Shown: positions 1 to 64,000 of the stretch, piece by piece
Layout: each line of letters starts with the position of its first letter
How positions within the stretch are numbered: position 1 is the stretch's first letter
NCBI RefSeq assembly: GCF_032118995.1
Contig: NC_092659.1
Coordinates: forward strand, 14,502,177 to 14,566,176
Direction of reading: 5' to 3'
DNA from: Asterias amurensis
Taxonomy: Eukaryota; Echinodermata; Asteroidea; Forcipulatida; Asteriidae
DNA: 64,000 nucleotides
Translations under genes and position numbers: made by a program
Notes under the pieces: generated by a model
Databases searched by the model: none
Seen by the model: only the letters and a program-made list of their open reading frames with translations
What the model was told of the DNA's origin: nothing

Positions 1-764
1 GGCTTTGGATTCGGCTTCAGGCTCTGTTCTCTGGTCTGAAGCCTTGAGCATGTACGCTAAGCACTTGTAATTGTCAAAACAACTGCAGGGCCAAGCTAGC
101 CTGAGCCGAATCTGGAGCCGAAGCCGTGGTTTCGAAAAGGGTCAAAGGAGTAGAAAAAAAGTTCTAGATGTCTGGTATTAGTTGAGGTAGTTTTAAAACC
201 TTCCACGTGTCCGGTTTTCCAATCACCCTACCGGAAGTATCACAGTACTAGGACAGCATTTATGAAGATTCAAAATGATTTACTGGTGGGGATGATTTCC
301 AGGCATGTTATTCTGCTTGTCTTTTAAGACTTGAGTGCAATATTCGATCACATCATTTTACTGCAACGTCTACAGTCTAAGATCAAAACCACTGGCAAGT
401 CCCTTGAGTGGTTTTCATCTTAAAATAGCCCAGATGTACACACATGCCTCGATAAGATTTTTTTTGCATGGAGCATTTTCATTGACGATGTTTTAGCAAA
501 ATCAAGTAATGATGTTTTGCGACTAACACCACGATTTGAGGGGGGGGGGGCTAATCATCCTTACTCGCAGCTAGAGCTGAAATGTGAAGGACGCGGCTAC
601 AATGTGTGTGAGAAGCAGGCATGCAAGGGCGCATTCTGCTTCCAGCCACATCAACCCATTATGACCATGGAGCACATTGGTTGTTTTAACTTGGATTTGA
701 GCCAATGGACTACTGTTTTGAAGTGAGAAATGTATTGATGCATGTCTGTTTTTATTGTTTATAG
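1..764. other. NME7 intron sequence, no exon found
   Basis: No NDK-like or DM10-like exon is readable on the plus strand. A run of G at about 541-550 is the only conspicuous feature. A 69-codon open frame at 517-726 shows no resemblance to NME7 and lacks flanking splice signals. Confidence 0.5.
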
Positions 765-2438
765 ATCAAACACGGAATGCATGCCATGGCTCTGATGCTG
801 TCGCCACCGGTCAGAGAGAGACATCCTTCTTCTTCGCTGCCCCTGGGAGATGGAAAAACACGGCCAAGTTCTCTGAAAGTTCATGCTGTGTGATCAAACC
901 GAGTGCAGTCCTGGAAGGTAGTGTACTCCTCATCAATGCCTTCATGAAATTCAAAGACTGAAGGGCTGTAACCCTCTTGTTACCAAATTATTTCGACATA
1001 AACAACCACTTCTTAAACCACTCCTCAACATTTCTTGGCTCCCTCAAGAACGAACAACCTCAAACTACATACTAGTGCCACCAGGTTAGTTCAACATAAA
1101 ACTGTCTCGGCCCTGGCAGGTTCCCATTAATATACACCTAGGTTAAGAGAAAAAATGTATGATTAACTGATACAAATGTCAAGACCAGGTTACAAACCCA
1201 CACCCTGATGTATAACACTATCAGAACTGGGTCCAATTTAATTGAGCTGCTAAGCACAAAAATTTGCTTAGCATGAAATTTCTGCCTTGATAAAAACAGG
1301 ATTACCAACCAAATTTCCATTTGATTTTCAGGATAAGCAAAAAACAGCTGAATACCAGTAATAAGCAATATGCAACAATTGGAAATTTAGTTGGTAATCC
1401 TGTTTATACCAAAGAAGAAAATTCATGCTAAGCAAATTTTTGTGCTTAGCAGCTCTATTAAATTAGGCCCTGGAGTCCAATAAGCAAGAACATTTGACCA
1501 AGTCCTGCAAGACTAAACCTTTCTGAATTATGATTTTGTTTTTTAGGTAATGCTGGCCAGATCATGATGGCCATCAAAGAGGCAGGGTTTGAAGTATCAG
1601 CCCTTCAGATGTTCCATCTAGAGAAAGCAAATGCTGAAGAATTCTTTGAAGTCTACAAGGGTGTCGTTGCAGAATTCACTGTACGTACAATTTCAAATCG
1701 TTTTGGAAAGTGTGATTATGTCTTTTAATACAAAATAATAATAATTATAAATTTATACCACGCACCTATCAGTCAACAGAGAGAAATTGAATAGTAACAA
1801 TGACAGAAAACTTGATACTGATTTTAGAAAGAGTGTTTAAACAAATTTTTTCTTTGAACTGGGCTGGAAGCACTGAATGGATGTAAATGGGAGAGTGTTC
1901 CGAACTCATGGGGCAGCCACGCAGAATGACCGGTCTCCCCACAAGCATCTCGATCTGGGCTCAGAGAGCCTGTTATGAGTGTCAGATGAGCGAAGACCAG
2001 ATCGCCAAGTATATGTTTTGTAGAAGCTCAGATAGGTAGGTTGGAGCTTGAGTGCTTTGTAGGTAATCATGGAGTTTGTCAGTAATAGTTCTATAGGTAG
2101 GGTTATAGATTGATAGATCCTTGCAGAATGCCATCATTTGTGAACAAATTGCCAAATAAGTTCATTTTATTTGTGTTCATCATTTTCAGGAGATGGTACA
2201 AGAGTTATGTTCTGGCCCATGCTTTGCCTTGGAGATCACTGGCAAAGGTCCGAACACAGCGAATGACTTCCGTGAATTTGTGGGCCCAGCCGACCCTGAG
2301 ATTGCCCGCACCCTCCGCCCCAACACCTTACGCGCCAAGTTTGGACTGAACAAGATCAAGAACGCAATCCACTGCACTGACCTGCCAGAGGATTGTCAGT
2401 TAGAGGTGGAATACTTCTTCCGCATCTTGGCCGAGTAG
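765..2438 (+). CDS. NME7: NME7, nucleoside diphosphate kinase family member 7, last three coding exons (5' part outside window)
   Basis: Three exons are visible: 765-917, 1547-1680 and 2190-2438, with stop TAG at 2436-2438. Each has AG before it, the first two have GT after them, and the phases join. The first exon carries the end of NDK domain 1 (RNACHGSD, with the active-site-type His) and the start of domain 2 (CCVIKPSAV). The second gives GNAGQIMMAIKEAGFEVSAL and EEFFEVYKGVVAEFT. The third gives GPCFALEI, FREFVGPADPEIARTLRP, LRAKFG and IHCTDLPED, with the domain 2 His. The order and spacing match vertebrate NME7, which has a DM10 domain and two NDK domains and is a gamma-tubulin-ring and ciliary microtubule inner protein. 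The N-terminal exons must lie upstream of position 1, since none is seen in 1-764. The reading frame is intact. An ATTAAA near 2612 may be a poly(A) signal. Confidence 0.93.
1229..1470. mobile_element. Inverted-repeat MITE, GGGCCCAATTT family, in NME7 intron
   Basis: The left end reads GGGTCCAATTTAATTGAGCT, followed by GCTAAGCACAAA. The right end is its complement (TTTGTGCTTAGCAGCTC, then AAATTAGGCCC). The interior is also palindromic (a TTGCTTAGCATGAA-type motif facing ATTCATGCTAAGCAAA). Relatives lie at 17704, 20938, 31610 and 37165. Confidence 0.7.
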
Positions 2439-3217
2439 GAATTATATCTTCGCGTCTTTTGAGGGAAGCAATTTGTGGTCGATCAATGCTGATTCCTAAA
2501 CTTGGGCTGCATTCTCTGTGTCAAAACCCCCCCCCACCTTTACCAAGTTAATGGCGGAAGATACATGCCATTTTTCTGTGCAAGAAATTTGATGATGTGT
2601 TGACCCTTTTTATTAAACTTTCGGAATATCGGATGGTTAACAAGCCCAGACGTTTCTGTGTATAGCTTTTTTTTCCCTATAAAAAGAGGGAGACAGGTTA
2701 CTGGATCTCATGCTCGTAATCTCCCTTTTTCATTATTTTGTTGTACGAACAGGATTATGAGAGTTAAGATAGGCTACCATCATTGTTTATTATTTTATTT
2801 GGCTCAATGAGAGGCAAGTCCATGTGGTCCAGGATTTTAACATACCACAGCCAATTCTCTGCTGTGGCATAGCCATACATAAGGTTTTGCGACTCTCATA
2901 TTTTCTCAAAAGAGAACGCAAAATCCTTGTGTATTATGAGAATATTTGTTGCCTTAACATGTACTTTGTTTACTTAGGGTTTCATTGTGAAAAATTATGA
3001 AAAAATATTTTCTCTTGGCATGGACAAAATTTGGTAAGAAGTGGTTACATTCATCAGTAAACCATGTAAAGAGTAACGACATGTATACATTGACATAGAC
3101 AATAGTAAGTTCAGCAGTTAAAAATACTTCCCTCGATTGTTTACTGTACAAATTTCAAGTTGTATATAATTGACAGACGGCCGTTACAAATACTGTATAC
3201 ATATGTAGAAGTTCTTC

Positions 3218-3340
3218 ATGGAAAATTACTTCTTTCTAAAAAACTACATTACTTTAGAGGGAGCCACTTCTCACAATGCTTTATACTATCAACCTCTCCT
3301 CATTGCTTGTTACCACGTAAGGTTTTATGCTAATAATTAT
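3218..3340 (-). mobile_element. Fragment of the TTAA-flanked 380-bp MITE
   Basis: It contains AAATTACTTCTTTCT, GAGGGAGCCACTTCTCACAA, CTATCAACCTCTCC and GGTTTTATGCTAATAATTAT, the end-proximal part of the family described at 62066-62438. The outer end and the other half are missing. Confidence 0.75.
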
Positions 3341-4296
3341 CTACATGTAACAATGGAAAATGCTACACAAAGTAGCATGATGGTGTAGGAAAAGACATCA
3401 CCCTCAAACTAGACTATCTTTAATGCAGTTGTTTATTCCAAACAAAATGAACATTTACAATTTTGTTAGACATAAATTTAATAATTGAAAATAATCCTGA
3501 GATGCACCTCATATTAATGCTTGTTAATACACAATTAGTCTACCACAAATATTCTACCACTGTATTAAAGGTTTTTAAAAAACTCAATACTGTATATGGC
3601 ATACATAAATAAAACTACATGTACTATGTATATTAAAAACACAAACTTGGGGGGGGGGCTCTCACTTTGAACTGAAAATTGTCAATGGAGTTGTACTGGA
3701 CTTTGGGATTGTGTTCTTGTAAGATTGTTTAAATTCATCGCATTTTTCAGAGTGTGACTTATTAGTGACAAAAACATAATGTTCGGCAAATCAACACCTT
3801 GTCCAATCAGCGATGATTTGCTCGCAGTGTTCTTTTTATACTTACAAATACTGTTTAAATTAATTGTATATAAAAGTTATTTCAATTTATTGAAGTGTTC
3901 ATGATTGTTTTCTTCAGATTTTTCTTGAGTTTATAAAGTATTACTTTATAGCCTTTGTGGCTTTCTCAGATGTACCCCTGGATCAGCCTAAAAGAAGCTG
4001 CAAAGCACATGTCTTTCTGGTTTTCCCTGATCCAGTTATCTGGGCCTAAAATAAATACGAAAGATTCATTGGACTAACGTTGTCCAAATCGAATTCTCTT
4101 ATAATAGTAATATAATAATAATAATGATTATACAGACAGTATCAAAAATATAATTTGTCTCATAAAGACGAGCAGGGCTCGGTAAGTTCTTGATCATCCA
4201 AACTTAAGTAAGCCCAAAGCTTTATTACAAGACAACAAGTGGCTTTTACAATTATTTCAAAAGACAAAACATTAGTGCAAAACACAAGTCCTTATG

Positions 4297-4536
4297 AACT
4301 CCCCAAGTTATTGCAGGTAAACCACAATTCACTAAATATACACATTAATAAAATCATAATAAATACAACAATTATTAGTATGAAAAACGCGGTATTTCGA
4401 TGAACATATATTGGTGTGTATTATGGTATTACATTGAACTCCCTAAGTTAGTGCAGGTAAACCACAATTCACTAAATATACACATTAATAAAATCATAAT
4501 AAATACAATAATAGTTTGTATGAAAAACGTGGTATT
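4297..4536 (+). repeat. Direct duplication, two units about 139 bp apart
   Basis: Positions 4297-4396 and 4436-4536 share a nearly identical stretch including GCAGGTAAACCACAATTCAC, ATACACATTAATAAAATC and GTATGAAAAACG. It lies just 3' of the first sulfotransferase gene (minus strand). Confidence 0.75.
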
Positions 4537-4850
4537 TTTTTGCCTTTTCTGATCATTTCTCGGTAATTAGATATTTGTACAAAATAAAAACACTCTAAAA
4601 CTTATTGTCTTTGATTCTCATCCCTAAAATATGAGCGAGTAAACTGGTGTGATCCTTTGAGTCTCATGTAAATAACTGCCTAACTGGCAAGTTTATATTT
4701 GCGGGTTTGTAAGTTAGAAATCAATAAGGAATTCTCTATTAATTTAAATGTTCTATGCTCATGCATAATATGCGCGCACAAACTCAATTTCTCAACACTA
4801 CATGTGTAGTATAAAAAAAGAGGTGGGTGTTTTGTTAAATTAAAAAATAT

Positions 4851-6630
4851 TCAAGATGGGATTCTTCTTTTCCTTCGTGCTCTCATTGCTGAGACTCGCT
4901 CTTTGAAAAGATCCCGAGCGTAATCATACAAAAGAAAGTCTTCGGCGTTGACGTCATAGATTCGCTGGATTTGCTCCACTGTCAAATCTTCCTGCTTTAT
5001 GCTAGCTGCATTTGTATCATTGCGCTGAATAAAATCTTCCATAAACTTCAACTTGAAAGTGTCTTCAAATAACAACTGTGTGTCTACCTGGTTTTCTGTA
5101 AGACCGAAGAAAGCAAACCGTCTTAAATTCTCCTTGGCGCTTTCAAGCATTTTCACTTTAGTTTCAGCGTCGGATAATGATGAGTAGCAACCAACTTTAG
5201 TGAGGTCAGCAAGCATTCTCGTCTGGCGGTTTGTGGCCAAGTTGAACGGGCAAGACAAGAACTCATCGAGTGAGACACCTGCCCAAGATGCATCTTTGTA
5301 GCAGTGTGGTAACTCCTTTTTCGTAGGGACATGTCCGTCGCACATGTGAAGTGAACTGAACCAGGTGGCCCCTCTCTTGACGTGTTGCCACTCACTAAGG
5401 AATCGTGCAAACGGCTCACGCAACATTGTCACATAAAAGTATCTGAAAATGAAAGATCAATTTAGCTTACAATTGTTAATTTTAGCTTTTAAATTTTAGA
5501 AACCCGACCTTGTGATAAGCAAAGTTCTGTTACATGTGCATACAGCCCTCAATCCTCAACAACCCTCAACATCACGAAGAAAATTGTGGAAGATACAGGA
5601 GGGTTCACAGCCAGGTTCTACTTTCCTGGCAATGCAAAGTGAATTTCTATGTCCCATGGCTGTTTTTGCAGCGAATGTTTCGCAGGAGTTGAATTGAACA
5701 CAGTTCAACTGTTGCAAGTTATTTGTTGCGATTGTTGACGTCAAAATTCATATCTCATTCACATTTTGCAGAGATTTGAACCAGGCTTTAGGAGGACTGT
5801 TGTCAACCATAATAATAGACTAGTGGCTTCACATGTACACAAGTTCCTGTACACATGTGCACTTGCCGTCATTTTATTGTGACGTGACCTCAACAACAAC
5901 ACCCCGGCAAAGAAAGCATTTTTAAACATGGCCATAAACTGCAGAGGTATGTAGAATCCCCTGGAACATGGTTGGTCGAGATCTAATGGCTTGCCCGAGG
6001 ACATCTCAAGCAACTGGGTCAACCAAGCAAGGCTGACAGACTCTGGAACCTAGCTACTGACCGTGCACAAAGGAGAATAGCGTGACAGACCCCCACGACA
6101 ACTGTCCCCCTTTAAGAATGGTTGTGGAGTTTGCCCTGTTTTGAACATGAGAGCTAAAATTACCTTCGTTTCTGTTGTGCATTTTCAAACTTATCCAACA
6201 TCGACGGAACACAGTTGATCATTTCAGTCCAATCAGCATGTAGACCACACGCCCACTCCGACAGAGTGTTCACTGAATAACCATTGTTCTTTCTCACTTC
6301 CTGGACGAGAACAGTTGCAGACCTTTGAGCCACGCTGACAAACACAAGCTTCTCCAACATGAGGTTTGCCTTGAGGTGTCGACCGAAATTGGACCCTCCT
6401 GTTTTCTGGATATGCACAAGAACGATGACGTCTTTCCACTGTTTCCCAGCTATGTCAAAGGTAACATTCTTGGATGAAAATTCTCGTGTGGTGTCGTGTG
6501 GTGCCGTTACTACCAGATTCCTTAACGTGCTGCCACAATTATACATGTCCATGTCAAATGAATCATACAGCAGAGATAAGATTGTTAAGCCAATAATTGT
6601 ACTAAGTCCAACAATATAATAATTCGCCAT
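4851..6630 (-). CDS. Heparan-sulfate 6-O-sulfotransferase, copy 1 (two exons, internally frameshifted but open)
   Basis: Exon 1 is 6630-6164 and exon 2 is 5442-4851 (donor GTAATT, acceptor CAG, phase 2), giving 352 residues. A type II signal anchor spans residues 4-22. The PAPS 5'-phosphosulfate loop is HIQKTGGSNFGRHL (73-86). The catalytic-type His sits in CGLHADW (131). The 3'-phosphate motif is LREPFARFLSEW (163-174), followed by GATW, NRQTRMLADL and LYDYARDLF. Members of this family transfer sulfate from PAPS to the 6-O position of glucosamine in heparan sulfate in the Golgi. The C-terminus is short: the long coiled tail of vertebrate HS6ST is missing. Residues about 95-124 are in the wrong frame compared with copy 2 and with HS6ST in general. 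A C missing after codon 94 (AAG) shifts the frame, and an extra base just before TGG GCG TGT restores it. The Cys-rich stretch CVCQRG...CNCSRPG is therefore replaced by unrelated residues. Whether the protein is active is open. Confidence 0.88.
5609..5792. mobile_element. AGCCCGGTTCATACTT-family MITE in sulfotransferase copy 1 intron
   Basis: It begins AGCCAGGTTCTACTTTCCTG and ends TTTGAACCAGGCT followed by TTA. The interior has the family's GACGTCA near the right end. The copy is diverged. Better copies are at 59439 and 10724; the latter lies in the paralogous intron. Confidence 0.55.
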
Positions 6631-9445
6631 AATTGCGTTTGCAACTTGGTTTAGCTTCTCAAGTCAAATCACCAACGACCACTCCGGTTCAAAGAATATT
6701 TCTTACACCTTGTCATGTGAAAAAAGATGCCTTGATGAGTTTGTGGTGCGGGTAATTATTATTGTCCTCAATATGAACCAAAAAGTGCTGAAAGCTCGAC
6801 TGGGGAGACCTGGAATGCATCCTCAGTGCTGACCATAATTCCGTACCTGTAAATGAAGAAATGAACCAATTTTTTTTAAGTTGTTTCGCTTTCAGTTTTT
6901 GGATCAACGAAAAGTCATCCTTACAGACAATTTTAAAGCTGGGTAACAAACACGAACAAAAGTAAAATTTACTCTGATATGCTCTGATAAAATAAAAATG
7001 TTGGCTATGTTTTTGTTGTTGTGATCATTTTAGGTTTATATTTTTTGTATAACATCTGTTCTCATATACTGTAGCCCAATGTAGGCTTAGTGAGTGTGTT
7101 GGGAAAGTGTTGGTTGTGTAGCAAGGGACACTGAAGTTTATGATGGCAAACGATCATCAAAATGTTCGCCTATCAACAACGATTTTGAAGAAAAGTATAC
7201 AAGGTACATATACCACTTAGGAGGCCCAAAATAGGAGTAGCAGTAAGAAAACCCTAACTTGGGGGAAAGAATTCCAGTTGGGGCTGGGACTGTGGGAGTA
7301 GGAGATTCTGTCCCCCGGACCGTTGTGCGGGGGAACAGAATTTCCTGTGACACCGTTCCCCAAAATAGAAGTATTCATAGTCTTGCTCATGGAAAAGAGG
7401 TACTTTAATTTAACTTACTAAAAATTCTGATCTTCTCATCTCAAGAAATCCTTCGCTTGCCTCTGTTCTGTGTTCATGTTGCGTCTGTATAGTAGTGCAC
7501 TTCCGCAGGTTTGGAAACTTCCACTTATAAATTGGGGGCGTTACTTTTAAACTAGGGAAAATGCACATCTATACTGTCTCTGTACACGCAACGTTATGCG
7601 GAAGGTTTGAGTATACAAGTCATTTATACTAACATTTTACTTTGAAGGCTAAAATCTGTGTAATTTCATTTTATAATTTATCAATAATGACGAACCATAA
7701 CCGGAAATGTTTAAAGTTACCCCTTCAATAGTGTAGGCTATTCCAACAAGAAAACATTTCACACACCGCCCTCTTTCGCTGGATATTAGTCAGGTTTTAA
7801 AGTTCTCTCTGTCGCAGCCCCCCCCCCCCCCCCTAACTTTGCTACAAACAGTAGTAGCGGGTAAAACAGTAGTAGGTAATAAAGACAAAACCCTCAATTC
7901 ATCTCAACCATCTCAGATTTGACTGTCAGCAATGCAACTGTTTATTTAAAATAAAAATGGTAATTAAATTATCCTGAGGTGCAACTCATAATTTCCAATT
8001 CTTCCAAAATTTCTTATAAAAAAAAAGATTGAAAAACAGAAACCTCAATAACTGGCCTATATAAATATAATGTACTTCTAGAAACTATAAGGCTTCCCCG
8101 TGAGCGGGAGCCAGTTTTTAGAAGTAAGTATAATGATGTTATGTTTTAAACACAAACTGTAGTGGACTGTTAATTGTTCATGGAGTTGTATTCAAGCTAG
8201 GATTATTCTTTAAATGATTGAAGTTAAATTTGTCACTGTCACCACGATGTGACCTGTTTATCAATAAACAAATTTCTGCAAACCAATTTTTTTATGTATT
8301 GATAATGGTCTGAAGTTTCAGAACCTAACATGTTTTTTCTTCCATTACTTCTCGCAACTTCGAAGACCAAGTGAGTGCATGACACACCAAGTGAAAATAC
8401 TGGTCCTTTACATGCTTGACAATTGCCAAAGGTCACAGGTGTCTACAATGCATTCCTGGCGAGGAGGCGACTGTCAAGCCTATGCTTTTTTTGAAAGCTA
8501 GAGTTTTCATGAGGTGACCTACATGTACACATGTATACTTTATCAATATGCATTGTTTATTTAGTAATTAATGTGTATTAGTAATTAATTTCTCAGGTCA
8601 AAATGGGTGTACACAGGGGTAATTGTAGATCTACCCAAATAGACAAAATGTACAGCTCAGAGTTGGGAAAAACATGGGCATGTACATGTAGCCCATTCAA
8701 ATTAAACCTTTTGTTTGTTTGACAAAAGTCCCATTTGAATTATAATACTGAATTTTCTATAAGCGATGAACAGCGGCGGCTAATTCCACAGCTTGTGTTG
8801 TGAGTAAAATTATGCAAATTCCTACAGAGCTGGCAAGTTTCTTGATTGTGGAATTTTATGTTAGGTATCCACATGGAATGAACGATTAATTAAAACTGTT
8901 TGCATAATACGGGCCAAAAACAATTTTTTTTTGTGAACTTGAGTCTTTCGAGTAACCTACATCAATAGTGTACTGAACAGTCCATCTATAAAATTCTTCT
9001 GCACAATTTCGTTAACTATTAAAAATGACGTTTTTGGAGACCCTTATTTCTGCACAAAAAGGGTAACGCTTTTTGTCTCATATTTCTTAATTTTGGAAAT
9101 ACATAAAATTATGAAATAATTTTTGTAGGTACAATTAAAACATTATTGCTTCGTTATATGACAGTTTTTGTCTGTTACACAGTATTTAATATTCCAGAAT
9201 TGGATTTTGTAAAATGTGTCCTCCGAGCTCAATATGTATTCATAGGCGCGACGGTCATTAATACGTAACAAATGAAAGGAAGACTTTTTATGACCGGTGC
9301 GCACTACTGATATTTCCCAACATATTTGACTGCATGCCCAGTTGTCCAAATCAAGCAGAACACATTGTTTCTCTCTCTTTTCTAGAATAAAAATTCAGGT
9401 GGGTATTTTGCTAAATATAAAAATAATGCATTCTATATTAATAAT
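6631..9445. other. Intergenic DNA between the two sulfotransferase copies
   Basis: No exon is recognised on either strand. The 5' flank of copy 1 occupies the left part. Positions 7905-9445 are the 3' flank of copy 2, partly alignable with 3420-4850. A C homopolymer lies at about 7819-7833. Nothing else is supported. Confidence 0.5.
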
Positions 9446-10105
9446 TCAAGATGAGATATTTGTTTTCCTTCGTGCTCTCATTGCCGAGACTCTCTCTTTG
9501 AAAAGATCCCGAGCGTAATCGTACAAAAGAAAGTCTTCGGCGTTGATGTCATAGATTCCCTGGATTTGCTCCACTGTCAAATTTTCTTTTTTGATCTTAG
9601 CCGCGTATGTATCATTCCGCTGATCAAAATCTTTCTTAAACTTCAACTTGAAAGTGTCTTCAAATAACAACTGTGTGTCCAACTGGTTCTCCAAAAGTCC
9701 AAAGAAAGCAAACCGTCTTAAATTCTCCTTGGCGCTTTCGAGCATTTTCACTTTAGTTTCAGCGTCGGATAATGATGAGTAGCATCCAACTTTAGTGAGG
9801 TCAGCAAGCATTCTCGTCTGGCGGTTTGTGGCCAAGTTGAACGGACAAGACAAGAATTCATCGAGCGAGACATTTTCCCAAGATGCACCTTTGTAGCACA
9901 GTGGTAACTCCTCTTCCGTCGGGACATGTCCGTTGCACATGTGCAGTGAACTGAACCAGGTGGCTCCCCTCTGTACATGTTGCCACTCACTGAGGAATCG
10001 TGCAAACGGCTCGCGCAATACTGTCACATAGAAGTACCTGAAAAAGAAAGACTGAGTTAGCTTTACAATTGGTAAGTTTGCTTGCTTAAAGACACTGCCA
10101 TCGAT

Positions 10106-10196
10106 GTAGGAAGCATTGAACCCATCCTAAGTTAGGACGGGTTACTCATCCTAACTCGAGTTAGGATTAATCCTAGAGTTTTGTGAAATCGGCTGC
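10106..10196. repeat. CCTAAGTTAGG / CTCGAGTTAGG repeat, single unit
   Basis: It contains GAACCCATCCTAAGTTAGG, CCTAACTCGAGTTAGGATTA and TGAAATCGGCTGCAGG. This is the unit that forms a tandem array at 22409-22830, here in the intron of sulfotransferase copy 2. Confidence 0.75.
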
Positions 10197-10568
10197 AGGA
10201 CACCTTTGGTAGTTGTCAAAGAGCAGTCTTCTCACTTGTATCTCAACATATGCGTAAAATAATTAACAAACCTGTGAAAATTTGAGCTCAATTGGTTGTT
10301 GAAGTTGCGAGATAACTATGAAAGAAAAAACACCCTTGTCACACCAAGTGTGCTTTCAGATGCTTGATTTTGAGACTACAAAATCTAATTCTGAGGTTTC
10401 AAAATCAAATTTGCAGAAAATTACTTCTTTCTCAAAAACTACATTACTGCGGAGGGAGCCGTTTCTCACAATGTTTTATACTATCAACCTCACCCCATTA
10501 CTTCTTACCAAGTAAGGTTTTATGCTAATAACTATTTTGAGTAATTACCATTAGTGTCCACTGCCTTA
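10197..10568 (-). mobile_element. TTAA-flanked 380-bp MITE, diverged copy
   Basis: It is in reverse orientation: GACACCTTTGGTAGTTGTC at the left and AATTACCATTAGTGTCCACT with GCCT at the right. The left end is eroded and abuts the preceding repeat. Confidence 0.8.
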
Positions 10569-10723
10569 AAAAAACTGACTGAGGTCCCAACTTCATAGAC
10601 TTGCATTATAAGCAATATATTGCGATTTCCTGCTTAGCTAAAGTGAGCAGGACACCAGTTTGACACTACCTAGTCACAAATGGTTCGTGTTAAATATTTT
10701 TTTTGTCTGAAACCTACTTGTAT

Positions 10724-10897
10724 AGCCCGGTTCATACTTCCTACGAATGCGATGCTAATTAGACGTCGCAACTCTGCCCCCGCTGCGATATTCGCAAGAG
10801 AGTTGAGCACAACTCAAATGCTGCAAACTAACTGTTTCGAATTTGTGGTGTCAACATTCATATCCCATTTGCATTCGCAGGAAGTATGAACCAGGCT
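10724..10897. mobile_element. AGCCCGGTTCATACTT-family MITE in sulfotransferase copy 2 intron
   Basis: Terminal repeats are AGCCCGGTTCATACTTCCTA and its complement ending AGTATGAACCAGGCT, with TTA following on the right. Confidence 0.8.
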
Positions 10898-12252
10898 TTA
10901 CTCAGCTAGCTATAAGCATAATATAGTATCATTGTGTACAATGCCTATGCCGGCATCCTGTGTTGGGGCCCAGCTGCAGGGGGTAACCCTGTTTCAGGCC
11001 CAGGGCCAGGAGCACACAAAAGTAGGAGGCAATGGGCCCCTGGATGGTGGCAGTTGGTTTGGGTCGATGGCCCAAATCATTTAAGTGTAGCCCTCTTAGA
11101 GTGGCCATCTGTGGGCTTGTGAAGTTGTCTCTCATAAATAACAACAATCAGAAATTGTGCCGTCAATGTATAATAAGGTGACTGTCGTGTCGTAGGATGA
11201 CAGTCCCCCTTTAACCATGGTACATTTATCATTTGGGGAGAGATTGGAGTCTGCTCTGTTTGGAACACGAGAGCTTAATTACATACCTTCGTCTCTGCCA
11301 TGTCTGCTGCTTGACATTTTCATACTTATCCAACATCGACGGAACACAGTTGACCATTTCAGTCCAATCCGCATGGACACCACACGCCCACCCCGACAGA
11401 GTACTCACTGAACAGCCACTGTTCGTTCTCACTCCCTGGACGAGAACAGTTGCAGGCCTTTATGCCGCGCTGACAAACACAAGGCTTCTCCAACATAAGG
11501 TTTGCTTTGAGGTGTCGACCGAAATTGGACCCTCCTGTTTTCTGGATATGCACAAAAACAATGACGTCTTTCCAATGTTTCCCGTAGATATCAAAAGTAA
11601 CATTCTTGGATGTGAATTCTCGTGTGGTGTCGTGTAGTGCCATTTCCCCCCGTTTACACATATACATGTCCATGTCAAAGGAATCGTACAGCAGAGATAA
11701 GATTGTCAAACCAACAATTGTACTTAGTCCAACAAAATAATAATTTGCCATTATTGTTTGCGCAGCTTGGTTCACATGGCTTTACAAATCAACCTGAAGG
11801 TAAAGAAGGTGCCTTAAAAAGTTTGGGGTGCGGATAAATTCTCCTCATTTTGGATCAAAAAGTGCCGACACCGACAGCTTCATTGGGAAGCCTTGGAATG
11901 CATCCTCAATGCTGACTATAATTCTGGCAATTCAGAACCTGCATTTGAAAGAAAGAACAATTTTTCGTTTAGGTTTTATTGAAAACAAAAGCCTTTGGTT
12001 ATTTTAAAGAACAAAAATGGATTTTAAAACTGGGTTGGTGACAACCATGAATGCAACTAAATTTTACTTTCATAAAACAGAAACGTTGGTAAAAATCTGC
12101 ACAAAACCAATACATTATTAATTAAATATATACGTACACATGCACATGTTAGTGGATTGGCCCTTTTAGTGTGAACTGCAGATGAGAAATCAGCTTATTT
12201 TAAAAAGGTATCAATATAAACCACAAGGGAAACTGACTGGGTAAATTTTGAA

Positions 12253-12487
12253 ATGATTTTTGGGGTTGAACAAAGAATTGACTGGAGTGGGATTCGAACC
12301 AACGACCTCCGGATTAACATGCCGGCGCTCTACCAACTGAGCTAGGATTCGAACCAACGACCTCCGGATTAACGTGTCGGCGCTCTACCTATAGCTCAGT
12401 TGGTAGAGCGCCGGCACGTTAATCCAGAGGTCAGTGGTTCGAATCCCACTCCAGTCAATTCTTAGTTCAACCCCAAAAATTATTTTT
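12253..12487. repeat. Head-to-head palindrome of tRNA-Asn-like SINE heads
   Basis: The arms read GACTGGAGTGGGATTCGAAC on the left and the complement on the right, extended outward by TTGGGGTTGAAC / GTTCAACCCCAA. On the minus strand (about 12345-12280) and again on the plus strand (about 12391-12457) there is a D-arm (TAGCTCAGTTGGTAGAGC), an anticodon region around GTT and a B box (GGTTCGAATCC). The 5' strand of the acceptor stem is missing in both, so these are SINE or pseudo-tRNA pieces, not working tRNA genes. A partial third head lies between them at about 12346-12391. Confidence 0.8.
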
Positions 12488-12802
12488 AAAAGGAATAGCA
12501 TATAGTTACACTTTGCAAGCCCCATCCTGGGTCTACATACTGAAATTAAGGCCTAACTTACGTCAAGAGACAAACTATTGTATTTATAAGTTATGTATTA
12601 TTTATAAATAATATAAGACTCCCCCCCCCCCTCCCACCCTAACCCTAACTACCTCCATGCCCTAACTGACGGCCGGGAGGAGGGTTACGTTATCGCAACT
12701 AGACCTGACTATAGCCCTGGTAGGACGTCAGTCAGTGCCACTGGAGGAGTCCAACCTGGGCTAATGGAATGCCAATGCACTATACAGCCAGCGCCCAAAA
12801 TG

Positions 12803-13791
12803 AATACCGGACACTTCGGCATCTCGCAAAGTCGGCACCTGCAAACTCGACACCTTGCACACTCGGCACCCACTCAGCACCAAGAATGTCGGCACCATCC
12901 AAACTCGGCACCGGCCTTTTTTTGACTATCAGCACCAAGCAAAAATTAATATCACCTCGAATAGTCAAGTGGTTACAAATAAAGTAACGTGCGTGTACTT
13001 ACACAATAAAAATAGGTTTGGGAGTTTTAATAGTAGCTTTTTAAACCATGTTAAATCACTAATTCTATGGGTGATGAAAATTCCGAACTTTCGAGAACAA
13101 TTGGGCCCCTGGAAGTTTACCGTCCGACCCGCATGTGTCGTGTTTAGTCAACAAGTAGGCTGCATGTTGGTGAAGTGCGGTGCCATTTTTCTTATGAACT
13201 TTCGAGAACATTTGGGCCCCTGGAAGTTTACCGTCCGGCCCGCATGTGCCGTGTTTAGTCAACAAGTAGGCTGCATGTTGGGAAAGTGCGGTGCCATTTT
13301 CTTATGATTTTGGCTCTGAAATTTTTTAAAAAGGGTTCGTTTAGTTAGGTTAATAATTTTCAATGGATTTTTGCCTCTTAACAGAGCGTGATTTGCCGAA
13401 AGGCACTGGCCGGATAATTTCCCGAGGGCTCCGTTTTGTGCGTGATATGGACGGCACGCACACGCCGCTAGATCGTTTGGTCTGCACACTCCTTCCAGTG
13501 CTAATTTTTTTTTTTTATGATTTAAACGTATTCCAATAATATTTGCAATGTTTTTAGTAACAACTTTATAAAAGAATCACGCTTTTTATGGGACTATGAA
13601 TGATGGTGGGACTGATAACATAAAAATGAGGCTACCACACAGTGTAAAAATTGAACTTTTTCAACTGGGTGCCGAGTTTGTATTTGTACATGTGCCGAGT
13701 TTGCTAGGTGCCGAGATTGTGGGTGCCGAGTTTGCAAGGTGCCGAGTTTGCAGGTGCCGAGGCGAGTTTGCTGCCGAAGTAACCGGTACCC
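12803..13791. mobile_element. Non-autonomous element with GCCGAGTTTG-rich subterminal repeats
   Basis: The left end holds at least six copies of a CTCGGCACC-like motif (12818-12912). The right end holds the same motif inverted (GTGCCGAGTTTG, 13668-13770). Outer ends read TACCGG...ACTTCGGCA and the complement. The core at 13086-13306 is a 111-bp tandem duplication. No transposase frame is present. Confidence 0.65.
13086..13306 (+). repeat. Two tandem units of about 111 bp
   Basis: The units begin AACTTTCGAGAACA and include GGGCCCCTGGAAGTTTACCG, CCGCATGTG and AACAAGTAGGCTGCATGTTG. Both end in GTGCGGTGCCATTTT. They differ by only a few substitutions. Confidence 0.85.
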
Positions 13792-13897
13792 GCCCAAAAT
13801 ATAAATCACAAACTTTCTAGACAGGTTGATTGAATTGAAGACTGAAGAAATTTAAGCTTGTGTGAGGAAAACGCCGCGTAGTAGTAGCTAGTACTAA

Positions 13898-13955
13898 AAC
13901 TATAAGGTTCGTTCCGCTATTATTCAGTGGATACGATAGCGGAACGAACGTCATA
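13898..13955. repeat. Short inverted repeat
   Basis: CGTTCCGCTAT faces ATAGCGGAACG, with further pairing (AAGGTTCG / CGAACGT) outside. A hairpin of about 50 bases. Confidence 0.8.
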
Positions 13956-14281
13956 AAGTTCTAGGGAATCCCGTTCTAGGAATAGTAGAAGACCGGGATC
14001 AGCAATGATCAGAAACCACTGAACGACCCACGGACGGGACGGTCAGTGCATGGAGGAAGAACAATTTTTTTCTTCCTCCATGGTCAGTGTGAGTGTACAC
14101 GACCACCTACTACACACGCAACTCACATAATGTTTCTTGTATAGTGAAATGTAATCTAAGGGCATAAGTTAGGCAGCCTAATCTTTCCTTCTGACCTTCT
14201 TTTGAAAACACTGGCTGTACAAAATCACGAACTTACTCTACGCTTGAGTTGTCCTTCGATCTGCGGTCGGGGCACTTTTAA

Positions 14282-14941
14282 AGCTAGGTGGTGGTGCTCG
14301 TGTTGGACATGCATTACATGTGGACTGTGTTTTTAATTATTGCACCAACACAAAAAAATGAGGGCGCTATGCTGGTTTAACGGTGGTATTTTGTTTGCAG
14401 GTGAAAAATTAACGGTTGTGTTAAATACCGCCCTCTTACGTGTGGACAACTGCTGCTTTATGATTGGTCCGTTGCGCGTAAGTTAATAACCAAGCTTTAT
14501 GATTGGTCTGTTAAGCGTAAGCTTACGCGCAACAGACCAATCATAAAGCAGCAGTTGTTCTCTTAATAACCAAGCTTTATGATTGGTCCGTTAAGCGTAA
14601 GCTTACGCGCAACAGACCAATCATAAAGCAGCAGTTGTTCTCACGTAAGAGGGCGGTATTTAACACAACCGTAAATTTTTCACCTGCAAACAAAATAAGG
14701 CCGTGTCCGAAACGGCGACTTCGGCTACAACTACGGCTAGATCGCGCGCGTCTGCCTATTCTTCAACACGTACTGGTAGACGCGCTGATCTAGACGTAGC
14801 TGTAGCCGAAGTCGTCGTTTCGGACACGGCCTAACCACCGTTAAACCAGCATTGCGCCCTCATTTGTTTGTGTTGGCGCAAATAATTAAAAACTAAACAC
14901 AGTCCACATGTCATGCATGTCAACACGAAGACCACTTAGCT
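14282..14941. mobile_element. Long palindromic (foldback) element with a nested MITE
   Basis: The left arm from AGCTAGGTGG, CGTGTTGGACATGCAT, ACATGTGGACTGTG, GAGGGCGC and TTAACGGTGG pairs with the right arm to ATGCATGTCAACACG and ACTTAGCT. The interior repeats CTTTATGATTGGTC and CAGACCAATCATAAAGCAGC several times in alternating orientation. The element at 14699-14831 interrupts the right arm. There is no coding capacity. Confidence 0.85.
14699..14831. mobile_element. GGCCGTGTCCGAAACGG MITE, PIF/Harbinger-like, nested
   Basis: Terminal repeats are GGCCGTGTCCGAAACGGCGA and its complement. It is flanked by TAA on both sides (14696-14698 and 14832-14834), the 3-bp TWA target duplication known from PIF/Harbinger elements. 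The interior is palindromic (CTACGGCTAGATC / GATCTAGACGTAG). Relatives are at 19052 and 32721, with a fragment near 62967-63020. Confidence 0.85.
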
Positions 14942-15135
14942 AGCAGAGCACAGCTCAACTTCAGTTCTAGAACCTTGAATTTGTTCATAATTTCTTCACT
15001 TTTTTGAAGAACTTTCACCATTTCTGTGGTTACAAACCATACCATCTCTTCATTAGGGAGTCCCAAACTAGAACTGATCGCAAGGAAGGTAAGCAAACAT
15101 TTTTGCGTGTTCGGTTGAGCGCTGTATGTGACCAT

Positions 15136-16739
15136 GGAGGAATAAATTAGATGTGACGACGAAGCGGTTCAGACTTTCAGACCATGCCAACCGATAACCG
15201 ATTAATTAAGACTCGGTGGACTTTGGTTGGGGTCGCCAAAACACACCCTAGGCCTAATATGCGGGCCGGTATGCGCTCATCATCCTCATGCGGCCATTTT
15301 GTAAATTGACAAAACAGCTTTGCATAGCTTGTGTTCACATGTGTTCTCTCTCAATGTCCATTCAAAGCTGTCATACAGGAAACAAATTAATGTTTATCTA
15401 CTGTAGGTGGAGGTCTGACGTTACAATTGAAAAAAAAAGTTTGATTCAGTATCATTCACAAAGATGGTTGAGGAACTTATCCAGCCATCATATTTATTTT
15501 TCTAAAAGTAAAGTAAAATAAAATGTATTGTTTATTGTTTTTTTTTTGGGGGGAGATTAATTTAAAACAATTCTGTCTACTATTTAGATGTGGATTATTT
15601 ATGAGAGACAAACGGATTGTGGGTAATGTAACCGAAAGACTGATATGAATGGATAAAAATTAAAAACTAATAAAGTGACAAACAAAAACAAATTAATTTA
15701 GTGTACAATTGAACACAAATTGCAGAATGCATCAGGCACCAGACTGATTACAAAATCACTTGACAATTTATATTTCATTACCTTCTGAAAAAGTGCAACA
15801 TTTACAAATACATTCTTAATTCTTTAAGTGAGCAAAGCCATCAAGGGTGATAACACAAAGCAATCAAGGGTGATTTTAAAGTAAACTGCTGTCATCTCTG
15901 ACAGGCACCCTGTACACTCGTTTATAAATTACAGGCCCGAGTCATTTTTACACAACGGGCCCCGACTATTTTTTTTATCAAAGTTTATACAAATCATATT
16001 TTGCTGTATTAACATAAAGCGTTAAGTTTAAAAGTACTTTCGATAAACAGTACATTAAAAAATGGCTTTCTTGATTATTTGTCCCATACAAAACAGCCAG
16101 CATAAAGTTCCTGCGACTACAGTAGGTACATCTTAAATCAGGCTTTTGAAAAGGAAGTTGAGAAATCTGCTTTGTTAATAGCCAACTATAGTCCTTTATC
16201 ATGGTGCAGCCATTTTGAATTTTTCCCATTGACATCAATGTAACCAAACCGAGGCTGGAAGAACAAAATAGTCTGGTTCCTATTTGCACAATTATAATTA
16301 GCATTCATTCTTTGTTATTCGCTACAAGGAACATGACCAAGATGGAGACAACATGATGAAGATCTATTCAAGGTTCATCCCTAGAACAAAATAGTCCTTT
16401 TTTTTGTGATTAAAGTTTATACAAACCAAATTTGGCTGTATTAACATAAACATTTAGTTTAAAAAGTACTTAAAAAGATAAACAGTACATTAAAAATGGC
16501 TTTCTTCCATGGAAGATAAACATGATTATTTGTTCTATATAAAATTGCAAGTGTAAAACACATAACCTGTGACCGCAATATTTGTACATCTTGAAGGCTG
16601 CACTCACAAGGAAGAAGAGGAATTCACTTTGTTGATTTGAAACTAAACGGGTTTATCCTCAGCACATAACTGTCCAACAAAGGCTTGCTTTTAACTAAAA
16701 AGTGGGACAAGTAAACTATCATTGAATAATGAGCGGAGA
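15136..16739. other. Gene-free stretch
   Basis: No exon is recognised. Positions 15978-16110 and 16405-16510 are diverged direct copies (TTTATACAAA, CTGTATTAACATAAA, GATAAACAGTACATTAAAAA). Between them lies a CCATCTTGGTCATGTT-family piece (16198-16362), with ends near TCATGGTGCAGCCATTTTGA and GGAACATGACCAAGATGG. Confidence 0.5.
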
Positions 16740-17028
16740 TGAGCTCCGAACTCAAGTTCTGTTGTGGGTTCGGGAGTCGTGACGCTTTTGTCCCTGAGCA
16801 AGATACTTAACTACATGCTCCTTTCCACCTAGGGGGTCAAATGGGTACCTGCGAGGGTGAGATGGTTCTTGTGATTGATTAAGCTGAGTAGCACATATCT
16901 GTTGCACAAGATAGCTGAGATGGTTAACGGAATGATTCAAGGCCCAGTGAGTGACCTGGGGTAGTAATGCGAAGCGCACTGGGACACCCTTCCAGGGTGT
17001 GAAAAGCACTATATAAACTTAATATTAT
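16740..17028 (+). mobile_element. tRNA-derived SINE
   Basis: A degenerate B box (GTGGGTTCGGGAGTC) is followed by CCCTGAGCAAGATACTTAAC and the 3' tail GTGTGAAAAGCACTATATAAA. It ends in an (ATT)-rich tract. The A-box part is eroded. Confidence 0.65.
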
Positions 17029-17703
17029 TACTAACTATCATTTTCACTGGTTCCTCTTCTTTTATCACTGGTTCCCATTTTCAGATTTCCTTTTATTTCC
17101 GCATTACAGGGGACTTATAATTTAATATGGTAGTTATTCCCTCTTTAAATATCAACAACTTTGATGTTCCGTTAAAATTGTAATTATGCTTTAGCTCAGC
17201 CATAGAATGTTTGGTTGGAAGTACTGACTCCATCAAAATCTTACATGAAATAAGGGCATAGGATTCCGCAGAGAGTTCAGGTAGTTGTGGTTAAAATTAC
17301 AATCAAATAGTAAAATTGTAAAAAAAACACTGATATGAAACGATCTTAATCTTCAATAAGTTGTGGACATTAAACCATAATTATAACAATCGAAACTCAA
17401 AATGCAAAATCTGATAAATTCTGTGTAATTAGTTGCATAATTCTCTCATTTAAAAATGGCAAATCTTTTATCAAAAATATAGGTGTTGAATAGTACAATG
17501 CTAATAATGCTATACATGTACTTTGAAGTTACAGTATTAAAAAATGCAAACATTGTTTATGACCTCGAGTCTCTCCCAAAGTACTTTGAAATGTGACATA
17601 CCCGAGTATATATGGGCATTTAAGAAAAATAGATTACGAAGAAATTACTTTATAAAAAAATTACTTTTCAGGAATTACATTAATTCTCCTCCCCACCAGA
17701 TCA

Positions 17704-17954
17704 GGGCCCAATTTCATGGCTCTGCTTACCGCCGAATTCTGCGCTTACGGTCGCGATTACCCGCTTACGTGCAAGTGCAAAATTTCTGCGCTAGCCTTTT
17801 AAGCGTAGAATGCCTAGAAACGTGAAGTACGTACGCACGCAGAAGCCAAAATTCGCCACTAACCCGTGAAATACGCTTGCCGTAAGCACAGAATTCCCTG
17901 CTTCCATATCGTCGATTTTGTGCTTACGGTAAGCAGAGCCATGAAATTGGGCCC
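17704..17954. mobile_element. GGGCCCAATTTCATGGCT MITE
   Basis: The left end GGGCCCAATTTCATGGCTCT and the right end's complement (AGAGCCATGAAATTGGGCCC) are perfect over 20 bases. Inner palindromic parts carry GCTTACCG/CGGTAAGC and a GCGTAGAATGCCTAG core. It closely matches 31610-31858. Confidence 0.88.
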
Positions 17955-18544
17955 AGCTGGGAACTATGTTTTTCAAATTCTGTAAGATACTTTCCCCAAT
18001 GATATCTAATAATTGGGAAGGCATTAGTATATATCACTGATATTCTTTTAAACTTGACATAATCACAGATTTTAAATTTGAGCTAACTTGTGTGTTAAAC
18101 TTGAGCCAACATTAGCTCATCTAGGAAAACGATTTTTGAAACTTAACATGTGGGCTACATAAACCATGTTTAAAAACAACAAAACATATTTAAAAAACTG
18201 TAAATTGCACTGAATTAAATACTGTCTAAAGTTGACAAAGTCTTTGAGTAAACAGTACAAGTTTCAATGTTTTTGTCAGGGATTTTATAAGAACTCACAT
18301 TCGGAGAATTAGAACTTTCAAGCATGGCAAACACCCCCCCCCCTCAAATCTGTTCATCAGATCATGAAATTTTGGTTCTGCAGAATCAGAGAGATCGAGT
18401 TTGAAGCTCTGCAGAGAAGTTTACTACTATTACAAACAATTCTTTATGTTAATCCATCATGAATGCAACCAGTGAACCAATTGAATACAAATGTGTGCAT
18501 ATTTTATGCATTATGCTCACCACCACCCTGCTACAGACCCCATA

Positions 18545-18886
18545 AAGCCATTGGACCCTACCGGTAAACAGTGTTGTCCAAGGCCCACACTTTGTGTACC
18601 ACAACTTCTATATCAAATAACAAACCTGTGAAAATTTAGGCTCAATCGGTCATCGGAGTCGGGAGAAAACAACGGAAAAACCCACCCTTGTTTCCGCGCG
18701 TTTCGCCATGTCATGACATGTGTTTAAAATAAATCCGTAATTCTCGTTAACGAGAATTTATATTGTTTTGCTGTTTTCTCAAAAAGTAAAGCATTTCATG
18801 GAATAATATTTCAAGAGAAGTCTTTCACCATTGCCTTCTGTAAACCCTGTAAGTTATTTGTAAATCTGTGAAGGGTCCAATGGCTT
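18545..18886. mobile_element. AGCCATTGGACC-family TTAA element
   Basis: Left AAGCCATTGGACCCTACCGG, right AGGGTCCAATGGCT followed by TTAA. The interior shares CGGAGTCGGGAGAAAA, CATGTCATGACATGTG and CTTTCACCATTGCC with 39090 and 55531. The left TTAA has mutated to ATAA. Confidence 0.82.
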
Positions 18887-19051
18887 TAAACGCAACATCA
18901 CATGAACCAAACAGTGAGAGTGAGGGTGGGGGGGGGGGCTAGACTTGCACCCAGCATGGTGCTCATCTCGCTGCAAAATAGTCTTCATTGGCGATGCTAG
19001 TTTTTGTGTTCGTCCCGTTAGGGTCCAATATTGACTGGCTTAGAGAGATTG

Positions 19052-19185
19052 GACAAGTCTATGTCCGAACCAGGGACTTTGTTTACAGCTACGGCTAGAT
19101 CAGCGCGTCTGCCAGTGTTGAAGTTCAGGCAGACGCCCGTGATCTAGCCATAGCTCTAGCCGAAGTCACCGCTTCGGACATGGCC
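19052..19185. mobile_element. GGCCGTGTCCGAAACGG-family MITE, diverged
   Basis: The right end AGCCGAAGTCACCGCTTCGG, then ACATGGCC|TTA, is well kept. The left end (TATGTCCGAACC) is damaged. Inner ACGGCTAGATCA faces TGATCTAGCC. Confidence 0.78.
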
Positions 19186-19982
19186 TTAGAATCTGGATCC
19201 AAATCTTTATCAACATGTTTGTTTGATACAGATATCTTTTCTCCAGTAATTCGCATTGTGATAATTTGAGTTGTGATATCAGCGACTATGGTAGCAAAAT
19301 GGATGCCAATCAAGACTATAGCTGCAGGTTGGTCTGCACTCTTTATGTTGTAGTGGACTACCCTTTACTTTCTTGTGTGGTAGTCTGGATACCAGCCTGC
19401 TCATGAGCGCTCTACATGCATGGTGAGCGCAGGCAATATACATGTATGGGAACAAACAAACACACCAAAACACATCACATGCCCTGCAGAAATTGAATAG
19501 GGTGCTAATCAACTTTTCTTTTTAACATGACGTCATACATGTATAGAGAATTAAACACACACTGTTTAGATGCGTTCAGCCACATAATATCATATAGCAG
19601 GCTGCCATATAATGCCTTTACCCTCATTCAGTCATTTGAACGATATTGATTTGTCAGTAAAAATGAAGAGTTAGTGGGTGATTTTCTACAATACTAACAC
19701 CAACAAAAAGTGCAACCGTGAAAGAAAGGAGACATCAACTTCAACATAGGGGTAAAAAAAACTTGGGAAAACTGTTGGGAGTATTTTTAAGCGGAAAGGT
19801 TGGTAGTACTGGCCACAATATCATAAAGCCTGTTATGCACAAAATCTTGATAAGCAGAGACAAATCTTGCTTAGCTGGGTTTCCAGCTGATATGTAATAT
19901 AGTTAAAACATTGTTGCCACTTGTTCACAACTCATATTTTTGCCTAGCAAAGTCATCTTCTTAGCAGTATTTTCTGCTTAAA

Positions 19983-20357
19983 GGCAGTGGACATTATTGG
20001 TATTTTCTCAAAATAATTATTATAATAAAACCTTTCTTGATTACGAGTAATGGGGAGAGTTTGATAGTATAAAACAATGTGAGAAACAGCGCACTCTGAA
20101 GTGACGTAGTTTTTGAGAAAGAAGTTATTTTCCAAGAATTTGATTTCGAGACCTCGAGATTTAGGATGTGAGGTCTCAAAATCAAGCATCTGAAAGCACA
20201 CAACTTTAGTGTGACAAGGGAGTTTTTTCTTTCATTATTATCTCGCAACTTCGATGACCGATTGAGCTTAAATTTTCACAGCTGTGTTGTTTTATGCAGA
20301 TGTTGAGATACACCAACTGTGAAGGCTAGTCTTTGACAATTACCAAGTGTACACTGT
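19983..20357 (+). mobile_element. TTAA-flanked 380-bp MITE
   Basis: TTAA then AGGCAGTGGACATTATTGG at the left. The right end, ACCAAGTGTACACTGTCT then TTAA, is slightly diverged. Full length. Confidence 0.88.
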
Positions 20358-20937
20358 CTTTAACGGCTCTATGAAATTGGGGCCCTGAACAGTAGGTTAA
20401 GTCACATACCACATGCTAAGTTCAAACATGTTTGATCAAATGGACAGAAAATAAGTAAATATAACAATGAATGTATTTTATGGGTTTTTTTCCCCCTTGG
20501 TCATGTTGGCTGGGATTTGATTAAAAACAATTGTTTGATTATTTCTTTTATACAAGGAGTAACAAAACAAAGTAACAGGTGTCCGAAAATTGTAACATTT
20601 CCCTACTAATTGTTGTTTTCTGTGCTGGGGTCTGGGTTGGTATAATTACGGACACCCACTACTAGTAAATGTATTTTAGTCTTACAAACAAATCACTTGT
20701 TCTATTAAAACTACGTATAAATTTTATCCGCATCACCAGAGGAAAGTAAAGTTGTAACAAACTACAATGAGGAAACATGCAATTTCAACAAACACAGGTT
20801 GAACACAGGTGTGGCACAGCATCGATAACATAGTATATTTTGAATGAATAAGTTTGACTAACTATTGCTTAGCCTATGGTGGTACCAAGTGGAAAAGTCA
20901 CAGGACTAATAAACAATTTCCAATCAGGGTAAGTGAC

Positions 20938-21174
20938 TTCATAAAGCCTGTAAGCACAAAAGTTAGCTTAGCAGGAAATTTCTTCCTTAATAAAAACAGG
21001 ATTACCAACCAACAAATTTCCACATGATTTTCAGGAAAAGCAATTAACAGCTGAATGCCAGGAACAAGCAATATGCAACAAATTAATATTTGGTTGGCAA
21101 TCTTGTTTTTATCAAGGAAGAAATTTCATGCTAAGCAAATTTTTTGTACTTACAGGCTTTATGAAATTGGGCCC
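20938..21174. mobile_element. GGGCCCAATTTCAT-family MITE
   Basis: The ends are TTCATAAAGCCTGTAAGCAC and GTACTTACAGGCTTTATGAA followed by ATTGGGCCC. An interior inverted repeat sits around AACAGGATTACCAACC. A further diverged member occupies about 21458-21617. Confidence 0.75.
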
Positions 21175-21816
21175 AGGTAGCTTGTCATTTCACTAGTCCG
21201 TCAGGTTTGTCACCAGTCCATTTTTCACACTGTATATAGGGATGCTTTCCAACACTAAACTAGCCTGCCGCAGAATTTTGACTGGTCTTTGGGTGGTTTA
21301 ACTGGTTTTTGGCCAGCGGACCACTGTTAAGTGTGAACGCTGCCAACACATCTGTAACACCCTTAAGTAACCCATGCAATACACTATCATCCAGTATGGA
21401 TCTTTCTGCTAACAAAAACATCGATTCAGACTTGCATGCGGCAGTGCAGTGTCTATCAAAGCTTATAAGCACCAAATTTTGCTAAGCGTATAAACAACCT
21501 GCTCAGCAGAAATAGGTTACCAACCAAATTGCCATTTAGTTCATCTTGTTGCCCCGGTAATTGTTCAAGTTATTTGTGGGCGAATTTTCTGCTTAACAGC
21601 TTTATGAAATTTGGCCCTCGTGGTTCGAGACATTTTACTATTGATGTTATTGATGCTGTTCCTTATCGATATTAATAAGACTACATACTCAGCCTAGGAT
21701 TTGGTAAATTGAAGCTAATCACTTGGGATCATTCTGTATGGATGGAAAAGAGAAACTAAGTATAAAGAATAAAAACAAACAAGAACTTTGCCCGGACGGG
21801 TTGTAAATTGTTAAAG

Positions 21817-22191
21817 ACACTGGACACTCATTGGTAATTGTCAAAGACCAGTCTTCTCTTTTGGTGTATCTCAACATATGCATAAAATAACAAACCTGTG
21901 AAAATTTGAGCTCAATTGGTCGTTGAAGTTGTGAGATAACTATGGAAGAAAGAACACCCTTGTCACACGAAGTTGTGTGTTTTCATGCTTGATTTCGAGA
22001 CCTCAAAAAGCTAATTCTGAGGTCTCGAAATCAAACTCAAGGAAAATTACTTCTTTCTTGAAAGACTACGTCACTTCAGAGGGAGCTGTTTCTCACAATG
22101 GTTAACACTATCAACCTCTCCCCATTACTCGTTACCAAGTAAGGTTTTATGCTAATAATTATTTTGAGTAATTACCAATAGTGTCAAGTAC
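21817..22191 (-). mobile_element. TTAA-flanked 380-bp MITE
   Basis: Reverse orientation: TTAA-AGACACTGGACACTCATTGG to ACCAATAGTGTCAAGTACCT-TTAA. Full length. Confidence 0.9.
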
Positions 22192-22269
22192 CTTTAATAC
22201 ATGTAATACAGAGGAATGTCTAACAGGGTAAACTTACCTTCACAATCCCTGAATGAGATTGGATTTGGT

Positions 22270-22830
22270 CTGAACTTCAATTAAAAAATCTTAGAACTTA
22301 GGATGAGTTAAGTTCCATATCCAGCCGTCGATATCACCAAACTCTTCCTAACTTAGGATTAATCTTGGGACTAAGGACGGGGTCAGTTTCGTATACAAAT
22401 ACATAGGACGCATGAACCCATCCTAAGTTAGGGCGAGTTACTCGTCTTAACTCGAGATAGGATTAATCCTAGCGTTTCGTGAAATCGGCTGCAGAGCTGT
22501 TAGGGCGCATTGAACCCATCCTAAGTTAGGGCGAGTTACTCGTCCTAACTCGAGTTAGGATTAATCCTAGCGTTTTGTGAAATCGGCTGCAGAGATGTTA
22601 GGGCCCATTGAACCCATCCTAAGTTAGGATGAGTTACTCGTCTTAACTCGAGATAGGATTAATCCTAGCGTTTCGTGAAATCGGCTGCAGAGCTGTTAGG
22701 GCGCATTGAACCCATCCTAAGTTAGGGCGAGTTACTCGTCCTAACTCGAGTTAGGATTAATCCTAGCGTTTTGTGAAATCGGCTGCAGAGATGTTGGGGC
22801 CCATTGAACCCATCCTAAGTTAGGATTGAT
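22270..22830 (+). repeat. Tandem array with an alternating two-unit (about 98 + 98 bp) structure
   Basis: Units start near 22409, 22507, 22605, 22704 and 22802 (partial). All carry CCCATCCTAAGTTAGG, a CTCGAG centre and TGAAATCGGCTGCAGAG. Units 1 and 3 share CTCGAGATAGG, GTTTCGTG and AGCTGTTAGGGCG. Units 2 and 4 share CTCGAGTTAGG, GTTTTGTG and AGATGTT. The repeating period is therefore about 196 bp. The flank 22270-22400 is a diverged inverted relative. Confidence 0.88.
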
Positions 22831-22888
22831 GAAATATTCATGTTCAGGTTGAAGATCTATATACAGATTATACTTCTTGGCCATGTTG

Positions 22889-24782
22889 TTATTTTAATCT
22901 CGACCTGACAGCTGCGACTGGTCTTAATTGTGGACTTGGCGGTTTATGTGCTGGGACGGGTCTCTTTGTATTTGGCGAACTGAAGTACGTATGTCTGATT
23001 TCAAACTCATTTTCATCACACGGTACCTCATGAAATGACGGCTCGTGCAAGGGGACTGGTTCACAAACCAGGTTAGCATATGAATGTTCAAATTTTGAAG
23101 TGGAGGTATCATCTATGGGACATGTGGTGCGGGCCGAGGGGGCGGGCGGAGACCCACCTGATTTTTGGGGGAAATCATCTTCGAAGACGCAGGAATAAAT
23201 ATCGTCGTCTTCGATGACTACTGGTGGCGGGGAATCTAAAACAGAAAAAAAAACCGTTAAAATAGCCTAGCCTCGGAAATACAAACTTCTTCATTTCAAA
23301 ACTAAAATTGAGAAAAAGATCCAAATGTTCACAAGTTGATCATGAATCAAACAGCGTTTGCATACGCTGTGTCATCAGCCATGAGAATACTTGAACAATT
23401 GTCAAACAATTGTCATTTGCTATTTACATTATTATCTCGCAGTTTCGACAACCAATTGAGCTCAAATTTTCACAGGTTTGTTTTTTCATGCATATGTTGA
23501 GATACACCAAATTAACTTGGGCGATATTGCTTCTATTATCCCACGATACATCGTCAAAAAAGTATCAAGATATTTGATTAAATCACGATTTATATTTGAA
23601 GTATAAAAGTCTGACATGTTACTATGCCCAATTTTAAAATTTCTGTGTTCTAAACAAATCGAGATATGGATATGGAGGTGTACTGTCTACCCATGGTGTT
23701 ATAGCTCTATGAGTTACACACACATAAAGTGTCTTTTAAAGTGTCTACTGCGCATGACTGTTCTTACATGTGTGTATATCCTGCCCATTTCATTCTAGCT
23801 AACCAATAAGCATCCATAATGCACATGGGGTGACTTCTCATTCACAAAATGGGTTGTGGATGGGTTGTGGTTTGTGTAATATGATCCCATTGTGGTCTGC
23901 AGTTCGGCGGCGAGGCAGCGCACAAGGCTCCCACACAGGGGAGGTAATTGATACATTGTGTTACTTCTGAAGTGTCTGTGGGAGACCGCCTGGGCCTAAA
24001 GTCTTTGATGTTATTTTGTTCAATTGGGGAATCTTGCGGTTGGTTCTGGGACTTTATACTTTTTTAAACAGCCCGTTGTGGTTGCAAGACGTCTCAATTA
24101 AGGAATATATCATGATACATCATGATACAAAACCACGATTTGCCGAAAATTCCATTAACAAAAAATCAAGACGATATGGTAATCGTTTAAGAAATGGTAT
24201 CGCGATTTTTGATTATATCAAGATATCGCCCAAGCTTAACACCAAGTGAGAAGACTGGTCTTTGACAATTACCAATAGTGTCTAGTGTCTTTTATTATTC
24301 AAGTATTTTTGAAAGCACACTTACTTTTAGGACTTTTTGGAGGTGGGTCTTTCACTGCTTTCTGGAATGGCTTTGGGGAGACAGCCGGCTTGCGAAGTTT
24401 AGTTTGGGGTGTTGGGCACACAACGACTGATTGGCGTTGATGTTCTTTCAATTTGTCGTTATCCATATTGCCGTAGAGCTGGCCGGAGTCCTCCTGGCCA
24501 TCCTCGGGGACGAAGTAGACGGGGTCGTTTTCCGGTTCATTTTGCTCCACTTGGATTCTGGGAGGGCATTGGGCTGAATTGGCTGAACTGTTGAAACTAG
24601 GATTTAATCAGAAAAACAATTTGGTGGAAAAAGTGGTTAATATACTGGTCTTCACAGCCAAAGATCAAAGTAATGAGTTAACAGTAACAGTAACAGTAAT
24701 GAGTTAACAGTAATGAGTTAACAGTAACAGTAACAGTAACAGTAACAGTAACAGTAACAGTAACAATAACAATAACAATAAC

Positions 24783-24815
<33 letters not shown>

Positions 24816-27800
24816 ACTACTACTAATAATAATAATAATAATAATGGTGGCCTCTTATAAAGCGCTCAGGTCCATCAAGCATGACGCTAATGGTGCTTTA
24901 CAAGCAAAATTCATACAAAACGACAATGTAACTATACAACATTGCACATATACATATTGACTATCTTAACTTAGGTAGAGATGCAGGGTCATCAGTTCAA
25001 TGGAACAGAATTACGAAGTGAACAAATGAGTTTTGAGTAGTTGCTTGAAAGAACTAGCAGATGAGGCTTGGCAAAGAAGAAGAGGAAGATTGTTCAAGAG
25101 AGATGGGACTGTGTGGGTAAAGCTGTGGTCACCCCAAGAGTGCCCCGATCGGGAAACCTGAAGAAGCAAAGAATGTGATGACCGAAGTCTGCGAGATGGT
25201 TGATATGCCTAGATAGAGTTCTGCAAGTAGATTGGTGAGGAGCCATGGACTGTGTGGTAGACCAGCAACAGAAGTTTGAATGTGATTCGTTTCCAACAGG
25301 GTACCAGTGAAGAGAATGAAGAAACGGTGTTATGTGACAGGTGTTAGTACAGTAACTGGTACTGATGACGCATAGGTTGACTGACGAGTCAATGGTATTC
25401 CTAAATAAGGATAATTCTTCCTGCGTGGACATTCTCACGCCGGGGTTTTGGCGATATCCCAATGTGGCCACCGGGACTGGACTTTCATTCTTGAACATGT
25501 TGAAAGGGCAAGGCCATTTTCATTTTGCAAAGGGCACTTCCATTGGGGAATCTTAAAGTCAATGGGAAAATTTTCAAGGGCACCAAGGCCTAGGCCAGGG
25601 GGAAAACTTCCTCAGGTTAATTTAATTGTATACAAATACATTTTCAATTCCAAAACCCTTTATCACGCTGCCTCCATCTTGGTCACATTCCTTGTATCGA
25701 ATAACAAAAATGAATGCTAATAATCATTATGCAATTAGAAACCAGACTATTTTTTCCTTCCAGCCTCGGAATGGTTACTCACCTAGGTGGCATAACGGGG
25801 GTCTCTGGATCTGATGCAACTTCAAAATATTCTGATTTGCTGGCCCTCGGGGATGAAAGACATGGGGAGAGATTTGGAACGACGTACATATCATCCTCTT
25901 CAACCTGTTGAACCTCTACCTCATCTAATAATAATAATAATAACAATAATAAAAACAATAATAAAAACAATAATAAAAACAATAATAAAAACAATAATAA
26001 AAACAATAATAAAAACAATAATAAAAACAATAATAAAAACAATAATAAAAACAATAATAAAAACAATAACAATATTCTTTTAAATGCGTTACATAACACA
26101 TTCGACCAACAGCTTAACATCCCATCAAAAGGGCGAAGCAATGGTCAAGTGTCTTGCTTAAGGACACAAGTGTCACGACTGGGGATTCGAACCCACACTC
26201 TGATGATCAGAAACACCAGAGTTTGAATTCGGTGCTCTTAATCGCTGGGCAACGACACTTCCAAAATAACAAAACTTCTTTCAATAATAAAAACAGTACA
26301 AGATATTTATATCAGTGTAGCACATAATGCAGAAGCCACTACAAGCCACATAAAAACCTAAAACAAAGAAATACAATATATTATAGACCATGTGAATTTT
26401 GTCTACAATAAGTGTGACCTTGTACATTCTTTGGGTATTCTGGCAGGCAAGATACTGCACTGGCCCATGGGAAAGTTGACATTTTGTGTCATAATTTCCA
26501 CATAAAACCAAGAGTTATGAAAGTAAAAGCTTGACAAGTTTTGAGATGTGCCCCCTTTCATCATATCAAAAGTTGATAAGAATTAGACAGTGCAATCTCC
26601 ATAAAATATAAGAACTTATGATTTCTCTCATTAGGCTGTGTACAAATCCTGCCTGCAGGAAGTCCAGGCTCTGTGGCTCTTTTGTAAACATGTGATGTCA
26701 CAGGTCACATCGTCTAACAATTAACCCCTTGCACGCACGTCACACGCGGCGACTGTGCCACTCTCACCATTTTGGTGGTCAATAGGTTTACGTTTAAACC
26801 CTGCGTCGCCTAAAATGCGCACTTCACTGAATAACGCACAGAGTGACATTGCCCACCAGTATGGCGCATCCAAGATTATTCAATGATGATGCAGGTGAAT
26901 TGGATCAATATACATGATCCTAAGAGTAGGAAATCATGGGGTGATAGGTCATTTTCGCATGCTGGACCCACATTCTGGAATGACTTACCATTTTCAAATT
27001 CGTAATATTTCTGGTATTAAAACTTTCAAGATTAGTTTGAAAACTAGCTTGTTTAAAATGGCCTATCTGAAATTTTTGTTTGTCTGATTTTCCTTGACTG
27101 TGTGAGGATTCCCTTTCGTGTGACTTGAGCACCTTAATTTGGTGGATTTTGTCGGTTTACAAATTTCCTACATGTATATTATTATTATTTTAAAAAAAAT
27201 TGTTTCTTGAAAGTTCCTGTAACTAATGGTGGCATCCATTCGGTAATTTCTCATTAACTAATTTCTCATTAACAATCAATGACATAAAACAAGTGGATCG
27301 TACTATTTCTTGGTGGGAGTTTCGGCGCTTCATTTCCAGAGATTTTCTTTTTAAGCATTTCCTCATCAGGCGTCATATATTCGTTTTCATCTTCCAAGTC
27401 GCTTTCATCGCTCTCAGATGCATGGTTAAAAACTGAAACAAAGAGAAGGAAAAAACAAAAACATTCTTTTGGTTTTACCCTCACACTGATGATGCTCTCG
27501 GAGGTCCTTCAGGAAGACAAATCCACAGGCTGCTCTGGTAGGATTTGAACCCAGGACCCTAGCATTCTAGTGTAGATGTCTTAACCACTACAGGCTGGCT
27601 GGCTGTGGCATAGTATGTTTAAAACAATGGTGGATGATATTGCATGGTCAGACAGTAGGAGGGTTGACTGTACTGTGTAGATGCATTCACAACTTGATAT
27701 CATATTGCAGGCTGGCATATCATTCAACACTACATTGGATGATATTAAATGGTCAGACAGTAGGAGGGTTGACTGTGTACTGTGTGGATGCATTCACAAC

Positions 27801-30800
27801 TTGCTATCATATTGCAGGCTGGCATATCCTTCAACACTACAGTGGATGATATTGAATGGTCAGACAGTAGGAGGGTTGACTGCGTAACTGTATGTTGATG
27901 CATTCAGCACATGGTATCATACTGCTAGCTGACATAGAGAGGTATCATTCAAAACACACTGGATGATATTGAAAGGTCAGCCAGTAGGAGGGTTGACAAT
28001 GTACCGTTGAAATGCAATCATAACTTGATATCATACACCAGTCTGGCATGTGATTCAATGCCACATTGGATGATATTGAATGGTCAGACAGTAGGAGGGT
28101 TGACTGTGTACTGTGTAAATGCAATCACCACATAGTATCAAACTGCAGGCTGGCATAGCTTATCTATCATTCAATACCACAGCAGTATATATTAAAAGGT
28201 CAGACAGTGGGAGGGTTGACTCAGGAAAAAATACATAAAGACAAAGTATGACATTACCTTGAACCCCACCCTTCGGCTGCTTATTTTTACCATGTTGTGT
28301 GAAAACAGGTTCCGATGGTAGACTGCAGATTTGGGGTGAGGTATTAAAGGTCTGCGGGGATGGTAAAGACTTGAACTTCTGTGCTGGCAGGTTTCGTTCT
28401 AATGCTGGATCTCTTGGAGGGAGCTGAAGATGCAACTTTCTGAAAACGTCCTCAACTTTAATGCTATTTTCTGTAAAAGAAAGTAATCAAAAATATAAAT
28501 TTTAAGCAATTATAGTAAAGCATCTTGCTTAAAGATGCTATGTCAGATTTTTGGCCGATTTGACCCAAAAATGTTGATTTAAAATTCAATAGGTATTTTG
28601 AAGGGGGTCGAGAAAGTTACAAGCTTTCATTTGAGCCATTGCTCAAAAAGTCCGCCAATTATATGTAGCAGTGAAAACAATATACATCATGTGACCAATT
28701 CTTATGTGTTTTATAAGAAACGTTTTAAATTTTTGTCATGGTTTCAGACCATTAAAAGTAAAAGTTAAACGTTTTTTTGTTAGAGCGGGTGATACTCTTT
28801 GAAATACCATTCACTCACAAAAAATCTATTTTTTAATGTTTGGGGCAAAAAATCTGACAAAGCATCTTTAAGGACACAAGTGTCATGAAAAGGATTTGAA
28901 TCGACACCCGATGACTTAACCACCAGAACTCAAGTTCAGGGCTCTTAACCACTCGTTTGTTCTCTCCCGAGTCATGAAGGGTCTTTCTTCGCACCCTCTG
29001 GCTTCCTTTTTCAGAAAATCATCACACATCTCTGGCTGTGCTCTGTGGTCATTTATAGGTTGATGTATCTAAAAGGCCCCTTTACATGCCTGTCACTCGG
29101 ATGGCCATGGTAAGGCATTGCTGCAGGCACACTGAGCTGCCTGCAAGCCGTCTGGTGCTGTTGGAATCGACTTAAGCCCGGTTCATACTTCCTGCGAATG
29201 CGAATGCGATGCAAATTTGACGTGAATATGACGTCACAACTCTCCTTTCGCAGCAACAGTCGCGAGTGAGTTGAGCAGAGTTGAACTGCTCCGAATTATT
29301 CAGTGCAAATTTGTGACGTCAACATTCCGGGGAAGTATGAACTGGGCTTTATGGGGTGAAGCTGAGGGGAAGACTGAGATTGAGCCATGTCGGGGTCCCG
29401 AGGAGAGTTGCTGGGGCGGAGACCACAACAGAGTTGGCTGCCTGCAAGCTGTCTGGTGCTAGCTGTGGGAACCGACTTATAGGGTGAAGCTGAGGGGAAG
29501 ACAGAGGTCGAGCTATGTCAGAGTCTTGAGGAGAGATGCTGGAAAGAGACCACAACAGAGTTGGCTTCCTGAATAAAGGACAGGGAAGACAGGCACCCTG
29601 AGCTGCCTGCAAGCCGTCTGGTGCTAGCTGTGGGAATCGACTTATAGGGTGAAGCTGAGGGGAAGACAGAGGTTGAGATATGTCAGAGTCTTGAGGAGAG
29701 ATGCTGGAAAGAGACCACAACAGAGTTGGCTTCCTGAATAAAGGACAGGGAAGACAGGCACCCTGAGCTGCCTGCAAGCCGTCTGGTGCTAGCTGTGGGA
29801 ATCGACTTATAGGGTGAAGCTGAGGGGAAGACAGAGGTTGAGATATGTCAGAGTCTTGAGGAGAGATGCTGGAAAGAGACCACAACAGAGTTGGCTTCCT
29901 GAATAAAGGACTGGGAAGACAGGCACCCTGAGCTGCCTGCAAGCCGTCTGGTGCTAGCTGTGGGAACCGACTTATAGGGTGAAGCTGAGGGGAAGACAGA
30001 GGTTGAGATATGTCCGAGTCTTGAGGAGAGATGCTGGGGCTGAGACCACAACAGAGTTGGCTGCCTGCAAGCTGTCTGGTGCTAGCTGTGGGAACCGACT
30101 TATCGGGTGAAGCTGAGGGGAAGACAGAGGTCGAGCTATGTCAGAGTCTTGAGGAGAGATGCTGGAAAGAGACCACAACAGAGTTGGCTTCCTGAATAAA
30201 GGACAGGGAAGACAGGCACCCTGAGCTGCCTGCAAGCCGTCTGGTGCTAGCTGTGGGAATCGACTTATAGGGTGAAGCTGAGGGGAAGACAGAGGTTGAG
30301 ATATGTCAGAGTCTTGAGGAGAGATGCTGGAAAGAGACCACAACAGAGTTGGCTTCCTGAATAAAGGACAGGGAAGACAGGCACCCTGAGCTGCCTGCAA
30401 GCCGTCTGGTGCTAGCTGTGGGAATCGACTTATAGGGTGAAGCTGAGGGGAAGACAGAGGTTGAGATATGTCCGAGTCTTGAGGAGAGATGCTGGGGCTG
30501 AGACCACAACAGAGTTGGCTGCCTGCATAAAGGACAGGAAGGGTTACAGGCGCCGGGGGAGATCTCGCTTGCGGGCGACCCTTCCACGTTGTAACTGCAT
30601 CCTTCACAATTCCATTTCTCAGCAATGAGTGAAGAATGACTAGCCTACACAAATTATCATTACTATTACTTTTTTCTGTATCTTGCGTACTGGTTTCTAT
30701 ACCTGATACAGAACTAGGTGTCATTGCTGGTCCACTCGGCATCGACTCGACTGCTTCTAGTTTCACCTTACACAAGGCAGTGCTTTTCTCAAGAAAACCC

Positions 30801-33800
30801 ATCAGAGATTGACAGTGTTTTGTCATCGACTCCTTCAACAGCACAGCCTAAACACACAGAAAAGAAATTTAAAGGTATTATACAGGACTGGGAGAGCCGA
30901 GAAAAATAGTCGCAGACACTGTTCATGTGTTGTGTGATCAACCAGGCCTGGAATTTGATCTTTGAAAGGGCAAGGCCATTTTTATTCTGCAAAGCCCACT
31001 TCCATTGGAAAATCTTAAAGTCTATGAGAAACCTTTGAAGGGGCACCAAGTCAAAGACCAGCCGTCGATTTCATCAAACTCTTTCTAACTTAGGATTAAT
31101 CTTAGGACTTGGGCAAGTCAAGTTCCGTATCCAAAGACGTAGGACGTATTGAACCCATCCGAAGTAAGAACAGGTTACTCGTCCTAACTCGAGATAGGAT
31201 CAATCCTAGCAATTCGTGAAATCGGCTGCAGGGCAAGGACGGCCATATCCTCCATGAAATCCCAGGCCTGAACAATCACATACAATATGTACATGAAACA
31301 ACAAACAGTGAAAATTTGGGCCTATGCTGCTGTGTGAGTCAGGAGCATAGTGAAAAACCAAGCACAATTTTCACATTGTAAAACACATTGTCCTTATTTT
31401 TGAAAGTAACAACCAACATTTTATTTTAGGCTTTAGATATAGTTTTCCCGAATATGACTTCATTTCAGAGGAAAATATTTCACAATGGTTCTCTACATGA
31501 AGTATAGTGAAGAGCCTTGTTCAAGGGCACAAGTGTCATGACATGGATTTGCAACCACACTCCACTCAGCTGACAACACAAAAGCTTGGGTCCTGCAAAC
31601 TAGACACCAGGGCCCAATTTCATGGCTCTGCTTTCCGAAAGCACAGAATCGGCGCTTACAGAAGCAGGGAATTCTGTGCTTACGGCAAGCGTATTTCACG
31701 CGTTAGTGGCGAATTTGGGCTTCTGCGCGTGCGTACACCACGTTACTAGGCATTCTACGCTTACAAGGCTAGCGCAGAAATTCGGCGCTTGCACGTAAGC
31801 GGGGAATCGTGATCGTAAGCGCAGAATTAGGCGGTAAGCAGAGCCATGAAATTGGGCTCAGTTGCGTTCGGCAACACCACACCACAAAGCTAACTAGACA
31901 GGGCAATATTCTTACCTTAAAGACTTCAAATTCTGCAAGACATTTCTTCAGTACTTCGGCCATTTCTCCATCTTTTGCTTGTGCCTTGAGAATAAAATAA
32001 ACAACATTCAATTTGTTACTTAACATAGTTCCTTCTGGCTGACATCCTTGCACGAAACTAACATTTAAGATTTAAAGGCAGTGGACACTATTGGTAATTA
32101 CTCAGAATAATTGTTAGCATAAAACCTTACTTGGCAACGAGTACTGGGGAGAGGTTAATAGTAAAAAACATTGTGAGAAACAGCTCTCTCTGAGGTAACA
32201 AAGTTTGTGGGAAATAAGTATTTTTCCACAAATTTGATTTCAAGACCTCAGAATTAGATTTTGAGGTCTCGAAATCAAGCATCTGAAAGCACAAAACTTT
32301 GTGTGACAAGGGTGTTTTTTTCTTTCATTATTATCTTGCAACTTCGATGACCAGTTGAGCTAAAATTTTCACTGGTTTGTTATTTTATGCATATGTTGAG
32401 GTACACCAAGTGAGAAGACTGGTCTTTGACAATTACCAACAGTGTCCAGTGCCTTTAAGACTATGCATGGTGTAAAACATACTTAGTGAGTAAAGTTTGC
32501 GACGACTGATGTAAAAATCTCTCTTTTTGTGAGTAGTGGTGGCTCTGAGACGAACCGGTTCGTTTGTTCGACATTTCGGTCAGTGCGCTCTGATCGTCTT
32601 CATTCTCCCGAAGACTGTCGGAGCACGCTGACCGAAACGAAGAGGGGGAACAAACCGGCTCTTCCCAGAGCCACCACCATTGACAACAGAGATTTTTACA
32701 TGGTGTCACCACAAACCTTAGGCTGTGTCCGAAACGGCGACTTCAGCTACAGCTACGGCTAGATCAGTGCATCTGTCATTGTGGAAGAATGGACAGAAGT
32801 GCAAGATCTAGCCGTAGCTGTAGCCAAACGCGCCTTTTCGAACACGGCCATACTTGCTTAGTAACCTAAACAATCCATTTTCCATTGGGATATCTTCTTC
32901 TTACCAAATACAGCTCCGACTCCAAGTTCACAATTTTAGATTTTTCTGTTTTCTTGGCCTTCTTGGCACTCTCCACCTGCAAAAAGAGAACGGTTTTTAG
33001 AACATGAAAACATGTTGCAAGTAAATATAATTGGAGACTTAAAGAGAGAGTATAATAATGTACACATAATGACTCATAAAACTAATGGCAGTAAAATCTT
33101 ACTTGCCTAGAAGTATTACCGTCGATTTCACCAAACTCTTCATAACTTAGGATTTATCTCAGGACATAAAACGAGTTAAGTTTCGTATCCATAGACGGTA
33201 GGGCATTGAACCCATCCTAAGTTAGGAAAAGTTACATGTCTTAAAGGAACACGTTGCCTTGGATCGGTCGAGTTGGTCTTTGAAAAGCGTTCATAACCGT
33301 TTGTTATAAAAATGAATATGGGTAGAAAGATGATGTAAAAATAGAATACAAGGATCCACACAAACATGCCTCGAAAATGCACGGTTTTCCTTTTACCTCG
33401 TCGACTAACACGGTCGGCCATTTATGGGAGTCAAATTTTTGACTCCCATAAATGGCTGAGCGTGTTAGTTCGCAGAGTAAAAGAAAAACCACGCAATTTC
33501 CAGGCATGTTTGTGTGGATCATTGTATTCTACTTTTAAAACATCTCTCTAACCATATCGATTTTATAACAACGGTTACAGAACGCTTTTCAAAGACCAAC
33601 TCGACCGATCCAAGGCAACGTGTTCCTTTAACACGGATTGTCCAGATAAATAACACTGTATACTATACATGTAACAACCAACCTTGTTCCGGCAGGCGAC
33701 CACCTTGCTTGCAGATTTCTCTTTTTCTCTCTGGACTTCTGTGATTTTCTTTCCTTCTGCTGTGATGTCCTTGAACGTCTTTCTGTATCTGGAACACTAA

Positions 33801-36800
33801 ATCATGAAAAGAAAACAAATTCAAATGAGCTTGTATTATTTCAACGAGAAGTAAACTCTTTAAAAGTGTACCTGAAAATAATAATCATCTATTCACAGCC
33901 TTGATAAAAAATTGCGTTAATTATACAAATTTGTTTGTAGTTGAGCTTCACCATAAATGTCAAGGTATAATTATGTTTTTCCATTGTCGTTAACACACAG
34001 ATGCCGTGATTGGTGGACCACGTGTCAAGATCCTCTAGGATGCTCCAAAATTTAATATAGGATTCCTATATGGGTAATTGTAGGGTGTAAGCTTAATAGG
34101 GTGCTTTGGATATTTCACAGCATCCTTTCTAAAATAATAATTCCCCACCCATCTGTCCAAACGGGGTTGCTCCATTGATATTTAATTTAGGATTCCTATA
34201 TGGATAATGGGAGACTTTCCAACGCTAGGTGGCAGCCTGATTACCGGATAAATTTCCATTGTTTACGTAGTTCTGAACATGCACATACTTCTGAGAACAA
34301 TGGATTACCCGGTAAGTCTGCTGTCACCTATGGTCCAAGAAAGTCTCCCACTATTGAGCGCTCAAAAGGATGCTTCACAGTGTTGTTTCTAAAATAATCA
34401 ATCCCGCCTGTCTGCCCTAATGCGGGAAGGTCGTGTCAAGTGAGTAAAAGGTTAGTGTCTACAAGAGTTGTCCACGGTGTTTAAAGGCAGCGGACACTAT
34501 TGGTAATTACTCAAAATAATTATTAGCGTAAAACCTTAATTGGTAACGAGTAATGGGGAGAGGTTGATGGTATAAAACATTGTGAGAAACGGCTCCCTCT
34601 GAAGTGACGCAGTTTTCGAGAAAGAAGTAATTTTCCACAAATTTGATTTCGTGACCTCAAGTTTAGAATTTGAGGTCTCGAAATCAAGCATCTGAAAGCA
34701 TACAACTTCAGGTGACAAGCATGTTTTTTCTTTCATTATTATCTCGCAACTTTGATGACCAACTGAGCTCAAATTTTCACAGGTTTGTTATTTTATGCAT
34801 ATGTTGAGATACACCAAGTGAGAAGACTGGACTTTGACAAAAACCAATAGTGTCTACTGGCTTTAAAGGCACTGGACATTTGATAATTACTCAAAATGTA
34901 ACTTTACACTTCAGTGATTTTAAATACTTTGGTGTAGTAGAATGTGCTTCCGTTACCGACCCTATTCATATTTTATAAACTAAAAGTATATCAGCCAAAA
35001 AGAAGAGGCCATTTTGAAGGCAGTCATTAGTAAAACAAATTGTGACAATTGCTTGATGTAACTTATTTTAAAAACTGTTAAAGGGTGGCTGCAGTGTTTT
35101 TTAAAATAATTTATTATGCGATTAAACATGACTTTTTAAACCTAAAATATTTTTTTATATTTTGTTATTAAATGCGCAAGTATTTAAAAAATGGTTTTCA
35201 AGTGATTAGGGGAACCCACCCCGCCCCTAAAAGGGAGCCTTCATGTGACGTCATGTCGGGAACCTGAGCCGTCGGGCCCCCTGGCTGTGTGCATATATAT
35301 AGACTTGTGCACTGTGTGGCCTGGTACCTAGGCGCGTGTAGTTAGGGACCAGACTCTTTTTGCCGACAATATGTTTGAATTCCCGACGTGACGTGGATGG
35401 TAGGGGGGGGGGCAGTAACAATCCACAAAAGGGGGGGCATGACTTATTCGCTAATTACGCAAGTGAGATATGTCGGGGAAAAAACAAAACACATTTTATT
35501 GATGTTCAATAAATATATCAGAAATAAATGACAGCAAACTGTTTTTATTTTAATTCACTGCAGCATCCCTTTAATGATATCTATGATTTAAATAGAGTGT
35601 AATGAGTCAAAACGTCCTTGAGTTACCATGGAATTGCCCTATATACATTTCAACCCCAGAAGTCTCAAACATTTAAAGACACATTTCCTTGTACCCAAGT
35701 TTTTTACACTGTGAGTCATGCATTTATATGTAAATTTAATTATCCTTTTATTGATGGCAACTTTCTTGTGGCATGATGTTTATTTACTTTAATGCAAGTG
35801 TTTCCTGGTTCATCTGCAATACAATACTATAGCAACCAGATTTGTGTTGGGAAAAGGAAATGTGGCTACACTATGTATAGTCTATTATGACAAAGCCCGA
35901 TGGGTTTCTTTTGTCAGAGAGAAGAGTTAGGTTAGTCATTTCGTATTCTGAACATGGACACCTATTGAAGAAAGACCGCCGAAAAAATGCAAGTCATATC
36001 CAAGCCGGATTAGGTTTCTCACCAAGCATAAGGAAGCTGATTGGGCCTATCACGCTGTCACCATCTTGGTCATGTTTCATTGCGCAAACATGGCACCAGA
36101 CTATTATTTAGTTCAGCCTCAGTTTGGTTACAATGAGTTGGAATGGAGTACAAAATCAAGATGGCCACACCGTGACAAAGGTCTGTACGCACGAATTGCA
36201 GAAAACAAAACAGGAACAAAAAACATACAAACCCAAAGCAATTTTGTCAAAACACCCAAGTTGAAAACGCTCCAAGGACCTTGTTTCAATTCAGCGTGCT
36301 TTTGCCGAACTTCTAAAATGTTGGTACAAAATGCCCTTGTTGACCATATCGAATATTGACGTTACCATTCAAATACCTGTCCCAAAACATGTGACAGGTA
36401 CGTAATGAAGCATGCAACGTAACGGTTTGATTTAAACGACACATGCACGCACGTACACATACACGCTTACAGATGCCATGTTGTAGGGCAATTCAGTCTA
36501 TTGGCTCTTGACAATAAACCACTGGCATCAGGCTTGCGATCCAGTGTCAAATCAAGCCCTGGTGTCAGATAGTCACTAAGTTGTGCAGGTCAAACTGCAA
36601 CTGCACTGCGTCACTGCGTCACCACCCCCCCCCCCCCCCTTAGAAAAACAAAGCAGAAAGTAGAAAAAGTCTCACCAGTCAATTAAAACTTACAAAAGAG
36701 AAATTCAAAAATTAGTTAGTGGCCGACGTTTCAACACAAGCAGAGTTTTCTTGAAGGCTACAAAACAGCCTACGTACTAGTGTTGAAACGTAAAGACACT

Positions 36801-38614
36801 CACCATGCTAACTATTTTCTTATATAAATTTCAGTCAATGATTACAAGCTGACCAACAAGTAGTGCAGTCAGGAAATTGGGGAAATCCTGTCATCGGCAA
36901 AGAGGAAATTAAGTGTTTTTTTTAAGCAAACTTCCAACAAAATCAATGATGTAAGTGTTTGTTTTTATCTTTCAGTGTAATTGAACCCGCACAAGCTAAA
37001 AAGCCACTTCAGATGATGGCTAACGTACAAAGATAGAGAAGATAACATGGTAAATTCTGATTGAAGGAGGACATTGAGGAGGGGCAAACGTACTGGGTTC
37101 AATTTCACCAAGCTGCTTCTTGCACCAAAAAGTAGAGCCATGTACAATTTAAGCATGCTGACCAGGGGCCAATTTCATAGAGCTGCTTATAAAGCAAAAA
37201 ATTTACTTAACCACGAAAATAGCTCGCTTATTTTACACATGTTACTGGCCAAAATTTCCTGCCATATACATTGCTTATGACTAGTATTTAGCTGTTGTTT
37301 ACTTAGCATAACAATTGAGTGGAGTCTTGGCCGGTGATCTGATTTTACTAAGCAATGAATTTTTTGCTTTGAAAGCAAAATTTTGTGCTTTTAAAAACAG
37401 CTCTATGAAATTGGGCCCAGAATTAGGTTACCATCCAGACTAACATTTGACATGAATTTGTGAAGAACCTATCTTTACTCCTTAGGAGTATGCAGCACCA
37501 CAAACATACATGTAACTGGCAAACGTACCTACAAATTTTACAATGTAATTGATCACAAAGAAAGATGTAAGCCCCACACATCATTCTAGATTAAGATTCC
37601 AAGAACCTAGGAAGTAGGACCCTTGACAAAATTATCTTTGAAAAGGCATGCAATGTGCCCTCTTGTCTATGGTCGTTACAGCTTCCTACATATTTCCTCA
37701 TGTGTGATAAGAATTTAAAAGACAATTTTGTCTTTCTAGGACTGTCAATATTGTTTCATGCTTTGAATGTGATGGGGTCTATGGTGTTTCCTCTGCCCAT
37801 TCATGCATGAGAAGTTGGGGACCCACCTCTGGCCAGGAATATTGGTCTTGGAGAGGGCAAAGCCATTTTTCAATTGGTATCTTTTAAAAATAAGCCGTTT
37901 TCACACTGTTTCCCAGAGGAATACAGCCCCTGGGAGGCTCAGAGACTTGTTTTATCCCACGGCTACCCTGGCGCACTTCCACACAGTGTCCCTACTCCAA
38001 TTCCCTGGAGTTACACTTTTCAAGAATAACCCAGGTTTTTACTGCTTACCCCTACTCCTGAGCAGGGGCAGCTATTCCACGGAATTTACTAGGCCTGGGC
38101 GAATTATTCGAATATCCGGTTAATGGCGAATAGGTTTTCCTATCCGTAACCGCGAATGCCTTTTTTTTCTTAACCGGATATCCGAATAGGGCGTGAATAG
38201 CTATTTATAAACCGGATAGTTCTGTAATTACAACCAAGTAACCAGATATTCTTTAATATCCGAATATCCGCAGACGTCAGGCGACAACTGACATGAATGT
38301 TTTGTCTGAATCCTAATGAAACTTCTATTAAGACAGCATAAAACAGCATAAATTAAGTATTTAACTATGCTCACCTCCGTGAAGAGTTAAAACAATGACA
38401 TTTCTGACGTAATTTGTTCAAAGATTACAAAAGTTTTCCTTCACGTAGAGTCATCCATGATCAAAAGAAAAAGCAAATCGCCATCTTTAAATTAGATCCG
38501 GTCATTTTTATGAAAGAACCGAGTGACACTGTCTAAAACTAATATCAATCCGCCCAGAAGATCTCATTCACAATTGAACAGCGCCCTCTAGCGACAATTT
38601 TTTTTTTTTTTTAA

Positions 38615-38645
<31 letters not shown>

Positions 38646-41600
38646 TAATAGCGCCCTCTAGCGGCCAAAAGAACTATTCGAATATCCGGTTAAATTCGGA
38701 TAGTTGGCCAGCGGTATCCGAATAACAAAATTTCACTATTCGCCTAGCACTAGAATTTACTCATTCGCCGGGGGTAAAGCGAATCAAGTGAGAAACAGCC
38801 GACCGCTATTCCCCGTGGATAACCCCGGCATGCCCGGGGAAAAGCATAGTGTGAAAGGGGCTATAGAAAATATTACAGTATGGGAAAATTTTGAGGGGCA
38901 CCAAGGCCAAGACCAGGGCAATGACAGCTTGGGCCCTGTCCTCCAAAGACTCTTATTCCTGCACCCTGTTACCTTACGTGACTGCTTCGCTCATTTTTTG
39001 GCACATATCACCACCTTGCTGAGAAGATTTGCCAAAATGTTCACTTTGTATCATTTAGCTTTTTCCCGAACCTCTACATGGGTCATTAAAGCCATAATTG
39101 GACACTTTCGGTAAACAGTATTGTCCAAAGGCCCACACTTCGTGTATCACAACTTATATATAAAATAACAAACCTGTGAAAATTTAGGCTCAATCGGTCA
39201 TCGGAGTCAGGAGAAAATAATGGCAAAACCCGCCCCTGTTTCTGCACGTTTCGCCGTGTCATGACATGTGTTTAAAATAAATTGGTAATTCTCAATTGAT
39301 AATTGTTTTAATGTTTTCTCAAAAAGAAAATCATTTCATGGAACAATATTTCAAGAGAAGTCTTTCACCATTACCTTCTGTAAACCCTTTAAAGTATTTG
39401 TAAATCTGTGAACTTTTTTTTTTCTGTTCCGAAAGTGTATAATGGCTTTAAGAACATTTGAGAGTTCGCAGAGAATTGAAACCTAATCATCGTTACCATT
39501 TCATATTTCTGGTAATGAAACCAAAGATGTCTCATTAAATTGAAGTGAACTTTATCAGCTGTATTTCACAAGCCTGAGGGAACCTGTAAAAAAAAGTGCT
39601 AGCGCTGTGAACCAGGGGTTGATTTCACAATAATACGCCTCTCTTAATATTTATGCGTGAGTAGGTCTTCATGTATGTCATAATTCTAACCCCAAGCGAG
39701 GCCATCCATGTGTAGGCAAAGTACACTGCAAGTGGTGGTGGACGTTAAGCTTGGGCGATATCGATTTATTTTATTCACGATATATCACCGACAATATATC
39801 GCGATATTCGATATAATCGCGATTAATTAAATTTGACATCATCAGTCTTCAAACTCCAAGTGAAAGTTGTAGAAGAGACAGTCATAGCATAAGAGAGGTG
39901 TTCTAATGACCTATTCTTCTGGTTTTACTCCAAACCCATGGGGTGCAAGATGTCTAAGCTAGCAAATACATCGCGATGTTAAATCGATATCGTGATATAT
40001 CGCAATTAATCGCGATATATCGATATTTCGATTAAAACCAAATCCATACGATATCAAAATCGTTTCCAAATTAATATCGCGATATTCGATAATATCGTGA
40101 TATCGCCCAAGCTTAGTGGACGTGCGCCTATGGCCTCATTTTGGGTTAGACATGTGATGTCATGCATTAATTTTAAGAGAGACGTACTATGTCCTAACTT
40201 AGCACTTGTCCCAGGACTCTTTAGGAGTAATTTAAAACTTAAGGCTAGTCCTAAGTTAGGTCGAGGGAAACCTGCCTAACTCGAGCTAAGACTAGTCTTA
40301 ACTCTTCGTGAAAAAATATACCCCAGAAACACCAACTAATTTTTGGTTTAAAAATTGCCACAATGTAAAAAAATATTTCTGGTAATGACAATGACAATGT
40401 ATACAAAAATAATTTCTTGTTTTTCTCCTTATTGTTAATTTCTATTTGATGTTTGCTTTTGATGTTTGTATTTTTATGTGCAATCAGTTTTTTAACTGCG
40501 ATAAATTTTTTAATTAAATTGAAATGAAAAATAAGAATACAATAAATATTTTTGTCTCGTACCTCTTCCATATATTCTTGTAAGAGTTGAGTAAATCCGG
40601 CATCCAAGTCGGACCACGCTGAAAACACATCTGGGAATGCATAGTTGGGTTCACTGTAAGACCATTTGAGTAGGTCCAAGCTCACTGGAAGTGAACAAGA
40701 GAAGACAATTAACAACTTTACTCAAACTTAAAGGTCTTATTACCATTTAACTAAAAATCGGAAACAGCTACATTAAATAGATTTTCGCATAATGTAATGA
40801 GTTAAATTCAATTCACAAATTGTCACATGTTTGTTATTATGCATTTTATATGTTGAGATACACCAAGTGAGAAGACTGGTCTTTGACAATTACCAATTAG
40901 TGTCCAGTGTTTTTAAAAGCAACTCCATGAAATTGGACCCAGAACAATGCTTGGATACCTACTTATTCAAATACTAAGGGAAGCCATAGAAAATTCCCGC
41001 ACCCACAGCAGGATTTCCCCCCCAAGGGGAAAAAACAACATTGTTTGTAAAGAAAGTTTCAACACACCACATTTACATTGTATTTCAAGCAACCCCAAAA
41101 CCCCTTTTCATTTTCTGTCCTTCATTATTGTCTACCCAGGAATTCTTCAGTCACCTGTTATGTAACTGATTACACATCCTGAACCGCAAGAAGAAAACAA
41201 AGAAAACAATAAAATCCAGGTTTCTTCAAAAAGCTATCACTTCATGGTTAAAATGTGCACTTTTTGTTTCATCTCATTCGTCCAGTCTGCATCCAAACTG
41301 GCAGCCACAGCTATGGTTACAAATTTTTGGCAAGGGTGTTTTTAGGGACATCTTTGTCTTCAACGATGGAAATCTAGCCAAGCAGTTCATAACATCACAA
41401 CATTGCAAACTGTAGCAAACACGTGTAGTGTCCTGAGTATGTTTAAATTGTGGTTGGGTGAGATATAATTCAAAATTCATTTTGCAATAACAACAGTTGA
41501 AGAAATGTATTATTTTTATAGGGGAAAAACTTCTCATAGGTCTCTTTCAGTCTGTAGTGCATGTGTCTGTGAGTGTTATGTCCATTGTTATCAGTCAGCC

Positions 41601-43067
41601 TTTTTTGACGGCTGATCTCTGTGGCTGATAGGGAGGTGGCAACAATTTCCTTTTTAAAACAAAGTTTCATACTGGAAGCTGTAGGAAAAGCCTTAATAAA
41701 TTAACAACTCTGCTCTGGGAGTCGAACATTGATCTAGAATAACTAAATATTAATTTTGTTCCTTCCTTTACACCTTTTGTGCTGTATCAGTTCTTTCACG
41801 AGTTTCTGTGAAAAAATCACTAGGGCATAATACATGATTGGGTGGTATTGAAACCCACGATGCTTGCAGTTCAAGAGCAGTGTCATTAAAGGAACACGTT
41901 GCCTTAGATTGGACGAATTGGTCTATAAAAATGCGTTTGACACCGTTTTTTGTAAAATGCATTGGTTGGAAAGATGTTTTAAGAGTAGAATACAATGATC
42001 CACACAAATTTGACTCGAAACTGCGTGGTTTTCCTTTACTGTCATGACTGTGCGAACTAACACGGTCGGCCATTTATGGGAGTAAAAAATCTGACTCCCA
42101 TAAACGGCCGACCTTGTTAGTCGACGAGGTAAAAGGAAAACCATGCAATTTCGAGGCATGTTTGTGTGGATCATTGTATATGCTACTTTTACAACATCTT
42201 TCTACCCATATGCATTTTATTACAACCGCTTTCCAAAGACCAACTTGACCGATCCAAGGCAACGTATTCCTTTAAAAACTAGACCACCGAGATTGCCAGG
42301 TATACAGATACAGGCAGTTCGAATCCTATATCAGGGGGTACCATCATTCCAGGCAAATACTTTCAAAATTCAGGCGAGTTCTTTGCAAACCCTCTCCATT
42401 TTGCTCGGACACAATTTCCTTTGGCACCGGACACACACATACTTGCCAAACACTCTTTCGCAAGACACCGGCGGCACAATAGACCTTTATCACGGTGTGG
42501 CCATCTTGATTTTACTCCATTCCAACTCATTGTAACCAAACTGAGGCTGGACGAAACAATAGTCTGGTGCCATGTTTGCACAATGAATGTTAGCGTTCAT
42601 TACTGTTATGGAAACTGGGAACATGACCAAGATGGTGACAGCGTGATAAGGTCCATAATCCAGGTCGCAAGTATCCATGCAGCTCCAGTCAATGTTAATT
42701 TTGTCCCGAACCTTAAAATTACCTTGTTAAACCAAACATAAAAACCCCAGATCACGACCTGACACAGGCACAATAATCCAGAGGTCGCAGGTTAAAATCG
42801 GATAATTTTCTGCACGTCCCCACCAATTTATCCGCCCTTAATTAACTCAAAAACCTGAAAACCCCTGATCTTACCATCATTTAAACTGGATATAAGTTTT
42901 CCATTGATCAATTCTTGCACGGTTTTCTGGTCCATGACAACCGTAGCAAGATCGCTTCTTCTCAGCATGTTCTTTGCGACCCATTTCATTCCATCCATCT
43001 TCATCATCTTGACAGATACGATTCGTGCGCAAGTCTTGAAAGTCAACTGTACGCAATTTGGTTTGGC
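22889..43067 (-). CDS. Putative cytosolic adaptor: helical (BAR-like?) N-half plus tyrosine-motif, proline-rich tail; 11 exons; family not recognised
   Basis: Exons (minus strand): 43067-42875, 40684-40563, 33796-33683, 32976-32905, 31984-31916, 30847-30703, 28470-28258, 27432-27304, 25924-25783, 24596-24325, 23235-22889. Every junction is AG/GT and every phase joins, ending at TAA (22889-22891). From ATG 43007 the product is 585 residues; 20 open codons precede that ATG, so another 5' exon is possible. Residues 46-205 look all-helical and charged (WSDLDAGFTQLLQEYMEE, RYRKTFKDITAEGKKI, VESAKKAKKTEKSK), with the length and feel of a BAR or F-BAR bundle, but I cannot name the family. Residues 219-585 are low-complexity and proline-rich (LQLPPRDP, PKLPPRN, VSPKPFQ). 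They carry acidic tyrosine motifs: ENEYMTP (Y308), DDMYVVP (Y346), SEYFEV (Y365), DPVYFVP (Y407), QLYGNM (Y421), DDDIYSCV (Y484) and HSYANL (Y523). YxxP sites of this kind are docking sites for SH2 domains such as that of Crk, as in BLNK or SLP-76-like adaptors. No SH2 or SH3 domain is seen. The role as a scaffold is inferred. Confidence 0.72.
23420..24288 (+). mobile_element. Fragment of TTAA 380-bp MITE split by a hAT-like element
   Basis: The right half of the MITE is present as 23420-23511 (ATTATCTCGCAGTTTCGAC ... TTGAGATACACCAA) and resumes at 24239-24288 (ACACCAAGTGAGAAGACTGG ... AATAGTGTCTAGTGTCT). The insert lies between these parts. It sits in the intron before the adaptor's last exon. 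Confidence 0.85.
23512..24238. mobile_element. hAT-like non-autonomous element, TAAGCTTGGGCGATA ends
   Basis: Left end TTAACTTGGGCGATATTGC, right end GATATCGCCCAAGCTTA. Direct flanks ACACCAAA (23504-23511) and ACACCAAG (24239-24246) fit an 8-bp target duplication with one mutation, as for hAT elements. It is 727 bp with no transposase frame. A shorter relative is at 39746-40115. Confidence 0.82.
24672..24843 (+). repeat. Compound microsatellite followed by retroposon tail
   Basis: (CAGTAA)n passes into (CAATAA)n, then (AAT)n with an interrupting (TAC)n. It abuts GTGGCCTCTTATAAAGCGCT at 24846, which looks like the tail of a retroposon inserted in the minus orientation. Confidence 0.85.
25660..25795. 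mobile_element. CCATCTTGGTCACATT inverted-repeat element, partial, overlapping adaptor exon 9 donor
   Basis: TTTATCACGCTGCCTCCATC and TTGGTCACATTCC at the left, and ACCAGACTATTTTTTCCTTC at the right, match the left part of 36045-36185 and 42484-42660. Its right part ends beside the splice donor of exon 9 (25783). Confidence 0.6.
25925..26085 (+). repeat. (AATAATAAAAAC)n microsatellite immediately 5' of adaptor exon 9
   Basis: About eleven 12-bp units plus (AAT)n. On the minus strand, the gene's strand, this is a T-rich tract running straight into the TAG acceptor at 25925-25927, so it supplies the exon's polypyrimidine tract. Confidence 0.9.
26070..26262 (-). mobile_element. tRNA-derived SINE, near complete
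   Basis: On the minus strand it reads GTGTCGTTGCCCAGCGATTA (A box), GGTTCGAATCCCCAGTCGTG (B box), CACTTGTGTCCTTAAGCAAG and TGTGTTATGTAACGCAT. It is the same family as 46262-46640 on the plus strand. Fragments lie at about 28865-28955 and 31505-31580. Confidence 0.82.
27539..27598 (-). repeat. tRNA-like SINE head, fragment
   Basis: On the minus strand: CCTGTAGTGGTTAAGACATC (A-box-like) and TCCTGGGTTCAAATCCTACC (B box), about 55 bases. It is followed directly by the tandem array at 27600. Confidence 0.6.
27600..28225 (+). repeat. Minisatellite, about six units of 105-117 bp
   Basis: Each unit holds GGATGATATTGAATGGTCAG, ACAGTAGGAGGGTTGACTG, a GATGCATTCACAACTTG-like segment and GCAGGCTGGCATA. 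Units start near 27625, 27733, 27841, 27960, 28067 and 28190. Intronic, between adaptor exons 7 and 8. Confidence 0.88.
28533..28867. mobile_element. TTAA element, AGATGCTATGTCAGA family
   Basis: TTAA (28529-28532), then AGATGCTATGTCAGATTTTT. The right end AAAAATCTGACAAAGCATCT is followed by TTAA (28868-28871). 335 bp, non-coding. Confidence 0.88.
29175..29348. mobile_element. AGCCCGGTTCATACTT-family MITE
   Basis: Left AGCCCGGTTCATACTTCCTG, right GAAGTATGAACTGGGCT, flanked by TTA on both sides. GACGT motifs lie inside, as in 59439-59629. The right TTA abuts the minisatellite. Confidence 0.85.
29350..30545 (+). repeat. Minisatellite with 165- and 127-bp units in a higher-order pattern
   Basis: The unit start GGTGAAGCTGAGGGGAAGAC recurs near 29354, 29481, 29647, 29812, 29977, 30104, 30270 and 30435. 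Spacings are about 127, 166, 165, 165, 127, 166 and 165. Short units lack the segment CTGAATAAAGGACAGGGAAG plus neighbours. Because 165 is divisible by three, long minus-strand frames stay open, but the array lies in the intron between adaptor exons 6 and 7. Confidence 0.93.
31045..31240. repeat. CCTAAGTTAGG / CTCGAG family member, inverted pair
   Basis: CCGTCGATTTCATCAAACTC and TCTAACTTAGGATTAATCTT at the left, then CTAACTCGAGATAGGATCAA and GTGAAATCGGCTGCAGGGC at the right. The two halves are inverted relatives, as at 33120 and 40186. Confidence 0.75.
31610..31858. mobile_element. GGGCCCAATTTCATGGCT MITE
   Basis: Left GGGCCCAATTTCATGGCTCT, right CAGAGCCATGAAATTGGGC. It matches 17704-17954 in length and core. 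Confidence 0.88.
32075..32454 (+). mobile_element. TTAA-flanked 380-bp MITE, intronic
   Basis: TTAA, AGGCAGTGGACACTATTGG ... ACCAACAGTGTCCAGTGCCT, TTAA. Full length. Between adaptor exons 4 and 5. Confidence 0.92.
32500..32705. repeat. Inverted-repeat element, about 200 bp
   Basis: ATGTAAAAATCTCTCTTTTT, GGTGGCTCTGAGACGAACCG and TTTCGGTCAGTGCGCTC are faced by GAGCACGCTGACCGAAA, AACAAACCGGCTCTTCCCAG, AGCCACCACC and AGAGATTTTTACAT. Confidence 0.82.
32721..32849. mobile_element. GGCCGTGTCCGAAACGG-family MITE
   Basis: Left TTA-GGCTGTGTCCGAAACGGCG, right TTCGAACACGGCC followed by ATA. Core CAGCTACGGCTAGATCA / AGATCTAGCCGTAGCTG. Confidence 0.85.
33120..33240. repeat. CCTAAGTTAGG family member, truncated
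   Basis: GTCGATTTCACCAAACTCTT, ACTTAGGATTTATCTCAGGA and GAACCCATCCTAAGTTAGG. The CTCGAG half is missing; the next element's TTAA follows at 33241. Confidence 0.7.
33245..33627. mobile_element. TTAA foldback element, AGGAACACGTTGCC family
   Basis: TTAA (33241-33244), then AGGAACACGTTGCCTTGGAT; complementary right end GGCAACGTGTTCCT, then TTAA (33628-33631). The two arms pair over almost their whole length and meet around ATTTATGGGAGTCAAATTTT. Just downstream (minus strand) of adaptor exon 3. Confidence 0.92.
34198..34355. mobile_element. GGGAGACTTTCCAACGCTAGG inverted-repeat element
   Basis: Left GGGAGACTTTCCAACGCTAG followed by GTGGCAGC; right AAGAAAGTCTCCCA. Inner ATTTCCATTGTTTACGTAGT resembles 51643-51772. 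The near-identical phrase TTAGGATTCCTATATGG occurs at 34185 and, as ATAGGATTCCTATATGG, at 34058. Confidence 0.75.
34485..34860 (+). mobile_element. TTAA-flanked 380-bp MITE with a second truncated start abutting
   Basis: TTAA-AGGCAGCGGACACTATTGG ... ACCAATAGTGTCTACTGGCT-TTAA. The shared TTAA then starts a second, truncated copy (AGGCACTGGACATTTGATAA, to about 34905). Confidence 0.88.
35082..35570. mobile_element. TTAA element, AGGGTGGCTGCAGTG family
   Basis: TTAA (35078-35081), AGGGTGGCTGCAGTG at the left; CACTGCAGCATCCCT then TTAA (35571-35574) at the right. The interior is GC-richer, with a G homopolymer at about 35403. Confidence 0.85.
36045..36185. mobile_element. ATCACGCTGTCACCATCTTGG inverted-repeat element
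   Basis: ATCACGCTGTCACCATCTTG and GTCATGTTTCATTGCGC at the left, ATCAAGATGGCCACACCGTG at the right. Inner CAGTTTGGTTACAATGAGTT is shared with 42484-42660 in the opposite orientation. Confidence 0.78.
36700..36810. repeat. Fragment of a retroelement terminal motif
   Basis: GTTAGTGGCCGACGTTTCAA, GCAGAGTTTTCTTGAAGGCT and then GTGTTGAAACGTAAAGAC. It resembles 56494-56535 (TAATGGCCTGACGTTTCGAC, CTTTCTCGAAGGCT). Similar ends are common in invertebrate retroelements, perhaps Penelope-like; the class is uncertain. Confidence 0.45.
37165..37419. mobile_element. GGGCCCAATTTCATAGAGCT MITE
   Basis: Left GGGGCCAATTTCATAGAGCT, right CAGCTCTATGAAATTGGGCC. The interior is palindromic around AGCAAAAAATTTAC / GAATTTTTTGCT. 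Confidence 0.85.
37893..38862. mobile_element. GCCGTTTTCACACTG element hosting a nested hAT-like element
   Basis: Left GCCGTTTTCACACTGTTTCC and CAGCCCCTGGGA; right CCCGGGGAAAAGCATAGTGT and GAAAGGGGC. The insert at 38091-38753 splits it. Confidence 0.72.
38091..38753. mobile_element. hAT-like non-autonomous element, AGGCCTGGGCGAAT
   Basis: Left AGGCCTGGGCGAATTATTCG, right TATTCGCCTAGCACTAG. An exact 8-bp duplication AATTTACT flanks it (38083-38090 and 38754-38761), as for hAT insertions. The interior has ATTCGAATATCCGGTTA motifs repeated, AGCGCCCTCTAGCG twice (about 38580 and 38650), and a central (TA)n with poly-T. Confidence 0.9.
39090..39447. mobile_element. AGCCATAATTGGACAC TTAA element
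   Basis: TTAA (39086-39089), AGCCATAATTGGACACTTTC ... GAAAGTGTATAATGGCT, TTAA (39448-39451). It shares its interior with 55531-55894. Confidence 0.9.
39746..40115. mobile_element. hAT-like MITE, TAAGCTTGGGCGATATCG
   Basis: Terminal repeats TAAGCTTGGGCGATATC are perfect, with exact 8-bp duplication GTGGACGT (39738-39745 and 40116-40123). The interior is rich in ATATCG/CGATAT. Confidence 0.93.
40186..40316. repeat. CCTAAGTTAGG / CTCGAG family member
   Basis: ATGTCCTAACTTAGCACTTG, AGTCCTAAGTTAGGTCGAGG and CCTAACTCGAGCTAAGACTA. It lies 250 bp 3' of adaptor exon 2. Confidence 0.65.
40826..40910 (+). mobile_element. Right-end fragment of TTAA 380-bp MITE
   Basis: ATGTTGAGATACACCAAGTG, AGAAGACTGGTCTTTGAC and ACCAATTAGTGTCCAGTGT. 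The left portion is missing. Confidence 0.82.
41890..42271. mobile_element. TTAA foldback element, AGGAACACGTTGCC family
   Basis: TTAA (41886-41889) AGGAACACGTTGCCTTAGAT ... GATCCAAGGCAACGTATTCC-T, TTAA (42272-42275). The arms meet around GGAGTAAAAAATCTGACTCC. Sister of 33245-33627. Confidence 0.92.
42484..42660. mobile_element. ATCACGCTGTCACCATCTTGG inverted-repeat element
   Basis: Left TTTATCACGGTGTGGCCATC, right GACCAAGATGGTGACAGCGT and GATAAGG. Same family as 36045, opposite orientation. Confidence 0.82.
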
Positions 43068-45533
43068 CTAAAATAATTCTCAAAACGTTTCAAGTTTAAA
43101 CCTTTTCCATAAACACCCAAACATTGAATTAATTTACAACGATATGTCATCACAAGGCATCAGCCATAAAGTCTTAAATTTTCAAAGTTACACAATCAAT
43201 TTGTTTGATCAAAAAACAAATCTGGTTGTTAATCACACTTCACAGAATACAGCAGCTTCTTCCTGGTTTGTTGCGCACGACTTGGATGTTTTGAAACAAC
43301 AGCTTTCAGTTAAAGTTTCCGGCTTCTCTAAACATGTCTAAACTAAAAGTGAAAGTCAAATTCATCCGAGTTGATATATCAATTATCATCGAAGAATACA
43401 AAATAGTTGTGTCCATTTTCCCCGAACTTTAGCCAAAAAGGCACGGCCCAAAAGGCAGTGTTCAGCACAGTTCTGCACCCCTGCAATGCAACCGTCTACC
43501 GACCCGTCATACACCCCTTCCTCACAACATGCCGTTGCCGTTGTTTGTTGATGCAGCGATTTGTGCATGCAGGTAGCATCAAGTCCAGTGACAAAGTTGA
43601 CTGACTCACTTATCACTCTTTCAAACTTCCTTTCTTCTTTTCCCCGATGGACACAAAGTTGGGGTTCATCAACACTTTATCTGATGTCTAGTTGAGATTG
43701 CACAGAAGTATGAACACGATCATCTTCTCCATTAGATGTAGATCACTTAACGTCGTCCAAGGATGGGAGAGAGAAGGCGGAAGTAAATAGTAAACTTACG
43801 TAGTGTGTACGATCTTTGATGTTAATCATAGAGCTATATAACTCTATGGTGTTAATGCATAACTGACTCGACCGGCGGTGACCCGGCCGGTCACACGTAC
43901 CTTTTTCGGCACCTCTCAGCTCTCTGTGAACTCGGCACCACAAACTCGCCACATTATGCACTCATCCAAAGTCAGTCCCACATGTGAGGGGGTAGTAACG
44001 ATAACGCAATGTGGCACAGCTCCGGCGTGACCAGTTAAAAAAGCAGAATCAATCAAGGATGCGATCAACAAGTAATTACCTTTTGACATAATGGGAGCGG
44101 GCCTAAGCGATTTGTTATTAAAAAGAAATCATGAATAATATTCGTTCCTAACAAAATTTTGAGTTGAATATCCTTCACTGTGATTTAAATTATCCCCATA
44201 ACATGATTATGAAGAATATGTGTAGGTGGATGATGGAGGTGGTGATCCCAGCTACTCTGCAAAGGGTCGATCGTGAGGCCCACTGAAGTTCAATATTTTT
44301 GTGTTTTCATTTTTTTCTTTTTTCTTTTTGGCTGGTTAGCAATTTAAATTTCACTTTCATGCACCATTTATTTTAGTGACAAATAATTTATTGGTGTCAA
44401 CACAAAGTTGACATGATTCAGATGCAATGAAGTAATAGTTATCCCTAATCGTGATCGTTACGTTGTTCTCTATGGTTGTTCATTATGCACGACAAACAGT
44501 TTGACCCCTATTTTTCTTTAAGTACCAAGATAATCACATAAGTGTAAATTTTACAAAATGTATTTGAAAAAATCAGGAATCAGGCCGGGACGGAGAAAGT
44601 TCTGTAACCTAATTTGTGATCACCATGCACGCCCATAAACTTTAAAGGCAGTGGACATATTATTGGTAATTGTCAAAGACCAGTTTTCTCTCTTCTCTCT
44701 TGGTGTATCTCAACATATGCATAAAATAACAAACCTGTGAAAGTTTGAGCTCAATCGGTCAACGAAGTTGCGAGATAAAGAAAAAAAACATCCTTGTCAC
44801 ACGAAGTTAATCCAAAAACACAAAGCTACCGCAACTAAATCACCTTGTATATAGCATGACTCGATTACAGAAACTTGCGGGAATTTTCTGTGCTCTAACT
44901 GGTTAAAAACTTTTTGGGCGAGACCACACGAACGCACAGGTAGGTTTTTACTCTATGCCAAGATGGGTCACGCACGCAAAACAAAACAATACCAAAAATA
45001 CTAGTGTTACAGTGGTGCAACCTATAGGACATTTTAAAAGGCTAGCGTTTCACAAAATATTTGTTCACCCATTTTTAGAATTAGGAATTTGTATTTTCCA
45101 TTCAATTTTTTTGCTTACGTTAGGGAGGAACTTGAACGTGAACGTCAGAAAATTGTGTTGTTAAAATCTAAACGTGAAGGTACCATTTTTCCGGCGTCAG
45201 GAACGACGTGCGTTCAGACGTCATACGTGAGCATGCAATAAGCCCAAAGTGGTGACGTCACCTAGAAACAACATCATTTTTGACGTTCACGTTCACGTGT
45301 TTGCTCACGTTAACGTGCAGCTAAACCTTACTATTTTGAACAGTGTATGTTTTTTGTTTGGACTTATTTGTTTGTCAACTGAATGCGTTTGGGGAAAAAT
45401 GATGACAGCAAGCCAGTTGGCAAAAAAGCAACCTTTGAGGAGGGTCATTCTGGAATTTAGCAAACAGCTGATCTGCCAAAAATTTATAAGACAAAATGAC
45501 AGGTGGAGATTCAAACCACAGTTAAAGGCAGTA
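43068..45533. other. 5' side of the adaptor gene; no exon recognised
   Basis: A first non-coding exon and promoter could lie here, but no core promoter motif is convincing. Positions 43880-43970 hold CGGCACC/CTCGGCACC motifs like those at 12803-12912. A reverse-oriented piece of the TTAA 380-bp MITE lies at 44646-44806 (AGGCAGTGGACATATTATTG ... CTTGTCACACGAAGTT). A weak inverted repeat around AACGTGAACGT spans about 45115-45330. Confidence 0.5.
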
Positions 45534-45535
45534 GA

Positions 45536-45907
45536 CACTACTGGTAATTACTCAAGATATTTATTAGCATAAGACCTTTCTTGGTAACGAGTAATGGGGA
45601 GAGGTTGATAGTATAAAACATTGTGAGAAACGGCTCCCTCTGAAGTACAGGTAGTAGAGTTTTCGAGAAAGAAGCAATTTTCCACGAATTTGTTTTCGAG
45701 ACCTCAGATTAAGAATTTGAGGTCTCGAAATCAAGCATATTATGAAAGGACACAACTACATGTATGCTTTTCCTATCCTTATTATCTCGCAACTTCGACG
45801 ACCGATTGAGCTCAAATTTTCGAGGTTTGGTATTTTATTCATATATATATTGAGATACACCAACTGTGAAGACTAGTCTTTGACAATTCGCAATAGTGTC
45901 CAGTGTC
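45536..45907 (+). mobile_element. TTAA-flanked 380-bp MITE
   Basis: TTAA-AGGCAGTAGACACTACTGG ... GCAATAGTGTCCAGTGTCT-TTAA. Full length, moderately diverged. Confidence 0.9.
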
Positions 45908-45999
45908 TTTAACAGTATCCTCGCAAAAACGAGAGGCCCCCTGTTATGGATCTTGGAACTATTTACAAGAGGAATTACACCAAGTTGGGACTTATAGCC

Positions 46000-46255
46000 T
46001 AAAATAGCGTGATAGGCCCTACCCTGGTGAAGAGAAGATTAGAATCAGTAGGAACCAACGGAAACCATGGAGAGTGTATCCAGGTTTGCGTGTTTGTGTT
46101 TTGAACCTCTGTTTGAAATTAAAGACGCCTCGCCCTGAAGTTAGCGGAGATAATTTCGTTTTTGAAAAGTTAGAGTGTGGTTAGATGACTTTGGTATAGG
46201 CTATGGAAGATTGAAGTTTTGTTTGTATGTAAAACTCCCCAAAAGGATGTGTTTA
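46000..46255 (+). repeat. Segment duplicated at 58258-58480
   Basis: GAACCAACGGAAACCATGGA, GTTTGCGTGTTTGTGTTTTG, AAAGACGCCTCGCCCTGAAG and TTAGCGGAGATAATTTCG are shared in the same order with 58270-58480. It lies 1.2 kb upstream of gene copy A, and the partner lies 2 kb upstream of copy B, so it probably belongs to the same tandem duplication. Confidence 0.75.
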
Positions 46256-46261
46256 CAAAGT

Positions 46262-46640
46262 GAAAGTGTCGTGGCCGAGCGGTTAAGAGCACCGAATTCA
46301 AAGTGTTCTAACCAGCCGTGACACTTGTGTCCTTAAGCAAGACACTCAACCATTGCTTCGTCCTTCGGATGGGACGTAAAGCCGTTGGTCCCATGTGTTG
46401 TGTAACGCATGTAAAAGAAGCCAGTGCACTTATCGAAAAGGGAAGGGGTTCTCCCCGGTGTTCCTGGCTGTGGCTGTATGCGCCGTAGCACCTTGTATAT
46501 CCTTATGAGGTGCTACATAATTGGGTCTCAAAATTCATCACTTCAATAACCCATCTTTCTGAAAGTTTGTATAACTCAGCACCGCATGTTTGGTAGATAC
46601 GTGCGCTATAAAGACTTCGATACTATCAGAAGTGGCATCA
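46262..46640 (+). mobile_element. tRNA-derived SINE
   Basis: GTGTCGTGGCCGAGCGGTTA (A box), a degenerate B region CTAACCAGCCGTGACAC, CTTAAGCAAGACACTCAACC, TGTGTTGTGTAACGCATG and the tail GCGCTATAAAGACTTCGATA. Confidence 0.8.
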
Positions 46641-47156
46641 TCACCATCGTGATCACTTTATATTTAGGCTGTGTTAATCCAGTGTACGTAAGATAGCCCG
46701 CTTCACGTAAATGCTATGGATTTTCTTTCTACTTTTTCAGTTCTGGTCCATGCTGTTCATGCATGTGATTTCATCCCTCCATCTTCTTTGTCTACCTCTT
46801 TTCCTTTTCCCTGTTCTTGGTTGCCTTTGGGGTGTGGGAAGGGAGTTGAGGGTAGTCGACTGGGCCTATTCAGTTTTATTTTGAAAATGAACATCAATTT
46901 TTGCAAAAGATAGATATACCCACCTTTAGCATAACTGGAAGCAGGAAGACAGAAAGTTCACTGTGCTTTTTAGTTGGCACGAACCCGGATCTCAAGGGGT
47001 TAAGAAAACGGCCCCCATGCGTGACAAGCAGTAAGTGGTATCTGAAACTGCTATTTATAAATATAAGGGTTTTTGTGGGAAAAGAAACTTTTACTGTGAA
47101 ATAAAAACAAATTTGCTCAATTGTGTTTGCACTACTAAAAAATAGTCTTGAAAGTG

Positions 47157-47165
47157 TATATAAAG
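47157..47165 (+). promoter_or_regulatory. TATA box of gene copy A
   Basis: TATATAAAG lies 130 bases before the ATG. The same box at the same relative place precedes copy B, and the 5' leaders share GTGAGCTGTC, TTCCCCTGATT/TTCCCTGATT and GGTTGTTCGATCATC. Confidence 0.75.
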
Positions 47166-47286
47166 AGGCTCAGGGGGCTCGCCCAGGCACTGTTTTGACC
47201 GTGAGCTGTCGCGCTTGAAACCGTTTTCAGTCATTGTCGCGAGAGAGATTCCCCTGATTTCGTCGGTTGTTCGATCATCTTCTGCC

Positions 47287-50200
47287 ATGCCTCTACGCAT
47301 ACTAGCAATCTTGACAGTACTGACACTGGTGTTGACCAGCTGGGTGAGTGTTTGTAAGAGAATTATTTGAGACACATTGATTATGAAGCCCCACTTGAGC
47401 CTTCTGACTATATAGTAGTGCGACCAAAAGACACTAAGTTGCGGCCTTAAAGGAAGTTAACGAAAGTTGCGGCCGAAAAAGATAGTAAGTTGCGACCGTA
47501 AAAAGATAGTAAGTTGCGACCGTAAAAAGACAGAAAGTTGCGGCCGTAAAAAGACAGAAAGTTGCGGCCGTAAAACGATGGTAAGTTGCGACCGTCAAAA
47601 TATAGAAAGTTGTGGTGGAAAAAAGATAGTAAGTTGCGGTCGTTAAGAAGATAGTAAAACGCGGACGTAAAATGATGGAAATCTGTTGCCGTAAAAAGAT
47701 AGAAAGTTGCGGCCGTAAAAAGATAGAAAAGCTGCGGCCCTAAACCGACAGAAAATTGCGGCCGTAAAAAGATAGAAAGTTGTGGCGGAAAACAGATAGT
47801 AAGTTGCGGTCGTAAGAAGTCTGTTGCGACCGTAAAAAGGTATAGGTTTTCTCGGTCAGATCCGAAAAATGAGCAGCCAATATCATGTTCATGCGTTCTC
47901 CAGTTGTTACTGCGTTTCAAATTCAGAATTCGGCCATTTAATTTAATTTTGAATCTAGTCAAATGCATTTAGCACTCTGTTCAATTTAGCGTATCGTCAT
48001 TCTTTTTCGTGACACACACGCCTCAACAAGCGTCTGTGAATTGGAATGCTGCTTTGATGAATTGTTAAATTGAACGATTATTTTGTTAAATCGAATGACA
48101 CAACATCACATTTGACTAATCATAAAACGAAATCGAATGACTCTTTTCAGTAGCATTCGATTTCGCGCGAAATAGAATAGCTTGGTGGTTTAATTGGCTG
48201 TTCATTTGCCGAAATTGACCGAGAAAACCTATATAGTAAGTTGCGACCCTAAACAAGTAGTAAGTTGCGGCCGTACACAGATAGAAAGTTGCGACCTTAA
48301 AAGCATGGAGAAAGAAAATAGTAAAAGATAGACATTTGCGGACGTAAAAGGATAGAAGTCTGCGGCCGTAAAAAGATAGAAAGTTGTGACGGCAAAAAGA
48401 AAATAAGTTGCGGTCGTAAGAAAATATAGGTTTTCTCCGTAAAATTCGGTTAAATGAGCAGTCAATTTTATTTTCATGCGTTCGAATTAAAGCTATTTTG
48501 CCTCTCCAGTTGTTACTGCGTTTCAAATTCAGAATTTGGCCATTCAATTTCGTTTTGAGATCGAGTCAAATTCCTTTAGCACTCTGTTCAATTTAGTGTA
48601 TCGTCATTCTTTTCCGAGACACACACGCCCCAAGAAGCGACTGCGAATTTGAATGCTGCTTTGTGAATTGTTAACTTGAATGATTATTTTGTTAAATCGA
48701 ATGACGCAACATTACATTTGACTAATAAAACGAAATCGAATGACCCTTTTCAGTAGAGTGCGATTTCGCGCGAAATAGAAGCTTGATGGTTAAATTGGCT
48801 GCTCATTTTCCGAAATTGGCCGAACAAAACCTATAGTTAGTTGCGACCGTAAAAAGATATAGTAAGTTGCGACCGTAAAAAGTAGAAAGTTGCGGCCGTA
48901 AACAGATAGAAAGTTGCGACCTTAAAAGCATGGAGGAAGAAAATAGTAAAAGATAGACATTTGCCGCCGTAAAAAGATAGTAAGTTGCGACCGTAAAAAG
49001 ATAGTAAGTTGCGACCGTAAAAAGACAGAAAGTTGCGACCGTAAAAAGATAGAAAGTTGCAGCCGTAAAAAGATAGAAAGTTGTGGCGGGAAACAGATAG
49101 TATAGACCTAAGTTGCGGTCGTAAGAAGTTGCGACCGTAAAAAAGTAGTATGTTGCGGCCGTAAACAGATAGAAAGTTGCGACCTTAAAAGCATGGAGGA
49201 AGAAAATAGTAAAAGATAGACATTTGCGGACGTAAAAGGAAAGAACCTGCGGCCGTAAAAAGATATAATGTCGCGGCCGTCAAAAGATAGAAAGTTGTGG
49301 CGGAGAAAAATTATAGCAAGTTGCGGTCGTAAGAAGATAATAAGTTGCGACCGTAAAAAGATAGAAAGCTGCGCGGCCGTAAAAAGATAGAAAGTTGCAG
49401 CCGTCAAAAAGATAGAAACCTGCGGTCGTAAGAGGATAGAAAGTTAAGACCGTAAAGATAGATAGAAAGCTGCGGCCGTAAAAAGATACCAAGTTGCGGC
49501 CATAAAGAGACACTAAATTGCGGCCGTAAAAAGATGCCAAGTTGCGGCCGTAGAAAGATGGCGGCAAAGATAACAATTAGTTGCCGATGCCGCCATTTGA
49601 TACATACTGAATACTAATGTAAGGTAAGAAGTGGCGACCGTAAGTTATACTAAAGCTGTGGCCCTTAGATGCAAAGTGCCGGCCACAAGTTGCAATCTTA
49701 AAGGACACTATTGGTAATTGTCAAAGACCAGTCTTCGCACTTGGTGTATCTCAACATATGCATAAAATAACAAACTTGTGGAAATTTGAGCTCGATATTG
49801 GTCGTAGAAGTTGCGAGATAATGATGGAAGAAAAACACCCGTGACACACGAAGTTGTGTGCTTTCAGAAGCTTGATTTCGAGATCTCAAAATCTAATTCT
49901 GAGGTCTCGAAATAAAATTCGTGGAAAATTACTTCTTTCTCTAAAAGTAAGGTACTTCAGAGGGAGCCGTTTCTCACATTGTTGTATAATATCAACAGCT
50001 CTCCATCACTCGTTACCAAGTAAGGTTTTATAATAATAACCATTTTGAGTAATTACCATTAGTGTCTTTTTTACCATCACTGCCTTTAAACGGTATGATG
50101 TAATGACCTTTTAGATTAATGTCAATTATTGAGATATAAGTATAATGCATTTTGTGAAACGTTTCACTTCGAATAACTGCGATTATGGAAAAAGATATCA

Positions 50201-52752
50201 CTTGTCCCCCAACAATTTAACCTGAGAAGCGTTACTGACAGTAACGCTTCTCAGATTGTGCAAGCCCTAACAGATTATCTGCTGGGACCTAACTTATTAA
50301 ATCCCGGTGACACGTTGCCTCGCATTATTTGGCGCTTTGGGCTATAAAACGCTTTTGTAATGAAATAAATACAACTGGAAAGATGTTTGAAAAGTACAAT
50401 CATGTATTATGATCCATTCAAAGTTCTTCGCAGTGCATGTGTTCCCCTTAACTTCGTAAAACTAACGGCCTGCCATTTTGCAGAACCAAACTTTTGACTC
50501 CACGAAAGGGCATGACTGTGTTATGCGAAGTGAAAGAAAACCACAATATTTTGTGGGTATTGGATAAATCAATAAATTTTTCCACTATTAAGGCATCCTG
50601 CAAACCACCATTCATAAATACCTCAGACAGTTTCGCTATTCCTATTTGTGGAGAGCGCGTCACGTGGGTCGTGTATAAACCTTTGTTTTTGACCAGTAAA
50701 CAGTGTTGAAACATGTGCGTGACACGCGAGCTTGCACCTGTTCTTATAAGACAGTTTCTTCATTCCTATTGGTCGAGAGCAACGGCTGAAACAGTTGTGC
50801 CACATCACGCGATACGCGCGACGCGCACAGCATTCCCTTGTAAGGAGTTGTTTACCCGAGGGCGGCGGAGGGCTTTACCATTTCATAGCTGGAGGGGTGT
50901 TGTGTTGAAAGAAATCAGTGAACAATTATAATTTTTGCATTTATTTTACTTTTTGACCAAAAAGTTTCGATGTTTTTGACCAAAAAGGTATTTTTGAATG
51001 GGAATCAAAGTGTGTTGAATCGGTTTTCAACTAGTGGTTTAAACCCGCAAAGGCCTGGTTCTTGATAATTTACCTCGACTTCGTCTCGGTAAAATTATCA
51101 AGAACCAGGCCTCGTTGGGATTAAACCACTAGTTGAAAACCTCTTCACCACACATTGATTCCCTTATTAATTTCATAACATACGCTTTTTATTATAGCCT
51201 AAACCAGGAACATCTCCCGTTATCCTTCGCAATGGCAGGAAACCGATTAAACTTGCGCAACCATTATTTTTCTTTGACATACCTTTTTGCTCATTATGAT
51301 GTTGCCTTCACTGGTACTGCTGTTAACCCGTCACGTCGTTCCTTCAGACACACGACGTCATTTTATAAGGTGTTTATTCGCAACTAGAGGACGGACTTTA
51401 TAACTGTTGTAATGCCGTGCTCCCATTGGCAAATACTCTACTCGGCTTTGGGCGTGAATTGCTACGTTTGTGCTGCTTGGCGAAAATACAGCCGCCATCT
51501 TGAAACAAATAATGTGAGATAACAGTTTTGAAAACACTTTTGAAATAATGGACAACTGTAAAACAAAAACAAAAAAACAAAAAAGGAAGACCACATTGCG
51601 AAATGGCCACCGTCTTACTATCATGCCCACCATCTTGCAATAAGAGACTTTGGAACGCTAGGTGGCAGCAGACTTACCAGGTAAATGTCCATTGTTCACG
51701 TAGTTCTGAGCATGCGCACATAACCGAGAACAATGGATTCTGCTGCCACCAAGCGTCCCGAAAGACCCCTATTGAGATACCTTAACAAATTTTAAAGAGT
51801 GTTAATGATATACTTTGTCACAGGTTGGGACGGCAGAAGCGGTGGATAACTATTATGTCGCCCAAAAAGCAAAGGAATACGCAGCTCAAGGCAGCACTAG
51901 ATGGACATTTGAAGCGTATCACCCATATGGTGGGAGAAACACGGACAAATGCAACCTCTTTGTTGCAGATGTGCTTGAAGAGATGGGGAAAAAGGTCCCG
52001 CATAGGTAAGACATGGACCACTCAGCACCACTCTGCCTAGACTTGATTCAAGTCCCATTCTCGTGTGAGAGGTCCCTAAGCATATACCCAAACTTACTAT
52101 AAATAAAAACAACACGTAGCATACACAGTACAGTGCGCGCTCGCCGTCAAAATGTGGTCCCGAGAATGGGATTTGACGAGGTCGTTTCTTACTCTGCACG
52201 TTGTTATTGGAAAATCTCCCCAAATGGGGAGATGTACAAAACCAATGGGAGCGTGGAAGCGCTGCCCGCTGGTAAAATATTCATTATACTCTGTGACATC
52301 ACAGAGTGGAAGACAGTGGGGCGGGTAAACTCATTAGCAGGCAAGGGGGTGTCGGTGTCATAAGTCGTTTTATTGCACTTCCCAAAATTAAACTTGACCA
52401 AGATGGAGGCAGCATGATAAAGGTTTAAACTATTAGCCCGACTTATTTTGTGCTTCCGTTTCCATCTTCTTATCAATTCAGATGGTGGGGGATGGCTGGC
52501 CCTATCGGTGCAGGGGAGTGGGGCAACCCACATTCATCTTACTTGACAAGCGCATGGTGCTGGAAGAATACATTAACTCCGAATGAAGGTAACGTCGTCG
52601 GAGACGGGAGACACGTCGGGATCATGACCGGATTGAGACAAACAACCAGTGCCGGAGCGAATGGACTCGTGACCAACGACTGGGGTTTTCGTGCATTTGG
52701 ACCTGGAAGCCGTGATTCTGTAACCTTCTGGGCAAGCGTTTGTTCTTTTTGA
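47287..52752 (+). CDS. Secreted NlpC/P60-like (papain-fold) protein, copy A, catalytic residues present; 3 exons
   Basis: Exons 47287-47343, 51824-52005 and 52482-52752 (stop TGA) give 169 residues. Junctions are TGG|GTGAGT, CACAG|GTT, AG|GTAAG and TTCAG|A, with matching phases 0 and 2. Exon 1 is a signal peptide (RILAILTVLTLVL, residues 4-16). The mature part has a helix then TDKCNLFVADVLEE, with C62 at the N-end of a helix as the probable nucleophile; EWGNP (92-96); RHVGIMTG, with H124 as the probable general base; and NDWGFR (145-150), with N145 as the possible third residue. The order KCN-x-FV, then GHVGI-like, then NDWGFR is that of bacterial NlpC/P60-type cell-wall amidases and peptidases, including interbacterial effector domains. 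A role as a secreted, perhaps antibacterial, peptidoglycan hydrolase is inferred. Intron 1 (4.5 kb) holds a 22-bp satellite. The stop lies exactly where a dispersed repeat begins. Confidence 0.8.
47846..48232. mobile_element. AGGTTTTCTCGGTCA MITE inside the satellite, first copy
   Basis: Left AGGTTTTCTCGGTCAGATCC, right AATTGACCGAGAAAACCT, with TAT/TA at both borders. The interior includes GTTGTTACTGCGTTTCAAAT, CACTCTGTTCAATTTAG and ACGAAATCGAATGAC. Confidence 0.88.
48425..48833. mobile_element. AGGTTTTCTC MITE inside the satellite, second copy
   Basis: It has the same interior order as 47846-48232. The ends AGGTTTTCTCCGTAAAATTC and GGCCGAACAAAACCT are more diverged. Because satellite units flank both copies, one copy may have arisen by amplification together with the array. 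Confidence 0.85.
49703..50084 (-). mobile_element. TTAA-flanked 380-bp MITE
   Basis: TTAA-AGGACACTATTGGTAATTGT at the left (a few end bases lost). The right end has a small insertion: ACCATTAGTGTCTTTTTTAC then CATCACTGCCT-TTAA. Confidence 0.85.
50222..50254. repeat. Perfect 16-bp inverted repeat with a 1-base centre
   Basis: CTGAGAAGCGTTACTG, a single A, then its exact complement. It stands alone in intron 1 of copy A. Confidence 0.95.
50310..50940. other. Intron 1 stretch of copy A, diverged repeat only
   Basis: GGTGACACGTTGCCTC and GCGCTTTGGGCTATAAAACG echo the AGGAACACGTTGCC foldback family, without the second arm. Inner phrases TTTGTGGAGAGCGCGTCACG and CTATTGGTCGAGAGCAACGG look like decayed internal duplications. 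No exon is found. Confidence 0.4.
51022..51141. repeat. Long near-perfect inverted repeat, 120 bp
   Basis: GGTTTTCAACTAGTGGTTTA, AGGCCTGGTTCTTGATAATT and TACC, with the complementary arm from GGTAAAATTATCAAGAACCA to CACTAGTTGAAAACC. The loop is around TCGACTTCGTCTC. Confidence 0.92.
51643..51772. mobile_element. GAGACTTTGGAACGCTAGG inverted-repeat element
   Basis: Left AGAGACTTTGGAACGCTAGG followed by TGGCAGCAGA. The right arm has CTGCTGCCACCAAGCGTCCC then GAAAGACCCCT. Inner TCCATTGTTCACGTAGTTCT faces GAGAACAATGGA. It lies 50 bp before exon 2. Fragments are at 34198 and 62900-62960. Confidence 0.82.
52035..52183. mobile_element. AGACTTGATTCAAGTCCC MITE in intron 2 of copy A
   Basis: Left AGACTTGATTCAAGTCCCAT and TCTCG, right CGAGAATGGGATTTGAC. 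Inner GAGAGGTCCCTAAGCA, AACAACACGTAGCAT and GTGCGCGCTCGCCGTCAAAA recur at 52752-52835 and 58550-58640. Confidence 0.82.
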
Positions 52753-53100
52753 GAGGTCCCTAAGCAAGTCACCCCAACTTTACTATAAAACAACACGTAG
52801 CATGCTATACAGTACGGTGCGCGCTAGCCGTCAAAATGTCAACTTACTTGGGAACGAGCAATGTGGAGCAGTTGGTAGTACAACACATTGTGAGAAACAA
52901 CTCCCTCTGAAGTAAGTCAGTTTTCGAGAAAGAATTAATTTTCCACGAATTTGGTTTCATGACCTCAGAATTAGATTTTGAGGTCTCGAAATCAAGCATC
53001 TGAAAGCACACAACTTCGTGTGACAAGGGTTTCTATTATTATCTCGCAACTTCGACGACCGATTGAGTTCAAATGTTCACTGGTTTGTTTTCTTTGTGCA
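52752..53100 (+). repeat. 3' flank of copy A made of two repeat fragments
   Basis: Positions 52752-52835 are the inner part of the AGACTTGATTCAAGTCCC MITE (GAGAGGTCCCTAAGCAAG ... GCGCGCTAGCCGTCAAAATG). Positions 52838-53100 are an interior piece of the TTAA 380-bp MITE, missing both ends. No native 3' UTR is recognisable. Confidence 0.75.
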
Positions 53101-53166
53101 TTTTTGAGTATGCTTAGTTTCCTTTAAATGAAAGGCATCTCTCATTTGTAATCAGTTAGTCATTCT

Positions 53167-53316
53167 TTGTGACATTAGACTTGTGAACAAGTCGTTAAAT
53201 CGGGGAGCCAGCAGTTCGCGCGAGAGCAATGATCTCGCGAGAGCACCGCCACAACTCGACTATATCACCGCGTGGGACCGATATAACGACTTGTCTACAA
53301 GTCTATTGTGACATTG
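53167..53316. repeat. Inverted-repeat element
   Basis: TGTGACATTAGACTTGTGAA with CAAGTCGTTA faces TAACGACTTGTCTACAAGTC followed by TATTGTGACAT. The interior has CTCGCGAGAGC. Confidence 0.82.
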
Positions 53317-53696
53317 GTTTTACCTGCTAGATATAGAAAAAAAATGTGAAGTTCACACGCTCTTTGTCACACTTATGTGTACATTAGTTTGGACAATCGA
53401 CGTAAGTAATTTAGTCTTGGTACAAGACGCTACTATCTCAAACTCGTAACGCAACGCGATAACCCGACAGAGGGCTTGAATCTTGATATTTTTTTGTTTA
53501 TATGTTAATATATGTTTAGAATGCCAATTGTTTTAATGTTGCGATTGTTGGTTTCTGTTTAAGATTTTTTAAGACAATACATGTGTATGCTGCTTTCGCA
53601 AGGTTGCTGATTAACAGTTTGTTGTTTTCACTTTTGTACGAGATAGTATACATAGCCAAAGCAAATGTTCGCCACTTTTATATGTTTGCCATTTTA

Positions 53697-54077
53697 AAGG
53701 TAGTGGGCACTATTGGTAATTACTCAAATTAATTATTAGCCCAAAACCTTTCTTGGTGACGAGTAATGGGGAGAGGTTGATAGTATAAAACATTGTGCGA
53801 AACGGCTCCCTCTGAAGTAATGTAGTTTTCGATAAAGAGGTAATTTTCCACGAACTTGATTTCGAGACCTCAGATTTAGAATTGAGGTCTCTAAATCAAG
53901 CATATGAAAGCACACAACTTCGTGTGACAAGGGTGTTTTTTCTTTCATTATTATCTCGCAACAACTTCGATGACCGGTTGAGCTCAAATTATTGCAGATT
54001 TGTTATGTTATGCATGTGTTGAGATACACCAAGTGAGAACACTGGTCTTTGACAATTACCAATACTGTCCAGTGTCT
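53697..54077 (+). mobile_element. TTAA-flanked 380-bp MITE abutting another TTAA element
   Basis: TTAA-AGGTAGTGGGCACTATTGG ... ACCAATACTGTCCAGTGTCT, then TTAA at 54078-54081, which is also the left target site of the next element. Confidence 0.9.
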
Positions 54078-54081
54078 TTAA

Positions 54082-54625
54082 AGTCACCTGGAAGTGGTAT
54101 TTTTTTAAAATAAAGCTTTTGTAACTATTATATGTGTTTTGATGAGTGGAATGTGAATAAACAGTTAACTAAGGTTTTAAAAAATCAGTTCTCATGTTAT
54201 TTACAAATTTAAGAGTAGACCCCGACCCGAGAGGGCGCTGTTCGTGACGTCAATCGAGGCAGACTTTGCCTGTAATGCGTAGAGTAAACACAATTGCAAA
54301 GTACATGTACGGACAAAGTCGTGAGTTTGTACTTTCTTTTTCCCGGCAATGCCGGCCAGGTGTAGTGCTGCTGAATGCAGAAAAACACTTTTTGAAATGT
54401 ACCAACTCAAGACTTGGACGTACATGTACTTTCCACGTGTGTTCACTATACGCATTGCAGGCAAAGTCTGCCTCGATTGACGTCACAAAAGGGGTAGGCG
54501 GAGTCAGCCCCTTAAACAACTTATATATTTTTTAAACATATAAATCGTGACAAACAATTACTAAAAAAATTGTTTTATTGTTCGTAAGCATATACTCTTA
54601 AAACAAATTATATTTCCAGGTGACT
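54082..54625. mobile_element. TTAA element, AGTCACCTGGAA family, with a nested inverted repeat
   Basis: AGTCACCTGGAAGTGGTATT at the left, TTTCCAGGTGACT then TTAA (54626-54629) at the right. The inner arms GTGACGTCAATCGAGGCAGA and TCTGCCTCGATTGACGTCAC form a second perfect inverted repeat. Confidence 0.9.
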
Positions 54626-55145
54626 TTAAATAAAATGCCACACAAACAAGTCAAAATCAGGCAAAATACGCAAAATTTATGAAGACCTTTAAACTCAATA
54701 AAATTAGCATGCACCCATCAAGCAGTATCCCCGATTGTGCTGCTTGGCCAAAATACAGCCGCAATGTTGAAAAATAAAGGGAGGTTAACAGTCTCGCACT
54801 TTAAAAATGTCCTTTTAAATTTTATAAAGACAACCGTAAAACGAAATGAAGATAATATTGCGAAATGGCAACCATTTTACTATCATGCCGACCATCTTGA
54901 AATTGAGAGACCTAAACTGACACTAAAGCCATTTTCACACGAAATTTAGCAAGGGTCCCTTGCTTAGTTTTAGCATGGTTGCGAAATATCACCTCGTGTG
55001 CAAGGACAGCAAATGTTCATTATACTGTCCGTAAAGGAAAGCAAATGTTTTCTTTGGGACCTTGGTCAGTCCAAACGTGTGTTATCCTTTCACAACGTGG
55101 AATTTGAAACAATTGTACAATTTGTAGTTTTCACAAACACGCTTA

Positions 55146-55526
55146 AAGGCACTGGACACTATTGGTAATTACTCAAAATAGTTATTGGAATATAACCTTA
55201 CTTGGTAACGAGTAATGGGGAGCTCTTGATAGTACAAAACACTGTGAGAAACAGCTCCCTCTGAAGTAATGTAGTTTTCGAGAAAGAAGTAAGTTTCCAC
55301 GAATTTGATTTGGGGGCTCAGATTTAGAATTTGAGGTCTCGAAATCAAGCATCTGAAAGCACACAACTTCGTGTGACAAGTGTGTTTTTCTTTCATTAGT
55401 ATCTCGCAACTTCGATGACCGATTGAGCTCAAACTTTCACAGGTTTGTTATTTTATGCATATGTATGTTGAGATACAGCAAGTGAGAAGACTGGTCTTGG
55501 ACAATTACCAATAGTGTCCAGTGTCT
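55146..55526 (+). mobile_element. TTAA-flanked 380-bp MITE, nested
   Basis: TTAA-AGGCACTGGACACTATTGG ... ACCAATAGTGTCCAGTGTCT. The right TTAA (55527-55530) is shared with the following element. Confidence 0.92.
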
Positions 55527-55530
55527 TTAA

Positions 55531-55894
55531 AGCCATTATACACTTTCGGTAAACAGTATTGTCCAAGTCCCACACTTCGTGTATCACAACTTACATATAA
55601 GATAACAATCCTGTGGAAATTTAGGCTGAATCGGACATCGGAGTCGGGAGAAAATAACGGGAAAACCCACTCCTGTTTTCGCGCGTTTCGCCGTGTCATG
55701 ACATGTGTTTATAACAAATCCGTAATTCTCGTTAACGAGAATTTATATTGTTTTACCGTTTTCTCAAAAAGTAAAGCATTTCATGGACTAATATTTCAAG
55801 AGATGTCTTTCACCATTACCTTCTGTAAACCCTGTAAATTATTTGTAAATCTGTGAACCCTTTTTTTTTTCTGTACCGAAAGGGTCCAATGGCT
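55531..55894. mobile_element. AGCCATTATACACTTTCGG TTAA element, nested
   Basis: AGCCATTATACACTTTCGG at the left, AAGGGTCCAATGGCT with TTAA (55895-55898) at the right. Its interior matches 18545 and 39090. Confidence 0.9.
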
Positions 55895-56489
55895 TTAAAC
55901 TAAGCAAGGGACCCCAGTTAAATTGCTGTCGTGTGAAAAGGGCACTAGTCCCTTTTCGAAACCACGTTTATAGCCTTGGACTCCAGCTTGGGATCCGTCC
56001 TTCAGATTGAAGTCCCTTATAATATGGAAAGCGCACGTCTTTAAGTAACTGGTTGGAGCCATATGACCAAAATAAGAAGCCCTTTGTGATGAGTTTCATG
56101 CTTTTATAAGAGGCATGAGGTTTCCACAATGCTAAAGTCTGGACCATACGGAGTGAAAGGAGCACTTAATGGCGTACATTTGTGCTCGATACGGCAATTT
56201 ATGATTTTTGGCAATTTTAGATTGTGATTGAAAAAAAAAACACCCTGTTGTTTCAATTATTTCCAAACTATAGCTCCTTTTAAAACCGCAGCATTGGCTC
56301 ATGCTTCATATAGGCTCCGTCGGTAATTATTTAGAAAAACGCGCCCTTTCAGGTATAAGGGGCTTTAAAAGGGCAGACGGGGCTTAAGAGCCAACGCTTA
56401 AAGGCATATGCTGGTGGAAGACTCATATCAGGACCCAGACTTTGACCCATTATATCGTTTCGATGTTATACATATAATTTACAAAAAAT

Positions 56490-57083
56490 AGTTAATGGCC
56501 TGACGTTTCGACCCTAGCAGAGTCTTTCTCGAAGGCTAAATGACAACACAACAAACATGAACAGGTAACTATAAGTGAAACATAAGCAGTGAAGTGGAAA
56601 TACATGAATGGGGTTAGAAAGCATACATAAAAAAACAGGGGGGTAAACAATGAATAGGGGGACAAAAAAGGGGGGGTTGAAGGGAAGGGACTGGCTTGAC
56701 CACAAGCAAGAGGATGGAAACACATATAATTTACAACAGAATAAGATCGTTCTTTCTGATAGACTAATGCAAAACATTTTGGACACGTCAATGAGTGGCA
56801 TGCATGGGCGTGGCATGTCCTTAAGCGCTCGCGTCTCACCACTGTCGTGCTGGTTCGGTTCACACGGCCAAGGCCATCGAGACTTTCCATGCCAAGTTTT
56901 TTGTTTCTCTGGGGTAGGCTTACGGTTTTCCTTTCTCAGGGAAAATGGAACACTTTTGATTGCTGGCTGTGTGCTCTCTATTGTCGGTCGACATGGCTGA
57001 CTGCCAAAGGTGCACTGGCACGCCTGTGGCTCAAACAGCTTCTTAGCTGCAACATTCACAATGATTAATAGCCTCCGCAACAT
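56490..57083 (-). repeat. Probable degraded retroelement end, no intact coding region
   Basis: On the minus strand, AGCCTTCGAGAAAGACTCTG and CTAGGGTCGAAACGTCAGGC lie at about 56536-56498, a terminal phrase seen in many invertebrate retroelements. The upstream open minus frame (56514-57083) shows no reverse-transcriptase or endonuclease motif. Confidence 0.4.
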
Positions 57084-58257
57084 ATTATTTAATTATCAAG
57101 TTCGCGATTTTGTTTCGCTCACATGAAATCTTAACGTAAAGAAGGTCATCAAACGGATCTTGGAATTTAAATTCAGCCTTTCAGGCAGAATGTATGACGT
57201 CAAATACCCGGCTGAGAAGAAACGTATTAAAATTTTGCTTTTGTATTTCATAAACATATCTTGTTGTATCAGTATGTATGAGTACTGGTGAATACTCAAT
57301 TGTAAGTTTTTACCCCCCCCCCCCAAAAAAAAAAGGGGGGAAGAAGAAAAAAAAAACCTAAACCAAAACCCAAAATCCCAAAACGCAGTATTTGTTGTCA
57401 GTTTGTTTTGTGTGTATAGATGACAATTTGATTAGTTGGAATTTTCAAACCTAAGTATTGATTATGACTACATTGTTCATCTCCTGTGATCCACATGGAA
57501 CTTCTTTGTACAAAGTCTGTTGAAAAATTTAGTCTGGTCTGGAACCAACGGTAAAGACATGCAAATTGTTGTGTTATTTATTTGTACATACTTACTATTG
57601 TTATTCTACAATACTCGATCAACGTTGGCTGTAAACTGTAAAGGGCTGTCAAGAGCAGAGAACGACAGGGCTTTTACAGACGAGAGGACGGAGCCTGAAG
57701 CCAAATGTATCGGCACTCTGCATGGCACACATTTTCAAATATGTGGAGACATCTTTTGTTTTTCTCTATTTTGTCTCCGTACATTTTCAAACAGACTTTG
57801 TACAACAAAATTTCATATGATGGAACACCCCCAGTCTTTAGAATTTGCCCACATGGAGTTCTTTTAGTTCCCATTTTGTTTGTGTGTCATTGGCCTGCAT
57901 GGTACGGAATATGAGCAGATGCTCAAACGAACCTTGCGGATCCTGTTTTGAGTCATGTTGTTCTTAATTATTCCCATTACCAAATACCATGTGTCACATG
58001 TACCATTGTGATTAGTATCCTGTTCACTTTTGCTTAAAGGTAGCATCATTTTCTGTTTAAGCAGCTCTATTCGGCACGGGCAAAATTGTTTAAAGAGCTA
58101 TTATTAAGCGAAAAAGTAGCATAAATCAACAAATTAATAACAGACTAATGGTACAGCCAAAACATGATAAACAGACCTTCTCAGCTTTTGTCAGAGAATC
58201 GTTAAGCATTATTTTCTGCCGCTTTAAGCAGCTTAAAAATTGGGCAGTGACGGTACT
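57084..58257. other. Gene-free stretch
   Basis: A C/A/G homopolymer cluster lies at 57313-57353. A plus-strand open frame at 57520-57867 has no recognisable domain or splice support. Nothing else is seen. Confidence 0.45.
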
Positions 58258-58525
58258 TAGTTGGAACCAGTATAAAGAACCAACGGAAACCATGGAGAGT
58301 GCATCCGGGTTTGCGTGTTTGTGTTTTGAACCTCTGTTTAAAATTAAAGACGCCTCGCCCTGAAGTTAGCGGAGATAATTTCGTTTTGGAAAGTGAGGGT
58401 GTGGTTAGATGACTTTTGGTGGGCAATAGAGGAATGAAGTTTTGTTTGTATACCGTACAACTCCAAAACAACGATGTGTTTATCACTGGCGGTGTGGCAG
58501 GAGATTCTGTGCCCCCCCCCCCCCC

Positions 58526-58820
58526 AGACTTGATTCAAGTCCCATTCTCGTGTGAGAGGTTTCTAAGCATATTTTCCTCCAAAATTTTCCTGTAAAACAA
58601 CACGTAGCATACATACAGTGCGCGCTCGCCGTCAAAATGGCCCCTTGCTTAGTTTTAGCAGTGGAATAGAGTCGATAGTGAGAATATGGATTGGATGATA
58701 GGGATGCTCCCACCATTGAGGTGTGGATGGGAGGAACAGGTTTTGGAATGCAGAGCATCACAAAACAATAGTTTCCTGGGGATGGCACTGGATTGGGACT
58801 TGAGTCAAGTCTAGTCCTCC
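58526..58820. mobile_element. AGACTTGATTCAAGTCCC MITE, longer copy
   Basis: Left AGACTTGATTCAAGTCCCAT, right GGATTGGGACTTGAGTCAAG then TCT. The interior has GTGCGCGCTCGCCGTCAAAA, then AATAGAGTCGATAGTGAGAA, which recurs at 59317-59340. Confidence 0.8.
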
Positions 58821-59438
58821 CCCCGGAGATTTGGTACGCCCATGGCAAACTGTGTACAAACTTCTTCTGATAGCGCCCTCTTTTGAATCCTCCTGCTCCA
58901 GCCCACTATTTCTCATTTTTATTATAGGGGACCGAATCTCCGGCGGACAGAATTTATTCCCACTACTCCACATAGAGAGCTGGACGTGTTTGTGTGTGCA
59001 CATCTAAATCGGGACCTATCTGTAACAGATGATGACAATAGGGTCTAGGTTATTGGTTGAAGGTACCAATCTTGAAAGTCCAATTGGAGCTGGTGCCAAA
59101 CAAGCTGGTAAAAACAAAAGGGGATTGCAGGTTGTTTACGCACAAAGATGCAATAAAGTAAGGTTTGCGAGTGGATGCAAAATAATGAAAGGCGCCTACT
59201 TATTAGTTGCGCAAATTTCTGGCACACTATTCAGAAATGATAGAAAAAGAAAATCAAAAGAAAAAGCGAAATCAGCACGGTTTTTATCCCAAATCCCCGA
59301 CCAATCACCAATGGAATAGAGTCAATATTGTGAGAATATGAATTGGATGTAGGGATGCTCACCATTGAGGTGTGGGGTGGGAGGAATCACGGGGAAGTCA
59401 ATTATTTATTTCACAATAAAATAATACATCCACCTTTA

Positions 59439-59629
59439 AGCCCGGTTCATACTTCCTGCGAATGCGAATGCGAAGCGAATTTGACGTGAATTTGACGTCA
59501 CACCCTCCTTTCGCAGCAATATTCGCAAGAGAGTAGAGCAGAGGGCAACTGCTGCGAATTGCCCCGTTGCGAATTTGTGACGTCAACATTCGCTTCGCAT
59601 TCGCATTCGCAGAAAGTATGAACCGGGCT
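59439..59629. mobile_element. AGCCCGGTTCATACTT MITE, best copy
   Basis: Left AGCCCGGTTCATACTTCCTG and CGAATGCGAATGCGAAGCGA; right TCGCTTCGCATTCGCATTCG and AAAGTATGAACCGGGCT. TTA lies on both sides (59436-59438 and 59630-59632), which suits PIF/Harbinger. Confidence 0.92.
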
Positions 59630-59756
59630 TTAGTATGACTCAATGCAGGAAGGTAGACAGTTCATTTTGATTAGTGCTCGGCACGAACCCGGATCTCGAG
59701 GGTTAAGAAAACGGCCCACATGAGGCAAACAAGCAGTGTATCTTACTTTATACTTA

Positions 59757-60094
59757 AAGACACTATTGGTAATTGTCAAAGACCAGTCTTCTCACTTGGT
59801 GTATCTTATATACATACAATAACAAACATGTGAAAATTTGGACAATGGAAGAAAAACACCCTTGTTGCACGAGTTACGTGCTTTCAGATGCCCTGAATTC
59901 GAGACCTCAGCTGAAGTCCCGAAATCAAATTCAAACTATTGTAGTGAGAAATTACTTCTTTCTCAAAAGAAACGTTCAGAGGGAGCCGTTTCTCACGATG
60001 TTTTATACCATCATCAGCTCTCCATTGTTCGTTTAATACCAAGTAAGTTTTTATGCTAACAATTATTTTGAGTATTTACCAAATGCCAAGTGCC
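59757..60094 (-). mobile_element. TTAA 380-bp MITE, shortened
   Basis: TTAA-AGACACTATTGGTAATTGTC at the left, TTTACCAAATGCCAAGTGCC-T-TTAA at the right. Several internal deletions. Confidence 0.85.
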
Positions 60095-60196
60095 TTTAAT
60101 TGGGGGTTAGTTCTGTTGAAAAAGGAACTTCTGCGGTGAAATATGAACACATCTGCTATTGTAATTTGCAATACTAAAAAAAAATTAGAAAGTGTG

Positions 60197-60205
60197 TATA
60201 TAAAG
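60197..60205 (+). promoter_or_regulatory. TATA box of gene copy B
   Basis: TATATAAAG lies 117 bases before the ATG, embedded in AGTGTGTATATAAAGGAGCT, which parallels AGTGTATATAAAGAGGCTC in copy A. Homology between the copies extends upstream at least to CACGAACCCGGATCTC (about 59676; 46979 in copy A). Confidence 0.75.
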
Positions 60206-60313
60206 GAGCTCAGTTCCTTTACATCTCAGAAAATGTTTTGGCCGTGAGCTGTCTAGTTCCTGTCTTCTTCGTGAGAAAAATTTCCCTGATTCGGTTGTTC
60301 GATCATCGTCACC

Positions 60314-63300
60314 ATGGCTCTACGCATACTTGCAATCTTGACTGTACTGACACTGGTGTTGACCAGCTGGGTGAGTGTTTTTTTAAGAGAATTCTTTTAA
60401 AGACGCAAATAATATGAAAGAAAAATATACTAACTTGCGGCCGTAAAAAGATGCTATTAGTTGCGGCCGTAACAAGATAGACTCTGAAAACTAAAGAGTT
60501 TAAAGGCAGTGGACACTATTGGTAATCACTCAAAATAATTATTAGCATAAAACCTTACTTGGTAACGAGTAATGGGGAGAGGTTGATAGTATAAAACATT
60601 GTGAGAAACGGCTCCCTCTGAAGTGCCATAGTTTTCGAGAGAGAAGTAGTTTTCCACGAATTTGATTTCGAGACCTCAAGTTTAGAACTTGAGGTCTCGA
60701 AATCAACTATCTAAACGCACACAACTTCGTGTGACAAGGGTATTTTTTCTTTCATTATTATCTCGGAAGTTCGATGACCGATTGAGCTCAAATTTTCACA
60801 GGTTTGTTATTTAATGCATATGTTGCGATACACCAAGTGAGAAGACTGGTCTTTGACAATTACCAATGGTGTCCACTGCCTTTAATCCAACACTTGCATG
60901 AGTTCGGTGAGTGTATACACTTCGAAAGTGTTAGATCCAGCGTTTTTTTTTTGGTTAAATCTAGCATTATAAGTTTTTGATCCAACGCAAAAGGGTTAAT
61001 TCAACAATTCAAGTATTATTTCAACATATCTCAAAAAAGTTCCTTTGAGTTGTTGGATCAGCTTTTTAAACGTTAAACTGGCACTTAAATTGTTGACCGA
61101 ATACTTGATGGATTTAACATATACAATGCTGGACTCAACACTTTCAAAGTGTAGTCACTCACCGAACTCATGCAAGTGTTGGATTCAACTCTTTAGTTTT
61201 AGAGTGTACTTAGTTGCGCCGTAAAAAGGTACTAAACCGCGGCCGCAAAAAGATAGTAAGTTCCGGCCATAAAGATACGAAGTTGCGGCCGTAAGATACA
61301 GTGGGACTGTATGGTAAGAAGTTGCAGGATACAAGTTGCAGCCGTAAAAATATACACTCTAAAATCTAAAGAGTTGAATCCAACACGTGCATGAGTTCGG
61401 TAAGTGACTACACTTTGAAAGTGTTGAATCCAGCATTTTATATGTTAAATCCAGCATTGTAAAATATTCAGGATCCAGTATTACTGCCAGTTTAACGTTT
61501 AAAAAGCTGATCCAACAATTCAAAGGAATATTTGTTTGAGAAATGTTGAAATAACATTTAAACTGTTGAATTAACCATTTTTGCGTTGGATCAAAACGTT
61601 TAAATGCTAGATTTACAAACAAAACGCTGAATCCAACACTTCCAAAGTGTAATCACTCACCGAGCTCAAGTGTTGGATTCATCTCTTTAATTTTTAGAGT
61701 GTACTAAGTCGCGGCTGTAAAGAAGTTGCGACCGTCAAGACTCAAGAGACGCTAAATTTCGGCCGTAATACTAATTTGCGGCCGTAAAAATAAACTTAGT
61801 TTAGGCCGTAAGAAACTTTGGCCGTAAAAAGATGCGAAGTTGCGGCCGCAAAAAAAATATTAAATTGTGGCTGCAAAAAGATACTAAGTTGCTGCAAAAA
61901 AGTTACGGCAAAGATAACCAGTTGCACTTAGATACTTTGTAAGGTAAGAAGTTGCAGCAAGATGCAAGTTGCAGGAAAGAGGAAGTGGTGACCATGTGGT
62001 CGTTGTATGCAAAGTGCACCAAAATACGAAGCTGCAGTCAACTAAAGGAAATTGCAACCTTAAAGGCAATGGACACTATTGGTAATTACTCAAAATAATT
62101 ACTAGCATAAAATCTTACTTGGTAACGAGTAATGGGAAAAGGTTATAATATAAAACATTGTGAGAAACGGCTCCCTCTGAAATGACGTAGTTTCCAAGAA
62201 AGAAGTAATTTTCCACGAATTTGATTTCGAGACCTCAGACGTAGAATTTGAGGTCTCGAAATCAAGCATCTACAAGCACACAACTTCGTGTGACAAGGTG
62301 TTTTTTCTTTCATTATTATTTTGCAACTTCGACGACCAATTGAGCTCAAATTTTCACAGGTTTGTTATTTTATGCATTATGTTGAGATACATCAAGTGAA
62401 AAGACTGGTCTTTGACAATTACCAATAGTGTCCAGGGTCTTTAAGACACCAAATTGCAGCTGCAATATTGTTGGTGACCGAAATGTACTAACTTGCGGAC
62501 GGCGTGTTGTAGGAAACATTTTTTTTTATCCAAGGTTGCTTTGACATAAATGTATTATACTTTGTCACAGGTTGGCAAGGCAGAGGCCGTGTCCGGCACT
62601 ACTATCGCCAACAAAGCAAAGGAATACGCTGATGCAGGCCTGACTAATTGGACATATGCTGCAGCTCATCCAGATGCTAGTCGGTTTGACTTTCGTCAAA
62701 ACCTCGTGACTGATGGGTCAAACGCGAGAAAAAGCCACCTGTTTGTGGCAGATGTTTTTGAGGCAGTCGGGGTAACGGTCCCGCATAGGTAAGACATGCA
62801 CCACTCAGCCCAGTGTATTAGTTAAGGCCCCTATTATGATCCCTATAATGCCAACCAGTCAATAAAAGTGTAGAATACCGATGCTGGTCCCCGTTGCTGT
62901 AGAGGGCAGCAGACTTAATACCAGGTAATCCAAAGTTCATTGAAATGTCTGCCAGTGTTAAAGAATAGGGAGACGCATGCGATCTAGCCAGACCTCAGTA
63001 GCCGAAGTCACCGGACTCGGTGTTAGTTAAAGGCAGTGGACACTATTGGTAACTACTCAAAATAATTATTGGCATAAAACCTCACTTGGTAACAAGTAAT
63101 GGGGAGAGGTTGATAGTATAAAGCATTGTGAGAAACGGCTCCCGCTAAAGTGACGTAGTTTTCGAGAAAGGAATAATTTTCCACGAGTTTGATTTCAAGA
63201 CCTCAGATTTAGAATTTGAAGTCTCGAAATCACGCATCTAAAAGCACACAACTTCGTGTGACAAGGGTGTTTTTTCTTCCATAGTTATCTCGCAACTCCG

Positions 63301-63811
63301 ATGACCAACCAAGCTCAAATTTTCACATGTTTGTTATTTAATGCATATGTTGAGATACACCAAGTGAGGGGACTGGATTTTGACAATTACCAATGATTTC
63401 CATTGTCTTTAACCAAGTTGGTAAGGCTGCTGCCACTATATCGTTTAACAGTCTCCCATTCTGAATTCAAACGGCCAAAAATTTAATACTATCAGTCTGA
63501 CTCATTTTTTGCTTCCAATTTATTATCTGTTTAGAAGGGTAATGGTGGCGCCGGTACCTATCAGTGCATGGGAATGGGGATACCAGTATACCTCTTACTT
63601 GACTATATCCACATTGTGCTGGGAGTTAAGATCGTATCCGAGTGTAGGTTACGTCATCAGCGATAGAACATACGTGGGGATTGTGACCGGAGCGAATGAA
63701 ACAACCATTGCCGCATCTGCCAAACTTCTGTCCGTCGACTGGGGTTTTCGCGATGGATCTGGATTTGGAAGCCGTTCTTCTATAACTGCATACTGGGAAT
63801 ACGTTTGTTAA
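60314..63811 (+). CDS. Secreted NlpC/P60-like protein, copy B, predicted pseudoenzyme; 3 exons
   Basis: Exons 60314-60370, 62571-62788 and 63535-63811 (stop TAA) give 183 residues. Splice sites and phases match copy A. The signal peptide is nearly identical (MALRILAILTVLTLVLTSW). Exon 2 keeps the scaffold (VGKAEAV, NKAKEYA, HLFVADVFE, VTVPHR). The nucleophile motif reads ARKSHLFV, so Cys is Ser (S74) and the following Asn is His. The His motif reads RTYVGIVTG (Y138 for His), and the third position reads VDWGFR (V159 for Asn). Compared with copy A there are 12 extra residues before the motif (around residues 59-70). The frame is open throughout, so loss of catalysis with retention of the fold is more likely than simple decay. 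It may act by binding cell wall or another ligand, or regulate copy A; both are speculation. Downstream: nothing native before the repeat at 63938. Confidence 0.8.
60482..61206. mobile_element. CTAAAGAGTT / TCCAACACTTGCATGAG element interrupted by a TTAA MITE
   Basis: The outer end ACTCTGAAAACTAAAGAGTT (60481-60500) continues after the insert as TCCAACACTTGCATGAGTTC (60887). The right end is CATGCAAGTGTTGGATTCAA, CTCTTTAGTTTTAGAGTG. The insert 60506-60880 is a full TTAA 380-bp MITE, AGGCAGTGGACACTATTGG ... ACCAATGGTGTCCACTGCCT, with TTAA on each side. Confidence 0.88.
61207..62058 (+). repeat. Remnant satellite and second AACACTTGCATGAG element in intron 1 of copy B
   Basis: Scattered GTTGCGGCCGTAAAAA units occur at 61207-61355 and 61705-62058, with two more at 60430-60480. 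They are more decayed than in copy A. An intact inverted-repeat element, ACTCTAAAATCTAAAGAGTT ... CTCTTTAATTTTTAGAGTG, lies at 61363-61703. Confidence 0.88.
62066..62438 (+). mobile_element. TTAA-flanked 380-bp MITE (reference copy)
   Basis: TTAA, then AGGCAATGGACACTATTGG; right end ACCAATAGTGTCCAGGGTCT, then TTAA. The interior order is GTAACGAGTAATGGG, AACATTGTGAGAAACGGCTC, TTTGATTTCGAGACCTCAGA, TTGAGGTCTCGAAATCAAGC (a central inverted repeat), ACACAACTTCGTGTGACAAG, GAGCTCAAATTTTCACAGG and TTGAGATACACCAAGTG. TTAA duplication is typical of piggyBac transposases; no such gene is in the window. It sits 130 bp before exon 2 of copy B. Confidence 0.92.
63033..63406 (+). mobile_element. TTAA-flanked 380-bp MITE in intron 2 of copy B
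   Basis: TTAA-AGGCAGTGGACACTATTGG ... ACCAATGATTTCCATTGTCT-TTAA. Full length. Just before it, 62967-63020 is a remnant of the GGCCGTGTCC MITE (GATCTAGCCAGACCTC, GTAGCCGAAGTCACCGG). Confidence 0.9.
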
Positions 63812-63937
63812 AAGCATTCAGACTTACAGCGCCTTTTGCGGGGGTCTATTCACTATAAACCGCCCAAGGCTATTTGCGATCAAAAAAAGTTATTTATCCA
63901 GAGTCGTATTTTCATGAGACAAATTGTAAAGTTTAAA

Positions 63938-64000
63938 GGGACACGTTGCCTTGGATAGGGCGAGTTGGTCAAACACTTTAACATAAGGCCGAGTCACACG
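63938..64000. mobile_element. TTAA foldback element, AGGAACACGTTGCC family, cut by the window edge
   Basis: TTAA at about 63934, then AGGGACACGTTGCCTTGGAT and GGGCGAGTTGGTC, the left arm of the family at 33245 and 41890. The arm diverges after 63970. Confidence 0.75.

Follow-up and report, generated by a model that had tools for sequence, protein, structure and literature searches.

Within the 64,000-nucleotide window of the Asterias amurensis genome that was analysed here lie two related genes, A and B, which together with a third copy, C, form a family whose closest relatives found are the C-terminal domains of bacterial Rhs-type proteins. An animal genome, and probably that of a sea star, is also what the mitochondrial arrangement indicates. 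The explanation that we favour, and that we hold as a whole to be somewhat probable, is that A and C are secreted and hydrolyse peptidoglycan, and that B has been kept as a pseudoenzyme and probably binds instead. The B gene is intact and lacks the cutting site, which suggests that a cutter was turned into a binder.

Gene A (47287-52752) has three exons and encodes 169 amino acids; exon 1 holds the signal-peptide core (47287..47343), and exons 2 and 3 lie at 51824..52005 and 52482..52752. Gene B (60314-63811) also has three exons (60314..60370, again with the signal-peptide core, 62571..62788 and 63535..63811), and its spliced frame of 183 residues contains no stop and has intact splice sites. 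Both genes are on the plus strand with a separation of 7.6 kb, their four introns all run from gt to ag, and the two intron positions are common to both. Without exon 1, the proteins are 51% identical (76/148), far above chance. The DNA before the ATG is shared as well, with 74% identity over 199 aligned bases and a TATATAAA box in each copy (47157..47164 in A and 60197..60204 in B, plus strand, read in the sequence). The exons, splice sites and residues of the initial annotation, as well as the common promoter, signal-peptide exon and intron positions, were thus recovered as described. Intron 1 of A contains a 24-bp minisatellite at roughly 47460..49560 (plus strand); cross-matches show it in intron 1 of B and of C too.

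The two genes had been presented as a tandem pair, which holds for A and B themselves, but the family counts three copies. Copy C is a complete gene on the minus strand of the same contig, 6.1 Mb from A and B (exons at C12:8424020-8423964, 8421477-8421278 and 8420806-8420539), and is about equally distant from A (64.9% identity) and B (64.5%). Over 145 bp that take in promoter-proximal DNA and exon 1, A and C are 94% identical, and their exons 1 differ at 4/57 bases, three of these four differences being silent. The 19 exon-1 residues of B are those of C, with two silent differences only. A genome search for a fourth copy gave two weak further matches, and neither was kept. The one on contig C8 (E 0.32) resembles C across 35 residues (SAICW..TGV..G.GKKVGI), but exon-1, Cys and DWGF motifs were sought in the surrounding 10 kb and none was found, so that we take it for chance, or for a decayed fragment at the most; the one on C13 has an E of 9.3 and three stops.

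The copies differ in the catalytic site. In A, the residues are Cys62 (KCNLFV, 51950..51952), His124 (RHVGI, 52612..52614) and Asn145 (NDWGFR, 52675..52677), all on the plus strand, and C likewise retains Cys, His and Asn. The Cys and His columns are common to the bacterial relatives, in which Cys is found in 5/6 aligned sequences and His in 6/6 (the sequence with Arg at the Cys position, L017, was kept in the set). The Asn motif is present as NDWGFR in L011 and as NDAGFR in L021 and is missing from the other four; this Asn would be the polar third catalytic residue of A and C. In B, the corresponding positions are occupied by Ser74, followed by a His in place of Asn (KSHLFV, 62733..62735), Tyr138 (RTYVGI, 63671..63673) and Val159 (VDWGFR, 63734..63736), also on the plus strand; the numbering first given for all six residues is exact. 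With Ser, Tyr and Val at its site, B is only possible as an inactive member of the NlpC/P60 superfamily. B also carries two N-glycosylation sequons that are missing from A and C, NWT (62646..62654) and NET (63695..63703), both on the plus strand.

The placement of the amino-acid changes is informative in this respect. Private changes are about equally numerous in A (25) and B (23), but none of the 25 in A falls within three residues of the catalytic columns, as against 10 of the 23 in B (p 0.0002). This contrast persists when the three catalytic residues themselves are excluded, p lying between 0.002 and 0.009 with windows set at 2 to 4 residues, and it fades as the window widens (p 0.01 for 5 and for 6 residues). 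Between A and C, the changes within three residues of the site are 5 silent and 0 replacement; outside it, about 20 are silent and 79 replacement (p 0.0006). A and C are constrained at the catalytic site; the site of B is freed, and the remainder of B changes no faster than in A. B keeps slightly fewer of the family-conserved residues (32/40) than A (36/40), which speaks against the favoured reading.

Taken over the whole genes, the picture is different. The initial annotation had proposed dN/dS between the copies as a check, and this ratio is near 1 for all pairs among A, B and C, and so gives no support to retention; for B and C it is 0.87 (bootstrap 0.53-1.33), a value at which purifying selection on the whole mature protein was not detected. 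Divergence in exons 2-3 was compared with that of noncoding segments, which are the blastn-alignable ones and are thus biased toward conserved DNA, and was found to be 0.230 against 0.233 for A and C, 0.216 against 0.243 for B and C, and 0.298 against 0.236 for A and B (p 0.07). Local alignments had given exons evolving faster than noncoding DNA, a result that was dropped after positional global alignment. Since exons diverge about as much as noncoding DNA and dN/dS is near 1, B as a whole is without significant purifying selection. Both observations would fit a young pseudogene, whose active site is gone but in which no stop or frameshift has yet arisen, and the probability of meeting no stop under neutrality, 0.14 at 68 substitutions, fits it too. 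We nevertheless regard this reading as unlikely, because the coding indels are all in frame: 4/4 between B and C are multiples of three, as against 8/36 noncoding indels in the A-C and B-C lists (10/45 with the A-B list added), and the chance of this is about 0.01 for the three private to B and 0.002 for the four relative to C. In addition, the exon-1 peptide is the same as in C, the splice sites are intact, and the changes cluster at the active site instead of spreading; these tests rest on few counts and are partly dependent on one another. The proposal of a retained pseudoenzyme draws support from the open frame, from indels that stay in frame, from an exon-1 peptide that is unchanged and from where the changes fall, and none from the overall dN/dS.

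The same clustering could also mean that B is neofunctionalised, its former active site having been remodelled by selection, for example for a new ligand, and not merely released. Within three residues of the site, B and C differ by about 2 silent and 13 replacement changes (dN/dS about 2), 6/12 sites of B lying at most two residues from the catalytic ones are changed as against 15/133 elsewhere (p 0.002), and the two additional sequons point in the same direction. However, the silent/replacement ratio of B and C near the site does not differ significantly from that far from it (p 0.23), the windows were picked once the motif loss was known, and the counts are small, so that we judge this reading quite unlikely.

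A more general question is whether the family belongs with the papain-like NlpC/P60 hydrolases at all. A and B have no relevant family match in Pfam, NCBIfam or PHROG (the Pfam scan of B gave two unrelated matches below cut-off), C has no Pfam family match, and a profile built from the animal sequences alone does not reach NlpC/P60 (hhalign probability 0.6). This would be expected if the likeness were superficial and the animal proteins were no peptidoglycan hydrolases, which we consider distinctly improbable in view of the bacterial relatives. The animal profile matches six bacterial domains with an hhalign E of 1.1e-17 (probability 98.9), and over query residues 1-132 the domain of L011 shows 34% identity, with KCNL, HVGI and NDWGFR in common. 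Rhs-type sequence precedes the domain in L011, L016, L020 and L022, and L016 passes the Pfam RHS model; a further candidate, L018, was dropped, its match spanning 34 model positions and the family motifs being in no listed frame. These bacterial domains in turn align with classical NlpC/P60 domains at their Cys and His (hhalign 61%, E 8e-5), with a score of 32.7, whereas none of 150 column-shuffled controls scored above 19.2; for this comparison, 9 loci were found, 8 tried and 4 gave usable domains. They also give matches, below the cut-offs, to the Pfam CHAP and NlpC/P60 models. When a nine-sequence profile was searched against PDB sequences, 16/21 matches were named peptidoglycan hydrolases or Tse1, the best E being only 0.017, and it alone found them: searches with A alone, A and B, L011 or L016 returned no NlpC/P60 chain. 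A single-sequence structure model of the L011 domain had a pLDDT of 32. The NlpC/P60 likeness that was first put forward finds support only by way of the bacterial intermediates; taken by themselves, A, B and C match no NlpC/P60 model. Profile comparison indicates that the three have a common ancestor with a bacterial domain of the NlpC/P60 superfamily, one found C-terminal in Rhs-type toxins; they themselves consist of signal peptide and domain, with no Rhs core or secretion module fused. Neither the promoter DNA of A nor any of the four proteins searched (A, L011, L016, L020) had a match in plasmids, a phage search with A gave a single chance match (E 7), and five scans of viral contigs gave no confirmed relative. 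The Pfam NlpC/P60 model found nothing in the starfish genome either, in a search that reads exons separately and is blind to A, B and C too. Finally, it is scarcely credible that B still catalyses in a different way, in which Ser74 would serve as nucleophile and the neighbouring His75, itself new, as base: the change from KCN to KSH does put Ser and His at the site, but Tyr and Val have taken the places of the original His and of the third residue, and adjacent residues on one helix would be unlikely to give the usual geometry.

We therefore return to the reading of A and C as cutters and B as a retained pseudoenzyme. The domain would have passed from a bacterium to an animal; in the animal line, where the gene was duplicated, it comes with a signal peptide, with two introns and with an additional pair of aligned cysteines. 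A and C, judging from their residues, would be secreted and would cut bacterial cell-wall peptides via Cys, His and Asn. B would be secreted via the same signal, with scaffold and cysteine pair kept and catalytic Cys, His and Asn gone, and may have been kept for binding or regulation; most likely, it would bind peptidoglycan fragments uncut, as a sensor, an opsonin or a competitor of its sisters. The parallel that we draw is with the PGRPs, an animal family of peptidoglycan hydrolases of which some members bind without cutting (PMC8124813), although PGRPs have a zinc amidase fold that is unrelated. A bolder version, a real possibility if a minority one, is that a captured toxin became a two-part system, with A and C as active secreted cutters and a selected, cleft-remodelled, dead B sensing or shielding peptidoglycan, independently repeating the step from enzyme to receptor seen in PGRPs.

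Toxin domains of the NlpC/P60 type (Tox-NLPC/P60) occur in bacterial polymorphic toxins (PMC3482391). The animal copies resemble such toxins (L011, L016, L020, L022) in having a homologous domain that carries Cys and His; L011 has the NDWGFR motif as well. They differ in being short and single-domain, with signal peptide and introns and no Rhs repeats. Their similarity to classical NlpC/P60 (C40) hydrolases and Tse1/Tae1 is seen at the level of profiles and covers the Cys and His motifs; unlike the C40 enzymes, they have no direct match to an NlpC/P60 model, and the part of the third residue would fall to the Asn in NDWGFR. As an animal employing a bacterial cell-wall hydrolase, the starfish would join the tick, with its type VI amidases (dae), and the ladybird, with its cwh genes. 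The tick case and the ladybird genes are both treated in PMC7807722, according to which the cwh genes contain introns and a signal peptide is present in one of them; they differ in being of the Hydrolase_2 family, and the portion of that paper drawn on here describes no dead sister. A further eukaryotic case is CwhA of Aspergillus fumigatus, a secreted enzyme of the NlpC/P60 type with peptidoglycan-cleaving activity, but it combines a true Pfam NlpC/P60 domain with an SH3 domain (PMC12332128). The C-terminal inactive GHH toxin domain of teneurins is another bacterial toxin domain reused extracellularly by animals (PMC3482391); unlike B, it is a nuclease domain, ancient and within a large protein. 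Among the matches listed from the open-licence literature on echinoderms, judged by title, no such genes are reported.

If our reading is true, Rhs-type NlpC/P60-like toxin domains would be an added source family of bacterial weapons adopted by animals. The three copies would offer a case in which the loss of catalysis, the retention of the scaffold and site-specific change can be followed directly, and they would make it testable whether the dead sisters of captured antibacterial enzymes turn into receptors.

Genes A (window 47287-52752) and B (60314-63811) lie on contig C12 of an animal genome of 491.5 Mb in 23 contigs. Their description as a tandem pair in the initial annotation was genuine and free of artefact: both have three exons, gt..ag introns at identical positions and a signal-peptide exon in common, their coding frames are stop-free over 169 codons in A and 183 codons in B, and the residues assigned at the catalytic positions (C62, H124 and N145 in A; S74, Y138 and V159 in B) were matched exactly on recheck. 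That account had not seen a third copy, the bacterial toxin-type relatives or the inverse pattern of changes detailed below, and its family name, NlpC/P60, is less certain than the pair itself. A protein search of the genome gave six exon matches in three places: A and B, plus a third copy, C, on the minus strand some 6.1 Mb distant. Exon 1 of C was located by using the promoter and exon 1 of A as a DNA query (94% identity over 145 bases), and the joined exons encode a 174-residue protein in which Cys, His and Asn are all present. A second search, with C as query and E up to 10, recovered these three places again and added two weak rows, at E 0.32 and 9.3. The first of these, on contig C8 (L040 4974-5078, minus strand), encodes 35 residues similar to part of C exon 3, Lys taking the place of His, and the 10 kb around it contain no companion exon or motif. 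Identities over exons 2-3 are 76/148 for A-B, 96/148 for A-C and 100/155 for B-C, so B is not merely a copy of A. A 24-bp minisatellite is found in intron 1 of A (window 47460-49560), of B (about 60430-61900) and of C, and seems to have been carried along with the duplications. Six copies of a dispersed repeat also surround A and B (window 52789, 53694, 55143, 60500, 62059 and 63027), 300 nt long in register and up to about 390 nt in pairwise matches, with a palindromic segment (TTTCGAGACCTCA...TGAGGTCTCGAAA); the region of C matches it too.

Elsewhere in the window, the minus strand at 4854-11781 carries what look like two tandem sulfotransferase gene copies: Sulfotransfer_2 is matched by the frames at 4854-5456 (E 7e-22) and 9449-10126 (E 6e-21), below the cut-off only by that at 11362-11781, and not by that at 6163-6663. 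On the same strand, open frames at 29352-30847 encode several nearly identical units of about 60 residues each in tandem (ISPQDSDISQPLSSPQLHPISRF...), and the frame at 29975-30847 has no match in Pfam. Reading frames mark contig C23 (16,427 bases) as mitochondrial; those read as ND2 and ND1 lie opposite the COX1 strand, an arrangement typical of sea stars. The frames stay equally open with either the echinoderm mitochondrial code or the general invertebrate one, so that the code does not discriminate between the two.

Across 142 ungapped mature columns, 25 changes are private to A (the other two copies agree), 23 to B and 4 to C, while all three differ in 23 columns and are identical in 67. 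Within three columns of the catalytic Cys, His or Asn fall 0/25 of the changes private to A and 10/23 of those private to B (p 0.0002), and with windows of 5 or 6 the contrast is 3/25 against 11/23 (p 0.01). As the finding had been picked for the loss of the catalytic residues, the test was redone without them: 7/18 neighbouring sites are changed in B, against 14/127 elsewhere (p 0.006), and 0/18 are changed in A. Close to the site, the 5 A-C differences are all silent, compared with about 20 silent and 79 replacement differences farther away (p 0.0006). B-C has about 2 silent and 13 replacement differences there, unlike A-C (p 0.001), and its own near-far contrast does not reach significance (p 0.23). 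These counts mean that the active sites of A and C are constrained while the remaining protein drifts or is driven, and that in B the pattern at the site is the reverse, other positions showing no excess. Over exons 2-3 as a whole, dN/dS is 1.02 for A-B, 1.02 for A-C and 0.87 for B-C (bootstrap intervals between 0.53 and 1.78), and divergence is close to that of alignable flanking and intron DNA (103/447 vs 211/905 differences for A-C, 101/468 vs 176/723 for B-C, 133/447 vs 65/276 for A-B, the last with p 0.07). Exon 1 has only 4 (A-C), 2 (B-C) and 3 (A-B) differences per 57 bases, in proportion fewer than exons 2-3 (p 0.003, 0.0003 and 0.00002), and its four variable codons give one amino-acid change; the exon 1 part of the signal peptide is thus constrained in all three copies, ahead of a fast-changing mature domain. 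The final residues of the signal peptide, encoded by exon 2, contain one B-C difference (K for T).

Could B simply be a decaying gene? Three-way arithmetic on pairwise divergence places about 68 substitutions on its branch, and under neutrality such a number would leave a sequence stop-free with a probability of about 0.14, so the open frame by itself is weak proof of maintenance. Against decay, 4/4 coding indels separating B from C have lengths divisible by three, compared with 8/36 noncoding indels in the A-C and B-C lists (10/45 when A-B is added); by chance, all four would be in frame with a probability of about 0.002, and the three that are specific to B with one of 0.01. As the splice sites are also intact and the exon-1 peptide is unchanged, decay is the less likely reading. 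B also has cysteines 120 and 183, exactly those aligned in A and C, its catalytic Cys being gone, and two N-glycosylation sequons found in neither A nor C. Taking in the A-B noncoding comparison, the wider windows and the single B-C difference in the signal region slightly lowers our confidence in the main reading and slightly raises that in a pseudogene; we regard a pseudogene as unlikely, at a level that still deserves notice, and our preference for B as a non-cutting binder is a moderate one.

Pfam, NCBIfam and PHROGs returned nothing relevant for A and B, and no Pfam family matched C. Scanning genome contigs with a motif-masked alignment brought up a single relative, in Catenovulum sediminis (34% identity over query residues 1-132), where the domain lies at the C-terminus of an Rhs-type frame. 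Profile searches in the taxa of Catenovulum gave 2/369 genomes for the class, 3/398 for the phylum and 4/394 for the order, each count taking in Catenovulum itself, the order count using a wider profile than the others and the phylum count including a locus, L018, that was dropped as a family relative. Rhs-type sequence precedes the domain in four bacterial loci (L011, that of C. sediminis, L016, L020 and L022); among the three scanned (L011, L016 and L020), L016 only passes the Pfam RHS model, so the label of L011, L020 and L022 comes from reading the sequence. L021 has a different frame, of 332 residues, and L017 (1351-2466, minus strand), with Arg at the catalytic Cys position (KRNLWV), is possibly an inactive bacterial member. 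Immediately 3' of the Rhs-type frames in L011 (4408-4674) and L022 (745-1110) are small genes with hydrophobic N-termini, candidate immunity proteins by position only. Of 40 residues of C common to at least three bacterial rows, A keeps 36 and B 32.

In hhalign comparisons, the bacterial set of six domains aligns with the three animal proteins at E 1.1e-17 and with four genuine NlpC/P60 domains at E 8e-5 (probability 61%, score 32.7, against 19.2 for the best of 150 column shuffles and 9.2 for a reversed control), the catalytic Cys and His lining up between the bacterial domains and NlpC/P60. The animal proteins alone did not reach NlpC/P60 (probability 0.6, E 0.096). With E up to 10, a nine-row profile matched 21 distinct PDB sequences, the best at E 0.017: 16 carry the name of a peptidoglycan hydrolase or of Tse1, another two are unnamed chains on the profile stretch of Tse1 and three are unrelated. 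None of these matches came up when the PDB sequences were searched with A, A plus B, L011 or L016. The CHAP model hit L016 (E 3.7e-4) and L017 (E 3.4e-4), both below its cut-off, and modelling the L011 domain from its sequence alone gave no usable structure. Since the animal proteins alone fall short, it is by way of the bacterial intermediates that A, B and C likely belong to the NlpC/P60 superfamily.

Literature searches aimed at echinoderms, of partial coverage and judged by title, gave no report of this family there. Parts of a possible mechanism have precedents: animals have taken up polymorphic-toxin domains, among them a GHH domain that is inactive in teneurins (PMC3482391); ladybirds have cell-wall hydrolases, with tick amidases mentioned alongside (PMC7807722); a fungus secretes an NlpC/P60 enzyme that cleaves peptidoglycan (PMC12332128); and PGRPs have non-catalytic members (PMC8124813). 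A type VI effector candidate with NlpC/P60 and a putative immunity gene is also described (PMC10469887). Starting from what is observed, that is, the homology, the residues, the gene structure and the distribution of changes, we lean towards a history in which an ancestral animal would have captured a bacterial Rhs-type cell-wall hydrolase domain, which would now be a secreted protein; A and C would cut peptidoglycan, and B is predicted to bind without cutting.
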